A stretch of 64,000 nucleotides of DNA from Apilactobacillus zhangqiuensis (GTDB lineage Bacteria; Bacillota; Bacilli; Lactobacillales; Lactobacillaceae), in NCBI RefSeq assembly GCF_019656215.1, contig NZ_BPLK01000001.1, positions 124,001-188,000 on the forward strand, read 5' to 3'. Below are positions 1-64,000 of this stretch, one piece after another. Position numbers and translations under genes: made by a program. The notes under the pieces were generated by a model. That model was given only the letters and a program-made list of their open reading frames with translations. It made no database searches and was not told where the DNA came from. How positions within the stretch are numbered: position 1 is the first letter of the stretch; every line of letters begins with the position of its first letter.

Positions 1-665
1 ATAGCTGTAACTGATACATAACCTAAATATGCAGCTAATCCTGTAATAACTAGGTCTGCTAGAACAGATGCTAATCCATCTGTTAAAACTGTTGCAAGCA
101 TGTCAGTTATTCTTGCTGTAATTGCAATTCCACCTGTTATTACACCTTGTGTTGTAGTCTTATTCATGTAAAGTCTTACATAATTCCAACCCATTGTTAC
201 TTTATTAGAACCATAACGATATAACATATGACCAAATTTTCTATTATTGTTATTCGTATTTGTGTTTGGAATATAATTAGTTATAGACTTACTTGCATGA
301 TTAACTGTAGTAAAAACTTTTTTATTATTCAATGATAATTTTATAGATTCATTAGCATTGTTGATTTGGGATTGGATTGTATCCAGTTCTTGTTTTGAAA
401 AATCTTTAGATGCTTCATCACTTAAGACGTATTGATTACCATCCATTGATATGTATTTATCAGCCTTTTTAAATAATTTTGAAATATTATTTCATTGTTT
501 TGATGTTGAATCTTTAGAAATAGAATTATTTTGTTCAACATGAGTAGATTTTACTGAATCAGCCAAAACTTTAGCGTTTGACATTCCTGGGACAGTAACT
601 CCTGCTAAAGTGATGGTTGAGAAAAGAATAATTCCAGTTCTTTTTAAAGATTTGTTTAAATTCAA
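1..665 (-). pseudogene. Secreted protein gene with internal stop codon, cut by window start
   Basis: On the minus strand a TTG start at 665 sits 8 nt after an AGGAGG ribosome site and opens a frame with a typical Sec signal peptide: a Lys/Arg-rich N-terminus (LNLNKSLKRTG), then a hydrophobic stretch, then a polar region. Codon 58 (bases 494-492) is TGA. The same frame then stays open to the window edge (base 1) with sensible sequence containing WNYVRLYMNK and a Gly/Ala-rich hydrophobic tail (VITGGIAITARITDML). The TGA is preceded by Lys-Gln and could arise from TGG by one change. I do not recognise the family; the layout (signal peptide, low-complexity Asn-rich middle, hydrophobic C-terminus) would fit a small secreted or bacteriocin-like protein, but that is a guess. 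The 3' end lies outside the window. Confidence 0.7.
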
Positions 666-874
666 AATGAAATCCTCCTAAAAATTAATTATGTAACTAA
701 TACAAAATATCATCATTTTTAACTTATTGTCAAATAAGTTTTTTAAATAACCTAATTATAGAATTATTTGTTGATTAAATTAAAATATTTTATTTTTGAA
801 TTTTTATACAAATAAAGACGCATCCTAATTATTAAGTTATCTACGCTTTTTGTGTTCTCCACAATTAGATTACT

Positions 875-1099
875 GAAAAGCCTGTCGTTTATAAAAATAC
901 ACGAAACGAAAAGGGCGTAAAAATTTATCTTAGCAATGTAGCTCCATCTACCATCAGAGTTTTTAACAGAGGAAAGGTAATTAAAGAATTCGTGGCAGAT
1001 TCTAGTGCAAATATAGTTTTTATTAACCAAAAGAAATTAAGAAAATCCAATTCAATCACAATTGATCAAAAGGAATTTCATAAAAAAGTGTTAGAGTAA
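875..1099 (+). pseudogene. 5'-truncated remnant with Ig-like domain character
   Basis: A plus-strand frame of 74 codons ending in TAA at 1099 reads as protein (KPVVYKNTRNEKGVKIYLSN, then a segment ending KLRKSNSITIDQ) but has no start codon or ribosome site; a TAG lies just upstream in frame. The pattern of alternating strand residues with a central Gly-Lys turn resembles the bacterial Ig-like modules of surface adhesins. I infer the 3' end of a deleted surface-protein gene. A Rho-independent terminator follows at 1145. Function is lost; family assignment is weak. Confidence 0.4.
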
Positions 1100-1144
1100 A
1101 AGTTCCTAAGTTATCAATTGGAGAAAACAATGTGATTAACTATT

Positions 1145-1171
1145 AAAAAAGAGCCGATTGGCTCTTTTTTT
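1145..1171. terminator. Rho-independent terminator after the remnant
   Basis: Hairpin GAGCC-gatt-GGCTC flanked by an A-run on the left and a T-run on the right, so it can work on both strands. Confidence 0.7.
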
Positions 1172-1195
1172 ATTGCATATATCGAATTTTATATC

Positions 1196-1309
1196 TTTAC
1201 AGTTGTCAGAAATGCAGGGATTGAGGATAAGAAAAAATTAATTATTTCCAATGAAGCAGAGAATTTCATTCGTGAAATTACTGAAAATCAAGATGATAGT
1301 GAATTTTAA
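1196..1309 (+). pseudogene. Short coding remnant without start
   Basis: An open plus-strand frame of 37 codons (FTVVRNAGIEDKKKLIISNE and on to a Glu/Asp-rich end) closes with TAA at 1309 and is followed at once by a terminator hairpin. It has no ribosome site or start codon. I read it as the tail of a deleted gene; the family cannot be named. Confidence 0.25.
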
Positions 1310-1343
1310 AAAAGACCAGGAATATGTCCTGACCTTTTTTATT
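1309..1343 (+). terminator. Terminator hairpin
   Basis: Imperfect stem AGACCAGGA / TCCTGACCT with an A-run before and six Ts after. Confidence 0.55.
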
Positions 1344-1455
1344 TAATTTTTTTTTGAAAATAGAAATTATACAGAAAAATGTTTCTAATAGAGAGATTAA
1401 ATTCGTTTGTGTTTTCTCCTATAAATTCTGTGAATTTCGGAATATTAATTAAGAA

Positions 1456-2041
1456 CTATATGTCTTTGTTTAAATATTGTTCATATAGTTTATTTTCTTT
1501 ACTTAACAAGTCAAAAGCAGTTATAGTATCTAATTTTATTAAATTATTTTTTTCTTGTATTTCACTTTCAAAAGTTTGTTGATACCTTTCTTCATCTAAA
1601 ACGATGTGATTCTTGTCATATGCGATTATGTTTCCTTTATGGAAGTTTTCATCAACACTTGTACAAAGTGATATAACTTTTCTGTTACTCAAGAAAGTTT
1701 GGATAATATCATCCAGTTTTTTATTACGTATACTGCTCATTTCTTTTTTCAACTCAAAAGGATCGTATATATCATTCTTTTTATTGCTGTTGACGTAATG
1801 AGTAAAAACATTTGTATAGTTGGTATTTAAAGATATTTTAGAAATATCGTTTTATTAGTAATAATGTATATGAATCTAAGAGTCCAGAATCATCTAGTGT
1901 TTCAACCAATAGATAATTACCTTTTTCTGACACAATAATTCCCAAAATAAAATCTTCAAACTCAAAGTTATCCCTGGATTTTGAGTATATCTCTAAAACA
2001 TCATTATTATCGATATACTTATTTATATTGCTATCAATCAA
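1456..2041 (-). pseudogene. Frameshifted gene with two Sm-like domains
   Basis: Two adjacent minus-strand frames are one gene broken by a single base. The first starts at TTG 2041, 9 nt after an AAGGAGGG ribosome site, and encodes GIIVSEKGNYLLVETLDD then SYTLLLIKRYF-stop at 1838. If one base is dropped from the TTTT run at 1850-1853 the protein reads on as LLINDISKISLNTNY, through FTHYVNSNKKNDIYDPFELK, into the second frame (KGNIIAYDKNHIVLDEE and LIKLDTITAFDLLSKEN), ending at 1456. The rebuilt product is about 194 residues with two copies of a short beta-barrel pattern like Sm/LSM folds. Function unknown. It lies 15 bases downstream of the PucR-type gene, so it may be co-transcribed with it. 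Programmed frameshifting is possible, but the site is not a classic slippery heptamer. Confidence 0.65.
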
Positions 2042-2056
2042 ATAAATTAGCCCTCC

Positions 2057-3250
2057 TTAGTGGTGAATTAAGTATAATTTGGTAGCCATTCTGAGTTGTT
2101 CACTATCTGAAACATCGTTTAGGCTCATGTTAAGTAGTTTTTCCAGCTTCTTTAATCTATAAACGGCGGTATTTCTATGAATGAATAGATCGTTGGCCGC
2201 CATTGAAATCGATTGATTATCGGCGTAGTAGTAGGAAAGCAATTCGATTAATTCATCTTTTTCGTCATCCTTTAGGTTTAAAACAGGACCGAGGATGGCG
2301 TCGACAAACATGTCGGCTTCTTTCTTTGGTACTAGGCTCAAGATATCTTCAACCTGTTGCGGGATGAACTTATTTGGCTTCAATATGTTTTCACGTTTAG
2401 CGACATCCAAGGCTTCATCGGCTTCACGAAGTAACTTCTTGAATTGAATCAGTGGCTTGGCATCGTCGGTGTATCCGATTTGCGTCTTTGATCCAACAAA
2501 GTTTTCGTGGATGAACTTACTTAGTTCGTTTAATAATGGTAACAAACTCTTTTTAGTTTCGACCAAAATGAATGGCTTGAAATGCCATGAAATCAAGATG
2601 ATTGGGATTTGTAACTTTTCAAAGTACCAGTAGATATAGTCGTTAACACGGTGCATATCTTCTTGGTGGTGTCCGGTGTCGACGGAATTAATTTCGTCGA
2701 TTTCAAACGCCTTATACATTGAATTAGAGTCTAGTCCGTTTAGTTTCAAAGTATCTTCGAAGGCATTTTCCGGTAGGTTTTGCGCCAAGATGGTGTCGAA
2801 CAATTCGTTGCGACGTTGTCTAACTTGGTTCAAATTAATGCTGACCTGCATGCTTTCTAGACTTAGGAGGTTGACCATGTTTTCAATCAATAATTGAGAG
2901 CTTAAATCTTCTGGCATCTTCATCGAAAATACCACAAATCTGCGGGTCAACTTGTCCATAGTCTTTAGTGGATAGATGCTGTACTTGTCCAAAAGGGTGA
3001 CCGGTTCGGTTAGTTCGATGAGTTTTAGATCATGAGTTACGGATTCGAAGAGGGATGCATCCATCTTTGCGTTTTCACTGTATGAACGAAGGCGACCGAA
3101 AACATCCATAATATATGCATCACAATTTATTAATTTGGCAATATGGGTAAGAATTTCGTCATCGTCTTTGCTGGCTAATATGTATTTTGATATGTCTAAA
3201 GTATCGTTCATGATTTTCTTTAACTGTTCAGCTTCATTATTTGATGGCAT
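2057..3250 (-). CDS. PucR/CdaR-type transcriptional regulator
   Basis: A 397-residue cytoplasmic regulator. The N-terminal third resembles a GAF-like sensory region (ILTHIAKLINCDAYIMDVFG). The C-terminal 65 residues are the PucR-family helix-turn-helix (ELIELLSYYYADNQSISMAA, then LFIHRNTAVYRLKKLEKLL), in which the HRNT.YRLKK core is diagnostic. Two in-frame ATGs compete: 3256 is 1 nt from the AGGAGG ribosome site and 3250 is 7 nt away, so I choose 3250. Family members control purine, sugar-diacid or amino-acid catabolism, but no matching pathway gene adjoins it, so the target is unknown. The gene downstream is the frameshifted Sm-like gene. Confidence 0.85.
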   Translation of the reverse strand: MPSNNEAEQLKKIMNDTLDISKYILASKDDDEILTHIAKLINCDAYIMDVFGRLRSYSENAKMDASLFESVTHDLKLIELTEPVTLLDKYSIYPLKTMDKLTRRFVVFSMKMPEDLSSQLLIENMVNLLSLESMQVSINLNQVRQRRNELFDTILAQNLPENAFEDTLKLNGLDSNSMYKAFEIDEINSVDTGHHQEDMHRVNDYIYWYFEKLQIPIILISWHFKPFILVETKKSLLPLLNELSKFIHENFVGSKTQIGYTDDAKPLIQFKKLLREADEALDVAKRENILKPNKFIPQQVEDILSLVPKKEADMFVDAILGPVLNLKDDEKDELIELLSYYYADNQSISMAANDLFIHRNTAVYRLKKLEKLLNMSLNDVSDSEQLRMATKLYLIHH

Positions 3251-3410
3251 GGGCATTCCTCCTGATTTACGTTTTTATTGTGCCTAATATTACCACAATG
3301 AATTTGATATTAAACAAAAGATACTCCATATTAAAGTTATTTACATCGATGTGTGAAAGTGATACGGTTAAGGCTAACATTAATTTTGGATTAGAGAGAG
3401 GTTATATAAG

Positions 3411-3761
3411 ATGAAAAAAGCAGTTCTCATAATTGTGGCAGCGATTGGCGTCTTGGTAGTGGCAGTTCTTGCCTTTAATATTTACAAGCAATCTGATTTC
3501 AGTGTGCAAAATGAATATTACGGTATCGTTCAAAACGATAAAAGTTTGAAGAAATATTGTAAGGAACCAGCAGTTATTAAGTTCATTCAAAAACATCGTA
3601 AAGAACATCCGAAATTTACTGATAACCAGGGGTCGGGAAACCTTTTATACTATGTTGTTACATATAGAAACAAATCTTTAACCATTGGTGTTGACGGAAG
3701 AGTTGATAGTAGCGGAACTAAAATCACCAAAATTTTTAATGATAGTGATTTAAGCAAATAA
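3411..3761 (+). CDS. Small membrane-anchored or secreted protein, unknown function
   Basis: 116 residues: a short basic start (MKK), one long hydrophobic segment at about residues 4-23, then a polar extracellular domain with a single Cys. There is no lipobox, so the hydrophobic helix is either an uncleaved anchor or a signal peptide. A GAGAGAGG ribosome site precedes the ATG and a strong terminator follows, so it is a monocistronic gene divergent from the PucR-type regulator. I do not recognise the family. Confidence 0.7.
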   Translation: MKKAVLIIVAAIGVLVVAVLAFNIYKQSDFSVQNEYYGIVQNDKSLKKYCKEPAVIKFIQKHRKEHPKFTDNQGSGNLLYYVVTYRNKSLTIGVDGRVDSSGTKITKIFNDSDLSK

Positions 3762-3763
3762 AC

Positions 3764-3795
3764 AAAAGACACTCCTAAACAGGAGTGTCTTTTTG
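3764..3795 (+). terminator. Rho-independent terminator
   Basis: Perfect 10-bp stem AGACACTCCT / AGGAGTGTCT with AAAC loop and a T-run. Confidence 0.85.
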
Positions 3796-3797
3796 AT

Positions 3798-3947
3798 CTA
3801 TCTAATAAAGTTAACGATTGATTGAATAATGTGGGGAAGCTTCAAAAAGATGTCTGAAGGTTCAATATGTAATAGGGTTAAGTGAAAAGCAATTGAGTTA
3901 GAAATCATTTCGGCGATTCCATGAAGTAAAGCGAAAATAAATTGCAC
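3798..3947 (-). CDS. Possible 49-residue hydrophobic peptide
   Basis: A GTG at 3947 lies 6 nt after an AGGAGTG ribosome site and opens a short frame (MQFIFALLHGIAEMISNSIA onward) rich in hydrophobic and aromatic residues. It ends just before the bidirectional hairpin at 3764. A longer upstream start exists but has no ribosome site. Small size and lack of recognised family make this tentative. Confidence 0.35.
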   Translation of the reverse strand: MQFIFALLHGIAEMISNSIAFHLTLLHIEPSDIFLKLPHIIQSIVNFIR

Positions 3948-4020
3948 GACAAACACTCCTATAAATTTTATTAATCTAATTCTAATTCTATTATGAAAAA
4001 ATAACAAGTTAAGAAAATAT

Positions 4021-4051
4021 AAAAAAACTCCAACCGAAGTTGGAGTTTTTG
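4021..4051 (-). terminator. Terminator of manganese catalase gene
   Basis: Stem AACTCCAAC / GTTGGAGTT with a CGAA loop; T-run on the minus strand side. Confidence 0.8.
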
Positions 4052-4108
4052 TTTGGATTAATAAGTTTAATTGTCGTATTTCGAAAATTGTAGGAGTAAA
4101 GGTAGAAA

Positions 4109-4915
4109 TTAGCCTTGGTCGTTGTGTAAACGAGGGTCAGCTGGTTTAACTTCTGGAATACCACCCATAGCTTCTGGGTTTTCTTGGTAAGTGAACTTTT
4201 GACCGTCTTTAGCAACTTGGCCTTCGAATTCACGTGAACCTTCACCATCAGAGAAGTTCATTAGAACGTGAGCGTATTCGCTGTGTTCGATATCGTGCAT
4301 GTTACCAGGAACGATAACACCGTATTTTTCTTCTAGTTCTTCTTGAGCCTTCATGAATTGTAGTTGGTGTTGAGTTTCACGAGCTAATAGGAACTTCAAC
4401 ATGTCACGAACACCTTCGTCATCAGTCATGTCGTATAGACGGCTAACTTGTAGACGAGCTTGTGATTCACGAACAACGTTGAAACGCATGTCAGCAACTA
4501 GGTTACCTGATGAAGTAACGTAACCAGCGTTCCATGCAGCACCGTTAGGGTTGTTTAGACCAGCGTTTAGACCATGAACTAATGCATGTTCTGGGTCCAT
4601 ACCTGAAAGTAGGGCAGCCTTAGCTGGGTCATTCTTCATTTCTTCAGTAGTCATAGTAGTTGGTGCACCTTCTAATAGGTAACCAATCATAGTTGAAATC
4701 ATTTCAACGTGACCAATTTCTTCAGTACCAGTGTCTAATAGTAAGTCTTTGTACTTTTCGTCACCAGTTGATGACCAACCTTGTGATAGGTATGACATCA
4801 TACCAGTAGTTTCACCCCATTGACCACCTAGGGCTTCTTGTAGACGACGAGCCATAATTGGATCTGGACGATCTGGCTTAGCGTTGTATTGTAGTTTACG
4901 AGTATGTCTGAACAT
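4109..4915 (-). CDS. Manganese (non-heme) catalase
   Basis: Splits hydrogen peroxide to water and oxygen with a di-manganese centre; cytoplasmic. The 268-residue length and sequence match the Lactiplantibacillus plantarum type. The metal ligands known in that enzyme are visible: Glu35 (in GGQWGE), Glu66 and His69 (in TEEIGHVE), and Glu150 and His183 (in NVVRES and RETQHQ). The ATG is preceded by GGAAAGAGGT. It is monocistronic with its own terminator. Because lactic acid bacteria do not make heme, this enzyme protects without an external cofactor, unlike the heme catalase at 56698. No clear PerR box was found upstream. Confidence 0.95.
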   Translation of the reverse strand: MFRHTRKLQYNAKPDRPDPIMARRLQEALGGQWGETTGMMSYLSQGWSSTGDEKYKDLLLDTGTEEIGHVEMISTMIGYLLEGAPTTMTTEEMKNDPAKAALLSGMDPEHALVHGLNAGLNNPNGAAWNAGYVTSSGNLVADMRFNVVRESQARLQVSRLYDMTDDEGVRDMLKFLLARETQHQLQFMKAQEELEEKYGVIVPGNMHDIEHSEYAHVLMNFSDGEGSREFEGQVAKDGQKFTYQENPEAMGGIPEVKPADPRLHNDQG

Positions 4916-5212
4916 AACAGTACCTCTTTCCTTAGATGTTCAAGGCGGTAGACGATTTTATTAAACCCAAGTTAGAGCTTTATCCCAATAAATAAAAATC
5001 GATCCTATATTACATCTTAATTGTTTTTTATTGTCCAAAATATCCATACGTTTTGTATTAATATTTTGTGTACGATTTAATATACCACAACCGAATAATT
5101 GCACCAAAGATTATGACTCGAAAAACATAAAATTTTTTCAATTAAAAAATTATAATTCACATAAACGCCGTCTTAATAACATTTTTGAAGAGTAACTAAA
5201 TGTTTGAAATGT
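4916..5212. other. AT-rich intergenic region between divergent genes
   Basis: Holds the divergent promoter regions of manganese catalase and rexBA. I see AT-rich tracts but no gene or RNA fold that I can support. Confidence 0.5.
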
Positions 5213-5241
5213 CTGACACATCTTTTCACGTATTATATAAT
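5213..5241 (+). promoter_or_regulatory. Sigma-A promoter of rexBA
   Basis: -35 CTGACA (5213-5218), 17-bp spacer, perfect -10 TATAAT (5236-5241), about 34 bp ahead of the rexB start. Confidence 0.7.
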
Positions 5242-5274
5242 TAGAATATTAATTCATGAAAAAGGGGTAATGAA

Positions 5275-8200
5275 ATGTCTTTACAATTTATTTTGGGAAC
5301 CGCTAGCTACGACCATGAAGAAGTCATCGTTGATTCACTGAAAGAATCAATCAATAATCACCCTGATGATGAATTCTTCTATTTAGTTCCAAACCACATT
5401 AAGTTTGAATCCGAAGTGCAAGCTTTAAAGGATTTAAACACCGATAATGAACCAATTTACGCCGAAAGTAAGTTCCAGACTTTCTCCATTACCCGACTTG
5501 TCTGGTATTACATGAAGAATAATCAGGAATACCAAAAGACAAGACTAAGCGACTCCGGTATCAGCATGCTGATCTACCAAATCTTAATCGATCACCAGGA
5601 TGAATTGACCGTTTTTAGGGGTGAAACCGGCCAACCTGGTTTTATTCAAAAATTAGCTCAACAAATCAGTGAAATGCAAGCCGGCCAAATTTCTGCCGAC
5701 AATTTAGAAAAAATCGTCGACAACAACGACAAAATAAACGCTGGATTGCGCGATAAAATGCATGATTTCATCATCATTTACCGCGCTTTTGAGGAACAAA
5801 CACAAGGAATCTACCTATACAAATCAGATGTTTTAAATCTTTTCTGTCGTTTCATCGAAAATGACGAATTAGACCTATCCCACAGTCATTTCTACTTCAA
5901 TGGATTTAACCAATTTACCGCCCAAGAAGCCAAATTGGTGGAATTACTAATCAAGCGCTCCGCTGGGGTCACCATCGGTTTTAACTTGGATCGTAAGTAT
6001 CCTGACGAATTACCACAAGGACCTAACTTATTCTTCCAATCAGCTAAGTGGTATAACCGTTTCTACAACATTGCCCGTGCCAACAACGTTCCCGTGTTGG
6101 TCGATAAAATGGCGAAGAATCTTCGCGTGTCCGATGATTTACACAAACTAGATACATACTGGGCACAATCAACAGGACTGGGCGATATCGACAAGAGCGA
6201 ACTAAGTAACTCTGATAGTATTCAGGTCTATCGTGCTGATAGTCCGTTTGCCGAAGTGGAAAATATTGCCGTCAAGATTCGCCAAATGGTCGCTCATGGT
6301 GGCTACAAATACTCCGATTTCTTAATATTGACTCGTCACTTGGACAAATACCAAAACGTAATCAAACCAGTGTTTAAACTACTCGACATTCCTGCGTTTA
6401 ACGACGTTACCAAATCAATGGAAGACCATCCATTGGTGGAATTAATCGATGCGCTTTTCAGTCTAGAAAATGGTTCTCGTAAGTATCAATATCAAGATGT
6501 AATGCGACTATTGAAGACAGAATTAATGGTCCCAGGTGATGGTAATGGTAACTTTATGAAGACTGATGATTACCGACAATATGTGGCATTAACCGAAAAC
6601 TTGGTACTAAAGAATGGTTATGAAGGTTCTCGTTGGACTCAAAAGGAAGACTGGCAATACGCATGGTTATCAGATAGTGATTTTGGTGTGCAAGCAGATA
6701 AAATGCGTAACATTTCCGGGAAAATTAACGTAATTAGACACTTTATTGGTGATAACTTCCCACCATTCTTCAAGAAGTTGCGAAATGCCAAGACCGGTCA
6801 AGAAGCCGCAGCCACATTATTCCAATTTCTAGTGGACATGGGAGTGGTTAGAAGACTAAAGGAATGGCGTAACGACTCCATCTTAAAGGACAACCTATTG
6901 GATGCTGCACAACCAGAACAGGTATGGCAAACATTCTGTAATTTATTGGACGACTACGTTTCAATCTTAGGTGACCGTGAATTTGTTTCCGACGACTTTT
7001 TGAGTCTTCTTCAAAGTGGATTCTCAGGTGCCAACTACTCACAAATTCCATCAACATTGGACCAAGTTGCCATTTCTGAAAGTGGAATCGTTCAAATGAA
7101 TAATAGAAAAGTGGTCTTCATGATGGGTGCGACCGACGAAGTAATGCCTGATAAGATTACCAATGAAGCACTATTTAGTGACGCGGACCGTGATGATTTG
7201 CGTGACTTCTTTGATGATGACCAATACTTGCGTGAAACTTCTGAAAACCAAATGGCCAACGATCCATTCCTAAACTATCTAGCATTCCTATCAGGTAGTG
7301 AAAAGCTAATCTTTTCCTATAGTTTAGGCGATAGTGACGAATCATCAGTGGCCATTTCACCATATGTTTCCAGAATTGCGGAACACTTTGATATTGATAT
7401 CCAACACATTTCCAGTCATCCTACTGCTGATGCCAAGGATATCTACGAATATGTTGGAACTTATCGTTCAACACTTCGTCACTTAGTTCAAGCCAGCCAA
7501 GATGCCAAAATAAATAACTCTAATTTGGCACCAGCATGGCAATATGTATACAACAAACTAGATCAAAACCTAAACTACCGTGATTTAACCAACAAACTAT
7601 TGGGTGGTTTGGACTACAACAACACACCTACTCAATTGTTGCCAGAAATCGTTACTGGTTTATACGGCGATAAAATCAATACTTCCATCTCTAAGTTGGA
7701 ACAATTTTACAGCAACCCATACGAATACTTCTTGCGCTATGGTTTGAAGCTAAAAGAACGTGATGTCTTTGACTTATCTCCAGCAAGTACCGGTCAGTTC
7801 TATCACGAATCAATGGACCACTTGATGCGCATCGTAAATTCAGAACACATCGACTTGGAAAACTTGGACAAACAAGCAATCAATGAATTGGTTGATACTG
7901 TTGTTGCCAAGATGTTAGAAGATCCAAACGACTTCCAATACACCATCTTGAGCAGTTCTAGTCGAATGAATTACATCAAGAACCAATTGATTAAGACCGT
8001 TAAACACACAATCGAAACCATTCAAAAACAAAGTAAGTACACACCAATGCGTGCGAAAAAGACCGAAATCTCATTCGGTCAAGTTGGTCATAAGGATGAT
8101 TTGAAACCACTTAGTTTTGAATTGCCTAAGAGCAACGAACTAACCACTGCAAAGTTGGTTAACGTTCGTGGTCGAATCGATAGAATCGATTCAATGAATG

Positions 8201-8844
8201 TCGATGGCAAGAACTACCTAGGAATTGTCGACTACAAGTCCAGTGAACGTAAGTTGGACTTCTCACGTGTCTACGACGGAACTTCTATGCAAATGATGAC
8301 CTACATCGATGTGTTAGCGCACAACCTAGGCATCATCGATGAAGAAGAAAAGGCCGCCTTGGCCGGTGCCGTATACATGCACATCTACAATCCTAAGTAC
8401 ACCAAGGATGATTTGAAGAAATCATTTGAAGAAGCGGTATTAAGCAAACAAAAATACCAAGGGATTCTAGTTAACGACGGTGAGTTATTGGATAAGATTG
8501 ATAAGACCATCGCAGATGACAAGTACGGTTCATCCAATGTTTACCCATTGAGAAAGAAAAAGGACGGTAGTTTCTACAAGTCCAGTCCAATCGTGCAACC
8601 TGAAGACTTGGACCTATTGCTATCTCACAACGAGGACCTAATTAAGAAGGCCGGATTGGAAATCTTTACTGGAAATATCGATTTGAAACCAGCGCGCTTT
8701 GGTCAAAACCAAGACGCAATGCAATTTACACCTTATCGTTCAATCATGCAGTTCGATCCGCTATTGAATGAAAACAACTATAGAGACGTGCCTAACTACT
8801 CGTTAGAAGACGTCTTGAAAATGCTAAGGGGGGACAATCAATAA
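5275..8844 (+). CDS. rexB: ATP-dependent helicase/deoxyribonuclease subunit B (RexB/AddB)
   Basis: A 1189-residue subunit of the RexAB (AddAB) helicase-nuclease that processes double-strand ends for RecA-dependent recombination. The N-terminus (FILGTASYDHEE) replaces the Walker A found in classical AddB, as is usual for RexB. The C-terminal nuclease domain is intact: VRGRIDRID followed by GIVDYKSSERK gives the acidic residues and the DYK of the RecB-nuclease fold. The four iron-sulphur cysteines of AddB proteins are not seen, as in the RexB subgroup. Its TAA overlaps the rexA ATG by one base, so the two are translationally coupled. Confidence 0.93.
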   Translation: MSLQFILGTASYDHEEVIVDSLKESINNHPDDEFFYLVPNHIKFESEVQALKDLNTDNEPIYAESKFQTFSITRLVWYYMKNNQEYQKTRLSDSGISMLIYQILIDHQDELTVFRGETGQPGFIQKLAQQISEMQAGQISADNLEKIVDNNDKINAGLRDKMHDFIIIYRAFEEQTQGIYLYKSDVLNLFCRFIENDELDLSHSHFYFNGFNQFTAQEAKLVELLIKRSAGVTIGFNLDRKYPDELPQGPNLFFQSAKWYNRFYNIARANNVPVLVDKMAKNLRVSDDLHKLDTYWAQSTGLGDIDKSELSNSDSIQVYRADSPFAEVENIAVKIRQMVAHGGYKYSDFLILTRHLDKYQNVIKPVFKLLDIPAFNDVTKSMEDHPLVELIDALFSLENGSRKYQYQDVMRLLKTELMVPGDGNGNFMKTDDYRQYVALTENLVLKNGYEGSRWTQKEDWQYAWLSDSDFGVQADKMRNISGKINVIRHFIGDNFPPFFKKLRNAKTGQEAAATLFQFLVDMGVVRRLKEWRNDSILKDNLLDAAQPEQVWQTFCNLLDDYVSILGDREFVSDDFLSLLQSGFSGANYSQIPSTLDQVAISESGIVQMNNRKVVFMMGATDEVMPDKITNEALFSDADRDDLRDFFDDDQYLRETSENQMANDPFLNYLAFLSGSEKLIFSYSLGDSDESSVAISPYVSRIAEHFDIDIQHISSHPTADAKDIYEYVGTYRSTLRHLVQASQDAKINNSNLAPAWQYVYNKLDQNLNYRDLTNKLLGGLDYNNTPTQLLPEIVTGLYGDKINTSISKLEQFYSNPYEYFLRYGLKLKERDVFDLSPASTGQFYHESMDHLMRIVNSEHIDLENLDKQAINELVDTVVAKMLEDPNDFQYTILSSSSRMNYIKNQLIKTVKHTIETIQKQSKYTPMRAKKTEISFGQVGHKDDLKPLSFELPKSNELTTAKLVNVRGRIDRIDSMNVDGKNYLGIVDYKSSERKLDFSRVYDGTSMQMMTYIDVLAHNLGIIDEEEKAALAGAVYMHIYNPKYTKDDLKKSFEEAVLSKQKYQGILVNDGELLDKIDKTIADDKYGSSNVYPLRKKKDGSFYKSSPIVQPEDLDLLLSHNEDLIKKAGLEIFTGNIDLKPARFGQNQDAMQFTPYRSIMQFDPLLNENNYRDVPNYSLEDVLKMLRGDNQ

Positions 8845-11800
8845 TGGAATACACAAAGCCACAAAAAGAAGCCGTTACCGGACATTTTGATGAAAACGTC
8901 CTCGTTTCAGCCTCAGCTGGTTCTGGTAAGACCCGTGTCTTAGTTGATCGTGTTATCAACAAGTTATTAAACGACCGCGTTAACATTGATGAAATGTTAA
9001 TCGTTACCTTTACTAAGGCCGCTGCTAAGGAAATGCGTGACCGTATTCAAAAGGCGTTACAACAAGAATTGAAAAAAGCCACTGACTCTGATGTTAAGGC
9101 GTTTTTAGTTCGTCAATTACGTCGTTTGCCAGTCGCCGATATTTCAACAATGGACTCATTCTGTCAAAAAATCGTCCAAAGTTACTACTACATTATTGAT
9201 TTGGACCCTAACTTTAGACTGTTGGCGGACCAAACCGAAAGTCAAATGCTAAAGGAACAGGTCTGGGATTCAGTTCGTGAAGACCTATACGCCAACGATG
9301 GTGATGGTTTATTTGCGCAGTTGACCGAAAACTTCTCCAATGACCGTTCCGATGATGGTCTAACCGATTTAGTATTTAGAATTTACGATTACGCCAACGT
9401 AAACCGTGACCCAATTGAATGGTTGAAGAATACCACCAAGATTTATGAAATCGATGGGGATGATTTGGTTCATTCCGACTTTTACCAAAACAATCTACTA
9501 CCATTCATTCAAAATGATTTAACACAACAACGTCTATCTTTTGAATCAGCTAAACGAATTGCAGATGAAAACTTGATGGAAAAAGAAGCAGCAGCCGTTC
9601 AAGTCGATATTGATAATATCAACGGTTTATACGATATGTTGCCTGATTCTGATTGGAATGACATCAAGCAAGCCTTTGAAGACGTTAAGTTCAAGGCCTT
9701 CCCGCGTGTTACCAAGGACTATGACGACATTGCTAAGGGACTTCACGACCGCATCAAAGACATTCGTGATAACGCCAAGAAGGCGGTTCAAAAACTCCCC
9801 GATAAGTACTTCGCGTTAAACGAAGAAGAAAACCTTTCAGTAATGAAGGATTCCAAGCAATTAATCGAAAAGTTAATTCAAGTTGTCCTAGCATTCACCG
9901 ATAGCTATCAAAAGGCTAAATTGAAGCGTCACTGTCTAGAATTCATTGATGTGGAACATTATGCCTATGATATTCTATCTGGCTCAGACGGCGAATCTAA
10001 GGCTGTCAGAGTTAATCTCCAAAATCAATATAATGAAATCATGGTCGATGAATACCAAGATAATAACCGTCTACAAGATGCGATTTTATCGACTTTGGCG
10101 AACCCAGAACATAGCAACATGTTCATGGTGGGAGATGTTAAGCAATCCATCTACCGTTTCCGTCTTGCCGATCCATCTATGTTTATCGAACGCATGGACA
10201 GTGATGATTGTCACACCATCGTCCTACCAGATAACTTCCGTTCCGCAGAAAACATCGATGACTTCATCAACTTAGTTTTCACTCAAACAATGGACAAACG
10301 AGTTGGTGAAATTGATTACACCGGGGATGCCAAACTAAAGGCCGGTGCGAAATACTATCCAGACGAATTACAATCTAATGTTGATGTGATGATTTACGAA
10401 AGTAAGGACGATGAAGAAGAACCAATCGACGACCAATTCCAAGTCCAAGACAGTGCACATGGCCAAGTCGAAATGGTTGCCCAAAAGATTAACGAAATGG
10501 TCGAAAAGAAGTTACCAGTGTTTGACCGTGACAAACAAGTGATGCGTCCAATTCAATACTCTGATATCTCAATTATTTCCTCGACTAGAAATAACAACTT
10601 AATCATTTCCGATATCTTTGGTTCATACAACATTCCAGTCCTAATCAATGGAGCGCAAAGTTACTTTAAGACCACTGAAATTCAAATTATGATGTCGATG
10701 TTATCAATCATTGATAATCCATACCAAGACATTCCATTGGTTGCGGTATTGCGTTCACCAATGGTAGGTCTAAACGAAAACCAATTGGCATACTTGAGAA
10801 TTAACCAAAAGACTGGTGATTACTTCAATGCCGTAATTAACTTTTACGATAATTATGAAAACATGGATCATTCCGAATTTGGTGACCAAGTATTCTCACG
10901 TGTAAAGACATTTGTCGAACAATTAAAACACTTCAGAGACGTTGCCCAACAGCATGCGATTGTTGATTTAATCTGGGACATCTACGAAACCACCGGATTC
11001 TTGGATTACGTCGGAGGGATGCCTGCCGGAAGACAACGCCAAGCTAACCTACATGCCCTATACGAACGTGCATATGACTACGAACAAACTAGTTTTAAAG
11101 GATTATTCCAATTCGTTCGTTTCGTGCGTCGCATGCAAGAAAGAAACGAAGACTTGGATGAAGCCAATGCTGATGATAACCAAGATGCAGTATCAGTAAT
11201 GACTATTCATGGAAGTAAGGGACTAGAATTCCCTGTTGTTTTCCTAATGGATGCCTCACATGGTTTCAACAGACAAGACAGCAATAAGGCCTACATCCTA
11301 AATGACCACTTAGGACTAGGAATTACCTACACCGACCCAGAAACTCGAATCAAACAAGATTCATTGCAACGCCAAGTGGTTGGTGCAATCGAAAACCAAG
11401 GATTGTTGGCCGAAGAAATGCGTAAACTATACGTTGCGCTAACCCGTGCGGAACAACAACTATTCATCGTTGGTGCCAGCAAGAATGAAAATAATAGAAC
11501 CAAGGTCATCGATGCCTGGAACAAGGCCGCCAGTGGTGACACCTTATTAGTCGATGCCGCCTTAAGAAGTGGTGCCAAGAGTTACTTAGACTGGATTGGA
11601 CCCGCATTGGTCCGTCATCCTAACTTTAGAAACAAGTTCGGCGACGACGTTACCTATAAAGGTTTAGACGATGATCAGACTAACTTTGATGTCGAATTTG
11701 TGAATGCCAACGACCTAGCTCAACACAGTCCATCAGGCGACAGTGCTGTCAGTGCCAAGTGGTTAAATCACATCGTTGAAAGTGCCAAGAAGATGGTGCC

Positions 11801-12569
11801 AAAGGACATCAATGTTGATGATGTTAATCAGGTCTTGGACTTCACTTATCAAAATCAAGTTGCAACTCATACGACTGCTTATCAATCAGTTTCCGAAATT
11901 AAACGACTATTTGAAGATCCTGATAGCATTCAATTGGGAAATTATGATGAACATTGGCAAGAAAATAATAAGCAAAAGAATATGTACGTCAGCTCTAACT
12001 TCACGGTTCCTAAGTTCATGCAATCAGTTGTCAAACCAAGTGCTGCTGAAGTCGGAACAGCTACCCACTTGTTGCTACAAGAGGTGCCATTGGACCACAA
12101 GCCAGAAGTAGGTGATGTGGTAGGGATGCTCCAACGTTTAGTTGCCGATAAGGTCGTTACCCCAGAAATCGCCGGCTTAATTCAAACCCAAGAGGTTATC
12201 AATGTGTTTGACAGTGAATTGGGACTACAAATGTTAGCTCATCCAGAACGAATTCATCGTGAAGCACCATTCTCGATGCTAATGGATGCTAACCTGGTAT
12301 TCCCTGGTTTTAATGCCGATTCACCAGAAAAAATCCTAATTCACGGGATTATTGATGGTTATATCGAATTAGACGACGAGGTCATCTTGTTTGATTACAA
12401 GACCGACTACGTGCCAAACGATAGTGATAGAAGTATCAATAAGGCTGTTAAGAAGTACAAGGGTCAAATTAACCTATATGCCAAGGCGTTGGAAAATATC
12501 TTGCATAAACCGGTTACCGATAAATTTATCTACCTACTATCAATTAATAAACCAGTCAAAATTAAGTAA
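8844..12569 (+). CDS. rexA: ATP-dependent helicase/nuclease subunit A (RexA/AddA)
   Basis: A 1241-residue UvrD/Rep-type superfamily 1 helicase with a C-terminal RecB-like nuclease; partner of RexB. Walker A is SASAGSGKTRVLVDRV at residues 21-36, motif II is VDEYQDNN, and later helicase motifs include MTIHGSKGLEFPVVF and LYVALTRAEQQL. The nuclease motif near the C-terminus reads GIIDGYIELDDEVILFDYKT. It starts on the last base of rexB and ends at a strong terminator, making a two-gene operon. Besides repair, this enzyme degrades linear foreign DNA and spares Chi-marked chromosome, so it contributes to phage resistance. Confidence 0.95.
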   Translation: MEYTKPQKEAVTGHFDENVLVSASAGSGKTRVLVDRVINKLLNDRVNIDEMLIVTFTKAAAKEMRDRIQKALQQELKKATDSDVKAFLVRQLRRLPVADISTMDSFCQKIVQSYYYIIDLDPNFRLLADQTESQMLKEQVWDSVREDLYANDGDGLFAQLTENFSNDRSDDGLTDLVFRIYDYANVNRDPIEWLKNTTKIYEIDGDDLVHSDFYQNNLLPFIQNDLTQQRLSFESAKRIADENLMEKEAAAVQVDIDNINGLYDMLPDSDWNDIKQAFEDVKFKAFPRVTKDYDDIAKGLHDRIKDIRDNAKKAVQKLPDKYFALNEEENLSVMKDSKQLIEKLIQVVLAFTDSYQKAKLKRHCLEFIDVEHYAYDILSGSDGESKAVRVNLQNQYNEIMVDEYQDNNRLQDAILSTLANPEHSNMFMVGDVKQSIYRFRLADPSMFIERMDSDDCHTIVLPDNFRSAENIDDFINLVFTQTMDKRVGEIDYTGDAKLKAGAKYYPDELQSNVDVMIYESKDDEEEPIDDQFQVQDSAHGQVEMVAQKINEMVEKKLPVFDRDKQVMRPIQYSDISIISSTRNNNLIISDIFGSYNIPVLINGAQSYFKTTEIQIMMSMLSIIDNPYQDIPLVAVLRSPMVGLNENQLAYLRINQKTGDYFNAVINFYDNYENMDHSEFGDQVFSRVKTFVEQLKHFRDVAQQHAIVDLIWDIYETTGFLDYVGGMPAGRQRQANLHALYERAYDYEQTSFKGLFQFVRFVRRMQERNEDLDEANADDNQDAVSVMTIHGSKGLEFPVVFLMDASHGFNRQDSNKAYILNDHLGLGITYTDPETRIKQDSLQRQVVGAIENQGLLAEEMRKLYVALTRAEQQLFIVGASKNENNRTKVIDAWNKAASGDTLLVDAALRSGAKSYLDWIGPALVRHPNFRNKFGDDVTYKGLDDDQTNFDVEFVNANDLAQHSPSGDSAVSAKWLNHIVESAKKMVPKDINVDDVNQVLDFTYQNQVATHTTAYQSVSEIKRLFEDPDSIQLGNYDEHWQENNKQKNMYVSSNFTVPKFMQSVVKPSAAEVGTATHLLLQEVPLDHKPEVGDVVGMLQRLVADKVVTPEIAGLIQTQEVINVFDSELGLQMLAHPERIHREAPFSMLMDANLVFPGFNADSPEKILIHGIIDGYIELDDEVILFDYKTDYVPNDSDRSINKAVKKYKGQINLYAKALENILHKPVTDKFIYLLSINKPVKIK

Positions 12570-12570
12570 A

Positions 12571-12606
12571 AAAATAACCCTGAACATAAGCGTTCAGGGT
12601 TATTTT
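12571..12606 (+). terminator. Terminator of rexBA operon
   Basis: Stem AATAACCCTGAAC / GTTCAGGGTTATT with an ATAAGC-type loop and Ts. Confidence 0.85.
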
Positions 12607-12721
12607 AATATTTTACTATTAATTTAATAATAGAAATTTAATTTTCCAGATAAATGTATTATACAAATAGTATATTTATTTTTAAGTAAGTTAGACAATA
12701 AAAAGGAATATATAAGCATTA

Positions 12722-12759
12722 AACATTGTGATTAGGTGAACAATGTTGACCTAATTTTT
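12722..12759 (+). promoter_or_regulatory. Overlapping inverted repeats ahead of the aldehyde dehydrogenase
   Basis: Four arms lie in the order A-B-A'-B'. AACATTGT (12722-12729) pairs with ACAATGTT (12740-12747), giving a palindrome whose core TTGTGATTAGGTGAACAA partly fits the Rex operator (TTGTGAA-N4-TTCACAA). ATTAGGTGAAC (12731-12741) pairs with GTTGACCTAAT (12745-12755) with one mismatch and an AAT loop, followed by TTTTT, which looks like an intrinsic terminator. The two pairings exclude each other in RNA. A possible promoter (TAGACA then TATAAG) sits just upstream. Operator, attenuator or both are possible. Confidence 0.45.
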
Positions 12760-12902
12760 AATCAAAAATGGATATTTTCTTTAAAAAAACATAGTGAAAA
12801 TTAATTATTTTATGAATGTCAATGGGTTGAAACCCTTTAATTACACTGATAAAATCAAATTGGAAACGTTATTAGTATCTAAATTAAAGGAGGGCGTTTT
12901 TG

Positions 12903-14279
12903 ATGGTTCAAGTTGATGAAATGATTAACAATTTAGTAGGTAATGCTCACACTGCATTATCTGAATTAGAAAAGTTAGATCAATCAAAGGTAGACTCAAT
13001 TGTAGATGCAATGGTCCAAGCTGGTCTAGATCACAGTGCAGAGTTGGCAAAATTGGCTCATGATGAAACCGGTCGTGGTAACACTCATGACAAGACGATG
13101 AAGAATATTTTTGCTAGTGGTCAAATCGGTAACTTTATTAAGAACCATAAGACTGTTGGAATTATCGACGAAGATGATGAAGCCAAAACAGTTACAATTG
13201 CAGAACCATTAGGGGTGTTAGCTGGTGTTACTCCAGTTACCAACCCAACTTCAACTACTTTATTTAAGGCAATCATTGCGATGAAGACTAGAAACCCAAT
13301 CGTATTTAGTTTCCATCCTCAAGCTTTGAAGTCCTCAATGAAAGCAGCTGAAATTGTATTAGATGCAGCCGTTAAAGCAGGGGCACCAATGAATTCGATT
13401 CAATGGATTAGTGAACCAAGCATTGACGCAACTAATGCTTTGATTCACCACCCTGGTGTTGCAACGATTTTAGCGACTGGTGGACCAGCCATGGTCAAAG
13501 CCGCTTACTCAAGTGGTAAACCCGCATTAGGTGTGGGTCCTGGTAATGCACCATTATATGTTGAAAAGTCCGCAGATTTAGATGCAGCAGTTAAAGATAT
13601 CGTATTATCAAAGACATTTGATAATGGTATGATTTGTGCTACTGAAAACAGTCTGGTAATCGATTCAGCCATCTATGATGACATGAAGAAACGCCTAAGT
13701 GACGCTGGTGTATACTTCATCGCTGAATCAGATCAAGACAAGCTAGCACAAACTATGTTTAACCCTGAAACTGGTGGTGTTAACGGACCAATCGCTGGTC
13801 GTTCAGCTAAGCAAATCGCTGACATGGCCGGAATTGAAGTTCCAGAAGGTACTAAGGTATTGGCCGCTGAACTAACTGAAGTTGGCATTGACCACTTACT
13901 CTCTGGAGAAAAACTTTCACCAGTTGTATCGGTTTACAAGGTAGCTGATTCAGACCATGCATACGATACTCTAGAATCAATCCTAAACTATGGTGGACTA
14001 GGTCACACTGCCGGAATTAGATCAAATGATTCTGACGTGATTACTCAATTCGGCATCAAGATGAAGGCTTGCCGTATCCTAATCAATACTCCTTGCTGTC
14101 TAGGTGGGGTTGGTAGCATCGTTAACGGATTGGAACCTTCACTAACGCTAGGAACTGGTTCATGGGGCTTTAACTCCATTTCACATAACGTTACAGACTT
14201 TGATTTACTCAACCTTAAGAAAATTGCTTACCCACGTAAGAATAGTAACTTTGAAGAACTTATTAAAAAGTATATGTAA
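12903..14279 (+). CDS. Acetaldehyde dehydrogenase (CoA-acylating), stand-alone AdhE N-terminal domain
   Basis: Interconverts acetyl-CoA and acetaldehyde with NADH; cytoplasmic. The 458 residues match the aldehyde dehydrogenase half of bifunctional AdhE: EPLGVLAGVTPVTNPTSTT, the Gly-rich GVGPGNAPLYVEK, and the catalytic Cys at about residue 245 in KTFDNGMICATENS. The protein stops shortly after the domain (SHNVTDFDLLNLKKIAYPRK), so the linker and iron alcohol dehydrogenase domain of AdhE are absent, and a terminator follows directly. ATG 12903 is 8 nt after AAAGGAGGG; a TTG three bases earlier is less well placed. Loss or shortening of adhE is characteristic of fructophilic Lactobacillaceae, which use external electron acceptors instead of ethanol formation. 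EutE-type function in another pathway is less likely, as no microcompartment genes are near. Confidence 0.9.
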   Translation: MVQVDEMINNLVGNAHTALSELEKLDQSKVDSIVDAMVQAGLDHSAELAKLAHDETGRGNTHDKTMKNIFASGQIGNFIKNHKTVGIIDEDDEAKTVTIAEPLGVLAGVTPVTNPTSTTLFKAIIAMKTRNPIVFSFHPQALKSSMKAAEIVLDAAVKAGAPMNSIQWISEPSIDATNALIHHPGVATILATGGPAMVKAAYSSGKPALGVGPGNAPLYVEKSADLDAAVKDIVLSKTFDNGMICATENSLVIDSAIYDDMKKRLSDAGVYFIAESDQDKLAQTMFNPETGGVNGPIAGRSAKQIADMAGIEVPEGTKVLAAELTEVGIDHLLSGEKLSPVVSVYKVADSDHAYDTLESILNYGGLGHTAGIRSNDSDVITQFGIKMKACRILINTPCCLGGVGSIVNGLEPSLTLGTGSWGFNSISHNVTDFDLLNLKKIAYPRKNSNFEELIKKYM

Positions 14280-14280
14280 T

Positions 14281-14313
14281 AAAAAAAGACTAGGCATTGC
14301 CTAGTCTTTTTAT
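14281..14313. terminator. Bidirectional terminator
   Basis: Stem AAAAGACTAGGC / GCCTAGTCTTTT between the convergent aldehyde dehydrogenase and YeiH-type genes. Confidence 0.85.
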
Positions 14314-15335
14314 TATGCATGAATTAATAGCTTGATTAAGATTAGTGCCACGATGGTTTGAATTAGACCAACTGAAACACTGTAGATTGCAAAACGCTTT
14401 CCGGCCTTTAGGAACGCCTTTAAGTTTAGACGTAAACCGATAGCTGCTAATGCGATGATTTCACACCATGAGCTCAATAGGTGAGCGGTGTTACCAACAA
14501 AGGTTGGAAGGTGGAAGAAACTATTTAAGATACAGAAGATTAAGAACCATAGGACGTACCATGGTAGGAAATCAATCTTACCTTTTTTAACTTCTTCTTC
14601 AACTTCTTTTTCGGCATTGGCTAATGCTTCATTCTTAGCATGGATGCGCGCAAATACGGTAACCACAACTACTAACATGATGATTCGCATAATCTTGAAT
14701 AGAGTCGCGAATTGGACGGTAGTTTGGTTAACCATTGTGGCACTGGCGATAACTTGACCAACTGATTGAACGGTACCACCAATCAATGCACCACGTAGCA
14801 TGTCAACATGGCCAAATACCATGGTTCCGATGACTGGAAGAGCTAGCATCATTACTGTTCCCATTAGGTTCACCAATGTGATACTCATACCGGCATCTTC
14901 GTCGGAAGCGTTGATGACTGGTTTGATGGAAGCAATTGCTGATGATCCACAAACCGCATTACCACCGGCCATGCAAAGATAAATTCCTTCACCAAAGTGA
15001 AGCCACTTACCAATCATGATGGCAGCGATAATGGTGATGGCCATTTGGATGATGATGAATAGTAATCCTGACCAGTGTAATTGAATAATGGTTTGGAAAG
15101 TGATGGTAAGACCAAGTAGCATTACTGAGTATTCCAGTAATCGTTTTTCAGCAAACTTGGTACCTGCGCTTAGAACTGGTTGTTTTAAGAAGGTGTTACC
15201 CAACACGATTCCGATTAGGATTGCGATGGTAGCTCCACCGATGTTTGGAATAATAGCTGTAAGAAATTGACTAATAATTGCAATAATAGCTGCAGCTAGA
15301 AATCCAATGGTACGTTTTTTAATCGTATCAATCAT
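14313..15335 (-). CDS. YeiH-family (UPF0324) putative sulfate exporter-type membrane protein
   Basis: 340 residues with about ten hydrophobic segments and the conserved family stretch GNAVCGSSAIASIKPVI followed by a Gly-rich region (RGALIGGTVQSVGQVIASA). The family is annotated as putative sulfate exporters from indirect evidence; the substrate here cannot be read from sequence. AAAGGAGAAA precedes the ATG. It stands alone, convergent with the aldehyde dehydrogenase gene and divergent from the small gene at 15484. Confidence 0.85.
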   Translation of the reverse strand: MIDTIKKRTIGFLAAAIIAIISQFLTAIIPNIGGATIAILIGIVLGNTFLKQPVLSAGTKFAEKRLLEYSVMLLGLTITFQTIIQLHWSGLLFIIIQMAITIIAAIMIGKWLHFGEGIYLCMAGGNAVCGSSAIASIKPVINASDEDAGMSITLVNLMGTVMMLALPVIGTMVFGHVDMLRGALIGGTVQSVGQVIASATMVNQTTVQFATLFKIMRIIMLVVVVTVFARIHAKNEALANAEKEVEEEVKKGKIDFLPWYVLWFLIFCILNSFFHLPTFVGNTAHLLSSWCEIIALAAIGLRLNLKAFLKAGKRFAIYSVSVGLIQTIVALILIKLLIHA

Positions 15336-15483
15336 ATGAATTTCTCCTTTATTTATAATATTTAAATTATATCACGTGAGGCAAAGCTTCTAAACCGTTG
15401 AATTGTTAAGCTTTAGTTAATATGATTTTGATAATGTATACATATCACGTATAATTATAAATAATAGGAGTGATAACTTATAT

Positions 15484-15726
15484 ATGTGGACCATAATTTC
15501 GATTCTTATTTTACTTATCGTTGAAATTTATGATGTGGTTAGAAACATTAGAAACAACCGTGTCATTAGAGACACCTTGAACAATTATGACAACGTTGTG
15601 AAAGTACGTGCCATGATTGAAGAACATAATGATGATAGCGAGATTGTTAAAGCTATCAAGGATGAATTCAATGTTAGTTTTTATCCTGCAACTAAAATTT
15701 TTATTAGCGTCAAAAAAATGAAGTAA
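15484..15726 (+). CDS. Small membrane-anchored protein, unknown function
   Basis: 80 residues: an N-terminal hydrophobic helix (WTIISILILLIVEIYDVV) and a charged cytoplasmic-type tail with helical pattern. An AGGAGTG ribosome site precedes the ATG, and a bidirectional terminator follows. Family not recognised. Confidence 0.65.
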   Translation: MWTIISILILLIVEIYDVVRNIRNNRVIRDTLNNYDNVVKVRAMIEEHNDDSEIVKAIKDEFNVSFYPATKIFISVKKMK

Positions 15727-15728
15727 AA

Positions 15729-15763
15729 CAAAAAGCCTAACGTGTTCAACGTTAGGCTTTTTA
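15729..15763. terminator. Bidirectional terminator
   Basis: Stem AAAAAGCCTAACG / CGTTAGGCTTTTT between convergent genes. Confidence 0.85.
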
Positions 15764-15768
15764 ATTTG

Positions 15769-17145
15769 TTATTTGCGTTTTACAACGGCGTTTAAAATTA
15801 GACTAGCAATCACGATTAATACTAGTAATAAAATCAACGCGTGAAGTGATCCAACCGCTGTTCCGGTTTCTTCATTACCGCTACTCAATTGACTGATAGT
15901 GATGATAGCTGAAGTTACCGATGTTCCGATTGCTCCAGCAATTTGTTGAGTTGTGTTAAATACGGCATTACCGTCTGTTCGTTGATTGTTATTTAGGTTA
16001 CTTAATCCACTTGTCATAATATTTCCGAATGATAGACCGATACATAGCATGAATATGATATAAAATACTAAAATCATAGCATTATTTAAATGTGTTCCAA
16101 AGATGGTAAATAGAATCATTCCAATCATTCCAAATGACATACCGAAAGCGATTGGCTTATAAGCACCAAATTTATCATATAAACTACCTGATACAGGGGC
16201 AAATAAAGCACCAACGATAGCCCCTGGTAGTACTAACAAACCAGCGATAAAAGCTGAAGAGTGATTTACCAATTGAACGTAATTAGGCAAAATGAATGAT
16301 AAACCTAATGTAATAAATTGAATAATGAAAAAACTAACTACATGTCCAGAGAACTTGTGATTTTGTAGTACAGATAAGTCCAAGATAGCATTTTTACTAT
16401 TAACGCAGTGCTTGTATAGGGTAATTAAAGCAATTATACCCACAATAATTGGTAACAGTACAAGTGCATTTAAAATGTTTCCAGAACTCATATTTGAGAA
16501 TCCAAAGACTAGACCAATAAAAGTAATTACAATTAAAATTAGTCCAACGAAATCTAAACGAGTCTTTTTAATTTCACGCTTTTGTTCGATATTTAATACA
16601 CCTAATAATAATGAAATCACGAGAATTGGCAATAGAATGGCGAAAATGTAGCGCCAACCAATTGTAGATACGATAAATCCACCAAAAGTAGGTCCAACAG
16701 CTGGTGCAACGGCTGTGATTAAATTACCTACACCCATCATGACACCAAGCTTTTCAGCAGGTACTTGATCTAAGATGATGTTAAACATCAATGGTAGTGC
16801 AATCCCAGTTCCAAAGCCTTGGATAACACGACCTAGTAGCAATACAGTGAATGATGGGGCTAATAAGTCGCATACAACCCCTAGAATAAATAGTAAATTG
16901 GCAACGACAAATAATTGCTTAGTTTTAAAATTACGGTTCAATATTGCAGAAAGTGGTACAACGATTGAAACGATTAGTAAATAAATTGTAGTCATCCATT
17001 GAACAGTACTGGTTCCAACGTTAAAGTCGTGCATCAAAGTCGGAAATGTGATGTTCATTGAAGTTTCAATGACAACACCACTAAAGGACATGATTCCAGC
17101 TGCGATGACTGATAGTAATGTCTTTAATGAAATTTTGCTATCCAT
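15769..17145 (-). CDS. MFS multidrug efflux transporter, DHA2 (EmrB/QacA) type
   Basis: 458 residues, almost entirely hydrophobic segments, with the drug/H+ antiporter motif C-like GVGNLITAVAPAVGPTFGGFI and the motif A region LLGRVIQGFGTGIALPLMF. It is expected to export hydrophobic or cationic drugs with proton influx. The start lies 2 bases after the MarR-family gene stop, with its GGGGGAT ribosome site inside that gene's end, so both form one operon under the operator at 17590. Confidence 0.9.
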   Translation of the reverse strand: MDSKISLKTLLSVIAAGIMSFSGVVIETSMNITFPTLMHDFNVGTSTVQWMTTIYLLIVSIVVPLSAILNRNFKTKQLFVVANLLFILGVVCDLLAPSFTVLLLGRVIQGFGTGIALPLMFNIILDQVPAEKLGVMMGVGNLITAVAPAVGPTFGGFIVSTIGWRYIFAILLPILVISLLLGVLNIEQKREIKKTRLDFVGLILIVITFIGLVFGFSNMSSGNILNALVLLPIIVGIIALITLYKHCVNSKNAILDLSVLQNHKFSGHVVSFFIIQFITLGLSFILPNYVQLVNHSSAFIAGLLVLPGAIVGALFAPVSGSLYDKFGAYKPIAFGMSFGMIGMILFTIFGTHLNNAMILVFYIIFMLCIGLSFGNIMTSGLSNLNNNQRTDGNAVFNTTQQIAGAIGTSVTSAIITISQLSSGNEETGTAVGSLHALILLLVLIVIASLILNAVVKRK

Positions 17146-17147
17146 TA

Positions 17148-17570
17148 TTAATCCCCCATGTGTTTAATGATTTTATCTAAGCTACTCTCTAGGGCAGCGT
17201 ATTCTTCATCCGACAAGAAACTATGGATTTGTTGTTGCGATTCAACCATGAACTTTTGAATGTCGTCTTCGTATTGAACGGCTAAATCGGTTAAGATAAC
17301 CTGCTTTTGACGAGCATCCTTGTTCGATTCAACACGGCGTAATAAATCCTTTTCCTCCATACGTTTTAATAGCGTTGAAGCAGTGGAACGACGGATATTA
17401 AACTCGTGTTCGATGTCTTTTTGAAATATTTCTTGATCTTTAAACAGGGTCAAGAAGTCGATTACGGACATCTGCATACTTGTTAAATCGTATTGAATCG
17501 CAAACTTATCAAATTGCTTGGTAAGCTGGGTTGATGCAATCTTTAATTGTCTCCCAATATTTTCTGTCAT
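17148..17570 (-). CDS. MarR-family transcriptional regulator of the efflux gene
   Basis: 140 residues with the winged helix-turn-helix: FQKDIEHEFNIRRSTASTLL then KRMEEKDLLRRVESNKDARQ, the last being the wing with the family Asp-Ala-Arg. ATG 17570 has an AGGAAG site 8 nt upstream; an upstream GTG (17579) overlaps that site and is rejected. A palindrome 20 bp upstream is the probable operator, so it likely represses itself and the MFS pump. Confidence 0.9.
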   Translation of the reverse strand: MTENIGRQLKIASTQLTKQFDKFAIQYDLTSMQMSVIDFLTLFKDQEIFQKDIEHEFNIRRSTASTLLKRMEEKDLLRRVESNKDARQKQVILTDLAVQYEDDIQKFMVESQQQIHSFLSDEEYAALESSLDKIIKHMGD

Positions 17571-17589
17571 GAATATCACTTCCTAGATT

Positions 17590-17607
17590 TTGTTAGTATG
17601 CTAACAA
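17590..17607 (-). promoter_or_regulatory. Probable MarR operator
   Basis: TTGTTAGTATGCTAACAA, arms matching at 8 of 9 positions, just ahead of the marR-mfs operon. Confidence 0.65.
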
Positions 17608-17646
17608 TTATAAAAGGGACAAAATGAAAATGCAAGCAAAAAAGCA

Positions 17647-17680
17647 CAAAAAAAGAACCCCGCATAAGCGAGGTTCTTTA
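17647..17680 (-). terminator. Terminator of the glutamine-type ABC operon
   Basis: Stem AAGAACCCCGC / GCGAGGTTCTT with ATAA loop; T-run on the minus strand. Confidence 0.8.
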
Positions 17681-17683
17681 ATA

Positions 17684-18421
17684 CTAGACTTCCAAAATCT
17701 TTGATAGGAATGATTTTAGACGATCGTTCTTAGGGTGGTTGAAGATTTCATCTGGAGTACCTTCTTCTTGGATGATACCGTCATCAACGAATACCACACG
17801 GTCAGCAACTTCTTTGGCGAAGCCCATTTCGTGGGTAACAACAACCATTGTCATACCTTTTTCTTTAGCTAGCTTCTTCATAACGTTTAAAACGTCACCG
17901 ACCATTTCAGGGTCAAGAGCAGAAGTAGGTTCATCGAATAGCATGATGTCTGGGTTCATTGCTAAAGCACGGGCAATAGCAACACGTTGTTTTTGACCAC
18001 CAGATAGTGAATTTACTGAAGCGTCGAATTTGTTTTCCAAACCAACAACTTGTAGTAACTTCTTAGCTTGTTTTACAGCATCATCTTTTGATAGCTTACC
18101 TAATTCAACAGGGGCTAACATGATGTTTTTACCAACTGATAGGTTGTTGAATAGGTTAAAGTGTTGGAACACCATACCGATTTGTTCACGGACTTTATCG
18201 ATATCAACGCCTTTTTTGGCGATGTCAGTACCATGAACAACAACTGAACCTGAAGTTGGTTCTTCTAACTTGTTTAAAGTTCTTAATAGAGTTGACTTAC
18301 CAGAACCAGAAGGGCCGATAATAACAACTACTTCGTTATCTTTAACTTCTAGATCTACACCACGTAAGACATGGTTGTCTGCGTATTGCTTGTGTAAATC
18401 AGTTACTTTAATTTTGCTCAT
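17684..18421 (-). CDS. Amino-acid ABC transporter ATP-binding protein (GlnQ type)
   Basis: 245 residues; energises uptake by the fused binding-protein/permease encoded upstream. Walker [11 protein letters not shown]-loop region [10 protein letters not shown], signature LSGGQKQR, Walker [15 protein letters not shown] and switch His VTHEMGF are all intact. Its ATG overlaps the upstream TGA in an ATGA, so translation is coupled. Polar amino acids, probably glutamine, are the family substrates. Confidence 0.92.
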
Positions 18422-19863
18422 ATCTTAGCTCTCCTTTTTACCCAGTTTGATAGCCAAGTTAATAGGGTAATCACAATTAGGTAGATAATTGCAACCATTG
18501 CCCAAACTTTGAACCCTTCAAGGTTTCTAGCGATGATAATCTTACCAGTTTGAGTAAGTTCTAGAATGCCGATAATTGATAGGATTGAAGTATCCTTCAA
18601 GGTAATGATGAATTGGTTAATGAATGATGGAACCATTAACTTAACACCTTGAGGTAGGATAACCTTTCTCATTGACTTACCGAATGGTAAACCAAGTGAT
18701 CGAGCGGCTTCCATTTGACCTTTATCAACTGATTCAATACCACCCTTAACAAAGGCAGCAATGTATGCACCTTCATCTAACATCAACGTGATAACCCCAG
18801 CTACGAAAGCAGGAATTCTAGTACCAGTTAATGTAGGAATACCAGTGTAGATGAATAATGCTAGAACCAATAGAGGCATACCTCTAAATAAGTAGATAAT
18901 AGTTGATGACAACCAACGGAAGAACTTGATTGGTAGTACACCAAATAGTCCAAAGATTACACCAAAGATTGTAGCGAAGAAGATTGAAACAATTGTTAAC
19001 CATAGGGTTTGTAGGAAACCTTGCCATAGGAAAGTCTTGTTTTGCTTTAAGATACCAAAGAATGAGTGAGTATCAGCAGCATTTTTCTTAGCATTTAAGT
19101 ATCTATCAATAATCTTTTTGTATTCACCGTTCTTCTTTAAGTGAGCTAGACCAGTGTTGAACTTCTTTAATAGTTCTTGGTTAGTACCTTTTTTAACACC
19201 AAATGCAACTGGAGTACCAGCGGCTGGTTTAGTAACGATTTTTAGTTTAGTACCTTGGTTGATACCGTACTTTAATACGGGTTCGTCATCGAAACATGCT
19301 ACTGAGTTACCAGTTAACACATCTTCGTAGACGTTACTTGAATCATCAAAAGTACTAATCTTAAATCCATATTTCTTTTGAATTGATTGTGCGTATTGAG
19401 CACCGGTAGTACCAGTCTTAACTGCGACTGTCTTACCACGTAGATCATTTAGACCTTTAATGTTGTCGGTATTTTGGGATACTGCCATAACAACACCTGA
19501 GTTGTAGTAAGGATCTGAGAAATCAAATGAACCTTTACGTTCAGGGGTTACGGACATACCCGCAACCATACCATTTAGTTGTCCTGCTTGAACGGATTGG
19601 ATTAATCCACTAAAACTGGAAGCTTTCCAATTAATTTTGAAATGTTGGTCTTTTGCAATTGCGTTGAATAAATCAATATCGATACCAACATATTTATTGT
19701 TGTCGTTTGCAAATTCAAATGGTGGGAATGTAACATCCATACCAATTTGGTAAGTCTTTTCTGCAGCGTGTGATTTAGTAGGCGCTGAGAATAAACCGAA
19801 TGCAACGACGAATCCAACAGTTAATGCCATTAACCATCGAATTACTGATGAATGTCGCTTCAT
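18418..19863 (-). CDS. Amino-acid ABC transporter, fused substrate-binding protein and permease (GlnP type)
   Basis: 481 residues: signal peptide (1-34, ending SHAAEKTY), one periplasmic-binding type II domain (about 35-265), then a permease with five or so membrane helices (about 280-481) carrying the EAA loop [20 protein letters not shown]. Many lactic GlnP proteins have two tandem binding domains; this has one. The fusion keeps the binding protein tethered to its channel. It forms an operon with the ATPase. AAAGGGGT precedes the ATG. Confidence 0.92.
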
Positions 19864-20113
19864 TAGTAAAACCCCTTTTCAAAGTAATATTTCTTTTCCA
19901 CGTTATATTTCATAACATTGTATGTTCTTATCATATCAGAACCGGCGTGCATTGTATATCTGAAAAAGTGATTTTTTTAAAAAAGTTAAGTTTTGATGTC
20001 ATAAAACATAACATATTGATGGATGTATAAGTTAAAAGACAAAATTTTATAAAAATTTTACCTTTGATCAAACCCATATATATCAAGGGGTTCCAGCTCT
20101 CATGTTAGGAAAA
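19864..20113. other. Intergenic region between divergent ABC operon and clpL
   Basis: AT-rich; contains promoters for both directions. I see no further gene here. Confidence 0.4.
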
Positions 20114-20130
20114 GGTCAAAAAAGGTCAAA
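20114..20130 (+). promoter_or_regulatory. CtsR operator
   Basis: GGTCAAA-AAA-GGTCAAA, a perfect match to the CtsR tandem heptad with 3-nt spacer, upstream of the clpL promoter region. It predicts heat-inducible, CtsR-repressed expression. Confidence 0.9.
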
Positions 20131-20276
20131 AAATAGTATTGAATTATGTAAATTAGGTGGTATTATATTCTTTGGATAAGGAAATAAGCGAACAACGAAA
20201 AGCCTTATCTAATACATGCCATGTTTGGCTAATGTATTTTAAAATAAAATATTATATGAAATGTGAGGGATGTACT

Positions 20277-22373
20277 ATGGCAAGAAGTCCATTTGATCCA
20301 TTTAACGATGATTTTGATAAAATTTTTAACCAATTTTTAGGCGATACAGGTAACTCAAATGCCCAACGTCGATACATGATTAATGGTCAAGAAGTTACCC
20401 CAGAGCAATTAGAACAACTAAGAAGAAGTGGCCAACTACAAGGTGGTCAACCTAATACCCAACAAAAAGCTGCATCTAATAAGGGAGGCATTCTTGAAAA
20501 GTTAGGTAGAAACTTAACACAAGAAGCTAGAGATAATAAGTTAGACCCAGTAATTGGAAGAGACAAGGAAATCCAAGAAACTGCTGAAGTATTATCTAGA
20601 AGAATCAAGAATAACCCTGTATTAGTTGGTGACGCCGGTGTCGGTAAGACTGCCGTTGTTGAAGGTTTAGCTCAAGCAATTGTTAAGGGTGACGTACCTG
20701 CATCAATTAAGAATAAGGAAGTTATTAGTATTGATATCTCTGGTCTAGAAGCCGGAACTCAATACCGTGGTAGCTTTGAAGAAAATATTCAAAACTTAAT
20801 TAAGGAAGTTCAAGAAAAGGGTAATGTTATCCTATTCTTCGATGAAATCCACCAAATCTTAGGTGCTGGTAATGCCGGCGACGAAAGTGGATCCAAGGGA
20901 TTAGCAGACATTATCAAGCCTGCATTATCTCGTGGCGAAATTACCGTTATCGGTGCTACTACCCAAGATGAATACAGAAACACAATTTTAAAGGACGCTG
21001 CTTTGTCACGTCGTTTCAACGAAGTACAAATTAAGGCACCAAGCGAAGAAACTACTTTAGCAATCTTGAAGGGTATTCGTCCATTATATGAAGAACACCA
21101 CAATGTGATTTTACCTGACGAAGTATTGAAGGCTGCTGTAGATTACTCAGTTCAATACATTCCACAAAGAAGTCTACCTGATAAGGCTATTGACTTAGTT
21201 GATATGACAGCTGCACACTTGGCTGCTCAACATCCAGTCTTCGATCAAAAACAAATTGAAGACGAAATTGAAGAAGAGAAAAAAGCTCAAGAAGATGCTG
21301 CAGCAAAGGAAGATTATGAATCAGCATTAAATCACAAGAACAAGATTGAAGAACTACAAAAGCAAATTGACAACAAGAGTGACGAAAAGAAAGTCACTGC
21401 TACTGTCAACGATGTTGCTAAGTCAGTTGAAAGATTGACTGGTGTTCCTGTTGCTAAGATGAGTAGCACTGACATCGAAAGATTAAAGACTATGGGTGAC
21501 CGTCTAAAGGGCAAGGTAATTGGCCAAGACGAAGCTGTTGCTGCAGTCGCTCGTGCTATCCGTAGAAACCGTGCTGGTTTTGACGAAGGTAACCGTCCAA
21601 TTGGTTCATTCTTATTCGTAGGTCCTACTGGTGTAGGTAAGACAGAACTTGCTAAGCAATTAGCTAAGGACATGTTTGGTAACAAGAACAACATTATCCG
21701 TCTAGATATGTCAGAATATTCCGACCCAACTGCTGTTTCCAAGTTGATTGGTGCTTCAGCTGGATACGTTGGATACAACGATAACAACAATACCTTGACT
21801 GAAAAGGTTCGTAGAAACCCATACTCAATCGTATTACTAGATGAAATCGAAAAGGCTAACCCTCAAGTTCTAACACTTCTATTACAAGTATTAGACGATG
21901 GTCGTTTAACAGACGGTCAAGGAAATGTGGTTAACTTCAAGAACACCGTTGTAATTGCTACTTCAAACGCCGGATTCGGTAACGAAGCACTTACTGGTGA
22001 TGACGATAAGGATAAGAAGTTAATGGATCGTCTAGCTCCATACTTCCGTCCAGAATTCTTAAACAGATTCAACGCAATCGTTGAATTCTCTCACCTAACA
22101 AAGGATGACTTGAAAGAAATTGTCGACTTAATGTTAGCAGATGTAAATGCTACATTAGCTAAGAAAGGCATGGATGTTGTCGTATCAGATGACGTTAAGG
22201 ACCACTTAATCGAACAAGGATACGACGAAGCCATGGGAGCTCGTCCACTACGTCGTGTAGTTGAACAAGAAATCAGAGACAAGATTACTGACTTCTACCT
22301 AGACCATGAAGACATTAAGCACTTAAAGGCCGAAATGGAAGATGGTACTGTCGTAATTAGTGAAAACAAGTAA
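20277..22373 (+). CDS. clpL: ATP-dependent Clp protease-family chaperone ClpL
   Basis: 698-residue HSP100/Clp ATPase that disaggregates stress-damaged protein. The N-terminus is short and unusual for Clp proteins ([15 protein letters not shown], then [20 protein letters not shown]), typical of ClpL, with neither the ClpA/C N-domain nor the ClpE zinc finger. Two AAA+ modules follow, with Walker A GDAGVGKT and GPTGVGKT, Walker B FFDEIH and LLDEIE, and a short coiled middle domain between. ATG 20277 has TGAGGGA 7 nt upstream; a 40-codon upstream extension has no ribosome site and is rejected. ClpL lacks a ClpP-binding loop in most species. Regulation: CtsR operator 147 bp upstream. Confidence 0.93.
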
Positions 22374-22383
22374 TCTGAATAAT

Positions 22384-22421
22384 AAAAAGAGACCGTTTGG
22401 TAGGAATGGTCTCTTTTTTTA
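22384..22421 (+). terminator. Terminator of clpL
   Basis: Stem AAAAGAGACC / GGTCTCTTTT with a 13-nt loop and T-run. Confidence 0.8.
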
Positions 22422-22470
22422 TATTGATGATATATAATGAAATCAATAATTAATCAAAAAGGAGATTCGC

Positions 22471-23238
22471 ATGCCACTACAATATTCTTTTGAGATTACA
22501 CCCAACATTGATCAAGCTAATCTGGATGGTTTATTAAAACTAAATCCGGAATTTATCTCGATTACCGATAGAAACCATGACATGGATAACTTGCTTCAAA
22601 GTATTCAAATTGCCGACTACATCCATGCCAACTCATCTGTTGATGTCGTCATTCATCTGACCGGAATTGATAAGGATGAAAAACGAGTCCAAGAAATGAT
22701 TGATTTAATGCAACAACACGATATCCACAGTGTACTGGCGATACGTGGGGATAAGTTATCGCAAAATGATACGGCGGTGACATTTACACATGCTGATCGA
22801 CTAGTTGAATTTATCAAACAACAATATCCACATGTGAATATTGTAGGCACTTGCTACTTAAATAGTAGTGACGAAGAAATGAAATGGTTGAGACAAAAGA
22901 TTGAAAAGGGATGCACGAATCTGATTTCGCAGTTTAGCTTTGACACGAATGATTACGTTGATTATTTAAACCAAATTGAAATCGAGACACCAATCTGGTT
23001 TGGTATTATGCCGGTAATCTCAAAATCACAGGCACAAAAGATGCTGAACTTAACGCATTCGACCGCTCCAGATAAACTAAGTGTTTTGCTGAATCAGCAC
23101 GACGATGAGTTCGGCGATGATGGTGTGCAATACACTGCTGGAATGATTAATAAAATCAGACAAGCTGGTGTTAATCACATTCATTTGTATTCATTAAATA
23201 ATGCGGAAAATACCGAAAAAATCATTAATAAAATTTAG
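22471..23238 (+). CDS. Methylenetetrahydrofolate reductase-like protein
   Basis: 255 residues matching the MetF TIM barrel: FEITPN at the start (catalytic Glu region), NPEFISIT, VVIHLTGIDKDE, VLAIRGDKL, and CTNLISQFSFDTNDYVDYLN, then PIWFGIMPVISKSQ. Family members are nearer 290 residues, so this is a compact version with short N- and C-ends. It would make 5-methyl-THF from 5,10-methylene-THF with FAD. It is monocistronic, with no methionine synthase gene nearby, so its role in methionine synthesis cannot be confirmed. GGAGAT precedes the ATG. Confidence 0.8.
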   Translation: MPLQYSFEITPNIDQANLDGLLKLNPEFISITDRNHDMDNLLQSIQIADYIHANSSVDVVIHLTGIDKDEKRVQEMIDLMQQHDIHSVLAIRGDKLSQNDTAVTFTHADRLVEFIKQQYPHVNIVGTCYLNSSDEEMKWLRQKIEKGCTNLISQFSFDTNDYVDYLNQIEIETPIWFGIMPVISKSQAQKMLNLTHSTAPDKLSVLLNQHDDEFGDDGVQYTAGMINKIRQAGVNHIHLYSLNNAENTEKIINKI

Positions 23239-23243
23239 CGCAC

Positions 23244-23273
23244 AAAAAAAGACGCCCTTCGGCGTCTTTTTTT
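23244..23273. terminator. Bidirectional terminator
   Basis: Stem AAAAGACGCC / GGCGTCTTTT with a CTTC loop between convergent genes. Confidence 0.85.
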
Positions 23274-23298
23274 ATACACACATCATCTAAAAGAGAGA

Positions 23299-24927
23299 TT
23301 AATACTTAGGTTCCCACTTAGTATCTTCGATAGCTTGGTCAACATCCTTGATGTCTTCACGTGTAAGACCACGTTTTACCGCGCTATCGGCAACGGCCTT
23401 AGCTACAGTAGTTGAGAATTGATCCAACTTAGAAACTGGAGGTAAGACAGCAGCACCTGGTTTGTCAGTGTCGACAATACCACCAAGTGAGTGGGCAGCT
23501 GCGGAAATCATTTCGTCATCTAGAACAGTTGCTGTAGCAGCAATTGCACCTAGACCTAGACCTGGGTATACAAGGGCGTTGTTAGCTTGACCGATTTGGT
23601 AAGTAGTACCGTTGTATTCAATATCGTTAACTGGGATACCAGTACCGATAAGAGCTTTACCGTCAGTCCATTTTAGTAGATCTTCAGCCTTAGCTTCAGC
23701 CAACTTAGTTGGGTTTGAGATAGGGAAGATGATTGGACGTTCAGTGTGAGCAGCCATATCCTTAATGATTTCTTCAGTGAAAGTGTTTGGTTGAGTTGAA
23801 GTACCAACTAGGATAGTTGGGTGAACTTCTTTAACAACTGCTTCTAGAGTAGTTAGTGAATCTGCGTTATCAAATTCGCTACGGCTTCTAGCAAATGGTT
23901 TTTGTTGAGGAGTCAAAGTATCGTCGTCATCGAACAATAGACCTTGCTTATCAACTAGGTAGAAGTGCTTCTTAGCTTCTTCTGGGTCCATACCTTGTTG
24001 TACGAATTCATCGTATACACGAGAAACGATACCAGTACCGGCTGAACCTGCACCAAATGATACGTAGATTTGGTCCTTCATTTCTTCACCAGAAATGTTT
24101 AAGGCACCTAAGATACCTGCTAGAACGATGATACCAGTACCTTGGATATCATCGTTGAATACAGTGTACTTGTCTTTGTATCTGTCTAGAATTTCAGCAG
24201 CGTTGCTACGACCGAAGTCTTCGAAATGTAGGTACATTTCTGGGAACATTTCTTCAGCGTCTTCTACGAAAGTATCAACGAACTTGTGGTATTTTTCACC
24301 GTAAACACGTTCGTGTCTGTTACCTAAGTACATTGGGTCCTTAAGTAATTCTTCGTTGTTAGTACCAGCATCTAGCACAACAGGTAGAACTTGGCTAGGA
24401 TCGATACCAGCAGCAGCAGTGTAAACCATTAGTTTACCAACAGCGATATCAACACCGTTAGTAGCCCAGTCACCAATACCTAAGATACCTTCAGCATCAG
24501 TAACTACGATTAGACGGATGTCTCTTCCTTCAGCGGCATTCTTTAATGAAGTCTTGATTGAATCTAGATCATCATCGATTGATAAGAATGTAGCGTTTTG
24601 TGGTTGAACGAATAGTTCACTGTAGTTTTCAATAGTTTCAGCGATTGTTGGATCGTATACGATTGGCATAAATTCAACAACGTGTTGTGAGAATAACTTG
24701 TAGAATAGAACACGGTTTTCGTTAAATAGAGTCATTAAGAAAACACGTTTTTCTAAATCTGATGGTTTGCTTTGGAATTGAGCGTAAGCTTGATCCACTT
24801 GTTCTTGTAAAGTTTGAACGTATGGTGGAAGCATTCCTTCTAAACCAAGTTCTTTTCTTTCTTCTTTAGTAAATGCAGTACCCTTATTCTTGAAAGGATT
24901 GTTTAAAATATCATATCCAAAAGACAT
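23299..24927 (-). CDS. mleA: Malolactic enzyme
   Basis: 542 residues of the malic enzyme family. It decarboxylates L-malate to L-lactate with NAD+ and Mn2+, giving acid resistance and proton-motive force. Seen: the N-terminal [20 protein letters not shown], the metal/substrate region [10 protein letters not shown] and [11 protein letters not shown], and the NAD-binding [10 protein letters not shown]. Assignment as malolactic rather than malic enzyme rests on the overall likeness and on the divergent LysR regulator, as at mle loci. No malate permease is adjacent in the window, although mle loci commonly have one. Confidence 0.88.
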
Positions 24928-25003
24928 AGTACTTACCTCTTTTCATAATTTATACATAGATAATAATACATGGGTATTTTTATAGTCAAAACTTAGTGTT
25001 ATA

Positions 25004-25018
25004 ATAAATATAATTTAT
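25004..25018. promoter_or_regulatory. Possible LysR (MleR) box
   Basis: ATAAATATAATTTAT fits the T-N11-A dyad of LysR regulators and lies between divergent mleA and mleR. Confidence 0.45.
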
Positions 25019-25064
25019 ATCTAAAAATAAAACCCTTTTATATCAACGCTGGGAGGCGTTTTTT

Positions 25065-25946
25065 ATGAACACAAGAGACCTAGAATATTTTATAAGCTTA
25101 ACAGAATTAAAAGTTTTTTCGAAAGTCGCTGAAGAATTTAAAGTGAGTCAACCTACCATTACTTTTGCTCTTCAACGATTGGAAAAAGAGATGGATGCTA
25201 AGTTGATTATCAGACATCGTACCCATGGTGACCTCATTATAACCGATAGTGGAAAACAATTGTTGAACCACGCTCAGGCAATCATTCGTCATTTTGACGT
25301 TGCTAAGCGAAATATCGCCAACTTAAAAGCCAAAAAAGTTTCAATCGGACTACCACCAATTATTGAAACTAGATACTTTCCTACAATAGCTCAACATTTG
25401 AAGGAAAGAAAATTATTAAACAGTATTATTACCTATGAATACGGTTCAGAAACAACCAAATCTGCCTTGAAGAACGGGGAATTAGATTTAGCATTACTTG
25501 GTTCTAACAACCCATTGGAAGATCCAGACATCGAAACAGAAGAAATCGAAAGAATTCCATTCTGCGCGTATGTTTCCAAGGATCATCCACTAGCTAATGA
25601 AGGAAAAATTCACTTTGCTGACCTAGCCAAGGAAGACTTTGTACTATTTAAACAAGGTTTTACCCAAAACGAATCCTTTAACCAATTGGCTAAACGAAAT
25701 TCATTCCATCCAAACGTGATTTTCAGATCAAATGAAACAAACAACATTATGAGTTTGATTTCTAACAACGTTGGTGTCGGATTCTTTAACTCATTGGTGC
25801 AAGTGCCAGATGGGGTAGTTAAATTGGACTTCTTAGATGAAGACATGCCAATGTTTGTTACCAATCTGGTTTACTTAAAGTCCCATTACTTCAATGATTT
25901 CCAAAAGGAAGTCTTGGATGTCATCAGGGAATCGCTTAAAAAATAA
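25065..25946 (+). CDS. mleR: LysR-family regulator MleR
   Basis: 293 residues: N-terminal helix-turn-helix (TRDLEYFISLTELKVFSKVA then FKVSQPTITFALQRLEKEM) and a C-terminal effector-binding domain of the periplasmic-binding fold. It diverges from the malolactic gene with 137 bp between, the arrangement of malate-induced mle loci, so activation of mleA by malate is inferred. GGGAGG precedes the ATG. Confidence 0.88.
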   Translation: MNTRDLEYFISLTELKVFSKVAEEFKVSQPTITFALQRLEKEMDAKLIIRHRTHGDLIITDSGKQLLNHAQAIIRHFDVAKRNIANLKAKKVSIGLPPIIETRYFPTIAQHLKERKLLNSIITYEYGSETTKSALKNGELDLALLGSNNPLEDPDIETEEIERIPFCAYVSKDHPLANEGKIHFADLAKEDFVLFKQGFTQNESFNQLAKRNSFHPNVIFRSNETNNIMSLISNNVGVGFFNSLVQVPDGVVKLDFLDEDMPMFVTNLVYLKSHYFNDFQKEVLDVIRESLKK

Positions 25947-25980
25947 ATAAAAAAGCCCAAGCGAAAGCTTAGGCTTTTTT
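25947..25980 (+). terminator. Terminator of mleR
   Basis: Stem AAAAAGCCCAAGC / GCTTAGGCTTTTTT with GAAA loop. Confidence 0.8.
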
Positions 25981-25991
25981 GCATGTTATTT

Positions 25992-26118
25992 TTATTTAAA
26001 TGTATAATATATACATGCAATAATTGATGCTAATAATCCTATATCGACCATAGCAAATGACCAATAAATCATTTTTTGATAATCTTTATATATATTTGGA
26101 TTAATCCCTTTTTTTCTA
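25992..26118 (-). pseudogene. 3' fragment of a duplicated membrane-protein gene
   Basis: Minus-strand reading gives GINPNIYKDYQKMIYWSFAM then VDIGLLASIIACIYYTFK-stop. This is clearly related to the C-terminus of the intact 140-residue protein at 27302 (NINPNIYKYHKKTAYWLFSL then GNIGLLLEIID). Only the last 40 or so codons remain; a TAG cuts the frame on the upstream side, where sequence changes to the DUF1906 gene on the other strand. It marks a recombination junction near 26118. Confidence 0.7.
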
Positions 26119-27227
26119 CTTATCAAGATGGTGGATGGGATGAGGACTATTTTACCTACGAACAAGGCGTAATGGATGCTAAAAAAGCTAAAAGTGCTGC
26201 TTTGGAATTAGGTTTTCCTAGAGGGACTAATATTTATTTTGCAGTTGATGTAGATATTCAAGACGGTGACATTAATAGTACAGTTGTTAGATACTTTAAA
26301 GGTATTAATAATCAAATGTCATTCTATAATACCTGTGTTTATGGAACTAGAAATGTTGCCTTGCATGTTATTAATCATGACTATGCAAAATATGCATTTG
26401 TTTCAGATATGTCTAGTGGTTATAGCGGAAATTTAGCTTTTCCTATGCCTAAAGAATGGTCTTTTGATCAATTTGTTGAATATTCAATTGGTAACTTAGA
26501 CATTGATCAAGTAGCATCTTCAGGTAAAGACGAAGCTGTATCTAAATTTGGAATTACTGAAGAAGAGTATGCTACTGATTGGGCAGCGAATATTTGTAAT
26601 ATTTTTGCACCGTTCAAGTATGGAAACGTTAGTTTATCAAGTGACGTGTCAAAAGACTTACAATTAAACGAAAACGTAGAAATGATTTTAAAGTTAGCTT
26701 ATGGCGCATCCGTGGGAAATACAAAAGGAATCAATATCTTTAAACTTGGCGTTAAAGACGGAAAAATTAATAGTACCGAAGAAATTTTTGATAAAGCTAA
26801 CGATATAATCATTGGAAGTATGAATGAAAAAATTAGTTCAGCTTTAAACTATTTTGCTAGCAAAATAGAGAATGGTTATATAAAAGTTTTACTTGCTACT
26901 AAAGGAGAAAAAGTAGGATTAACTTTATCTTTAGCAAATAGTGTAAATTTAAATTCTCAAGAAGATTTTAATATGGGGCTAGATATAACTTTTCTTATCG
27001 ATCCGATGAATTTGGCCAAAGAAATTTTGGATAGCATTTTTGAGAGTGTAAGCACGTCTGCGGTAACTATATTGCGTGGAGTATCTAGTACTCTTGATGG
27101 AATTATTTCATGGGCTGTAGATGGAATTAAGAATGCTATGTCACAAGATAATTATTCTGAAAATAGTGCATATGGGTTTGCTTTTATTTTATTATTTGTT
27201 TTTTTTGCTTTTGCAGCTGTAGCTTAG
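26119..27227 (+). pseudogene. 5'-truncated DUF1906 glycoside hydrolase-like gene
   Basis: The frame encodes the second half of a DUF1906 (Rv2525c-like, GH25-like TIM barrel) domain: YQDGGWDEDYFTYEQGVMDA, GTNIYFAVDVDIQDGD, VYGTRNVALHVIN, FVSDMSSGYSGN and WSFDQFVEYS. The first strands with the catalytic Asp are missing. A roughly 200-residue tail follows, ending in a hydrophobic helix (FAFILLFVFFAFAAVA). The frame can be opened from a TTG at 26076, but those 15 codons come from the antisense of the neighbouring fragment and no ribosome site precedes them. In intact relatives this is a secreted peptidoglycan-related protein; here it is probably not made. Confidence 0.7.
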
Positions 27228-27244
27228 TATTATAATTATGTATT

Positions 27245-27292
27245 ATAAAAAGTGCACCTCAATTTTACTTAATTGAAGGTGCACTTTTTTAA
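27245..27292. terminator. Bidirectional terminator
   Basis: Long stem AAAAAGTGCACCTCAATT / AATTGAAGGTGCACTTTTTT, one bulge, between convergent frames. Confidence 0.85.
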
Positions 27293-27301
27293 TATGTCGA
27301 T

Positions 27302-27724
27302 TTATAAAATATGATGTATACAATCAATGATTTCTAGCAACAATCCTATGTTACCAAGGGAAAATAACCAATAAGCCGTTTTTTTATGATATTTATATAT
27401 ATTTGGATTAATATTGCTTTTTTTAATAAATATCATATACAAACATTCGCTGATAATAGCGGACATTGTTATTAATATAATTATTATAAGAGTTTCGTTA
27501 GATGCAAATAGCATGTTAAACATCGATGCTATCATTAGCCCGCAAATTAATCCTAAAATCATAAAAGAACGATTACTAAATTTCTTTTTTTTCTTTACTT
27601 CTTCGGAATAGGTATTATATTTGTTTTTAATTTGCTTAAGATACTTTATATTTTTTATACATTTAACTGCTATAAAAATACCCAGAATATAGAGTACAAG
27701 ATTTAAAATAGTTTTCAGCCCCAA
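27302..27724 (-). CDS. Small integral membrane protein, unknown function
   Basis: 140 residues with about four membrane helices (LNLVLYILGIFIAV, SFMILGLICGLMIASMFNML, LIIIILITMSAIISECLYMI, YWLFSLGNIGLLLEIID) and a Lys-rich loop (EEVKKKKKF). TTG 27724 is the best start, without a convincing ribosome site. A fragment of a paralogue lies 1.2 kb away at 25992, so the gene was once duplicated around the DUF1906 gene. Family not recognised; an immunity-type protein is possible but unsupported. Confidence 0.55.
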   Translation of the reverse strand: MGLKTILNLVLYILGIFIAVKCIKNIKYLKQIKNKYNTYSEEVKKKKKFSNRSFMILGLICGLMIASMFNMLFASNETLIIIILITMSAIISECLYMIFIKKSNINPNIYKYHKKTAYWLFSLGNIGLLLEIIDCIHHIL

Positions 27725-28248
27725 TTCTAATAAGTAATTAAGTGTTAATTGTTATTTTAACATAATTTATTGTTGTTAAACAGGAAGGATATTAAGTGGA
27801 ATGCTCTTTTGGAGTGCTTGGGTATTTACTCACAATGCATCAATAAAAGGATGAAAGTAAAAAAGGATGAAAGTAAGACTTTTTACCCAATTGAATTCTT
27901 ATCCAATATTTTTCAATTTAAAAATTGTCAACGTCGTCATCTGATTGAACATAGAGTCTACCATATTTTTCACAAACTTATTGCATAAAGTGCATTAATA
28001 AACATATTGGAATTGTTATATAATATCTTATTTTAAAGAAAATCATACATAATAAAAAAATACCAATCTATAAATGATGCCAATTTTTTATATTTTAGTG
28101 ACAAATAGTTTAAAATAATCAAAAAATAATTAAACATTTCAATAAATACTTAAATTTATCATAGCTAATTTAATCTTATAAATACTGTTTTCACAATCCT
28201 TTTGTCCTAAAATACATTATGAATTTTAGAAAAAAAGGAGTGAATATT
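27725..28248. other. AT-rich intergenic region upstream of surface protein
   Basis: About 520 bp. A 72-codon plus-strand frame (27770-27988) exists but lacks a good ribosome site and recognisable content. The remainder is very AT-rich and presumably holds the promoter of the surface-protein gene. Confidence 0.4.
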
Positions 28249-31200
28249 ATGAACAAAGAAGTAAAAGCAAAAAAGATCTTACACAAGGTTAAAAAGGACT
28301 GGGTCGTAATTGGAATGACCTCAGTTGCTTTATTAGGTACCGGATTTGTGGTATCTCAAACTTCAAACGTACTACCAACTGGAATTGTTGCGCATGCGGA
28401 CGAATCTAACGGAGCAAGTGCTGCACCATCATCAGCAAGCACAACCAGTTCAGCTGCGGATAAAAACAATAGTTCATCAGCTTCACAAAGCAATGACTCA
28501 AGCCAATCAAGCAGTGCAAGCCAAACTACAAACAATAATTCAGATAAATCAGGTGACTACACAGCACCACAAAGTGCCGTAAGTGCCACTATTAGTAACT
28601 TGGGTTCACAAACTACCAACATTAAGAAGAACTCATCAATCAACTATGGTATTGCATTGAACAACAATGACAACTTAGGACGAGTTGTTCCTAAGGGAAC
28701 TCAAATTAAGATTAATGTGAATACCCCAGAACAAACCAGTTTGAAAGGTGTATTCTCATACTCAGTATATTCAAAGTATTCAAGTCAAAATAACTTTGAT
28801 GACAGTGTCTCAGGTAATACCATCACATTAACTACTAAGAAGGATTTCTATCCTGGAACAGTTAATATGAACCTTTCATTTGTGGTAGATGGTCCTAAGT
28901 ACAACTGGGATGGTGATACTGAAGAACATGAAACTAACCCAGATTTAGTTAACGTAAATATCACCTCAACACTTCAACTACCAGGTCAAAGTGATCAAAG
29001 CGTTTCTGTTGAAGGAGGCCAATTATCCATCCTTCCAAATACCAAGAAGGAAGACGAAGAGGTTACCTATAATACTGCTGAAACTCCAGGATACGTTCAA
29101 CCATATCTTTCAAAAGATTATCCAGATGATGTAGCTGATTATCCAAAGAGCAACACTAAGGGTAACTATTTTACTACTGATAATAACAACGTGGCTCACT
29201 ACGCACCTGTATACACTAATGCAGATGGCAAGCCATACTTCGTAGCAACTGGTGAATTCAACAAGGGTAACATTCCTGGATACTCCGGTGCTAGAATTTC
29301 ATTTACCGATGGAAATAGTTTTGATTTAAAGAACCTAAAACTATACGCATCAAAGGATGGTAAGACTTTCGAAGATGTATCTGACAAACCAGGAGTATCA
29401 TTTGGTGTCGACGGGAATGGTGCTGTTTACGCAGACTTTTCTAAGTCAGCATATAATAGAGACTTTGTTGATTTTGTAGCATACAGACCATACACTGATT
29501 TATCATCAAAATACTTCGTTAGAGGTTACGGTAGCTACTATAAGGAAGGTACTTCCGAAGAACTAAGTTTACCAATCGGTGACTTGAACTACCAAATCGT
29601 TCCTGTAACTGGTGACATTGGTAGTTCATGGGTAGTTGCTCCAAACCAAACAGTTTACACTCAACCAGATGGAAACTATGTATACTCAGCAAACAACTTA
29701 AAAGATGGTGTTAATGTTTACAAGACTGTTGATGGACAACCAGCTGGATACGAAAAAGTAGACAACGCTACTGTTAATATTACAAACGATGGTAATGTTA
29801 GCGAAGGTGGAATTATCAATGTTGCTCAACAATCATCAAAGCAACTACGCCTAACTTATACATCTGCTGACTCACACAGTGCACAAGCAACACTAACTGT
29901 GATTAACCCTTACGTTTCAGTACCTGACCAAAAGGTTACTAGAACCGCAACAGTTAACTATGTAGATGCAACCAATAACAGAGTATTAAAAACTGACAGT
30001 AGTTCCGTTGAATTTACTTCAACTGGTGTGAAGGATACCAGAGATAACTCAATCATCTGGGACCCATGGAAAGTTACAAGTGGGGATGCTTCATATAAGT
30101 TCACAGTTCCTACTATTGATGGATACGTTGCAGAAGATAAAAGTGATATCACTGGGACCCTAAAACCCCTTGGTGATGACTTCGTTAAGACTGTCTACAT
30201 GGATCCAGCAGAAAATGTTAGTCGTAGTGAAAACGTAGTGGTAACTGTTGTGGCTAAGGACTCAACCAAACAAGTTAAAATTGAAACACCTACGGGAACT
30301 TACTCTGGAACAGCTAAGATTGAAGGATATGACCAATTAATTAATGTTCCATTTACTCAAAATGGTGTTAAAAACTTGAAGACTGGCGAAATCCAATGGA
30401 ATAATTTTGAACCTGCTAAGCAAACTATTGTTGCCAAGGCAATCGAAATTCCAAATTACACATTAGTTAGCAAGCCATCTAGAAGTGTAAATATTACCGC
30501 TCCTGATAATTCTGGTAAAACTAGATATTTTGAAGTTCCTTTCTCCTATACTCCAGATTCAATGTCTGATGTTACTCGTAGTACTAAGAATAATGTAAAA
30601 ATCAATTACATTGATGAAGATACTAAACAAGCAGTGCATGCGCCATACTCACAAGATTTTGAATATATTCAAACTGGTAAGAAGAATGACAAGACAGGTG
30701 TAGTAACTTGGACAGATGGATATACTCCAAGTTCTCAATCATACTCCGTAGAAATCCCAGTGGTTGAAGGATATGAACTTGTATACCCATCACAAGCAAC
30801 TGTTAAGAATGACATTGATGCTGATGATGATGGAATTGTTGAAACTGTTCTATACAAAAAGGTTGCAACTCCTAGTTCAAGTGCCACTGAAAGCAGTGCA
30901 GCAAGTTCTGCCGAAAGTAGCGCCGAAAGCTCAGCTCAAAGTAGCAGTGCAGAAAGTAGTGCGGTAAGTTCTACTGAAAGTTCAGCTCAAAGTAGCAGTG
31001 CAGAAAGTAGTGCGGTAAGTTCTACTGAAAGTTCAGCTCAAAGTAGCAGTGCGCAAAGCAGTGCCCAAAGCTCAACTGAAAGTAGTGCAGCAAGTTCTGC
31101 ATCAAGCTCAGTGCCAGCAAGTCATGGTAACAATGGTGGAACACCACAAAGCAGCGTAGAAAGCTCAGCTCCAAGTTCATCAGCTAGCTCAAGTCAAAGC

Positions 31201-31446
31201 TTTGCACCAAGTTCTGCTACCCCAGAACATGTTAACAATGCCGGTAAGCCATCAAATGATCATCATGATACTCCAGTAGTTCCAACTCATGTAAACAACG
31301 CTGGACATCCATCCTCAAATGATCAAAAACGTTTACCACAAACAGGTGATCAAACTCACGAAAACATTCTTGTAGCAATTGGTATGGCCTTAGTCGCAAT
31401 GGCATTAGGACTATTCTTCATGGCAACAAGAAGAAAACGTAAATAA
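28249..31446 (+). CDS. LPQTG-anchored surface protein with Muc_B2-like repeats (copy 1)
   Basis: 1065 residues. Order: an unusual long signal peptide (KKILHKVKKDW then VVIGMTSVALLGTG), a divergent relative of the KxYKxGKxW type, with likely cleavage after AHA at residue 50; a Ser/Asn-rich linker (about 51-105); a large beta-rich head (about 106-570); three repeats with Muc_B2/mucin-binding character (about 575-905, e.g. VTRTATVNYVDATNNRVLKT and NNVKINYIDEDTKQAVHAPY); a Ser-Ala-Gln/Glu stalk; and LPQTGDQ, a hydrophobic helix and RRKRK for sortase anchoring. ATG 28249 follows AAAAAGGAGTG; ten upstream codons are rejected. Probably adhesion to host mucin or glycans. Tandem paralogue at 31603. 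Confidence 0.9.
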   Translation: MNKEVKAKKILHKVKKDWVVIGMTSVALLGTGFVVSQTSNVLPTGIVAHADESNGASAAPSSASTTSSAADKNNSSSASQSNDSSQSSSASQTTNNNSDKSGDYTAPQSAVSATISNLGSQTTNIKKNSSINYGIALNNNDNLGRVVPKGTQIKINVNTPEQTSLKGVFSYSVYSKYSSQNNFDDSVSGNTITLTTKKDFYPGTVNMNLSFVVDGPKYNWDGDTEEHETNPDLVNVNITSTLQLPGQSDQSVSVEGGQLSILPNTKKEDEEVTYNTAETPGYVQPYLSKDYPDDVADYPKSNTKGNYFTTDNNNVAHYAPVYTNADGKPYFVATGEFNKGNIPGYSGARISFTDGNSFDLKNLKLYASKDGKTFEDVSDKPGVSFGVDGNGAVYADFSKSAYNRDFVDFVAYRPYTDLSSKYFVRGYGSYYKEGTSEELSLPIGDLNYQIVPVTGDIGSSWVVAPNQTVYTQPDGNYVYSANNLKDGVNVYKTVDGQPAGYEKVDNATVNITNDGNVSEGGIINVAQQSSKQLRLTYTSADSHSAQATLTVINPYVSVPDQKVTRTATVNYVDATNNRVLKTDSSSVEFTSTGVKDTRDNSIIWDPWKVTSGDASYKFTVPTIDGYVAEDKSDITGTLKPLGDDFVKTVYMDPAENVSRSENVVVTVVAKDSTKQVKIETPTGTYSGTAKIEGYDQLINVPFTQNGVKNLKTGEIQWNNFEPAKQTIVAKAIEIPNYTLVSKPSRSVNITAPDNSGKTRYFEVPFSYTPDSMSDVTRSTKNNVKINYIDEDTKQAVHAPYSQDFEYIQTGKKNDKTGVVTWTDGYTPSSQSYSVEIPVVEGYELVYPSQATVKNDIDADDDGIVETVLYKKVATPSSSATESSAASSAESSAESSAQSSSAESSAVSSTESSAQSSSAESSAVSSTESSAQSSSAQSSAQSSTESSAASSASSSVPASHGNNGGTPQSSVESSAPSSSASSSQSFAPSSATPEHVNNAGKPSNDHHDTPVVPTHVNNAGHPSSNDQKRLPQTGDQTHENILVAIGMALVAMALGLFFMATRRKRK
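30931..31052 (+). repeat. 51-bp perfect tandem repeat in the stalk of surface protein copy 1
   Basis: Repeat starts at 30931, 30982 and 31033 (51 bp apart; the third is partial). Each unit encodes 17 residues of Ser/Ala/Gln/Glu/Val/Thr. Perfect identity suggests recent slippage and likely length variation among strains. Confidence 0.9.
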
Positions 31447-31451
31447 TTAAT

Positions 31452-31488
31452 TAAAAAGAACCTCGGTTTAACCGAGGTTCTTTTTTTG
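31452..31488 (+). terminator. Terminator of surface protein copy 1
   Basis: Stem AAAGAACCTCGGT / ACCGAGGTTCTTT with T-run, so the two paralogues are transcribed separately. Confidence 0.85.
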
Positions 31489-31602
31489 TTTTTATTTAGA
31501 TAATATTTAAATAACTTTAAAAAAACTTAAACAAATACATACGGAATAAAATTTATTTTTATTTTAGAATACTTGTATAAATATAATTAGGGGGGAATAA
31601 AT

Positions 31603-34600
31603 ATGAACAAAGAAGTAAAGGAAAGAAAGATTTTACATAAAGTTAAGAAAAATTGGGTCGTTATTGGAATGGCAACTATATCTTTGTTAGGTACAGGTTA
31701 TGTCGTTTCTCAAGGAATTGACGTAGCACCTACAGCAGTTGTGGCGCATGCTGACGAACAAAGCAGCTCATATCAAGCTGATCCAAAAAATGTATCAGCC
31801 ACAATTACCAATGTTGATGCATCTACCCAAAACGTAACTCCGGGTAAATCAGTTAACTACGAAGTTTCTTTAAATAATAGTGATAACTTAGGAAGAGTAA
31901 TTCCTAAGGGAACTAAGATTACTTTTACCGTAAATCCACAATCAGGTAAAAATTTCGATGATTTATTCTCATCAATTAGCACTTATACAAAGTATGGCAA
32001 TGCAAATGTTTTTGACGTTTCTACCAATGACAATGTTGTAACTTTAACTACCAACACTGATTTATATCCAAGTGATAGTAAAATTAACGTTTCATTGCTA
32101 GTTAAAGAGGGACCACAAGATGCTCCTGATAGTACTTATGATGCAACAGTAAGTGCATCAATGGATTATGCAGGAACAACTTCAAATGTTTCCGTTTCAA
32201 ATGGTAATATTTCAGTTCTTCAAAAGAAGAAGAGTGATGTTAAACCAGTTGATAGTCAAGCTGGACAAATGGGTGCTCGTCCTTTGAATATTCCGGACAA
32301 AACTAAGTCCGACACACCAGCTAACTGGAACACTTATCCAGATGATGTTCCTGATTATCCACTAAGTAACACTTACAAGAACCTTATTCAATACAGTGGA
32401 GATACTGCAAATGCGGGATATGCTCCAATCGTAACCAACAAAGATGGCAAACCATATTTCGTGGTTGTTGCTGAATTGAATCCAAATTCAAAAGATAATG
32501 CAGTGCATGGTAGAGCAATTACTTTATTAAATAGAAATTCAGATAAATCAAGTTTTGATACAAATAACTTTAGATTATACGCAATTGTAGATGGTAAATA
32601 CAAAGATATTACCAATGAACCAGGCGTTTATCTAAAATCTGAATATGGAAATCCAATGTTTGACTATTCTGCATCTAAATATACTGATAACACAGTTGAT
32701 TTTGTCGCATATCTTACTTATAGCGATTTAACAATCAACTATGGTGTTGATGGATACTTGAAGTACACAGTAGGTGATGACCCAACTGTTAACAACGTAC
32801 CACCAATGCATGCTAATGTTTCAATCGTTCCAGCTAGTGATAACATCGGAAAATCATGGATTATTTCTCCTGATACCACTGTTTACACTGACAAAGATGG
32901 TAACTACACTTATAATTCTGGATCATTAACTAATGGTGTGAACGTATTTCAAGCGATTGATGGAACCCCATCGAGATATGTTGCTGTTAACAATCCTCAA
33001 ATCAAGGTGGCTAACAACGACAATGTAAACGATGGTCAAGTTATCAATGTTGCTCAACAATCAACCAAGGATGTTAACTTAACTTACAGTGCTGACGGTG
33101 CTGTTAACAGTCGAGCTAAGTTACACGTTATCAACCCATACGTTTCAGTTCCAGATCAACAAGTAACTAGAAGCGTAAAGGTAAACTACGTTGATTCAAT
33201 AACTGGTAATGTTCTAAAGACCGACACTGGTTCATCTGTATTCAAGGCCACCGGTGTTAAGGATACTAGAGATAACCTAATCACATGGGGAAACTGGTCA
33301 AACGTAAGCGGTGATGGTACTTATAACTTCACTGTTCCAACTATCGACGGTTATGTCCCAGAAGACAGCAGCAACGTTTCCGGAACACTAGCTCCATTAG
33401 GTAACGATGTAACTAGAATTGTTTTAATGGATCCAACTGAACAAGTGACAAGCACTAACACTGTGCCAGTTACTGCTGTTCCAAGAGATCAAACTAAGAA
33501 GGTTACTACAACTGGAAACGTTGGAACTGTTACTGAATCAGCTCCAATTGATGGATACCAAGAAACTAAGAGTGTGACATTTACTAGAACTGGTACTAAG
33601 AACCAAAAGACCGGTGATGTCACATGGGGTAAATTCACTCCAGATACTCAAACAGTTTCATTTACAGCTCCAAATATTCCAGGTTACTACCTAACAAGTA
33701 AGGGTCAAAAAGACGTTAAAGTTACTGCTCCAATAAATGATGGACCAAGATTACTTACTTTATCATTCTTATACAAGCCAATGTCAGATGTAACGAGAAC
33801 CACTAAGGGTAACGTTACAATTAACTACATCGACGAAGATACTAAGCAAGCAATTCATGATCCATACAGTAATGACTTTGAATTCACCCGAGCTGGTAAG
33901 AAGAATGACCAAACTGGTGAAACTGTTTGGGATGACAATGGATATACACCAGCTTCTCAATCATATTCAGTAGACAGTCCAAATATTGATGGATATGAAC
34001 TAGTAAACCCATCTCAATCAACTGTTTCTGGAACAATTGATGGTGGTGATGATGGTATCGTGGATAATGTTGCATACAAGAAGATTGCTACATCAAGCTC
34101 AAGTGCTTCCGATAGCTCTGCAGCTTCAAGTGAAGCATCACAAAGCAGCAGTGCTCAAAGTTCAGCCCAAAGCAGCAGTGCTCAAAGTTCAGCCCAAAGC
34201 AGTAGTGCAGAAAGCTCAGCTCAAAGCAGCAGTGCAGAAAGTTCAGCTCAAAGCAGCAGTGCAGAAAGTTCAGCTCAAAGCAGCAGTGCTCAAAGCTCAG
34301 CTCAAAGTAGCAGTGCAGAAAGTTCAGCCCAAAGTAGCAGTGCTCAAAGCTCAGCTCAAAGTAGCAGTGCAGAAAGTTCAGCCCAAAGTAGCAGTGCAGA
34401 GAGCTCAGCTTCAAGCCATGTAGTTGTACCAAGTTCATCATCAAGTCATGGTAACAACAATGGTAATCCATCTGCTGATAAGCATGAAACTTCAACACCA
34501 ACTGCTGGAAAACACAAGAATAACAGTGGAAGTGCTTCAGAAGGAAACAAAGAAGTAAGCCGTTTGCCACAAACTGGTGATCAAACACATGAAAATATCC

Positions 34601-34677
34601 TTGTTGCCGTTGGTACAGCACTAATTGCAATGGCACTAGGATTGGTATTCTTCGGATCAAGAAGAAGACGCAAGTAA
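31603..34677 (+). CDS. LPQTG-anchored surface protein with Muc_B2-like repeats (copy 2)
   Basis: 1024 residues with the same plan as copy 1: signal peptide (RKILHKVKKNWVVIGMATIS, cleavage near AHADE), beta-rich head containing YPDDVPDYPLSNTYKN (compare YPDDVADYPKSNTKGN in copy 1), three Muc_B2-like repeats (e.g. VTRSVKVNYVDSITGNVLKT), a Ser-Ala-Gln/Glu stalk and LPQTGDQ anchor. The repeats and anchors are closely alike while the heads differ more, indicating an old tandem duplication with diverged binding domains. AGGGGGGAA precedes the ATG; it has its own promoter region and terminator. Confidence 0.9.
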   Translation: MNKEVKERKILHKVKKNWVVIGMATISLLGTGYVVSQGIDVAPTAVVAHADEQSSSYQADPKNVSATITNVDASTQNVTPGKSVNYEVSLNNSDNLGRVIPKGTKITFTVNPQSGKNFDDLFSSISTYTKYGNANVFDVSTNDNVVTLTTNTDLYPSDSKINVSLLVKEGPQDAPDSTYDATVSASMDYAGTTSNVSVSNGNISVLQKKKSDVKPVDSQAGQMGARPLNIPDKTKSDTPANWNTYPDDVPDYPLSNTYKNLIQYSGDTANAGYAPIVTNKDGKPYFVVVAELNPNSKDNAVHGRAITLLNRNSDKSSFDTNNFRLYAIVDGKYKDITNEPGVYLKSEYGNPMFDYSASKYTDNTVDFVAYLTYSDLTINYGVDGYLKYTVGDDPTVNNVPPMHANVSIVPASDNIGKSWIISPDTTVYTDKDGNYTYNSGSLTNGVNVFQAIDGTPSRYVAVNNPQIKVANNDNVNDGQVINVAQQSTKDVNLTYSADGAVNSRAKLHVINPYVSVPDQQVTRSVKVNYVDSITGNVLKTDTGSSVFKATGVKDTRDNLITWGNWSNVSGDGTYNFTVPTIDGYVPEDSSNVSGTLAPLGNDVTRIVLMDPTEQVTSTNTVPVTAVPRDQTKKVTTTGNVGTVTESAPIDGYQETKSVTFTRTGTKNQKTGDVTWGKFTPDTQTVSFTAPNIPGYYLTSKGQKDVKVTAPINDGPRLLTLSFLYKPMSDVTRTTKGNVTINYIDEDTKQAIHDPYSNDFEFTRAGKKNDQTGETVWDDNGYTPASQSYSVDSPNIDGYELVNPSQSTVSGTIDGGDDGIVDNVAYKKIATSSSSASDSSAASSEASQSSSAQSSAQSSSAQSSAQSSSAESSAQSSSAESSAQSSSAESSAQSSSAQSSAQSSSAESSAQSSSAQSSAQSSSAESSAQSSSAESSASSHVVVPSSSSSHGNNNGNPSADKHETSTPTAGKHKNNSGSASEGNKEVSRLPQTGDQTHENILVAVGTALIAMALGLVFFGSRRRRK
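34144..34413 (+). repeat. 27-bp tandem repeats (10 units) in the stalk of surface protein copy 2
   Basis: Ten units of 27 bp, each encoding SSSA[Q/E]SSA[Q/S]. Units differ by synonymous changes and by Gln/Glu switches. The number of units probably varies between strains and sets the stalk length. Confidence 0.9.
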
Positions 34678-34678
34678 T

Positions 34679-34711
34679 AAAAAAAGACTCCGCTAGGCGG
34701 GGCCTTTTTTA
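34679..34711 (+). terminator. Terminator of surface protein copy 2
   Basis: Imperfect stem AAAGACTCCGC / GCGGGGCCTTT followed by Ts. Confidence 0.65.
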
Positions 34712-34734
34712 TTGCCTTAAAACATTTAAACCAA

Positions 34735-34767
34735 TAAAAAAGCACTCAATAATGAGTGCTTTTTTCG
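34735..34767 (-). terminator. Terminator of the amino-acid ABC operon
   Basis: Stem AAAGCACTCA / TGAGTGCTTT with ATAA loop and flanking A/T runs. Confidence 0.8.
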
Positions 34768-34781
34768 TATCTATATTAAGA

Positions 34782-35594
34782 CTAGTTGTTCTTAGTAGTG
34801 ATGTCTGAACCGAAGTACTTCATTGAAAGTTTCTTCATAGTACCATCTTTACGTAGTTCAGCTAGTGCTTGGTTAATCTTCTTAGTTAGAGCTTTTGAGT
34901 TCTTGTTTAACATGATTGAAGTTTCAGCTGGAGCTTGTAGCTTAGTTGGAACATCAATTTCTTTTAGACCCTTAGTTGAGTTGTGCTTTGCAAAGTACTT
35001 CCATGCGGGAACTGAGTTAACAGTACCATCAGCACGACCTTGTTGGATTAATTGGTAACCTGTTGAGTTGTCAGGAGTTGATGAAACCATTGCACCAAAC
35101 TTCTTAGCAACAACAGCATTATCAGTACCAGCACCGTCAACAATGTTCATACCCTTGATGTCTTTGATGCTCATCAACTTGCTGTCACTCTTAGTGATCA
35201 ATGTGTAGTATGAGTAAGCGTATGGGTCAGAGAATGAGTATAACTTTTCTCTTTGTGGAGTAACAGTCATGTTGTTCATAACAGCATCGTATCTGTTACT
35301 ACCTAGACCAGCAATTAAACTATCCCACTTAGTTTCAACAAAGTTAGCTTTTAGACCTAATTTCTTAGCAACATCTTTAGCTAAATCAACTTCGAAACCT
35401 TGTAGCTTACCATCTTTTCTGTATGAGTAAGGTGCGTAAGTACCTTCTAGACCGATAGTTAACTTACCACTGTTAGTTACTTCTGATTTGTAGTTCTTTG
35501 AGCTTGAGCTGTTACCACATGAAGCTAAGATAGCACCAGTACCGAATACGGCTAAAGTAACTGCTAGAGACTTGAATAATTTGTTAAATTTCAT
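34782..35594 (-). CDS. Amino-acid ABC transporter substrate-binding lipoprotein
   Basis: 270 residues with a lipoprotein signal (basic start, hydrophobic core, ILASCGNSS, lipid Cys at about residue 26) and a type II solute-binding domain (KLTIGLEGTYAPYSYRKDGK, VDLAKDVAKKLG, YDAVMNNMTVTPQREKLYSF). Membrane-anchored outside the cell. Together with the ATPase and permease upstream it forms a complete importer; the set most resembles cystine/polar amino-acid systems, but the substrate is not certain. Confidence 0.9.
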   Translation of the reverse strand: MKFNKLFKSLAVTLAVFGTGAILASCGNSSSSKNYKSEVTNSGKLTIGLEGTYAPYSYRKDGKLQGFEVDLAKDVAKKLGLKANFVETKWDSLIAGLGSNRYDAVMNNMTVTPQREKLYSFSDPYAYSYYTLITKSDSKLMSIKDIKGMNIVDGAGTDNAVVAKKFGAMVSSTPDNSTGYQLIQQGRADGTVNSVPAWKYFAKHNSTKGLKEIDVPTKLQAPAETSIMLNKNSKALTKKINQALAELRKDGTMKKLSMKYFGSDITTKNN

Positions 35595-35608
35595 GATATT
35601 GAATCTCC

Positions 35609-36352
35609 TTAAATGTTTTGTAGGGTCATTGCTGCAAGAAAATCTTTGATTCTTTGATCATCTGATTCAAAGAAGTCCTTTGTGTCACCATCGAAACCAA
35701 CTTTACCATCTTCAATGAAGACAATCTTGTCGGCAACGCGTTGAGCAAAAGTAAGATTATGGGTAACAATAACTAATGATTGTTTTTCTTTGGCTAAATC
35801 TAATAACACTTTTAGAACTTCTAGTTCAATTTCAGGATCCAAGGCGCTGGTTGGTTCATCCAATAGGATGTATTCGGGATGCATTGCTAACGATCTAGCA
35901 ATCGCAACACGTTGAGCTTGTCCACCTGATAGTTGACTTGGGTATGAGTCGGCTTTGTCTAGCATTCCAACCTTATCCAAAAGTTTTTCGGCAACTTCCT
36001 TGGCTTCTTCTTTACTCTTGTTTAGAACTTGTACTTGTCCTTCCATAACGTTTTTTAGAACTGTTAGGTGAGGGAATAGGTTAAAACTTTGGAATACCAT
36101 ACTAGTCTTTCTACGAATGTTTAGAATGGTTTTTGAACTTAATTTCTTTGAGAAATCAATCTTTTCATCATTGAATTCGTATTCACCAGTTTCTGGTGTT
36201 TCCAAAAGGTTTAAAGATCTAAGTAGAGTTGATTTACCAGAACCAGAAGGTCCGACAATCACTGAGGTCTTGTTCTTAGGAAATTGAAGGGAGATATTAT
36301 CTAATGCATGTTGTTTGCCAAATGTTTTAGATACGTTTTTTAAATTAATCAT
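35609..36352 (-). CDS. Amino-acid ABC transporter ATP-binding protein
   Basis: 247 residues with Walker [10 protein letters not shown], signature LSGGQAQR, Walker [14 protein letters not shown] and switch VTHNLTF. It is the middle gene of the permease-ATPase-binding protein operon, 14 nt from each neighbour. AAAGGAGT precedes the ATG. Confidence 0.92.
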   Translation of the reverse strand: MINLKNVSKTFGKQHALDNISLQFPKNKTSVIVGPSGSGKSTLLRSLNLLETPETGEYEFNDEKIDFSKKLSSKTILNIRRKTSMVFQSFNLFPHLTVLKNVMEGQVQVLNKSKEEAKEVAEKLLDKVGMLDKADSYPSQLSGGQAQRVAIARSLAMHPEYILLDEPTSALDPEIELEVLKVLLDLAKEKQSLVIVTHNLTFAQRVADKIVFIEDGKVGFDGDTKDFFESDDQRIKDFLAAMTLQNI

Positions 36353-36366
36353 TAACGTACTCCTTT

Positions 36367-37068
36367 CTAGTTGCTTACAGAATAACGAGAAACTCGTTTT
36401 TCTAGGTAACTTTGTAAGATTGTAAGAACACTACAGATGACTGCATAGATTGCAGCTACCAGAATGTACATAATTAATGGTTGATAGTTTTCAGCCGCAA
36501 TTTGTTGACTGACTTCAAACATTTCAACGATAGTAATTGAAGCAGCTAGTGAAGTATCCTTAACCAAACCAATAAACTCATTGGATAAAGGTGGTAGTGA
36601 CACACGACTAGCTTGTGGCAAGATAATTCTCCATAATACCTTGCGTTTGGTCATGCCTAGTGAGTAGGCAGCTTCCCATTGACCATCTGGAATTGATAGG
36701 ATGGCACCACGAATGGTTTCTGAAGCGTAAGCACCAGTGTTCAATGAGAAAGTAATAATACCAGCAACAACTGGTGTTAATCTGATCCCATCTGGTAGAA
36801 TTCCAGCGATTCTTAGGTATGGAAGACCAAAGAATACGATGAATAATTGAACCAATAGTGGTGTACTTCTGAATAGCCATACGTAGAAGTAAAAGAATGC
36901 TTTTACAATATTGAATAGGCCACCACGATGTGAGATTTTAACTAAAGCAGTAATTACGGCGATAGTTAAACCAATGATAAATGATACGATTGCAATTGGA
37001 ATCGTGTAAGCAATACATGCCGAGACCAATTGAGGAGTCGCATCACGAATGATATCCCATGCGCTCAT
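36367..37068 (-). CDS. Amino-acid ABC transporter permease (HisMQ type)
   Basis: 233 residues with about five membrane helices and the EAA loop WEAAYSLGMTKRKVLWRIIL. First gene of the operon; AAAGGAG precedes the ATG. It forms the membrane channel with the two downstream products. Confidence 0.92.
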   Translation of the reverse strand: MSAWDIIRDATPQLVSACIAYTIPIAIVSFIIGLTIAVITALVKISHRGGLFNIVKAFFYFYVWLFRSTPLLVQLFIVFFGLPYLRIAGILPDGIRLTPVVAGIITFSLNTGAYASETIRGAILSIPDGQWEAAYSLGMTKRKVLWRIILPQASRVSLPPLSNEFIGLVKDTSLAASITIVEMFEVSQQIAAENYQPLIMYILVAAIYAVICSVLTILQSYLEKRVSRYSVSN

Positions 37069-37227
37069 ATCTCTTCTCCTTTGTTTTTTACAATAATTAT
37101 GGAAATACGTAATTTAATCCAACCACCATTTTACACTATTTACATTTAGTTACAAATAATTAGTACACAAATTAATCTAAAATAGGTATGTTTTATAAAA
37201 AATTAAAAAAACATACCTATATAATGA

Positions 37228-38100
37228 CTATTTTTGTGGGATTGGTGTGATTAGTTTGTTGTTTGGTAGGATAATTCCAGCATTCTTGATTGCTTCAAGA
37301 TATAATTGTAGGAACTTGAATTGCACGTTGAACTTTTCGGTGTCGGTACATGGAATCCATTCCTTTACGGCAATGGTTCCGTCACCTAAATCGACCGTTC
37401 CTAATAATTGAGGTTCGTCGATAATTCCTTGGGTGTTTGGAATGTTCTTAGCGTTAACGTCTTTAACGATATCAATGATTTGTTGGATTGGACTGTCAGG
37501 GTTAACACGAATGTTAATTTCAGCCTTAAGACGATCCTTGGACATGTTACAGATATTGGTGATGTATCTGTTAGGGACAAAGTTAAGTGAGTCATCGACA
37601 CCACGAATTTGAGTTGAACGAAGACCAATTTCAGATACTGTACCTGTGATGGTGTCTAATACGACGAAGTCACCGACATCGATTTGGTGTTCGAATAGAA
37701 TGAAGAAACCAGTAATGATGTCGTTAGCAAGTCCTTGCGCACCTAAACCTAATGCAACGGTCACAAGACCAGCACCGGCTAGAAGTGAACCAACAGGAAT
37801 GCCAATGATGCTTAAAATTGAGTATAACCAGAAGAAGATAAGAATGTAATTGTATGTGTTGGCAGAAATTGATTTCAAAGTACCTTCACGTTTGGGACTA
37901 ATCTTCTTTTGTTTTTGGAGATATCTACCGAATAGGCGGTTGATGATAATTTGACCAATTAACTTAATAATAAGGAAGAAAATAGAAATTAAAAGAATAT
38001 CAATAACGGCAAAAGTTAGATTATGAAGCATATCGCTCCACTTAAAACTATCTACATATTGCTTTAGAATACTTGGATTTTTTGCAGCTAAACTAAACAT
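37228..38100 (-). CDS. MscS-family mechanosensitive channel (copy 1)
   Basis: 290 residues: N-terminal membrane helices, then the pore helix and beta domain of MscS (GAGLVTVALGLGAQGLANDI, FEHQIDVGDFVVLDTITGTV, SEIGLRSTQIRGVDDSLNFV, PNRYITN). It releases solutes on sudden osmotic downshift, relevant for sugar-rich habitats. A close paralogue lies immediately upstream. Confidence 0.92.
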   Translation of the reverse strand: MFSLAAKNPSILKQYVDSFKWSDMLHNLTFAVIDILLISIFFLIIKLIGQIIINRLFGRYLQKQKKISPKREGTLKSISANTYNYILIFFWLYSILSIIGIPVGSLLAGAGLVTVALGLGAQGLANDIITGFFILFEHQIDVGDFVVLDTITGTVSEIGLRSTQIRGVDDSLNFVPNRYITNICNMSKDRLKAEINIRVNPDSPIQQIIDIVKDVNAKNIPNTQGIIDEPQLLGTVDLGDGTIAVKEWIPCTDTEKFNVQFKFLQLYLEAIKNAGIILPNNKLITPIPQK

Positions 38101-38165
38101 AATAATGACTTCCTTTCGTATTTATATATGATAGTAAAAAACGCCCCGAAACGGGCGTTGAAACT

Positions 38166-39041
38166 TTATTTTGAAATGTCGGCGATTACCTTGTTGTTTG
38201 GTAACTTAATACCTGCAGCGGTAATGGCTTCAAGGTATAGTTGTAAGAATTTGAATTGAACATCAAATCTTGCTTCATCCGTAGTAGGGATGAATTCCTT
38301 AACGGCAATGGTTCCATCACCCATATCAACAGTACCTAAGATATCTGGATCACCGATGATTCCTTCAGTACTTGGAATGTTCTTAGCATTAATGTCTTTC
38401 ATAATGTTAATTACTTCGGTGATAGGGGTATCTGGGTTAACTCTGATGTCGATATCTGCCTTCATGCGTTCCTTAGACATGTTACAGATGTTAGTAATAT
38501 ATCTGTTGGGGATGAAGTTTAAAGCATCGTTGTTACTTCTAATCTTAGTAGTTCTAAGACCTAGTTCAGAAACGGTACCGGTGACGTCTCCGATAGTAAC
38601 GTAGTCACCAATGCTAATTTGTTTTTCGAACAAGATGAAGAAACCATTGATGATATCACTGGCAAGTCCTTGAGCACCTAAACCAATGGCAACTGAGAAT
38701 AGACCAGCACCAGCAAGTAGTGTTCCAATTGGTACACCGATAAAAGTTAGCACAGAGTAAATCCAGAAGAATACTAGGATATACATGTATGAGTTAACTG
38801 ATAATGAGTGTAAAGTCTTCAATCTGTTTTCAGGAATACCACGTTCTCTCTTCGCGTAGTTCTTAAATAGATGATTGATAACGCGTTTACCAATCGCCTT
38901 TAAGATTAAGAAAAAGATTGAAATCAATACAATATCGATTACAATATTTGTTAAATTATGTAGGATTTCGTCCCAATTAAAGCTTTGAAAATATCTGGCT
39001 ATGAAACTAGGGTTGGTTGCAACCTTTAGCATATAGTTCAC
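38166..39041 (-). CDS. MscS-family mechanosensitive channel (copy 2)
   Basis: 291 residues, very like copy 1 (GAGLFSVAIGLGAQGLASDI, FEKQISIGDYVTIGDVTGTV, PNRYITNICNMSKERMKADI). The pair arose by tandem duplication; the 65-bp gap contains an inverted repeat (AACGCCC / GGGCGTT, 38140-38161) that may attenuate or terminate transcription between the copies. Paralogues may differ in gating threshold. Confidence 0.92.
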   Translation of the reverse strand: MNYMLKVATNPSFIARYFQSFNWDEILHNLTNIVIDIVLISIFFLILKAIGKRVINHLFKNYAKRERGIPENRLKTLHSLSVNSYMYILVFFWIYSVLTFIGVPIGTLLAGAGLFSVAIGLGAQGLASDIINGFFILFEKQISIGDYVTIGDVTGTVSELGLRTTKIRSNNDALNFIPNRYITNICNMSKERMKADIDIRVNPDTPITEVINIMKDINAKNIPSTEGIIGDPDILGTVDMGDGTIAVKEFIPTTDEARFDVQFKFLQLYLEAITAAGIKLPNNKVIADISK

Positions 39042-39136
39042 TCCTTAAACAATTATCATATATAATATCGTAACATCAGATTTAATCAGATAACAGCTAA
39101 ACAGTTCAACTTAAGAAAATGTTAATCTATTACTTC

Positions 39137-39346
39137 TTACATCGGTGTTAGAATGAAATTAATGAACGATTTATCCATGTCATATATGGCAATAGTAACG
39201 ATTAGTGCTAGTATTAAGAACGCTAGATTTAATTTGATTGTTCTGTGCAAATAGACATTATGACCGATAACAAATACGAGTGTAATAACAGCCATAATGG
39301 ATACTAAGAAGACGATTAGACCACTTATTAGACCGAATTTGTACAT
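39137..39346 (-). CDS. Small two-helix membrane protein, unknown function
   Basis: 69 residues with two hydrophobic helices (LISGLIVFLVSIMAVITLVF and LNLAFLILALIVTIAIYDMD). The ribosome site is weak (AGAGATG). It lies upstream of the mscS pair in the same direction. Not recognised. Confidence 0.55.
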   Translation of the reverse strand: MYKFGLISGLIVFLVSIMAVITLVFVIGHNVYLHRTIKLNLAFLILALIVTIAIYDMDKSFINFILTPM

Positions 39347-39436
39347 ATTTTATGCATCTCTTTTCTATTTAATAGGTTAATCATAACACTAACCATACAT
39401 ATATAAGTGAACTATAACTTAATGGAGGAATTAACA

Positions 39437-39991
39437 GTGAAATATGAACACAAGCGCCAATTAACCAGGGATAAAATCGAAGGCGCGCTAATTAAAGTGG
39501 CCAAAGATAAGGGCGTATCTGATGTAACGGTCAGCGATATTATTAAGGCTGCCAACATCAACAGAAGTACCTTTTATCGTCACTATATTGATAAACCAGA
39601 TTTGATTGATAGTATTGAAGATCGCGTCATCACAGATATTAAAGAGGCTAACGTTGAACTAAAGGGTAGTGAACTAGAACATATCAATACCGCTGCCGGC
39701 AAGTTTGTTTATAAATTTTTGACGGTAATTGAAGAAAATCAGCCAATTTTAGAATTGTTACTAAGCGAAAAAGGCGATATTCGTTTTACTTTGAAACTAA
39801 TTGCCTTTTTTAATCAAATGGTGGCTTCAACCACCGAGGTCTTTACTGATAAGATGGATGAAAAGAAACGCAAACTTTTTTCCGCATATAATTCATCTAC
39901 TGCAATGGGTGTAGTTACCTTTTGGGTTCATCATTTTGATGAATATGACAAGGACTATGTTTACGATTTTTTAGTGCATCGAGAATACTAA
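39437..39991 (+). CDS. TetR-family transcriptional regulator
   Basis: 184 residues: N-terminal helix-turn-helix (LIKVAKDKGVSDVTVSDIIK then AANINRSTFYRHYIDKPDLI) and a helical ligand domain of the TetR_C type. GTG 39437 is 8 nt after GGAGG, whereas the upstream GTG (39407) has no site. It is convergent with the MacB-like transporter gene, whose regulation it may share, though targets are not shown. Confidence 0.85.
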   Translation: MKYEHKRQLTRDKIEGALIKVAKDKGVSDVTVSDIIKAANINRSTFYRHYIDKPDLIDSIEDRVITDIKEANVELKGSELEHINTAAGKFVYKFLTVIEENQPILELLLSEKGDIRFTLKLIAFFNQMVASTTEVFTDKMDEKKRKLFSAYNSSTAMGVVTFWVHHFDEYDKDYVYDFLVHREY

Positions 39992-40024
39992 AAAACACGC
40001 TATAAAATTCATAGCGTGTTTTTT
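39990..40024. terminator. Bidirectional terminator
   Basis: Stem AAAAAACACGCTAT / ATAGCGTGTTTTTT between convergent genes. Confidence 0.85.
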
Positions 40025-40047
40025 GTTAGAGGGGAATATACTACTAA

Positions 40048-41961
40048 CTATTCTGCACTTAAACTTTCGATTGGATCTAGTTTAGCACCCTTGTTTGAAG
40101 GAAGAATTGAAGCTAGTAAGTTGATGATAATGGCAACTACGATACCGAAGATGGCGTTACCAAGTGAGATTTGGATGATTGAGTAATCAATCATACCGTG
40201 AACAGCTGAGTTAATACCTAATTGAATTAAGTATGAAAGAACAACAGCTGACACTGACGAGAAGATACCTAGAAATAGTGCTTGGCTCACGAATAACATT
40301 CTGATGTTACCCTTAGTAGCACCTAAGGCACGTAAAATACCAATTTCCTTGGTTCTTTCTGCAACACTAATGTATAGAACAACGATAATCATGATTGCTG
40401 ATACCAATAGTGAAATACCAGCAATGGCAGCTAATACGTAAACAGCAAGGTTAATGTAAGTGTTTAGAGTTGATACAATCGCACCTGCACCTTGGATGCT
40501 GTATGCTTTCTTACCATTAACTTCAATCGCTTTGATTCTGTTTTGAACAGGGTCTACGTTGCTTACGCCACCCTTGATGTTAACGTTTAAGAAGTTTGGT
40601 TCAATCTTGATGCCGTTGTCGGCTAGGGCTTCTTTAACAGTAGCATAGTTAATGATAGTAAGTGGGCTTTGTGAGTCGATAATTCCAGAAATCTTAAGTT
40701 TCTTGGTTACTGGGTATGGAGTTCCGTTCTTCATGGCAGTGAATGAAACTTGAATTTCTTTTCCTACCATTGAATTAGGGTCCTTCTTGTTTAATGCTTT
40801 AGCAGCGGTAGTGTTAATAAGGATTTCGCCATCCTTAGGTGTTGTACCGTGTTTGATGTTGTCTTCATTAATAGTAGCTAAACTAGTAGTCATGTATGAA
40901 GATTGAGCTGTCTTTTTGCCATCCTTCATTTGAATACCAGTTGAAGCATAAGCTTTTTCGACGGATTTAACACCCTTAACGTTTTCTAAACGGCTAACGT
41001 CAGCATCTTTAAATGATGAGTGATCATTAGTGTTTTTATGGGAAACTTGAACACTGTTTGGATTTACTTGAGAGTAAATTTCGTGGTTAATGTATCCTCT
41101 AATTCCATTTCCAAGTCCTAACATGAATACGACTGAGAAGATACCAATCAATCCACCAAAGATGATCAATAGGTTACGTTTTGAGTTGTACTTAATGTTA
41201 TCCCAAGTCATCTTAACGATTGATTTTAATGATAGAGATTTTGATTCTAGTGCTGGTTCGTCACTTTCGGAGTACTTGTCACGAAGAGTTCTGTCTTCGT
41301 CAATACGTCCGTCAGTCATGTGAACGATACGAGTACCGTAGTCAGCAACTTTTTGAGAGTGGGTAACAGTTAGGACTAGTTTTCCTTCCTTAGCAATGTT
41401 ATCCAAAATTTGTAGGATTTCAGTGGTGTTTTCTGGATCCAATGCACCGGTTGGTTCATCGGCAATTAGCATTTCTGGATCACCGGCTAAAGCGCGGGCG
41501 ATAGAAACACGTTGCTTTTGACCACCAGATAATTGGTTAGGGTACTTGTGGATGTGATCGCTTAGACCAACTTTAGCAAGTAATCCCTTAGCACGAGCAA
41601 CTTGTTCCTTCTTTGAAAGGGTAGTCATTTCAAGTGGAACTAATACGTTATCTAAAATAGTTAAGTGACTAATTAGATTGAAACTTTGGAAGATAAAACC
41701 AATGGTCTTACGACGGTATTCATCTAATTGTTTGTCAGTATCATGTTTTAATGAGCTACCGTTTAATAAAACGTCACCTTCGTATTTACTGTCCAATCCA
41801 CCAATGATGTTCATTAATGTAGATTTACCACCACCTGATTCACCAAGGATTGATACCATTTCACCTTTTTCGAATGATAAATCAATTCCTTTTAAGACTT
41901 TGAATTCGTCTTTGCCAAGGTAGTATGATTTTTGAATGTTTTTTAATTCTAAGAATGACAT
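40048..41961 (-). CDS. MacB-like ABC transporter, fused ATPase and FtsX-type permease
   Basis: 637 residues. The ATPase (1-230) has Walker A GESGGGKST, signature LSGGQKQR and Walker B LIADEPTGALDPE. The permease (about 255-637) has one helix, a large extracellular domain (about 290-500) and three C-terminal helices ending in FtsX motifs (TKEIGILRALGATKGNIRML). MacB-type pumps in Firmicutes expel antimicrobial peptides or act in envelope stress. No MacA adaptor or two-component system adjoins it. AAGGAGTG precedes the ATG. Confidence 0.9.
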   Translation of the reverse strand: MSFLELKNIQKSYYLGKDEFKVLKGIDLSFEKGEMVSILGESGGGKSTLMNIIGGLDSKYEGDVLLNGSSLKHDTDKQLDEYRRKTIGFIFQSFNLISHLTILDNVLVPLEMTTLSKKEQVARAKGLLAKVGLSDHIHKYPNQLSGGQKQRVSIARALAGDPEMLIADEPTGALDPENTTEILQILDNIAKEGKLVLTVTHSQKVADYGTRIVHMTDGRIDEDRTLRDKYSESDEPALESKSLSLKSIVKMTWDNIKYNSKRNLLIIFGGLIGIFSVVFMLGLGNGIRGYINHEIYSQVNPNSVQVSHKNTNDHSSFKDADVSRLENVKGVKSVEKAYASTGIQMKDGKKTAQSSYMTTSLATINEDNIKHGTTPKDGEILINTTAAKALNKKDPNSMVGKEIQVSFTAMKNGTPYPVTKKLKISGIIDSQSPLTIINYATVKEALADNGIKIEPNFLNVNIKGGVSNVDPVQNRIKAIEVNGKKAYSIQGAGAIVSTLNTYINLAVYVLAAIAGISLLVSAIMIIVVLYISVAERTKEIGILRALGATKGNIRMLFVSQALFLGIFSSVSAVVLSYLIQLGINSAVHGMIDYSIIQISLGNAIFGIVVAIIINLLASILPSNKGAKLDPIESLSAE

Positions 41962-42178
41962 TATCTCACTCCTTATTGTTTTTAATTTGTAATGACTATT
42001 ATAGGCGGGAATTTATCAAAAACAATCATCAAAATGAAAGAAAGTGTCGCATTTTGAGAGAAAAATTGCAGAAAAATGATAAATTGTCATATTTTGTAAT
42101 ATTACTATATCATTCTTGCAACATTTGGCGTCTATAATGCAAGTCAATGATTCATTAGAGAAATAGGAGTGAGTTATA

Positions 42179-43165
42179 TTGATTAAGTTTAAATTCAAAT
42201 CAATATTGATGACAATGGTCGCTTCTCTTGCTTTAACAACGGGGGTTGGAGCAATTGGAAGCTTTAATACACATGCAAACGCAAGTAGTAAAACAGTATA
42301 TGACTTGTCTGAATGGCAAGGACGTCTAACAAACAAGAAAGCAAAGAACCTAAGTAAAGAAGTGCCTTTCGCAATTCTTAGAGTTCAATATGGATCAAGT
42401 TACAGTGATAGAACTTTTAAACACAACAAGGCACTATTAGAAAAGTACAAAGTACCATACGGGGTGTACTCATTTAGTAGATATAATTCATCAGCTGCTG
42501 CTGCCAGAGAAGCTCGTGACCTATACAACAGAGCGCCAAACGCAAAGTTTTATGTAAACGACTTTGAATCAGCTTCAATCAGTCGTCGTCACTCAAACGC
42601 TGCAACAGCTAAGTGGGTTAATACTTTACGTCCACTAGTTGGTTCTAGAAAGATTCTATTCTATTCATACCTAAGCTTCATGCAAACTTATGCTTCCAAA
42701 GCATTAAGTAAGTACGATGGTTACTGGGTTGCTTCATACACCAAGAATGAACCAACAATTGCCCACGTATTGTGGCAATACACTGATCGTCACTACTCAT
42801 CATCATTACACAAAAATGTTGATGCAAGTAAGTTACGCAAGCAAAAGTCTTGGTTCTTAGGTACTGTTGCCAAGACTGTATCCAACACCAATGCCAACAA
42901 GGGTCAAAATGTTGAAAACAAGCAAGGTAACACTGAAGTGAAACCAGCTGCTGCCGTAAAAGCTAAGACAGCCAAGGTGGTTAAACTAGCTGCTAAGAAG
43001 GCAAAAGCTAAGAAACACGTTAAAAAAGCAAAGAAGCATCATACTAAAAAGGTGACTCATCATAAGAAGAAACATGTAAAAAAGTCAGTTAAGAAACATC
43101 ACAAGAAAAAGCATCTTAAGAAGGTTCACCACAAGAAGAAACATCATAAGAAACACAGAGCATAA
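42179..43165 (+). CDS. GH25 lysozyme with Lys/His-rich C-terminal tail
   Basis: 328 residues. A signal peptide (about 1-36, ending NTHANASSK) is followed by a GH25 muramidase domain (about 40-225) with VYDLSEWQG and the catalytic acidic pair in FYVNDFES. It cuts beta-1,4 bonds of peptidoglycan outside the cell. The last 68 residues are almost all Lys, His and Ala, becoming pure Lys/His clusters (KKHHKKKH and similar). No LysM, SH3 or LPXTG anchor is present, so this basic tail probably binds the anionic wall or DNA, or metals through His. TTG 42179 follows AGGAGTG. An autolysin or a lytic enzyme against competitors are both possible. Confidence 0.88.
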   Translation: MIKFKFKSILMTMVASLALTTGVGAIGSFNTHANASSKTVYDLSEWQGRLTNKKAKNLSKEVPFAILRVQYGSSYSDRTFKHNKALLEKYKVPYGVYSFSRYNSSAAAAREARDLYNRAPNAKFYVNDFESASISRRHSNAATAKWVNTLRPLVGSRKILFYSYLSFMQTYASKALSKYDGYWVASYTKNEPTIAHVLWQYTDRHYSSSLHKNVDASKLRKQKSWFLGTVAKTVSNTNANKGQNVENKQGNTEVKPAAAVKAKTAKVVKLAAKKAKAKKHVKKAKKHHTKKVTHHKKKHVKKSVKKHHKKKHLKKVHHKKKHHKKHRA

Positions 43166-43167
43166 AT

Positions 43168-43202
43168 AAAAGGCGATAGTCATTAGACTATCGCCTTTTT
43201 TG
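43168..43202 (+). terminator. Terminator of GH25 lysozyme gene
   Basis: Stem AAAGGCGATAGTC / GACTATCGCCTTT with ATTA loop. Confidence 0.85.
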
Positions 43203-43213
43203 ATCTGAAAACA

Positions 43214-43243
43214 AATAAAAAAACCTAGTCAAAAGGCTAAGTC
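43214..43243 (-). terminator. Probable terminator of the tRNA-Asn cluster
   Basis: On the minus strand a 6-bp stem ACTTAG / CTAGGT (one G-T pair) with 8-nt loop is followed by a run of Ts. Confidence 0.45.
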
Positions 43244-43346
43244 TTCTTATTATGTGGAATTATAGATAATTATGAATAAAAATATGGAAAAGCAATTTGC
43301 TTTATTAGTTAACATTGGGATAAAGCTAACTTGGGATTTCTCCCAA

Positions 43347-43418
43347 CTGCTCCGGCTGGACTCGAACCAGCAACCATCGCATTAACAGTGCGCTATTCTA
43401 CCATTGAACCACGGAGCA
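43347..43418 (-). tRNA. tRNA-Asn (GTT), copy 3 of the cluster
   Basis: 72 nt on the minus strand. The acceptor stem TGCTCCG / CGGAGCA pairs fully with T1-A72 and G73 discriminator, as expected for Asn. The anticodon loop CTGTTAA gives GTT and the T arm holds GGTTCGAGTCC. CCA is not encoded. It differs from the other two copies in acceptor and T-stem bases, with compensating pairs. Confidence 0.92.
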
Positions 43419-43465
43419 AAACTGAGGTGAAAAATTATCTTTTTAATGAGTAGAGTTCCACTCAA

Positions 43466-43537
43466 CTGCTCTAACTGGACTCGAACCAGTAACCTTCGCA
43501 TTAACAGTGCGCCATTCTACCATTGAACCATAGAGCA
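43466..43537 (-). tRNA. tRNA-Asn (GTT), copy 2 of the cluster
   Basis: 72 nt, acceptor TGCTCTA / TAGAGCA, anticodon loop CTGTTAA (GTT), G73, no encoded CCA. Nearly identical to copy 1, and probably co-transcribed. Confidence 0.92.
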
Positions 43538-43595
43538 AAAATGTTTAGTTATGTAAAAGATCTAACTCTTTTTGATGAGTAGGGTTGCTACTCGA

Positions 43596-43667
43596 CTGCT
43601 CTAACTGGACTCGAACCAGTAACCTTCGCATTAACAGTGCGCCGTTCTACCATTGAACCATAGAGCA
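43596..43667 (-). tRNA. tRNA-Asn (GTT), copy 1 of the cluster
   Basis: 72 nt, acceptor TGCTCTA / TAGAGCA, anticodon GTT, G73, no encoded CCA. First of three tandem copies; spacers of about 50-60 nt separate them and share the stretch GATGAGTAG/AATGAGTAG, which points to duplication of a unit. Confidence 0.92.
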
Positions 43668-43932
43668 AGAATGAAATATGTGCTTGGAATTCAATCCAAC
43701 TACTCAAAGGAGCATAAATATGTCTGCATGTGATATTTAAATGAGAGAAAAATGTGAAATGTTTTTCTATTAAATATATCAAATGACAATGATAATTTTT
43801 AACCCAAACATCTTACAAACTCAATAAAGACGGTAATCTATTGTTTTGCTTATGTAGTTATCATATCTCTGTCGTTGTTTATAATAATACACCATTATTA
43901 AAAGAATGCAACTGTTTTTCATTAAAAATTAA
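43668..43932. other. Leader/promoter region of tRNA-Asn cluster
   Basis: No gene is supported here. The minus-strand promoter of the tRNA cluster should lie in it; TTGCAT-like bases at 43911-43906 followed by AT-rich bases are a weak candidate. Confidence 0.35.
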
Positions 43933-43993
43933 TAAAAAGAGAAAGACACCAATGAAATGCTGATTTAACAACATTTCATTGGTGTCTTTTTTA
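43933..43993 (-). terminator. Strong terminator of the SGNH hydrolase gene
   Basis: Long stem AAGACACCAATGAAATG / CATTTCATTGGTGTCTT with 12-nt loop. Confidence 0.85.
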
Positions 43994-43994
43994 A

Positions 43995-44741
43995 TTATTC
44001 TAGCATTTGATCTAATTCTTTAACGAAAATTGGGGTCCAACCATAACGGTATCCGGCACAAGTTGGATGGGTATCATCAAGCATGAAACAAGGGTTTTCT
44101 TCATTTATCTTCTTTAGTCCTTTGTTGTTCCAAATGTCGATGATAGCGAAGTGCCATTTTCTTTGTAATTCGAATAACTTTTCACGTAGGAATTCGTATT
44201 CAGGTTCAGGCTTTCTTAGACAGGTATAAAAGACCAATGGGCAATCCCAAGTGTCTTGGACGGTAGCAGCTATGTATTCAATCGCACCGATAGTGGTTTG
44301 GGTATCGAAATCTTCGGCATCGTATGACTTACTGATTCTACCCATTTCAACACCGTTTCTTTGATCGTTAGTAGATAATTGGCAGGCGAATAAATCATAA
44401 TGAGAATCGAAGTTTAAATTCTTCTTCATTCTACTAATGTATGACTTTTCATTAATATCTGCCAATGTGGTTCCGCTGACTGCTTCTTTAATTGCGTGGA
44501 CACCATGTTCAACTCTCAAGAAGTCGACGAATGAAATACCCTTAGCAGCGAGACCAGCTGTCACAGATGAACCAAGGAAAACGATTTTCTTTCCATTTAG
44601 GTGATCATCTACAAAGAAATCTCTAGAAGGTTGATAGATTTCGCTGTTAGCTCTTCTAATATCAATGCTTTTCTTTGATAACTTTACAAGTGCAGCGCCA
44701 GCTGCAGTGAATAATGCAGTTTTAATCAACCCGTATTTCAT
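43995..44741 (-). CDS. SGNH/GDSL-family hydrolase
   Basis: 248 residues. An N-terminal hydrophobic segment (LIKTALFTAAGAALVKL) suggests membrane tethering. SGNH blocks are visible: the nucleophile Ser in VFLGSSVTAGL, Gly in SGTTLAD, Asn in QLSTNDQRNG and the Asp-His pair in LDDTHPTCAGY. This is an esterase or lipase fold; substrate unknown, with cell-envelope acyl groups or sugar esters as the usual possibilities. Monocistronic, divergent from NADH oxidase. Confidence 0.85.
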   Translation of the reverse strand: MKYGLIKTALFTAAGAALVKLSKKSIDIRRANSEIYQPSRDFFVDDHLNGKKIVFLGSSVTAGLAAKGISFVDFLRVEHGVHAIKEAVSGTTLADINEKSYISRMKKNLNFDSHYDLFACQLSTNDQRNGVEMGRISKSYDAEDFDTQTTIGAIEYIAATVQDTWDCPLVFYTCLRKPEPEYEFLREKLFELQRKWHFAIIDIWNNKGLKKINEENPCFMLDDTHPTCAGYRYGWTPIFVKELDQMLE

Positions 44742-44881
44742 TGTAATTAACCCCTCATAGTATTTTTATTATTGTCTTTAATTTTACTAGCATTTGGCGA
44801 TCACTACAATTAATAGAAAGAAACTTAATCAATATTTAAACATTTGTACAGGTAGTTTGTGATGAAAATAGCATTCATTTA

Positions 44882-44902
44882 ACGAAATGATCATCATTTC
44901 GT
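44882..44902. promoter_or_regulatory. Perfect 21-nt palindrome between divergent genes
   Basis: ACGAAATGAT-C-ATCATTTCGT has perfect 10-bp arms around one base. It has no T-run, so it is more like a protein operator than a terminator. It lies 141 bp upstream of the SGNH hydrolase start and 238 bp upstream of the NADH oxidase start. Confidence 0.55.
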
Positions 44903-45032
44903 CCGATAATATTAGAGAAAATATTAAAGAAAAGCCGTAATTTAGCGATTCTAGCCATAAAAATACCTAGTTTTTAATGTTTATCAAAAACATTTCATCT
45001 TTTTTTCACTTTTTATTAAATATTGCTTGCTA

Positions 45033-45088
45033 TATAATCGCGCAAAAGGTAAAATAACTCTTGTAAATTAAATGTGATATTTCTCACA
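45033..45088 (+). promoter_or_regulatory. NADH oxidase promoter -10 and a TGTGA-N6-TCACA operator
   Basis: A TATAAT at 45033-45038 is followed 34 bp later by TGTGATATTTCTCACA (45073-45088). This dyad fits the Rex redox-repressor operator (TTGTGAA-N4-TTCACAA) at most positions, and its placement downstream of the start site suits a repressor. It also fits the CRP/FNR-family consensus TGTGA-N6-TCACA, so the regulator is not settled. Confidence 0.55.
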
Positions 45089-45139
45089 AAGTAAAGTTAT
45101 ATAAATATTAATTAAAAATTATTAGGAGGCCACGCACTA

Positions 45140-46501
45140 ATGAAAGTGATAGTTGTTGGTTCTTCACACGGTGGATATGAAGCCGTTCGTGGAATGCTTT
45201 TGGAAAACCCTGACGCAGAAATTCAATGGTATGAAAGAGGAGATTTCATTTCCTTCCTATCATGTGGTATGGAATTATACCTAGAAGGTACTGTAAAGGA
45301 TGTAAACACAGTTGCTTATGAAACTGTAGATAACGCTGAAAAAGACGGAGTACATGTATTTGTACAACAAGAAATCGCAAGTATTGATGAAAAGAACAAG
45401 TCAGTTCATGTTAAGAACTTAGCAGACGGTTCAGAACGTGATGAAAGTTACGATAAGCTAATCTTAGCTATTGGTGCTACACCACGTCGCCTAGATGTTC
45501 CTGGTAAGGACCTAGAAAACTTATACGCAATGCGTGGCCGTAACTGGGCAATCAAGTTAAAACAAAAGATGGTAGATCCTGATCTAAAGCATGTTTTTGT
45601 TATCGGTTCAGGTTACATTGGAATCGAAGCCGCTGAAGCATTTGCTAAGGCAGGAAAGGAAGTTACTATTGTAGACCACAACCCTCGTCTATTAGGTAAT
45701 TACCTAGATTCAGAATTCACTGACAAATTAACTCAAGAATTCAAAGAAAACGGCGTTAACTTTGTAGGTAGCGTCAACGTTGCTGAATTCATTGGTAAAG
45801 ATGGTAAGGTTTCAGGCGTTAAGACTGACCAAGGTACTTTCGATGCTGAATTAGTTGTTGAAACTGCCGGTGTTATTCCAAATACTTCATTAGTAGATGG
45901 CTTATTAGACCTAGACGAACGTGGCCGTATCAAGATTGACGAACACCAAGAAACTAGCGTTAAAGATATCTACGCAGTAGGTGACGCAACCAAGGTTCCA
46001 TACGCACCAACTGGTGAATTATCATCAATCGCTCTAGCATCCAACGCACGTCGTCAAGGACGTACCGCTGCTGCTAACGCTGCCGGAAGAGAACTAAAGA
46101 TGACTGCCGTTTCAGGTTCATCAGCTCTTTCAGTATTCAACTACCACTTTGCTTCAACTGGGGTTAAACAAGATACTCAAGAAAAATGTGGCGTTAAGGG
46201 TGCCGAATCAGTACTAATTGAAGACTGGGCAGTTCCTCCATTCGTATCAGAAGAAGCCGGAAATGCTAAGGTTTACTTCAAGATTACTTTTGATCCAACT
46301 GATGGTCGTATCTTAGGTGGCCAAATCATGTCTACTAGAGACGTGACTGCAAACATCAACACTATCTCATTTGCAATTCAACAACATGCAACTGTATATG
46401 ATTTAGCATACGCTGACTTCTTCTTCCAACCAGGTTTCGACCGTCCTTGGAACATCATGAACGAAGCTGCACAAGCTGCCGTAAGAAAAATCAACAAGTA
46501 A
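45140..46501 (+). CDS. NADH oxidase (water-forming, NADH peroxidase/CoA-disulfide reductase family)
   Basis: 453 residues of the flavin disulfide reductase fold. FAD-binding GSSHGGYEA at the N-terminus, redox Cys42 in SFLSCGME, NAD-binding VFVIGSGYIGIEAAEAF, and the FAD loop DIYAVGDATKVPY. It reduces oxygen to water with NADH and regenerates NAD+. In a cell whose acetaldehyde route lacks the alcohol step this can be the main NADH sink. A peroxidase or CoA-disulfide reductase role is the alternative in this family. TAGGAGG precedes the ATG; own terminator. Confidence 0.9.
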   Translation: MKVIVVGSSHGGYEAVRGMLLENPDAEIQWYERGDFISFLSCGMELYLEGTVKDVNTVAYETVDNAEKDGVHVFVQQEIASIDEKNKSVHVKNLADGSERDESYDKLILAIGATPRRLDVPGKDLENLYAMRGRNWAIKLKQKMVDPDLKHVFVIGSGYIGIEAAEAFAKAGKEVTIVDHNPRLLGNYLDSEFTDKLTQEFKENGVNFVGSVNVAEFIGKDGKVSGVKTDQGTFDAELVVETAGVIPNTSLVDGLLDLDERGRIKIDEHQETSVKDIYAVGDATKVPYAPTGELSSIALASNARRQGRTAAANAAGRELKMTAVSGSSALSVFNYHFASTGVKQDTQEKCGVKGAESVLIEDWAVPPFVSEEAGNAKVYFKITFDPTDGRILGGQIMSTRDVTANINTISFAIQQHATVYDLAYADFFFQPGFDRPWNIMNEAAQAAVRKINK

Positions 46502-46504
46502 GAA

Positions 46505-46537
46505 TAAAAAAGACACTGAATTTTTCAGTGTTTTTTA
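46505..46537 (+). terminator. Terminator of NADH oxidase gene
   Basis: Stem AAAGACACTGAA / TTCAGTGTTTTTT with short T loop. Confidence 0.75.
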
Positions 46538-46548
46538 ATACTAATCAG

Positions 46549-46607
46549 TTGACACAGTGTCACTATAAAAGTAATATATTCAAAAATGATAAAGTGTCAC
46601 CATAAAA
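46549..46607 (+). promoter_or_regulatory. Promoter and TetR-type operators of the efflux operon
   Basis: -35 TTGACA (46549-46554), 17-bp spacer, -10 TAATAT (46572-46577). A palindrome TGACACAGTGTCA (46550-46562) covers the -35. AGTGTCAC[T/C]ATAAAA occurs at 46556 and again at 46593, 37 bp apart. Autorepression by the following TetR-family protein is inferred. Confidence 0.6.
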
Positions 46608-46622
46608 AAGGAGTAGTTAAAA

Positions 46623-47210
46623 ATGCCTACGCAAACTTTTTTAAATTTAAATGAAGACAAGCAAAACCAAATTTTTAATGCGTTAATTAACGAGTTTTCT
46701 AACCATCGATTAATGGATGCTCAGGTAGCGAGAATTATTAAAGATTGTTCAATCGCGCGCGGTTCTTTCTACAAGTACTTCGATGATATTAATGACAGTT
46801 ATGTATATGCTTTAAAGCGAGTTTTAGCAGAAATTCATTTTGATGTATTTGAGCAATTGAAGGCAGAACGAACTGATTCACTTCATGCTTTTTATGTAGC
46901 CACTGAGTCTTTTATCAATGAATTGGAAGATTCTGATTACGAACAGTTTTATCGTCAATACGCACTATTTAATCAATATGAATTAAAACATGTTGAATAT
47001 GATTACAATCAATTGCCCGATGACAAACTAATTTTGGTGGTTAACGGCCAAAAAGTTACTGATCGACAAACAATTGTTTTGACTTACAAGTGGGTCAGTC
47101 GAGCTGCTCATCAAACCATTAAAAGTGTATTGAACGGTAGTGACGATAAACAAGCACTATCAGATTTTTCCGACTTGTTAAAACTAATTAATCGGGGTTT
47201 AGTTAACTAG
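46623..47210 (+). CDS. TetR-family regulator of the downstream ABC exporter
   Basis: 195 residues. The N-terminal helix-turn-helix (VARIIKDCSIARGSFYKYFD) is followed by a helical sensor domain. It is the first gene of an operon with an FtsX-type permease and an ATPase, with 11 nt to the next gene, and dyads overlap its promoter. Local repressor of a drug or peptide exporter is the likely role. Confidence 0.87.
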   Translation: MPTQTFLNLNEDKQNQIFNALINEFSNHRLMDAQVARIIKDCSIARGSFYKYFDDINDSYVYALKRVLAEIHFDVFEQLKAERTDSLHAFYVATESFINELEDSDYEQFYRQYALFNQYELKHVEYDYNQLPDDKLILVVNGQKVTDRQTIVLTYKWVSRAAHQTIKSVLNGSDDKQALSDFSDLLKLINRGLVN

Positions 47211-47221
47211 GAGGGACGAAC

Positions 47222-48289
47222 GTGTTTTTATCACTGCGCGAAATTAAGAAAAGCAAATTTAGATATAGTCTAATTTGTTTAGTAATTGTGATGATTGCAT
47301 ATTTGATTTTTATTTTAACCGCATTAGCTAATGGTCTAAGTGAAGCTAATCGTCAAGCAATCGATTCATGGAATGCTGAAAAAATCGTTTTAAATTCTGA
47401 TGCTAATGGTTCATTGGATCAATCTACCATTACAGCACAACAAGCCAAGAAGGCCAGTGCTAACAATCGCGCCGACATCACTCAAATGAGTGCCAACGTG
47501 CAAACCGTTGCTGATGGCAACAAGGTCGGTTCACAAGTGATTGGCTTGAACAAAGACCAATTCATCTACCGTGATTTGAAGATTGTGAGTGGTCATAAGT
47601 TGACCAAGGATAATGAAGTCGTAGTCGACCAAAGTTTATTGGAAACAGATGGCTATCACCTAGGCGAAAAGGTGAAGTTCAGCAGAAACGGTCATGTCTT
47701 TAAGATTGTCGGCACCGTTAAGAATAACCAATTAAATGTGGCACCAGTAATTTACTCTACTAATGATGCCGTGCAAACCGAAAAATTTGGGACCGATGTA
47801 AACCATACCATTAGTGCCATGATTTATCGAAGTGACGTTAAAAAGGCTGTATCTGGAACTCAAATCATGAATATTGAGGACTTTATTCAAGATATTCCAG
47901 GTTACAGTGCGCAAAATAGTACCTTTGAATTCATGATTGCGTTTCTACTATTAATTACCTTAGTGGTAATTTCAATCTTCTTGTACGTTTTGACCATGCA
48001 AAAAATTCCATACTTTGCAGTACTAAAGGTGCAAGGGGTATCAAACGGCTACCTAGCCACGAACGTAGTATCAAACGCATTAATCCTATCCGTTGTCGGA
48101 GTGGCAATTAGCGGATTGTTAACTTTCTTAACGGCAATTTCAATGCCGAAAGCAGTGCCAATGACCTTCGATATGCCATTAATGGGTGCAGTTGCTGTGA
48201 TGGTAATTGTAATGTCGATTATTGGTGGATTAATTCCAATGCGTACCGTTGCAAAGATTGATCCAGCCAAAGCAATGGGAGGTTCATAA
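47222..48289 (+). CDS. ABC transporter permease, FtsX/MacB type
   Basis: 355 residues: one N-terminal helix (YSLICLVIVMIAYLIFILTA), a large extracellular domain (about 45-240) and three C-terminal helices with the FtsX pattern (YFAVLKVQGVSNGYLATNVV). GTG start 5 nt after GGAGGGAC. Its TAA overlaps the ATG of the ATPase gene by one base. Partner of that ATPase. Confidence 0.88.
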   Translation: MFLSLREIKKSKFRYSLICLVIVMIAYLIFILTALANGLSEANRQAIDSWNAEKIVLNSDANGSLDQSTITAQQAKKASANNRADITQMSANVQTVADGNKVGSQVIGLNKDQFIYRDLKIVSGHKLTKDNEVVVDQSLLETDGYHLGEKVKFSRNGHVFKIVGTVKNNQLNVAPVIYSTNDAVQTEKFGTDVNHTISAMIYRSDVKKAVSGTQIMNIEDFIQDIPGYSAQNSTFEFMIAFLLLITLVVISIFLYVLTMQKIPYFAVLKVQGVSNGYLATNVVSNALILSVVGVAISGLLTFLTAISMPKAVPMTFDMPLMGAVAVMVIVMSIIGGLIPMRTVAKIDPAKAMGGS

Positions 48290-48984
48290 TGGGAAAGATT
48301 GAATTAACTAACGTCAGTAAAGTTTTTGGCGACAAGATGGCAGCTACCACTGCTCTTGAAAACATTAATTTCTCTGCCAACTCAGGTGAAGTGATTGCCA
48401 TTACCGGACCTTCTGGGTCAGGGAAGAGTACCTTCATGAAGATTTTAGGTGGTATTCTTTCAGCTACATCCGGAGATATCAATATCGATGGTAGTGATTA
48501 CGGTAACATGAGTAAAAAACAACAAAGTAAATTTAGACTAGAACACATCGGATTCATTCTTCAAGCCTACAACTTATTGCCTTACCTAAAGGTATCGGAT
48601 CAATTTAAGTTGGCCGATAAGATAAAGAAGAGTGAAAACATCGATAGGAAAATTTTCGCAAAGTGGTCAAAAGCTTTAAAGATTGATGACTTGATGAACA
48701 ATTATCCTGATGAATTATCTGGTGGTCAACAACAACGTGTCGCAATTTTGCGTGCACTATACACTAATCCTGATATCATCTTGGCAGACGAACCAACCGC
48801 TGCCTTGGATGGAAACATGGCGGTCAAGTCGATGCAAATGCTACAAGACTTAGCACACCGTGAAAACAAGACGGTTATCATCATCACCCATGATTCTAGA
48901 TTATTGAAGTATGTTGATAAAAACTATCGCATTGTCGATGGTAAGGGTCAATTTATTGATGTAAACGATGCAGAATTAGTATAA
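48289..48984 (+). CDS. ABC transporter ATP-binding protein (LolD/MacB type)
   Basis: 231 residues with Walker [10 protein letters not shown], signature LSGGQQQR, Walker B IILADEPTAALDG and switch THDSR. It energises the adjacent FtsX-type permease. Last gene of the tetR-permease-ATPase operon. Confidence 0.92.
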   Translation: MGKIELTNVSKVFGDKMAATTALENINFSANSGEVIAITGPSGSGKSTFMKILGGILSATSGDINIDGSDYGNMSKKQQSKFRLEHIGFILQAYNLLPYLKVSDQFKLADKIKKSENIDRKIFAKWSKALKIDDLMNNYPDELSGGQQQRVAILRALYTNPDIILADEPTAALDGNMAVKSMQMLQDLAHRENKTVIIITHDSRLLKYVDKNYRIVDGKGQFIDVNDAELV

Positions 48985-49020
48985 AAAAGCAGCTAAGAAT
49001 TATTCTTAGCTGCTTTTTTG
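48983..49020. terminator. Bidirectional terminator
   Basis: Stem AAAAGCAGCTAAGAAT / ATTCTTAGCTGCTTTT between convergent genes. Confidence 0.85.
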
Positions 49021-49021
49021 A

Positions 49022-49477
49022 TTATTTTTGGTGTTTCTTTTCAACGTGATTAGTGATGTCACTGTAGAAACGTTGTTCTAGTTTGGAAGAACCAGAACTC
49101 TTGAACGCTTGCCAACTACCGACTAAATCGATACTAAACAAGCTGATTTTGTCTTCGATTAAGAATTCTTTTTCAAGGGTTTGCTTTAAGTCTTTTACAA
49201 TTTCCTTGGTACGATCTAGAACTTCGAATTCCTTTTCATTGATGAATGATGATTCGAATTCCTTTTGATACTTGTTTAAGAAGTTACTCATCACTTCTTG
49301 TAATTCTTCGTCATATTTGGGAACGAATTTGCGCTTACCATCTTCAAACTTGTGATAACCGTCATCCACTAGAAATGATAATTTAAACCATTCAGTGTAT
49401 CCATCTCTGGAATCCTTGTAACTTAAATCAGGATCGTTAAATTCGTTAAACATTTCATTCACTAGTGCAATTGCCAT
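49022..49477 (-). CDS. Conserved-looking cytoplasmic protein, unknown function
   Basis: 151 residues, no signal peptide or membrane segment, rich in Lys, Glu and aromatic residues, mixed alpha/beta by pattern. AGGAG lies 11 nt before the ATG. It shares a bidirectional terminator with the exporter operon. Not recognised. Confidence 0.65.
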   Translation of the reverse strand: MAIALVNEMFNEFNDPDLSYKDSRDGYTEWFKLSFLVDDGYHKFEDGKRKFVPKYDEELQEVMSNFLNKYQKEFESSFINEKEFEVLDRTKEIVKDLKQTLEKEFLIEDKISLFSIDLVGSWQAFKSSGSSKLEQRFYSDITNHVEKKHQK

Positions 49478-49553
49478 AATGGTTCAAACTCCTTAATCCA
49501 AATATATTTTCTAACTATATTATATACTAATATTTTCTCTTTTTTACTTCAAA

Positions 49554-50447
49554 TTATTTAGTTCTTTGGATTGCCTGAATTTCCTTGTATTGATTTTGCA
49601 TCCATGAGATGTAGTTAGGTTCATTACTTGGCTTAGTTTCAGTCACGTAGACGATTGGAAGGTCATTTTCCTTAGCTAATTTTACTAGGTTATTGACGGT
49701 CTTGCTGTTAACTTGCTTGTTAACAACGAAGAATGAAAGTTTATGGTTCTTGATATCTTCTTGAAGTGAACGGATTGATTTTGGACTTGGATCGTTGTCC
49801 TTTTCAGCGGCTTCTTCAAATGAAGTGTCTGATACTTTGTAACCCATGTTTTCTAGTGAGTAATCGAAAACTGGTTCTGAAACGGCAACCGGTTTGCTCA
49901 TCTTGTTCTTCTTGATGTCAGCAAGTTGAGTGTTTAAAACCTTAAGTTTTGCGATGTATGCCTTAGCGTTAGCTTCAAATTGTTTTTTATGTTTTGGTTG
50001 TAGCTTTGCGAATTTGTCAGCTAGGGTGTTAGATAGTTTTTCCATTGTGGCAACGTTGTACCAGATGTGTGGATTGTCACCAGTTTTTTTACCCATTAGA
50101 CTACCGACGTTGATTGAATCAACATCGTTGTTGCTGCTGGTAAGCTTTTGAGCCCATGAATCGTAGCCTAGACCGTTGTAAATCACAAGGTTAGCTTTAT
50201 AAACGTTTTTAGCGTCTGAGCTAGAAGGGTTGAAGTCATGTGGATCGACATTTGGGTTATTGATGATTGATGTAACCTTACCGTATTTTCCTAAGACGTT
50301 TTTAGCCACTTCACCGTAGAAGTTTACAGAAGAAGTAACGTGAATACTTTTCTTGGGGTCGTTTGCTTTGGTAGATGAACAACCAGCAAGAACCACTAGG
50401 AACATGCTGATAAAAGCAACTAGACCGACTACTTTAAATTTTTTCAT
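49554..50447 (-). CDS. Zinc/manganese ABC transporter substrate-binding lipoprotein (ZnuA/AdcA type)
   Basis: 297 residues. Lipoprotein signal LVVLAGCSSTK (lipid Cys near 23), then a cluster A-I metal-binding protein with His ligand regions in NPNVDPHDFNPSS and NPHIWYN and a C-terminal acidic site region. It lacks a ZinT extension and an extended His loop. ATG 50447 has GGAGG 6 nt upstream; 15 upstream codons are rejected. No ATPase or permease gene is adjacent, so it must use a transporter encoded elsewhere. An ArsR-type gene lies upstream in the same direction. Confidence 0.85.
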   Translation of the reverse strand: MKKFKVVGLVAFISMFLVVLAGCSSTKANDPKKSIHVTSSVNFYGEVAKNVLGKYGKVTSIINNPNVDPHDFNPSSSDAKNVYKANLVIYNGLGYDSWAQKLTSSNNDVDSINVGSLMGKKTGDNPHIWYNVATMEKLSNTLADKFAKLQPKHKKQFEANAKAYIAKLKVLNTQLADIKKNKMSKPVAVSEPVFDYSLENMGYKVSDTSFEEAAEKDNDPSPKSIRSLQEDIKNHKLSFFVVNKQVNSKTVNNLVKLAKENDLPIVYVTETKPSNEPNYISWMQNQYKEIQAIQRTK

Positions 50448-50465
50448 TGTGTGCCTCCAAATAAA

Positions 50466-50521
50466 AATATACCGAATTCTGTTATATAACAAATATAGTT
50501 ATATATCTAAACTCGGTATAT
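50466..50521 (-). promoter_or_regulatory. Nested inverted repeats between arsR-type gene and metal-binding protein gene
   Basis: Outer arms ATATACCGA / TCGGTATAT enclose a TGTTATATAACA palindrome and a further TTATAT stretch. They lie between the ArsR-type stop and the binding-protein start, consistent with a metal-responsive operator or an internal hairpin. Confidence 0.5.
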
Positions 50522-50538
50522 GTCAAGAATGATGTTTA

Positions 50539-50820
50539 TTAATCATTAATATGGGTTTTTAAAGTTCCTAATAATTGAGAAACGTGGTTATCACTTAATT
50601 GATAGATTCTTTCCTGGCCATCCTTTTGACTGTAGACAAGGTTCGCGTCAGCTAATATTTTCAAATGACGAGAAATGTTTGGTTGGGAAGTTTCAAAGTA
50701 ATTCATTAAGTTGGACACATTACTTTGATTATTGGCTTCTAAATAATACAAAATCTTAATTCGAAGTGAATTATCCAAAGCTTTGGTAATCATATGTAGT
50801 TTTTTGTCGTTTATGATCAT
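50539..50820 (-). CDS. ArsR/SmtB-family transcriptional regulator
   Basis: 93 residues with winged helix-turn-helix (LRIKILYYLEANNQSNVSNL, MNYFETSQPNISRHLKILAD, LVYSQKDGQERIYQLSDNHV). The common metal-binding Cys motif is absent; His residues near the C-terminus may form a zinc site as in CzrA/SmtB. GGAGG precedes the ATG by 5 nt. Its position suggests control of the metal-binding lipoprotein gene by zinc. Confidence 0.85.
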   Translation of the reverse strand: MIINDKKLHMITKALDNSLRIKILYYLEANNQSNVSNLMNYFETSQPNISRHLKILADANLVYSQKDGQERIYQLSDNHVSQLLGTLKTHIND

Positions 50821-50891
50821 AATTTCCTCCGCGAGTTGTGATATATAAATTATAACGTTAAATTGCTTAAAAACAAAACGACATCACACAA

Positions 50892-51380
50892 TTATTGCTT
50901 TTTTAGACGTTTAATTTTGGCCCCGATTTTTTCTTTACGATCGTCTGAAACACGATACATGACCTGGGCGTAACCTACGATAATAATTAATAGTGATAAA
51001 AGGATGAATACTGGAATGGATAGGTGCCATTTAAAGGCATCGAATAGTGTCTTAATGGAAACAATCGAGTCTAGCATGCATGCAAATGATATGTAAGCCC
51101 ATGCAGTAGATTGGTTGGAAACGTTATAAAATGTTTTAAGCTTTTTGATGTCGGTATTGGACTTTGCGTTTAACATAATTTTTTTAAGACGATTTCTTTC
51201 TAACAAAATTTTTAGGGGAGGAATCATCCATAATCCGGCACTAATTGGATGATATTTTTTCGATGAATGTTCTGCCTTGTGTAGTTCGTTGATTTGTCCA
51301 GACATGTCTAAAACGCCTTGAAATAGGCAAAAGACAAACATTATGTAGCTAGCTAAAAAACTGATAATTGCGTAAAACAT
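50892..51380 (-). CDS. Membrane protein, unknown function
   Basis: 162 residues with an N-terminal helix (FYAIISFLASYIMFVFCLFQ), a soluble loop of about 60 residues, two further hydrophobic stretches (YISFACMLDSIVS and IPVFILLSLLIIIVGYAQVM) and a Lys/Arg-rich end. ATG 51380 follows GAGGTG; 25 upstream codons lack a site. Family not recognised. Confidence 0.6.
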   Translation of the reverse strand: MFYAIISFLASYIMFVFCLFQGVLDMSGQINELHKAEHSSKKYHPISAGLWMIPPLKILLERNRLKKIMLNAKSNTDIKKLKTFYNVSNQSTAWAYISFACMLDSIVSIKTLFDAFKWHLSIPVFILLSLLIIIVGYAQVMYRVSDDRKEKIGAKIKRLKKQ

Positions 51381-51495
51381 GGAGCACCTCTTATATTTGG
51401 ATAAGTTTATTGTAACATTTAAATAAACTTTGGTTGCAAAATAAAAAAATAGCATTATTATGGATTAAGGAAAATAAAAAGAGGGGGGCTTTCAA

Positions 51496-52206
51496 ATGAA
51501 AACTGTAATTTATGGTCATCGTGGTGTACCAGATTTATATCCAGAAAATTCACTTCAAGGATTTCGTTATGCACTGCATAATCATATTGAAGGGTTAGAA
51601 TTTGATGTTCACTTAACCAAGGATAATGTCCCCGTCGTGATTCATGATGAACGAATTGATCGTACAACTGATGGTAGAGGATTTGTAAAGGATTATACAT
51701 ATGAAGAATTATCACGTTTTTCATTGTCTAATTATGAACCAATTCCAAAGCTACAAGATGTTTTAGAATTGGTCGAAGGTAAAGATGTTTATGTTAATTT
51801 AGAATTCAAGACCAATAAGATTCACTACAAGAATATCGAAGAAATTGTTATTAAAATGGTGGATGAATATGAATTATTTCATCCAATCATTTACTCTTCT
51901 TTCAATTTGTCTTCGATCAAGATTGCTCAAACTATTACCCACGATGCTCAATTCGCATTTTTAACCGGCAATCGTATTGACAATCCGAAGGAATTCATGG
52001 CTACTAATCGCTTAGACGCCTTACATCTTCGTTTTTACCAACCTGATATTGAAGATAGTGAACGCATTTGGACCGTTAATGGCAATCTTCGATTACGTTT
52101 TATTATGAAACGTAACGTCGCTGGTGTGTTCACTAATAATTTCGAACGCGCAATAAAAATCAGAAAAGAAGTCGAAAGAAAAAAAGCTAACAAAAAAGAT
52201 AAATAA
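51496..52206 (+). CDS. Glycerophosphodiester phosphodiesterase
   Basis: 236 residues of the GDPD TIM-barrel. Catalytic His and metal residues in YGHRGVPDLYPENSLQGF, then LEFDVHLTKDNVPVVIHDER and IDRTTDGRG. It hydrolyses glycerophosphodiesters to glycerol-3-phosphate and an alcohol; no signal peptide, so it acts in the cytoplasm. A strong AGAGGGGGG ribosome site precedes the ATG. The next gene starts 40 bp on in the same direction. Confidence 0.9.
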   Translation: MKTVIYGHRGVPDLYPENSLQGFRYALHNHIEGLEFDVHLTKDNVPVVIHDERIDRTTDGRGFVKDYTYEELSRFSLSNYEPIPKLQDVLELVEGKDVYVNLEFKTNKIHYKNIEEIVIKMVDEYELFHPIIYSSFNLSSIKIAQTITHDAQFAFLTGNRIDNPKEFMATNRLDALHLRFYQPDIEDSERIWTVNGNLRLRFIMKRNVAGVFTNNFERAIKIRKEVERKKANKKDK

Positions 52207-52245
52207 GTGTTAGAATACTTTTATTCTACTCATGGAGGCTATATT

Positions 52246-52941
52246 ATGGCACTTACAACTGCTGAAATGTATTTTTTAATTACTAGTAAGTCCAAAGATA
52301 GCCGCGTAATGCTAAAAAATGTTCGTCTACGTGCTTATTTAGTAGACAGCTGTTTATTAGACTTAGCGGCTGCAGGTGTAATTAAATTAGGTGAAGATAA
52401 TCGAATCGAGATAATCGACAATTTACCACACAAGTTATACTTCTTGAACTCTTTTATGGATTTAATCATCCGTAACAAGAGCGAAGACGTGGATACCATT
52501 ATGGCAAAACTTTTGCAAAACATTGATGTAATGAAACACACTTACATGGCGTTAGGCGAACAGTTTTATGAGGGTGGCCACGTCTTGGAAAAGAAGAAGG
52601 GCTTAGTGCACAAGGTGAGAACCTTTGTACCAAAGAACCAAACCAACCAAGAAATCATTGATGCCATTTATGATCAAATGATGGGTTCAGCTCCAATGAC
52701 AGTTAACGTATACTGCTTGGCTAAGATGCTAACAGTTAGCCGTCAATTAAAACTATGCTTTAAGAGTCGTGAACGTCGTGTGATTTGCACAAGATTAAAA
52801 CGACTATCTGAACATCCTGAATACAATCATATTCAAGAATTAATAGATACCTTTGGTGAACATATGAGAAACGTTGCTGCTTTGGTAGCCAAAGAACAAC
52901 CAGCCTCATACATGACTAAAACAAAGACAAGCGCAATTTAA
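52246..52941 (+). CDS. Possible GPP34-like protein
   Basis: 231 residues, helical and cytoplasmic. The stretch VRLRAYLVDSCLLDLAAAGV followed by IKLGEDNRIEI resembles the start of GPP34 (GOLPH3-like) domains, which bind phosphoinositides in eukaryotes and are of unknown function in bacteria. The likeness is short, so it is tentative. ATG 52246 is 7 nt after GGAGG; 13 earlier codons are rejected. It probably shares transcription with the phosphodiesterase gene. Confidence 0.55.
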   Translation: MALTTAEMYFLITSKSKDSRVMLKNVRLRAYLVDSCLLDLAAAGVIKLGEDNRIEIIDNLPHKLYFLNSFMDLIIRNKSEDVDTIMAKLLQNIDVMKHTYMALGEQFYEGGHVLEKKKGLVHKVRTFVPKNQTNQEIIDAIYDQMMGSAPMTVNVYCLAKMLTVSRQLKLCFKSRERRVICTRLKRLSEHPEYNHIQELIDTFGEHMRNVAALVAKEQPASYMTKTKTSAI

Positions 52942-52975
52942 AAAAGACCCAGCAATTATTGCTGAGTCTTTTTTA
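52941..52975. terminator. Bidirectional terminator
   Basis: Stem AAAGACCCAGCAAT / TTGCTGAGTCTTT, one mismatch. Confidence 0.7.
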
Positions 52976-53170
52976 TTATCTTTTGAAGTCTAAAATGAAT
53001 TCTTTATCTTTAGTCTGTTTGATTTTGATGTTCCAAAGCGGAATAAACACGATACCGTTATCGTATTCAACAATTAATTGGGCATCGTCGTAAGCCTTGC
53101 CACCATCGTTTGCAGTCAAATATTTTACGAATAAGATGGCATCTCTTTTTTGATTGAAGAAGGGTAGCAT
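52976..53170 (-). CDS. Small protein, unknown function
   Basis: 64 residues with a strand-rich pattern (AQLIVEYDNGIVFIPLWNIK). ATG 53170 has no clear ribosome site. It ends at the bidirectional terminator. Not recognised. Confidence 0.45.
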   Translation of the reverse strand: MLPFFNQKRDAILFVKYLTANDGGKAYDDAQLIVEYDNGIVFIPLWNIKIKQTKDKEFILDFKR

Positions 53171-53209
53171 GTCTATGTATTAGACAGAATGTTACCATTT
53201 TATATCTAA

Positions 53210-53656
53210 TTACTCAACAGCGACTAGGTTAACCTTATTTGTGCCATCAATTGCACTGATATCTGCGATTAATTCATCGATTGTGCCATCCATTTGACTC
53301 AAATCCAGTGAAATTACAACGCTGGCTGAATCGTTGATGGGGATGTTTTGGTTAATTGTTAAAATATTGGCATCACGGTTTGAAATGGAATTCAAAACCT
53401 TGGATAAGATACCACTTTTATGACTTAGTAAAAATGAAATAACGGCCTTTCGTTGCCATGATGATTGTTGGGCTTCGTAAACGTAGTCCTTGTACTTGTA
53501 ATAGCTAGCACGACTGATGCCGACTTTTTTCACGGCTTCACTGACGTTTTTAACTTCCCCGTTATCAATCATTTTTCTTGCTTCAATGACCTTCCCGAAT
53601 GCTTCTGGTAGAAGCGAGTCATCGACAATATAATACTTACTGATTGTTCTCACCAC
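53210..53656 (-). CDS. ACT domain protein, PheB/UPF0735 family
   Basis: 148 residues: an N-terminal helix-turn-helix-like part (VSEAVKKVGISRASYYKYKD) and a C-terminal ACT domain (SHKSGILSKVLNSISNRDAN, ILTINQNIPIND). ACT domains bind amino acids. It starts 2 nt after the homoserine kinase stop and is last in the thrC-thrB operon, so an amino-acid-sensing regulator of this pathway is a reasonable inference; its relatives often follow thrB or hom. GTG start without a strong site, suggesting coupling. Confidence 0.85.
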   Translation of the reverse strand: MVRTISKYYIVDDSLLPEAFGKVIEARKMIDNGEVKNVSEAVKKVGISRASYYKYKDYVYEAQQSSWQRKAVISFLLSHKSGILSKVLNSISNRDANILTINQNIPINDSASVVISLDLSQMDGTIDELIADISAIDGTNKVNLVAVE

Positions 53657-53658
53657 CG

Positions 53659-54513
53659 TTAGTTCATAATTTCAACATTTTTGATGCTGAATTTTTCGAA
53701 TCGTTTTTGCAACGCTTCTATTATTTTATCACGTCTATCAGCTGAATTACTAATGATTATTAGTGTTGATCCACTTCCACTGATATATACGACAGAATCG
53801 TTTTCGTGAACGATTTGTTGGACCTCATCAAAGCCATTGATTAGTTTTTGACGGTAGGGTTCATGCAAACGGTCATCGATGGCATCGTTTAGTTGGTTGA
53901 TGTCACCAGTTGATAGGGCGTTTAGCAGCGCTAAACAATGCGATAGTTGATGAGATACCGTTTCGGTTTTGACTTCCTTTGGGACAATCTTTCTGGCTTC
54001 GTTGGTGGAAACCTTGAAGTCGGGAATAACGGCAGTGAAGTAGTATGAATCATCTACTGGGTATTTGATGACGTCATAGTGACCATTACTATCTTCAAAG
54101 GCCATGCATAGGCCACCGTAGATGGCGGGAGCAACGTTATCGGGATGACCTTCCATGGCAGTAGCGATTTGGAGGATAACATCCTTATCGACTTCTTCTT
54201 TGAAGTATTCAAATGCACCAATGATTCCAGCAACGATACAAGCAGACGAACTACCTAGACCGCGGGATTTAGGAATTTCACTTTGAATATCAATTGAGGT
54301 GGTAGGAACTTCTCGTTTTAAATGTTTACATCCTTGGATGAAGCCTTGATAGACCAGATTATCTTCGTTTTGAAAGGCTTCATCACAACCAGTGATAGCA
54401 AACTTTGTAGCTCTTTCAATTTTTACTTCAGTAAACAGGTTTACGGCCATTCCTAGACAGTCGTACCCCATCGCGATGTTAGCGCTAGTTGCGGGCACTA
54501 TTACTTTTATCAT
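53659..54513 (-). CDS. thrB: Homoserine kinase
   Basis: 284 residues of the GHMP kinase family: N-terminal VIVPATSANIAMGYDCLGMA, ATP loop IPKSRGLGSSSACIVAGIIG, and C-terminal VVYISGSGSTLIIIS. Phosphorylates homoserine for ThrC. ATG 54513 is preferred; an ATG at 54525 abuts the only AAAGG stretch. It overlaps the end of thrC by 29 bases. Confidence 0.92.
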   Translation of the reverse strand: MIKVIVPATSANIAMGYDCLGMAVNLFTEVKIERATKFAITGCDEAFQNEDNLVYQGFIQGCKHLKREVPTTSIDIQSEIPKSRGLGSSSACIVAGIIGAFEYFKEEVDKDVILQIATAMEGHPDNVAPAIYGGLCMAFEDSNGHYDVIKYPVDDSYYFTAVIPDFKVSTNEARKIVPKEVKTETVSHQLSHCLALLNALSTGDINQLNDAIDDRLHEPYRQKLINGFDEVQQIVHENDSVVYISGSGSTLIIISNSADRRDKIIEALQKRFEKFSIKNVEIMN

Positions 54514-55990
54514 TTTCAAACACATCCTTTATTGTGTCGACTATCAAGTCTTCCATTTCGTTAGGGTTGATTTTGGCGGGGATAACAGCTTCATCATGCC
54601 AGATCTGTCTTAGTTGTTCAGGCATTTGAATACCAGTCTTTTCTACTAGTAAATCACTAGTTTCAATCGGATTATTACGGTGTTCACCGATGACTGCATC
54701 GGCAACCGTATCGACAAATTTATAGGGACTAGCGGTACTTAGCATTACGACAGGAGTATCTGGATACTTAGCTTGTGTTTCACGTGTAACACGGTATCCG
54801 GAAGCGGTATGTGGATCCATTAGGTAATGATATTTTTCGAAGACTTCTTTGATGGATGCTTTGATTTCATTGTCATCGCTGTAGCCACAAATGAAGTCTT
54901 CTTTGATGGATTCTAAAATTTTAGGAAGGACTTCGTATTTACCGTCTTTTTCTAAATCATCCATTAGTGATTTGACGTAGTCGACGTTTTCACCGCTCTT
55001 GTAGTACAAAAGGCGTTCGAAGTTACTAGAAATTTGGATGTCCATACTTGGCGCGATTGTCTTGAAGAATGGACGGTTTCTGTCATAAACACCGTTTGCA
55101 AAGAAGTCGGCAAGGACCTTGTTGGAGTTACATGCAATTACTAGTTTCTTTACGGGTAATCCTAATAATTTAGCGTAGTATCCGGCTAAAACATCACCGA
55201 AGTTTCCGGTAGGGACAGTGAAGATAATTTCGTCACCGACGTTGATTTTGCCGTTTTTGACCATTTGCTTGTAAGTATCGAAGTAGTAAACGATTTGGGG
55301 AACCAAACGACCGATGTTAATTGAGTTGGCACTTGATAGTGAGTTATCTTCACCTAGTTTTTCTTTTAGTGGTTGGTTGTTGAAGATTTTTTTGACGTTA
55401 GTTTGTGCGTCATCGAAATTACCATTGATAGCAGCAACTTTGGTGTTGTAACCCCTAGTAGTTAGCATTTGTTGTTGTTGAACCATGCTGACCCCGTTTT
55501 GAGGATAGAAGACCATTGCTCCCATCTTGTCGACATCTTTGAAACCAGCAAGGGCAGCAGTACCGGTGTCACCACTAGTAGCTGCTAGCACCATAACATG
55601 CTGGTTTTCAGGGAGACATTGTTGCATTAGCTTTGATAATAACTGAAGACCAACGTCTTTGAATGCACAGGTAGGACCATGGAACAATTCTAGAACTGAG
55701 AAATTATCGACATCTTTAATTGGTGTGATTTCGAAATCATCAAAACCATCGTCGTATGCTTCATGAATGCTATTAGCAATTTGGAAGTCTGAAAAATCAG
55801 GTAGCAATGTTTTGACAACATCAAAAGCGATTTCTTGGTAACTTTGGTCGATAACTTTATCGATATTAATATTATGATCAGCTAAATCTGGTAGAACGAA
55901 TAAGCCACCGTCGTCAGAAAATCCTTTGATAATCGCATCAAAAGAACTAATTTCGACGTCTTTATTTCTCGTGCTAGTATATTTTTCCAT
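54485..55990 (-). CDS. thrC: Threonine synthase
   Basis: 501 residues, a PLP enzyme turning O-phosphohomoserine into threonine. Seen: N-terminal YTSTRNKDVEISSFDAIIKG, PLP-lysine region FHGPTCAFKDVGLQ, the phosphate loop VPTGNFGDVLAGYYAKLLG and a C-terminal MLSTASPYKF. First gene of thrC-thrB-ACT operon; GGGGGGAT precedes the ATG. No homoserine dehydrogenase gene is present here, so homoserine must be made or taken up elsewhere. No T-box motif was found in the leader. Confidence 0.93.
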   Translation of the reverse strand: MEKYTSTRNKDVEISSFDAIIKGFSDDGGLFVLPDLADHNINIDKVIDQSYQEIAFDVVKTLLPDFSDFQIANSIHEAYDDGFDDFEITPIKDVDNFSVLELFHGPTCAFKDVGLQLLSKLMQQCLPENQHVMVLAATSGDTGTAALAGFKDVDKMGAMVFYPQNGVSMVQQQQMLTTRGYNTKVAAINGNFDDAQTNVKKIFNNQPLKEKLGEDNSLSSANSINIGRLVPQIVYYFDTYKQMVKNGKINVGDEIIFTVPTGNFGDVLAGYYAKLLGLPVKKLVIACNSNKVLADFFANGVYDRNRPFFKTIAPSMDIQISSNFERLLYYKSGENVDYVKSLMDDLEKDGKYEVLPKILESIKEDFICGYSDDNEIKASIKEVFEKYHYLMDPHTASGYRVTRETQAKYPDTPVVMLSTASPYKFVDTVADAVIGEHRNNPIETSDLLVEKTGIQMPEQLRQIWHDEAVIPAKINPNEMEDLIVDTIKDVFENDKSNSARN

Positions 55991-56094
55991 AATTTATATC
56001 CCCCCGTTTGGTTGTAAAAGATTTGATTACATGATAATCTGTTTATTAATAAAAAACAAGTGTTTATTATATACATACAACAGCCTGAGGGAAT

Positions 56095-56133
56095 AAAAAA
56101 AGCAGCTTAGCGATTAGCTAAACTGCTTTTTAT
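56095..56133 (-). terminator. Terminator of Apf-like gene
   Basis: Stem AAAGCAGCTTAGC / AGCTAAACTGCTTT, one mismatch, with A/T runs. Confidence 0.75.
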
Positions 56134-56134
56134 T

Positions 56135-56506
56135 TTAGTACCAGTGGTGTCTTTGCCAGAATTTCTTGGCATTAACCCATGAACCGTAACGACTAGCAAC
56201 GTATCTGTTGGCAGTTAGTTCTTGGTTCTTCTTTGATTTGTTACCATGTAGGTAGCTGATATCTAATTGGAATTTACCGTAACAAACACCGTTTCTTACG
56301 TGGTATCTGTTAGTTGATTCGTGGAATGAAATCCAACGTCTTGCGGCAATGTTCTTCTTGCTTAGGTGCTTTTCAGCAACGTGTTGCCAGTTAACTGAAG
56401 CATCAGCGTGAACGTCATTTTTAGCGAAGTTGATTGCAAATAAAATTAATAGTGATGTAAATGCGATTACTGTGAATTTGATAAAAGATTTTGTAACGTT
56501 ATTCAA
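56135..56506 (-). CDS. Secreted Apf-like (lysozyme-fold) protein
   Basis: 123 residues: signal peptide (to about VHADAS, residue 37) followed by only the C-terminal domain of aggregation-promoting factors: ARRWISFHESTNRYHVRNGV, CYGKFQLDISYLHGNKSKKN and ASRYGSWVNAKKFWQRHHWY. The Glu in FHES corresponds to the catalytic acid of the transglycosylase-like fold. The usual LysM or linker of Apf proteins is missing, so it is a minimal secreted muralytic enzyme. TTG 56506 lies 9 nt after AAGGAG. Confidence 0.85.
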   Translation of the reverse strand: MNNVTKSFIKFTVIAFTSLLILFAINFAKNDVHADASVNWQHVAEKHLSKKNIAARRWISFHESTNRYHVRNGVCYGKFQLDISYLHGNKSKKNQELTANRYVASRYGSWVNAKKFWQRHHWY

Positions 56507-56650
56507 GAAACATAACTCCTTTATATAAACCTTAAAATTTTTTCTTTCGATTTCTTATGATGTTTAATACTATATCGGAGTTATATATCAGTAACGTTAT
56601 TACATCGTTACAGTTATATTATTAATTGTTACAAACTGAAATATAACTAA

Positions 56651-56693
56651 TAAAAACGCCGTCATGACAACAATCATAACGGCGTAATTTTTA
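56651..56693 (-). terminator. Terminator of heme catalase gene
   Basis: Stem AAAAACGCCGTCATGA / TCATAACGGCGTAATTTTT with small mismatches. Confidence 0.75.
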
Positions 56694-56697
56694 TCAA

Positions 56698-58143
56698 TTA
56701 TTCAGTGATTTCATCCATATTTAGGCCTAAAGCGTCTGCAACACGCTTACCATAGTCATGATCTGCACGGTAGAACAACTTAGTTTGACGTACTTTGGTG
56801 TCATGGCTCTTGACGCTACCTAAGTGCTTCTTGATAGCTTGGATTAAGCGGTCCTTTTCATCGTCTGAGTAGACGTGATATAAGGCACCTGCTTGTGAGT
56901 AAGGGTCTTCGTCATAGGTCTTGTAGCTGTTAGCTTCGCCTTCAACCGCAAATGGTTTAATTTTTGCATGAGGATCTTCACGTGGAGCATCTTCATATTG
57001 GTTTGGTTCGTAGTTAACATCACCATTTTGACCTTGTGACATGTAACCATCACGAGCGTAGTTGTGAACTTCAGTCTTTGGACTATTAACAGGAAGGTGT
57101 TCGTAATTGGCACCTAAACGGTATCTAGCAGCGTCCTTGTATGCGAATAGACGACCTTGTAATAGTTTATCCATTGAAGGTTCGATTCCTGGAACTAGGT
57201 TTGCAGGAGAGAATGATGCTTCTTCAACATCATTGAAGTAGTTTTCAGGATTTTCGTTTAATACGAATTCACCGATTTCTTGTAGTGGGTAGTCCTTGTG
57301 AGAAACGGTCTTGGTAACATCAAAGATGTCGTACTTGTAATTTAATCCTTCTTCGTAAGGAATTAATTGAACGCATACCTTCCACTTTGGATAGTCACCA
57401 TTCTTGATACGATCGTATAGGTCTTGAATTAAGTAGTCGGTGTTTTCAGAAGCAACCTTGGTTGCTTGGTCTTCTGTCATGTTCTTAACACCTTGTTCTG
57501 AGATGAAGTGGTACTTAACCCAGTATACTTCACCTTTGGCGTTAACCCACTTGAATGTGTGTGAACCGTAACCGTTCATGTTAGCGTAGCTAGCTGGATT
57601 ACCACGGTCACCCATCAAATAGGTAACTTGGTGTAGTGATTCAGGTGAGTGTGACCAGAAGTCCCATTGCATATCTTCTGAACGAAGATGAGTGGCAGGG
57701 TCACGTTTTTGTGAATGAATGAAGTCTGGGAACTTCAAAGGATCGTTGACAAAGAAGATAGGTGTGTTGTTACCAACGATGTCGTAGTTTCCCTCATTAG
57801 TGTAGAACTTCATTGCGAAACCACGAACATCTCTGATGGTATCAGGGAAACCTGATTCACCAGCAACTTCTGAGAAACGAATGGTAAGAGGTGTTTGTTT
57901 ACCCTTACCATTGAATAAGTCGGCTTTAGTGTAGTCACTCATATCGCGGGTAAGAGTGAAGACACCCTTAGCACCGGCACCTTTAGCGTGAACAACTCTT
58001 TCTGGGATACGTTCACGGTTAAAGTGAGCTAATTTTTCAATTAATTGGTAGTCTTGTAATAAAACAGGGCCACGATTTCCGGCAGTTAATGAATGATTAT
58101 TATCTGCCCATGGTTGACCTTCATCAGTAGTTAATTTGGTCAT
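56698..58143 (-). CDS. katA: Heme catalase (monofunctional, clade 3 type)
   Basis: 481 residues. Catalytic His near residue 52 in RVVHAKGAGAKG, Asn in PIFFVNDPLKFPDFIHSQKR, and the heme-ligand Tyr in QGRLFAYKDAARYRLGANY. Destroys hydrogen peroxide but needs heme, which lactic acid bacteria must take from food or host. Monocistronic, divergent from the DyP peroxidase gene with 181 bp between. AAAGGGGGA precedes the ATG. Confidence 0.95.
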   Translation of the reverse strand: MTKLTTDEGQPWADNNHSLTAGNRGPVLLQDYQLIEKLAHFNRERIPERVVHAKGAGAKGVFTLTRDMSDYTKADLFNGKGKQTPLTIRFSEVAGESGFPDTIRDVRGFAMKFYTNEGNYDIVGNNTPIFFVNDPLKFPDFIHSQKRDPATHLRSEDMQWDFWSHSPESLHQVTYLMGDRGNPASYANMNGYGSHTFKWVNAKGEVYWVKYHFISEQGVKNMTEDQATKVASENTDYLIQDLYDRIKNGDYPKWKVCVQLIPYEEGLNYKYDIFDVTKTVSHKDYPLQEIGEFVLNENPENYFNDVEEASFSPANLVPGIEPSMDKLLQGRLFAYKDAARYRLGANYEHLPVNSPKTEVHNYARDGYMSQGQNGDVNYEPNQYEDAPREDPHAKIKPFAVEGEANSYKTYDEDPYSQAGALYHVYSDDEKDRLIQAIKKHLGSVKSHDTKVRQTKLFYRADHDYGKRVADALGLNMDEITE

Positions 58144-58324
58144 GAAAAAATCCCCCTTTATGTTTTTTACAAGAATATTGTAATGCTAAATAAAAGCTTA
58201 TGATAATATATGCTCATAATTTTAATGTTTTTTTAAAAATTATCGTTCAACGAGAGCTAAAAGAGTTATAATAATATTGATTATTAGTTTATAACAATTA
58301 CAAATTACGAAAGAAGGTACTACC

Positions 58325-59275
58325 ATGCCATTCGATCCAACAGATGCACAAGATGTATACAAAGATGCGGGAAAAAATGTATTATTTACAACCCTAACTA
58401 TTAATAGAAGTAACGCTGACGATGACCGTGAAAAAGTCGCAGAACTAGTATCTAGAGAACAAGCTATTTTACGCTCAATGAATATCAGATATCCAGAAGA
58501 ACATTTAAAAGTCGCTTTTGGTTTTTCAAACTCAATTTGGGACTACTTATTCGCTGATTCTAAGAAACCAAAAGAATTAGAAGATTTTAAACCAGTGAAG
58601 GGACCTAAATATACTTCACCAGCAACTCCAGCTGATTTATTTATCCACATTCGTGCTGATTCAGAAGCTGTCGTATATGAAGTGGCTAGCCAAATCAGAA
58701 ACTATTACCGAGATTTTGCTACCGTCGAAGATGAAACCAAGGGATTCAGATACTTCGAAGGACGTGCCATTATCGGTTTCGTTGATGGTACCGAAAATCC
58801 AGAAATTCAAAAGGCTTCTGTATACGCTATTATCGGGGATGAAGACCCTGACTTTGAAAATGGTTCATACGCATTTGCGCAAAAATACATCCACAATATG
58901 GATGCTTGGAATGCTCTAAAGACCGAAGACCAAGAAAAGGCCATCGGTAGAAAGAAATACTCCGATTTGGAACTAGAAGATGACGAAAAACTAGAAAACT
59001 CACATAACGTTGCATCTCAAGATAACGACGATGGTGTGGAACACAAGATTGTTAGGATGAATGTCCCATTCTCAGATCCTAGTTCAGGCAAGACTGGAAC
59101 ATACTTCATTGGATATGCTAGACATTGGACAGTTACTAAGCGCATGTTAGAAAACATGTTTGGCCAATCCGACCGCTTGCTAGATTTCTCCGATCCAGTG
59201 ACTGGTAACATGTTCTTTATTCCTTCTATGACAACGTTAGACCAAATCGTGGAAGGCGAACTACCAACTAAATAA
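58325..59275 (+). CDS. DyP-type heme peroxidase
   Basis: 316 residues. The diagnostic GFVDGTENP lies at residues 151-159 and the proximal heme His is in DDGVEHKIVRMNVPF, followed by YFIGYARHWTVTKRMLENMF. It oxidises organic substrates with peroxide; some DyP (EfeB-like) proteins have been linked to heme-iron release. No signal peptide or Tat motif, so cytoplasmic. No encapsulin or ferrous-iron permease gene adjoins it. Divergent from heme catalase, perhaps co-regulated. Confidence 0.92.
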   Translation: MPFDPTDAQDVYKDAGKNVLFTTLTINRSNADDDREKVAELVSREQAILRSMNIRYPEEHLKVAFGFSNSIWDYLFADSKKPKELEDFKPVKGPKYTSPATPADLFIHIRADSEAVVYEVASQIRNYYRDFATVEDETKGFRYFEGRAIIGFVDGTENPEIQKASVYAIIGDEDPDFENGSYAFAQKYIHNMDAWNALKTEDQEKAIGRKKYSDLELEDDEKLENSHNVASQDNDDGVEHKIVRMNVPFSDPSSGKTGTYFIGYARHWTVTKRMLENMFGQSDRLLDFSDPVTGNMFFIPSMTTLDQIVEGELPTK

Positions 59276-59290
59276 CTACCATTTATTTAT

Positions 59291-59322
59291 GAGAGCGTTG
59301 ATTAAATTCAACGCTTTTTTTA
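59291..59322 (+). terminator. Terminator of DyP gene
   Basis: Stem AGAGCGTTGA / TCAACGCTTT with TTAAAT loop and a T-run. Confidence 0.8.
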
Positions 59323-59504
59323 TATAAAATTTTACGAACGATTACTTAATTTTGTATAATAATCTTTGTGAAATTTTAATCCAAAACTTTTCACAAAGAA
59401 AAAAACATACATTCGGTGTATAACTAGAAAAAATAAAATTTTTTAGATCTATATATATGCCCGAAAAATCAACAATTATCGCTATTTTTTAGTTTTCCAC
59501 CTCA

Positions 59505-59666
59505 TGTGGATAACTCTGTGGATAACATTGTGGAAAAGAAAGTTACACGGAAAATGCACTACTGTGAAACGCCTGTGTGACAGTATTATTTGAGTGTTAC
59601 ACGGGCCAAAATGACATATAAACAGATGTGGATAACTCGTGAAAAACCTTGACAATCTGTGGACAA
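59505..59666. promoter_or_regulatory. DnaA-box cluster upstream of rlmH
   Basis: Three perfect boxes TGTGGATAA at 59505, 59517 and 59627, all in one orientation, plus the one-mismatch TGTGGACAA at 59658, inside a 460-bp gene-free, AT-rich region. rlmH is near oriC in many Firmicutes, so this may be part of the origin region, a DnaA-titrating site, or DnaA control of rlmH. dnaA itself is not in the window. Confidence 0.7.
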
Positions 59667-59739
59667 TATTAGTAGTAGTTAACAACATTTCCACATACTA
59701 AATATAGTGGTTCAAAATTTCAAAAAGGAGATTTCACAA

Positions 59740-60219
59740 ATGAATATTAAACTAGTTGTGGTCGGAAAATTAAAAGAAAAATATTTTAAGGCCGGAATTG
59801 ATGAGTATAGCAAGCGTTTATCACGTTTTTGTAAGTTTCGGATTATCGAAGTTCCAGATGAGAAAGCGCCTGAATCCCTCAGTGAATCAGAGATGCAAGA
59901 CGTTATGGATAAAGAAGGAACTAGAATTTTAGACAAGATTGCTGACAAGGAATATGTATATGCGCTAGCAATACTTGGTAAAGAACGTGCATCCGAAGAA
60001 TTCGCCAAAGAAATCGATAAGTTGGCCACATATGGTCATTCAGATATCACTTTTGTGATTGGTGGATCCCTTGGACTATCTCCAAAGGTATTAAAACGTG
60101 CCGATACCAAAATTTCATTTGGTCGTTTTACCTTGCCACATCAATTAATGCGCTTAGTACTAACCGAACAAATTTATCGTGCTTTCATGATCAACGAAGG
60201 TAGTCCATACCATAAATAA
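59740..60219 (+). CDS. rlmH: 23S rRNA (pseudouridine1915-N3)-methyltransferase RlmH
   Basis: 159 residues, the usual length; SPOUT methyltransferase acting on the 70S ribosome. Family markers: [31 protein letters not shown], the SAM knot [14 protein letters not shown], and the C-terminal [20 protein letters not shown] ending EGSPYHK. ATG 59740 is 7 nt after AAAAAGGAG; an upstream GTG (59707) lacks a site. Its last bases and stop codon form the left copy of a 14-bp direct repeat flanking the next gene. Staphylococcal SCC elements integrate at this same 3' end. The gene itself is intact. Confidence 0.95.
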
Positions 60220-60225
60220 GATACG
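60212..60225 (+). repeat. Left copy of 14-bp direct repeat (att-like) at the rlmH 3' end
   Basis: ATAAATAAGATACG, containing the last two bases of the His codon, the Lys codon and the TAA of rlmH, identical to 63736-63749. Confidence 0.75.
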
Positions 60226-60239
60226 AGAGGAAGAACTGT

Positions 60240-63200
60240 TTGAATAACGGAATAAATCAAATCGAGCAATCAATTAAAGAAATGGAAGGAGGGCAGTTTC
60301 AAAAATTTTGTGATAGATATTTATATGAAAAAAACAATTGGAGCATTAACAAGAATTTTTGTGATTCTGGATCCATGCAAGGAACAAATAAGACAACCGC
60401 AGGTACGCCTGATAGCTATGTAATTGATGAAAATGGAAAATACATTTTAATAATGTATGGGACTCGTTCTGAAACAATTAAAAAAATTGAGAGTGATATA
60501 AAAGAAGCTAAAGAAAAAAGTGGAATAAGCACTGATATTATAAGCAAGATAATTTGCTGCTATGGCGGGAATAATATTTTTCCTGATAAACAGGAGGAAC
60601 TTAAAAATATTGCAAAGCCATGTGATTTAGAATTATTATCTTCAACGAGCATGGCATATGATATATTCGAAAATTATTATCATATTGCAGTTGATTTTTG
60701 TGGATTTGAAGAGGAAACGGATCAAATATTTGGATTACAAGATTTTATTTCAATTCATGATAAAAGTGAACTCAATGCACCTATAAGTAACCCATACATT
60801 GAGAATAATAATCAATTAGGTAAAATACAAGAATCAATAGAATACAATGATATAACAATAATCACAGGTAAACCTGGTGTGGGAAAAACTAGAAGCTCAG
60901 TTGAGATAATTAAGTATCTACAACAAAACAATGAAAATAATTGTATTTTAATAAAAAGTAATTCTATTAACGTTACAAATAATTTAAAACTCTATTTATC
61001 AACAGAACTAAATAATTATATATTTATTGACGATATAAATGAGATTGAAGATTTAAAGCATCTGCTCTCATTACTTCATAATGAAAATTACAATATTAAG
61101 ATACTATGTACCGTAAGAGATTATATTATTTCAGATTTAAAAAATGATATTAGTCAATATAAATATAAAGTTATTGAGATAGAGGTCCCCGATTCTAAAA
61201 CTCTAAAAAAAATATTGGTTGAGGGCTCTTTTTTAAGTTGCGAAAATCGAATATCAGATAATGATTTAAGAAAAATTCAAAACAATCCACGTCACAGTAT
61301 TATTTGTGCACAGGCAATAAACAAAGGGATTACTTTGCCTAATAATTTTAAGAATATATTTACTAGTTACTATGGAAATATCATAAATGATATAAACAAG
61401 AGTAATTCCGTTTTAGATACGTTATTATTGATTTCTATATTTAATAAACTTGATTTGAAGAGAAACGATTTTATTGAAGTTATTGGTTATATTGGGCAAA
61501 GTGAATCAGAATTTAACAATAATTTGTCTTATTTAGAACAAAATGAGTTGTGTGATGTTTATAAAGGAAGAATTGCTAGTGTTTCAGATCAATCTCTTAG
61601 GGATTATGTTCTTTATGTTTATTTATTCAAGAGAAATAATCTTTTAGAAACGAACTTTATTGATTTAATCGGTAATGAAACGATTGTTATTGCAATAAAT
61701 AACGCCTTGTCATTTATTTCGGACATTAACGATTTAAAAAAATTAGAAATCGATATTTCTAACATATATAGAAAAATCAAAAGCAGATTTGATACTTATC
61801 AAAAGTTGAATTTTATATCTAAGTACGGTTCTTTAATTCCAGATGAAGCATATGATACTTTAATAAGTATTTCTAACGATATAAATGATAAGGATGATAG
61901 TAATATTTATTCATCTTATTTTTTTGAAATATCAAGAGAGATTCTGAATTCTCCAAGTAAAGAAAAATACATAAGAGGAATATTGTTATTAATATTTAAA
62001 TTAATTAAGGCTAATACGGATTTAGTAGTAAAGGCTGTTAATTTTACATTTCAAAATTTTGGGGCAAATCTAAACAAAGAAGACATATTTATGGACTCAA
62101 AAAGATGTATTGAAGACATAAAAGAGTGTTTCGATAAGGATAGTTCTAATTTTATTGAATTTGTTATTAAGCTATGTGATAAATTATTGGATAAAGAAAG
62201 AACTGATATTACTTTTAACGGAAAAAATACTATTTGCCTTAGAAATTGGTCCTTGCCATGTGATGAAAGATCTACTAATTTTATTTCTTTAGTATTTAGC
62301 TTATTGGTAAAAGTTCCTAATTGCCCAGAAATTGATTCATTCATAGTAAAAAAGTTTAGAAACAACTTAAATGTTAAAGACACTATTAGTGAACGAATTA
62401 TTTTGGAATCCTTGAAAATGTGTAATTTAAATAGTGATTATAAAAAATTGATGAGTGTTGATTACTTTTTTGCACATAATGACGGGCATTGTTCTCCTAC
62501 CCAAATTAATGAATTTGATAATTTTCAATTAGGTTATGCACTTTTGAGTGACTATTTGCAAGACAGCATTGAAAACGTTGTTTATGATAAATTGAAAATA
62601 GATGCTCTTCCTGGATATTTAATGAAATACGATTCATACAGTGAGATTCTAAAAAATAGTAATTTTATATGTAATATAAATAGATTAATTGATTTGTTTG
62701 ATGATAGAGAAAAGAAACTGTTTATATCTGAAATTATGAAAAATGATATTAATAATTATAACTTTTACTTTGTAAACATCTTGGCATGTGAATATGGTAG
62801 TAAAAATTTCGTGAAAGACTTTTCGGATGAATTGCTTAAGCATCCTGTCTATTATTATAATGTTATTTGTTCCAACGGAATAATTGAAAATGGCTTTTCT
62901 GACGACATAAAAGATGTAATCCATTGTATGAATGATGAACAAATGAAATTTGTAAGGCTAAATATATTTATTAATCGTGTACAAGAAAATATTTCAGTTA
63001 TTCAAGAAATTATTAGTAAAAGTCTAAAGGTTGATGCATACGAGATAATATATGACTTAGATGTTGACTTGTTTAAAAATATTTTTAAGTATATTTCTAA
63101 CAAAAGTGAACTAATTGATATTTGCATAAAATGTTTGACAAAGACTTTATGTGGACTTGAATACGGTATTGCTAAATCTCTTATGGATAGTGAATATTTT

Positions 63201-63743
63201 ATAAGTGCATTATTAGAAAGAACATATCACGATGATTTACTTATCAATTATTTTAATTATGATAGTAATCTTCTAATCAATCTATGGGATAGTGAATACT
63301 TTAAAGGATATTTATCTAAATTTTTAGATTTGGATTCCAATTATTTTCAATCTCATCTGTTTTTTTGGAACTCTTTTTTTGGTTCTATAAATGGCAAGAG
63401 TAAAGATTGGCTAATCAAAAATTTGCATAGAAGTAATGATATTTGTTGTATTAAAAATATAATGAATGTAGTTAACTATCATTTTAGTTATGAGGAGTCT
63501 ATTCCTTTTTTTGAAATAATTAAGGATAAGAAAATTTCGTTGGAAGAAATTTATCCGCTTCATAGAGAATTTGGATGGTCGGGATCACTTATACCAGTAT
63601 TGGAGAAACAAAAGAAATTCATTGTTAAACTTCAAGATGTTTTCTATGGAGATCCTGATAATTATGTATATCTAAACAAAATTCATAAGAATCTCGAAGA
63701 TAGAATACATCAAGAAGAAATTAAAGATTATGTTGATAAATAA
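60240..63743 (+). CDS. Putative anti-phage STAND NTPase with N-terminal restriction-endonuclease-like domain
   Basis: 1167 residues, cytoplasmic. Residues 1-150 resemble the restriction-endonuclease-like domain found before nSTAND3-type NTPases (FQKFCDRYLYEKNNW; AGTPDSY at 54-60; then strand KYILIMYGT). The Asp of GTPD fits the active site, but a standard E/Q-x-K is not evident, so nuclease activity is uncertain. The NTPase has Walker A GKPGVGKT at 210-217, Walker B YIFIDDINEI at 260-269 and a sensor-like CTVRDY at 290-295. Residues 350-1167 are helix-rich with no repeat I recognise, the place where Avs-type proteins sense phage proteins. TTG 60240 follows GAGAGGAAG. The stop lies inside the right repeat. 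Defence is inferred from architecture and location. Confidence 0.75.
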   Translation: MNNGINQIEQSIKEMEGGQFQKFCDRYLYEKNNWSINKNFCDSGSMQGTNKTTAGTPDSYVIDENGKYILIMYGTRSETIKKIESDIKEAKEKSGISTDIISKIICCYGGNNIFPDKQEELKNIAKPCDLELLSSTSMAYDIFENYYHIAVDFCGFEEETDQIFGLQDFISIHDKSELNAPISNPYIENNNQLGKIQESIEYNDITIITGKPGVGKTRSSVEIIKYLQQNNENNCILIKSNSINVTNNLKLYLSTELNNYIFIDDINEIEDLKHLLSLLHNENYNIKILCTVRDYIISDLKNDISQYKYKVIEIEVPDSKTLKKILVEGSFLSCENRISDNDLRKIQNNPRHSIICAQAINKGITLPNNFKNIFTSYYGNIINDINKSNSVLDTLLLISIFNKLDLKRNDFIEVIGYIGQSESEFNNNLSYLEQNELCDVYKGRIASVSDQSLRDYVLYVYLFKRNNLLETNFIDLIGNETIVIAINNALSFISDINDLKKLEIDISNIYRKIKSRFDTYQKLNFISKYGSLIPDEAYDTLISISNDINDKDDSNIYSSYFFEISREILNSPSKEKYIRGILLLIFKLIKANTDLVVKAVNFTFQNFGANLNKEDIFMDSKRCIEDIKECFDKDSSNFIEFVIKLCDKLLDKERTDITFNGKNTICLRNWSLPCDERSTNFISLVFSLLVKVPNCPEIDSFIVKKFRNNLNVKDTISERIILESLKMCNLNSDYKKLMSVDYFFAHNDGHCSPTQINEFDNFQLGYALLSDYLQDSIENVVYDKLKIDALPGYLMKYDSYSEILKNSNFICNINRLIDLFDDREKKLFISEIMKNDINNYNFYFVNILACEYGSKNFVKDFSDELLKHPVYYYNVICSNGIIENGFSDDIKDVIHCMNDEQMKFVRLNIFINRVQENISVIQEIISKSLKVDAYEIIYDLDVDLFKNIFKYISNKSELIDICIKCLTKTLCGLEYGIAKSLMDSEYFISALLERTYHDDLLINYFNYDSNLLINLWDSEYFKGYLSKFLDLDSNYFQSHLFFWNSFFGSINGKSKDWLIKNLHRSNDICCIKNIMNVVNYHFSYEESIPFFEIIKDKKISLEEIYPLHREFGWSGSLIPVLEKQKKFIVKLQDVFYGDPDNYVYLNKIHKNLEDRIHQEEIKDYVDK

Positions 63744-63749
63744 GATACG
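63736..63749 (+). repeat. Right copy of 14-bp direct repeat (att-like)
   Basis: ATAAATAAGATACG, identical to 60212-60225. It supplies the end of the Asp codon, the final Lys codon and TAA of the STAND gene, mirroring how the left copy ends rlmH. Confidence 0.75.
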
Positions 63750-63750
63750 C

Positions 63751-63781
63751 AAAAAGACGCCAGAAATTGGCGTCTTTTTTA
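63751..63781 (+). terminator. Terminator, probably the original rlmH terminator
   Basis: Stem AAAAAGACGCC / GGCGTCTTTTT with AGAAATT loop, starting 2 bases after the right repeat. Confidence 0.85.
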
Positions 63782-63808
63782 TTTGAAATAATTACTTTTT
63801 TTGATTCT

Positions 63809-63828
63809 ATGTAATATATAGTTTACAT
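63809..63828. promoter_or_regulatory. Possible operator of the HTH regulator
   Basis: ATGTAA-N8-TTACAT inverted repeat lies 63 bp upstream of the XRE-type gene, overlapping its promoter region; autoregulation is inferred. Confidence 0.4.
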
Positions 63829-63890
63829 ATGGAATATATATATTACCTAAATTGATATAAAAAACACATGATAATCAGAGGAGTAATATT

Positions 63891-64000
63891 TTGGAAAATC
63901 GTGTTAGAGAAATACGCACAAAAGAGAATGTGCAGCAAAAGGATTTGGCTAAGTCTGTTGGTATCTCCCGTCAAACTTTAAGTTTGATTGAAAAGGGCGA
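63891..64000 (+). CDS. XRE-family helix-turn-helix regulator, cut by window end
   Basis: TTG 63891 lies about 7 nt after AGAGGAG. The visible 36 codons (RVREIRTKENVQQKDLAKSV then GISRQTLSLIEKG) form the XRE helix-turn-helix start. Small proteins of this kind (about 65-75 residues) often pair with a membrane-protein gene. The 3' part lies outside the window. Confidence 0.85.
   Translation, partial: MENRVREIRTKENVQQKDLAKSVGISRQTLSLIEKG

Follow-up and report, generated by a model that had tools for sequence, protein, structure and literature searches.

Genomic accounts of fructophily in lactic acid bacteria usually invoke the loss of adhE, and the gene for an AdhE consisting of the acetaldehyde dehydrogenase (ALDH) half only is cited as evidence that this loss follows a fixed order, domain by domain. 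The gene itself is already known as the 458-aa 'partial AdhE' of Apilactobacillus from Maeno 2021 and Konno 2024. In the account of Maeno 2021 (PMC7871557), A. micheneri, A. quenuiae and A. timberlakei carry a 458-aa ALDH-only gene, A. kunkeei is alike, A. apinorum is given as having none, and A. ozensis has both a 458-aa and an 877-aa form. Konno 2024 (PMC11269746) inferred from presence/absence data and gene trees that adhE is lost domain by domain, the alcohol dehydrogenase (ADH) domain going first, proposed aldehyde removal as the role of ALDH-only proteins, and reported that species with a complete adhE acquire ALDH-only genes at a high rate. Ten species of the Apilactobacillus-Fructilactobacillus clade have been described as lacking the ADH domain only (PMC11577768).

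The gene analysed here is ordinary for its genus of bee- and flower-associated bacteria. It agrees in length, domain and genus with the partial AdhE of A. kunkeei, A. micheneri, A. quenuiae and A. timberlakei and with the short AdhE of A. ozensis (PMC7871557; Maeno 2016 as cited there), and no difference was seen in the protein itself; however, Maeno 2021 reads it as a 'partial deletion of adhE', whereas the gene order described below points to a separate, old copy. With the Lactobacillaceae ALDH-only fragments of Konno 2024 (PMC11269746) it has in common the descent from AdhE, a conserved active site, the expected loss of spirosome contacts and the proposed function in aldehyde removal, but where that study infers domain-wise loss in Apilactobacillus, we find a paralogue at another locus and the old site empty. 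The history is better told as that of an old stand-alone copy plus the loss of a whole adhE gene than as that of an AdhE cut in half, a reading that differs from the published inference for Apilactobacillus that the ADH domain was lost first. If the ALDH-only gene is indeed an older paralogue from elsewhere, Apilactobacillus lends no support to an order of domains, the full gene having left in one piece, and the question moves from a 'relic' to the role of a retained, selected stand-alone acetaldehyde dehydrogenase. No report of an empty adhE site was found in the open-access literature searched; in Konno 2024, the words 'synten' and 'neighbor' are absent from the main text (PMC11269746).

The window, that is, the whole stretch of DNA analysed, comprises 64,000 nucleotides of Apilactobacillus zhangqiuensis, whose genome (G000; 1.44 Mb, 99.9% complete) belongs to the kunkeei group of Apilactobacillus (genus g1 in our sample). 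On its forward strand, an intact open reading frame extends from an ATG at 12903 to a TAA at 14277–14279 (12903–14279) and encodes 458 aa; it has a good ribosome site, with AAAGGAGGG standing before its start. Domain, model, structure, tree and motif data identify the product as an ALDH-only AdhE paralogue and, by homology, an acetylating acetaldehyde dehydrogenase. Aldedh is its single Pfam family (E <= 0.001), and residues 8–454 align to the ALDH half of bifunctional AdhE (PRK13805 / NF010378; structures 6ahc and 6tqh), which additionally has an ADH half with an Fe-ADH domain, both missing from the window protein: it stops where full AdhE continues via '..KLPRVYF' into the ADH half. The motifs FDNGMIC, with its Cys, and GGxGHT, which we take to be catalytic in the ALDH half, are present, and the Cys and His motifs are retained in all 23 of the aligned rows shown.

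Upstream on the same strand lie addB (5275–8844; best model addB_Gpos, with a score under the model cut-off) and addA (8844–12569), which encodes a subunit of the AddAB helicase-exonuclease and in this genus precedes the ALDH-only gene. A terminator-like hairpin at 12571–12606, found by the terminator scan, sets addA apart from the ALDH gene. The promoter scan gave a forward-strand pair at 12827–12855 (TTGAAA-17-TAAAAT, TG ahead of the second hexamer), although shuffled sequence yields such pairs about as often (7 found here, 6.5 expected). Immediately behind the gene, as the preliminary description had observed, stands an intrinsic-terminator-like hairpin (14288–14306), GACTAGGC-ATT-GCCTAGTC, with A/T runs on both sides and a perfect 8-bp stem, GACTAGGC/GCCTAGTC, whose computed fold is -17.6 kcal/mol; the consensus terminator scanner does not list it, probably because the A/T runs lengthen the stem. 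The hairpin separates two convergent genes, the second of which (14313–15335, reverse strand) encodes a Cons_hypoth698/YeiH-like membrane protein scoring under the cut-off of TIGR00698.

The preliminary description had taken the gene to be of AdhE rather than EutE descent and to cover the ALDH half only, and both points were borne out. The 872-position NCBIfam AdhE model matches the window protein over 11–459 only, with 650 bits, which leaves it under the cut-off of 951 bits for this model (PRK13805 / NF010378). An origin from the EutE or ethanolamine type would find some footing in the similar length and in the 481 bits obtained with TIGR02518, the model for the stand-alone acetylating ALDH (EutH_ACDH); that score is under the cut-off of 620 and lower than the AdhE score, and the rows passing TIGR02518 form the outgroup. 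The outgroup consists of the ~43% identical rows of G120, G070 and G137, which were excluded from our counts of ALDH-only AdhE; the two of its three rows that were scanned reach 724 and 702 bits. Because the window gene is also nested within AdhE in a tree of 97 ALDH-domain rows (quick method), we consider an EutE-type descent practically excluded. The reaction is likely the same as that of the TIGR02518 enzymes, but the lineage is separate.

A search of the window genome for what had been predicted to be missing, a full adhE or an iron-type ADH, turned up neither: the Fe-ADH domain PF00465 was found in 0/1 (the control domain in 13/14), and the window protein has no second match in its own genome at E <= 0.001, hence no full adhE was found. 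An Fe-ADH match in another genome of the genus (G008) was rejected as AdhE, since it matches glycerol dehydrogenase above the cut-off. Across the genus, an ALDH-only frame is present in 13 of the 15 other genomes searched. The two without it are G005 and G007; the latter is counted as absent, although its absence says little, given a completeness of 86% and an addA contig that ends within addA. At named loci, identity to the window protein is 92–98% in A. kunkeei, A. nanyangensis and A. waqarii and 74–76% in A. micheneri, A. quenuiae and A. timberlakei. Two A. ozensis-like genomes (G012, G014) hold the short gene (69–70% identical) together with a full AdhE (878-codon frame, 61%). In the family sample, 25 of 121 genomes contain an ALDH-only AdhE-type frame, defined as an open frame of <600 codons with >=50% identity. 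Sixteen of these 25 have a full AdhE as well and nine do not, which indicates that ALDH-only genes more commonly accompany a full AdhE than represent its remains.

Gene order bears on the fate of the full gene. In two relatives (G028, G088), adhE lies in the order HD-protein, adhE, DUF1836, P-type ATPase, aldo-keto reductase (AKR), with a GntR regulator and phosphoketolase further along in G028 (domains of the neighbouring genes were tested on one member per family). The 792-aa neighbour of the relatives' adhE was considered as the phosphoketolase and rejected: it is the P-type ATPase, and the phosphoketolase is a 796-aa gene further along. DUF1836 also adjoins adhE in G118 and G035; in G030 and G146 the two are no more than about five frames apart. 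Six of the eight Apilactobacillus genomes fetched (G000, G002, G005, G006, G008, G015) have this site without adhE and with the order otherwise intact, including the phosphoketolase; the gap between DUF1836 and the HD gene is 16–126 bp in these six undisturbed sites. Searching the empty sites with three full AdhE proteins revealed no remnant (best E 0.76, in L165), while the control, a stretch carrying the ALDH gene (L221), was matched as expected. In the A. ozensis-like genomes G012 and G014, the old site is occupied by an integrase-domain protein, a small gene and a copper P-type ATPase (L163:10885-14423, L164:10667-14181; domains tested in G014). Both g49 genomes examined (G069, G103) have the ATPase and the HD gene close together with no adhE between them; in G073 and G007 the ATPase marker was not matched, and the old site there was not located.

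The ALDH-only gene is found elsewhere: in all 14 genomes of the genus that have it, it lies behind addA on the same strand, at a distance of 0.1–0.4 kb in G000, G006, G008–G010 and G015 and of 5.7–6.5 kb in G014 and G012. In G015, which is a single contig, it is ~174 kb from the empty site if the contig is circular. In G005, which has no ALDH-only gene, a DUF2992 gene comes next after addA, ahead of a YeiH-like gene (84% identical to that of the window), and no ALDH remnant was found there. None of nine addA stretches from G005, G007, g49, g53, g43 and g14 contains adhE, the G007 stretch ending inside addA. The neighbours of the ALDH-only gene in g49 and g53 differ from those in g1, from which we conclude that the gene was moved or transferred at least once. 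A genome with full adhE at the old site plus this ALDH-only gene elsewhere was not seen among those analysed.

These observations bear on the published view that the resident adhE decayed domain by domain, losing the ADH half first, with the ALDH half as an intermediate towards full loss. The preliminary description had likewise spoken of an AdhE reduced to one domain, and in the sense of a resident adhE that lost its 3' half this was not supported: the relatives' adhE site is present and empty, and the gene is elsewhere. Besides the inference of Konno 2024 itself (PMC11269746), the domain-wise account can draw on G005, which lacks the gene yet sits among carriers on the rpoB tree, and on genus g5, where the ALDH-only gene is directly beside DUF1836 in G081 and G112 and shortening in place may be real. 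Those two genomes also serve as a positive control: since the same view detected them, shortening in place would have shown up at the sites fetched from the clade of the window gene, where no short gene occupies the relatives' adhE site. Six undisturbed sites with neither adhE nor a remnant, the coexistence of both forms in G012 and G014, and a pattern of selection unlike decay (described below) leave this account distinctly improbable for Apilactobacillus.

How old is the short lineage? Short rows are spread over several clades of the tree of 97 ALDH domains. In a careful tree of 49 rows, the clade of the window gene unites 17 ALDH-only rows from g1, g49 and g53 with a support of 100/100. These three genera are also united (92/92) in an rpoB tree of 29 genomes, whose order within g1 agrees with that of the ALDH tree. 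G073, of genus g53, is basal in the ALDH tree but groups with g49 in the rpoB tree (96/94), as a long row in both, so the descent of the ALDH-only gene need not be strictly vertical. A constraint that groups the full AdhE of G012 and G014 with the short genes of these two genomes comes at a cost of 109 log units (AU p 1e-5), and one that groups it with the 14 short genes of the genus at a cost of 80 log units (AU p 5e-10), for groups that were chosen after the tree was seen. The rejection of these groupings indicates that the short lineage predates the genus, a further point at odds with a resident AdhE that was merely reduced. The best sister of the ALDH-only clade in the 49-row tree is the A. 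ozensis-like full AdhE (93/87), but three alternative sister arrangements, with AU p values of 0.094, 0.062 and 0.060, are not rejected, so the AU tests leave more than one branching order for the nearest full AdhE lineages.

Truncation could also have occurred before g1, g49 and g53 diverged, with the short gene relocated and the A. ozensis-like lineage later regaining a full adhE by transfer. This sequence of events would suit the position of the full adhE of G012 and G014 away from the old site, which now holds the integrase-domain protein and its companions, and it is not contradicted by the AU tests, which leave the sister group of the A. ozensis-like AdhE unfixed. It needs more steps, though, and the ADH half of the G012/G014 AdhE occupies a separate branch beside g14, g43 and G020 (91/86); the 32 rows include no close donor. 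Such a branch of its own fits retention, being about where vertical descent would place it, and we regard the regain by transfer as unlikely.

We therefore favor, with a probability of roughly 0.72, the reading that the ALDH-only gene goes back to an old duplicate of adhE, and that the loss of the full gene, as a whole, came later. The duplication would have preceded the split of Apilactobacillus from g49 and g53; the duplicate would have kept only the CoA-acylating acetaldehyde dehydrogenase half and been inherited and selected since. We infer that the ancestor also possessed the full gene, beside DUF1836 and the phosphoketolase, and that it departed in one piece, while A. ozensis-like genomes would have retained a full adhE in a different position.

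What, then, does the retained enzyme do? Values of dN/dS are 0.051–0.091 in 11 pairs of ALDH-only genes, compared with 0.022–0.087 in five pairs of whole full AdhE genes, which places all 11 ALDH-only pairs under strong purifying selection. Judged from the low dN/dS and the conserved Cys and His motifs, the enzyme very likely works. Its most likely role is the conversion of acetaldehyde to acetyl-CoA. It would operate without spirosomes, mainly in the direction acetaldehyde + NAD+ + CoA to acetyl-CoA + NADH. For the A. kunkeei enzyme, a reverse (oxidative) reaction has been reported, as cited in Konno 2024 (PMC11269746). ALDH activity in extracts is given as 89 mU/mg for A. quenuiae, as weak ('> 1') for A. 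micheneri and as 0 for A. timberlakei (PMC7871557). Since phosphotransacetylase (Pta) is encoded in 16 of 16 genomes of the genus, acetyl-CoA could proceed through this enzyme and feed acetate formation, and the NADH would pass to oxygen, fructose or pyruvate. Such a setting, with oxygen or fructose as electron acceptor, had been suggested in the preliminary description and agrees with the literature on the genus (PMC7871557). The NADH oxidase proposed there at 45140 is a flavoprotein of the NADH oxidase/CoA-disulfide reductase type (45140–46501, forward strand): the H2O-forming Nox model (NOXase_Strep) is indeed its best match, but at 376 bits it is below the cut-off of 600. Deoxyribose-phosphate aldolase was considered as a source of acetaldehyde and is unlikely, as PF01791 was found in 0/16 genomes of the genus (control 13/14).

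The opposite direction would yield a split ethanol pathway, in which acetaldehyde, formed from acetyl-CoA by the ALDH-only enzyme, is reduced to ethanol by a zinc-type AdhP. The window genome encodes four zinc-type (PF08240) genes, one of which, on G000 contig 2, matches AdhP (PRK09422) with 534 bits against a cut-off of 344, its nearest solved structure being 4eez, Alcohol dehydrogenase 1. The earlier statement that no alcohol dehydrogenase remains is thus right for the iron type and wrong for the zinc type, even though extracts of all three Apilactobacillus species assayed are reported to show an ADH activity of 0 (PMC7871557). Within the genus, AdhP occurs in 14 of 16 genomes, and its distribution coincides with that of the ALDH-only gene (14/14 with it, 0/2 without it: G005 and G007); AdhP directly adjoins full adhE in G099 and G063, all of which would befit a partnership. 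However, one of the two genomes lacking both genes is the 86% complete G007, and only two of the four g43 genomes with both genes show the adjacency, AdhP being on another contig in G129 and G154. AdhP is moreover unspecific, with matches in 63 of 121 family genomes, and G103 (g49), which has the ALDH-only gene, is not among these 63; this breadth and the two different AdhP surroundings within the genus weaken the case for a specific partner. The genomes of the three species without ADH activity in extracts (G008–G010) all carry AdhP, and a strong ethanol route would remove the need for electron acceptors that fructophilic lactic acid bacteria show on glucose (PMC7871557). A split ethanol pathway is therefore quite improbable.

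It is tempting to speculate that the ALDH-only gene made the loss of adhE tolerable: together with AdhP, Pta and NADH-consuming enzymes, it might burn the ethanol and acetaldehyde of nectar yeasts to acetate, with a gain of ATP and with oxygen or fructose as acceptors, and the full adhE, running the opposite way, would then have been lost whole several times. We offer this scenario as a doubtful one.

Several minor observations accompany these genes. A flavocytochrome c-type gene follows AdhP in tandem (L232:4926-7434 on G000 contig 2) in 8/8 genomes of the kunkeei group and G015 taken together and in 0/6 of the others fetched. The AdhP of the window genome is 84% identical to that of G069 (g49) and 75–76% identical to those of micheneri- and ozensis-like genomes, a pattern of sequence identity that hints at transfer. 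The DUF1836 gene accompanies adhE or the ALDH-only gene in several genera (L099:5093-5638, L100:7684-8214) and remains in Apilactobacillus where adhE is gone (L158:7441-7938, on G000 contig 4); it may be a regulator of the adhE locus. Next to the full adhE of G014 is a gene for a protein of 339 aa that carries an ADP-ribosyltransferase exoenzyme domain (L032:9951-10970). Genus g53, represented by G073 (L071), may be Nicoliella, for which a putative aldehyde dehydrogenase gene is reported in N. lavandulae and none in N. spurrieriana (PMC11349052).

Around the ALDH-only gene itself, the gap from addA is 0.33 kb in the window genome (12570–12902) and ~2.5 kb in other kunkeei-group genomes, two reverse-strand frames lying inside it in G002, and in G015 a 2153-aa open frame follows the gene (L072:10298-16759). 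Upstream of its start, TTGTGATTAGGTGAACAA at about 12728–12745 is reminiscent of a Rex operator but fits the consensus poorly, and that assignment was set aside; the stretch is better kept than its flanks in the kunkeei group and is a possible candidate site for a regulator.

Follow-up and report, generated by a model that had tools for sequence, protein, structure and literature searches.

A candidate Avs4-like nSTAND3 anti-phage gene inserted behind rlmH in Apilactobacillus zhangqiuensis

The STAND gene and its position in the rlmH unit

The window, i.e., the whole stretch of 64,000 nucleotides analysed here, comes from a lactobacillus of the honeybee or flower type and carries a gene for a large STAND protein directly behind rlmH. 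The locus comprises the following features.

59679..59708, + strand: promoter-like site TTAACA-18-TATAGT ahead of rlmH, from a consensus scan only; probable promoter of the rlmH-STAND unit
59740..60219, + strand: rlmH, 23S rRNA m3Psi1915 methyltransferase, 159 amino acids, true start at ATG 59740; found in 15/16 genomes of the genus with 86-100% identity
60212..60225, + strand: left copy of the 14-bp direct repeat ATAAATAAGATACG, holding the rlmH stop codon
60226..60233, + strand: ribosome-binding site AGAGGAAG of the STAND gene, the first bases of the insert, by direct reading
60240..63743, + strand: nSTAND3 / Avs4-like gene, 1167 amino acids, TTG start, without internal stop
63736..63749, + strand: right copy of the 14-bp direct repeat ATAAATAAGATACG, holding the STAND stop codon
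63751..63779, + strand: hairpin terminator with a 12-bp stem (-16.4 kcal/mol, z -4.9), rlmH's own at the empty site and now closing the rlmH-STAND unit

A first-pass annotation had proposed a large candidate STAND gene at 60240-63743 (+), and a single intact frame of 1167 codons is indeed present there. We accept the TTG start because most relatives in the family alignment begin no more than 1-2 residues from the same point and because AGAGGAAG lies 7-14 nt upstream, so the start is backed by homology as well. With 25.9% GC, where the window has 36.1% and rlmH 37.1%, the gene looks acquired. Its closest relative by sequence, with 84% identity over the full length, is found in A. kunkeei LMbo; genome G223 of the same genus is this record or one like it. 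Comparison with G223 yielded a dN/dS of 0.31 overall, indicating purifying selection, with values of 0.22 for the effector region, 0.23 for the NTPase and 0.37-0.48 for residues 481-1100.

The repeat ATAAATAAGATACG occurs exactly twice genome-wide, at 60212-60225 and 63736-63749, and it includes AAATAA, the last two codons of both genes (His-Lys-stop in RlmH, Asp-Lys-stop in the STAND protein). The insert starts with the STAND ribosome-binding site and stops at the STAND stop codon, with no other evident gene. Three sister genomes (G091, G117, G255) have empty sites with one copy of ATAAATAAGATACG and the hairpin directly after it. Between rlmH and the STAND gene we found no terminator, and no promoter or terminator belonging to the STAND gene alone is evident. 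Its precise placement after the rlmH stop codon and ahead of the rlmH terminator makes expression from the rlmH transcript probable.

G223 has the same insertion with an altered left repeat, and the synonymous divergence between the window and G223 is 0.266 for the STAND gene and likewise 0.266 for rlmH. From this it follows that both genes have probably shared one history since the species diverged; the other species probably lost the STAND gene or never acquired it. The content downstream of rlmH varies by species, both in Apilactobacillus and in the genus of G217, which marks the site behind rlmH as an insertion hotspot. The gene had initially been described as standing alone in such a hotspot, and this description can now be sharpened to a base-exact insertion with three empty sites. 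We claim exact insertion for the window and not for G217, because there no direct repeats surround the rlmH-linked relative and the flank behind the STAND gene is unlike any congener's flank behind rlmH. More unusual than the protein itself is the precise entry of one gene into the rlmH unit.

The surroundings hold two further features. All four exact DnaA boxes TTATCCACA of the window (58641, 59505, 59517, 59627) lie within about 1 kb just upstream of rlmH; the cluster spans 58641-59666 with near matches in between. The dnaA gene lies on this contig as well, about 108 kb away. Window positions 43346-43668 hold three tRNA-Asn (gtt) genes in tandem.

Arrival behind rlmH and the cassette chromosome question

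SCC and Enterococcus cassette chromosome (ECC) elements attach at the rlmH 3' end, with the core TATCATAA (PMC6222049). Staphylococci house their resistance cassettes at this kind of site. The insertion in the window likewise sits at the rlmH 3' end between direct repeats. It differs from these elements, however, in its size of 3.5 kb, in its single gene, in the lack of ccr genes and in a 14-bp repeat that lacks the TATCATAA core at the right end. When the window ends were checked for the core, the left end read TACCATAA and the right end TTGATAAA, so that the core does not stand at both ends. The search for ccr genes yielded a single gene-sized coding-strand reading frame between the repeats and no PF07508 match genome-wide. 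The insertion is thus not a proven SCC element, and canonical Ccr integration is not supported by the right junction.

Nevertheless, the gene could have arrived as an SCC/ECC-type mobile cassette, or be the remnant of one, placed by a Ccr-like serine recombinase that acted in trans or has since been deleted. We put this a little below an even chance, and it is compatible with a role in defence. In agreement with such an arrival, the insertion lies at the rlmH 3' end, which serves SCC and ECC elements as attB, and the STAND proteins linked to rlmH (in the window, G223 and G217, and near it in G036) group with full support in a single clade across three genera, which suggests site fidelity. Moreover, in genome G239 of the same genus a 21-bp repeat TACCATAAGTGATGCGGTTTT stands as an attL/attR pair at rlmH and 4.7 kb downstream. 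Within the G239 island (L083, reverse complement 2062-6790) lie a large serine recombinase in decay, recognised by PF07508 and a zinc ribbon, as well as an ABC transporter and an AAA_13 gene, the latter matching PADLOC PDC-S06. Against it stand the absence of a recombinase between the repeats and of any PF07508 match in the genome, the right junction TTGATAAATAAG without the TATCATAA core, and a shared repeat that extends rightward of the core, unlike SCC repeats; the sample, furthermore, consists of species representatives only. G297 shows a second motif of the TATCATAAGTGATT type 6.5 kb behind rlmH (L091, positions 5092 and 11622 of the reverse complement), which may mark a further cassette boundary.

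Domains of the encoded protein

The protein divides into the following parts.

60240..60734, + strand: residues 1-165, predicted effector with PD-(D/E)xK restriction-endonuclease (REase) fold, from predicted fold, Foldseek and conserved columns
60807..61679, + strand: residues 190-480, nSTAND3 NTPase and the following helical/winged part, from Pfam nSTAND3 and conserved columns
60867-60890, + strand: Walker A, GKPGVGKT, residues 210-217
61029-61034, + strand: D264-D265, end of the Walker-B-like YIFIDD
61680..63539, + strand: residues 481-1100, all-helical, repeat-like putative phage sensor, from predicted helices and regional identities
63540..63740, + strand: residues 1101-1167, better-conserved C-terminal cap with a (S/G)WSGSxIP motif, from conserved columns and regional identities

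This order of a nuclease-like domain, a STAND NTPase and a helical sensor, the design of Avs and nSTAND3 proteins, is the one that the first-pass annotation had read from the sequence. It had recognised the NTPase by GKPGVGKT and YIFIDD and suggested a comparison with nSTAND3 profiles. Pfam nSTAND3 (PF20720) indeed matched residues 191-310 with 29.3 bits at a gathering cut-off of 27.2 bits, and it matched 21/21 aligned members with a best E of 2e-10. Of 22 members, nearly all keep the key residues of Walker A and of the Walker-B-like motif. Residues 190-480 also contain a T291-x-R293-x-Y295 motif, and the NTPase positions invariant in the family alignment are G213, G215, K216, D264, D265, N267, T291, R293, Y295 and R351.

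The REase-like N-terminus proposed at first pass agrees with the predicted fold and with Foldseek. For residues 1-165, the predicted topology is a-a-b-b-a-b-a-b (pTM 0.73). With this domain alone, Foldseek retrieved the Avs4 chains of 8dgf (probability 1.00, TM 0.48-0.55) as well as EcoO109I, FokI and Nt.BspD6I, at E-values of 0.003-0.06, none of them below 0.001. RNA polymerase subunits related to Rpb5, a protein with a related fold at its N-terminus, rank high in this list, too. We hence base the REase-fold call on the consistency of the matches and on the topology, at E-values that all exceed 0.001: residues 1-165 are predicted to share the common fold of PD-(D/E)xK nucleases.

The catalytic residues themselves call for more caution. 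Q21, D25, K51, P57-D58 and K82 are invariant in the family alignment of the N-terminal domain, and D86 is nearly so. D58, which had been singled out from the start as a residue to mutate, thus holds its place throughout the family, following P57 and immediately preceding a strand. The E-x-K half of the motif, however, is absent from the window protein, where M72-Y73-G74 occupies the expected place in the next strand. The window protein and most sampled relatives have M at position 72, and G437 has T; E occurs there only in three BREX-linked proteins, in G438 and in some prophage or viral-contig members. At position 74 stands G, T or a similar residue, and K in no member. Nuclease activity is less certain because E-x-K is replaced by M-Y-G. 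K51, K82 and D86 may complete a shifted catalytic site, judging from their conservation.

The protein could therefore be a sensor as proposed below with a REase-fold domain that is catalytically dead or reconfigured, and that either serves as a DNA- or protein-binding module or uses helix-borne K82/D86 together with D58 instead of the normal E-x-K. The mostly M-bearing position 72 and the lack of K at position 74 in all members speak for this version, as do the invariant K51, K82 and D58 together with the nearly invariant D86. A dead domain, on the other hand, would hardly be expected to keep D58, K51, Q21, D25 and K82 invariant. The N-terminus is also the best-conserved part of the protein, with 26-50% identity to relatives, which fits a working enzyme, and Cfr10I/NgoMIV-type enzymes are an established case of catalytic residues that have shifted. 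We therefore consider a dead or reconfigured effector possible, yet unlikely.

The remaining roughly 680 residues (481-1167) are nearly all-helical in the predicted model. Relatives other than G223 share 26-50% identity in the N-terminal domain and 23-38% in the NTPase, but only 8-23% in residues 481-1100, rising to 10-34% in the last 67 residues. Together with the dN/dS values against G223, these regional identities match what is usually seen when a conserved effector is joined to a diversifying sensor.

The C-terminus had been left unplaced. At the level of sequence models this still holds, but the predicted structure aligns with Avs4 (8dgf) over nearly its whole length. In a search of the PDB with the full model, two Avs4 chains of the Avs4-portal complex 8dgf ranked first (E 1.5e-11 and 1.1e-10), so that Avs4 is the nearest solved protein by predicted structure; a comparison with Avs1-4 had been proposed for this region at first pass. 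The Avs5 filaments 9jap (1.7e-7) and 9nc9 (1.9e-6) followed, with human SAMD9, another STAND protein, and NLRPs among the further matches. Whole-chain TM-scores were low (0.15-0.21), and the placement hence refers to the fold class and not to the family. The full model itself has a pLDDT of 64 and a pTM of 0.42, with residues 651-820 below 50, and was built from an alignment of five sequences only. Among the PADLOC/NCBIfam matches listed for 21 members there is no Avs model, and searching the PDB by sequence, whether with the single protein or the family profile, returned either no match or only generic P-loop and chance ones. Because of the low TM-scores and the missing Avs model match, we name the protein Avs4-like and not Avs4; as modelled, it is a divergent Avs4-like nSTAND3 sensor. 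Structure matches in BFVD were mostly generic ATPases.

Relatives, proposed role and likeness to known systems

Relatives were counted in samples of whole genomes, taken as species representatives and including the window's own genome. Most of equal length, they occur in 10/301 genomes of the family, 17/395 of the order and 6/399 of the class. In a contig scan A. kunkeei LMbo was the sole match, distant plasmid matches were confined to Leptospira, and phage records gave no match to the protein. Viral contigs yielded 0 loci with the single-protein query and 4 loci with the alignment query; in three prophage-like viral contigs (L074, L075, L076), family members lie near terminase, portal, tail or capsid genes.

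Initially, a housekeeping family or a lack of defence genes around homologues had been named as the outcomes that would speak against a defence protein. We looked for both and found neither, the neighbourhoods of homologues being rich in BREX, type I restriction-modification, SIR2-HerA and RloA/B genes. A family member stands between pglX and pglZ in three BREX operons (L033, L034, L035), and BrxC, PglX and PglZ were confirmed in the G192 operon (E about 0). The relative adjoins SIR2-HerA in G941, and RloA/RloB-AbiL and MrcB-type genes in G902; type I restriction genes lie beside it in G676 and about 5 kb away in G487. In the window genome, no recognised defence gene directly adjoins the STAND gene.

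Many relatives follow core genes that serve as integration targets, namely rlmH (window, G223, G217, G687; nearby in G036), rpsI (G055, G490, G487), guaA (G375, G437), mnmG (G612) and smpB (G902). Small islands in which no recombinase was recognised repeatedly show duplicated gene ends, of 31 bp and 19 bp at rpsI in G490 and of about 150 bp, with mismatches, at mnmG in G612. At the boundary of the small rpsI island in L051 (reverse complement, about 7357-13336), 31 bp of the rpsI 3' end recur; only an HTH gene and the STAND gene were recognised inside, and no recombinase was seen. The STAND relative is broken in G036 and in G687, where the copy lies at a contig end. In G036 (L030 7827-11735), the stop-broken relative is found 2.3 kb from rlmH with a 54-bp direct repeat that includes a terminator hairpin.

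The protein is probably an Avs-type alarm against phages, encoded by a single gene. This reading draws on the domains, the Avs4 fold likeness, the defence neighbourhoods and the pattern of conserved effector and divergent sensor. Anti-phage sensing appears well supported by sequence and model, and the first-pass proposal of an Avs-like anti-phage STAND protein finds in silico support in the domain order and the defence neighbourhoods. Phage protection, for which we found no report of an assay in this family in the literature, is suggested by guilt by association. The Avs1-4 mechanism (summarised in PMC12931631) served as a template for the proposed action, and ligand, oligomerisation, nuclease activity and protection are all taken over by analogy. 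The helical C-terminal half would bind a conserved phage protein made during infection; our guess is a packaging protein, with portal or terminase the likeliest. ATP-bound nSTAND3 domains would then oligomerise and in this way bring together and activate the N-terminal REase-fold domains, which may cut DNA and so abort infection.

A STAND protein with a housekeeping or regulatory function and no part in defence would fit the transcription unit shared with a conserved rRNA methyltransferase. It is very improbable, though, given the sparse occurrence in family, order and class, the presence or absence between sister species, the AT-richness, the broken copies in G036 and G687 and the repeated location among defence genes. 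Least credible is a homing-like selfish gene whose nuclease cuts the empty rlmH 3' end so that repair copies the gene in: one gene, a precise insertion, no recombinase, a nuclease fold and site fidelity in one clade would suit it, but the nuclease fold is joined to a STAND NTPase and a long sensor in an Avs4-like manner, relatives occur in BREX operons, prophages and rpsI, guaA, mnmG and smpB sites, and repair-based homing usually creates no target duplication.

The alarm reading and the insertion may be combined. We may speculate that a Lactobacillaceae Avs4-like clade moves as a minimal promoterless one-gene cassette, which enters between the rlmH stop codon and terminator by non-Ccr recombination, uses the promoter, stop codon and terminator of that housekeeping gene, and has moved its nuclease catalytic residues. 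Taken with all its parts, this scenario is tentative and rather doubtful. The family as such consists of large nSTAND3 proteins without a name in the defence and protein-family libraries used, although by predicted fold they come nearest to Avs4. With it, a candidate NLR-like phage sensor becomes available in Gram-positive, bee-associated bacteria. The rlmH insertion with its empty sister sites opens the question of whether the SCC-type site is a port for defence genes beyond staphylococci and enterococci, and also bears on how recombinase-less defence genes reach such sites.

Among known systems, Avs4, as seen in PDB 8dgf bound to the portal of phage PhiV-1, is the closest. Both proteins combine a REase-fold N-terminus, a central STAND NTPase and a long helical C-terminus in one gene, and in the structure searches Avs4 comes first for the full model and near the top for the N-terminal domain alone. 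In contrast, identity over the structural alignment is only ~11%, no sequence profile matched here, the window protein is ~370 residues shorter than the Avs4 chain, and it has lost E-x-K. Avs5 (SIR2-STAND; 9jap, 9nc9), for which PF20720 has been reported in PaAvs5 (PMC12931631), shares the nSTAND3 core and the helical sensor, whereas its effector is a SIR2 NADase in place of the nuclease fold. Eukaryotic NLRs and SAMD9, also matched by Foldseek, resemble the window protein as STAND switches with a helical or repeat sensor but differ in their NTPase subfamilies and effectors.
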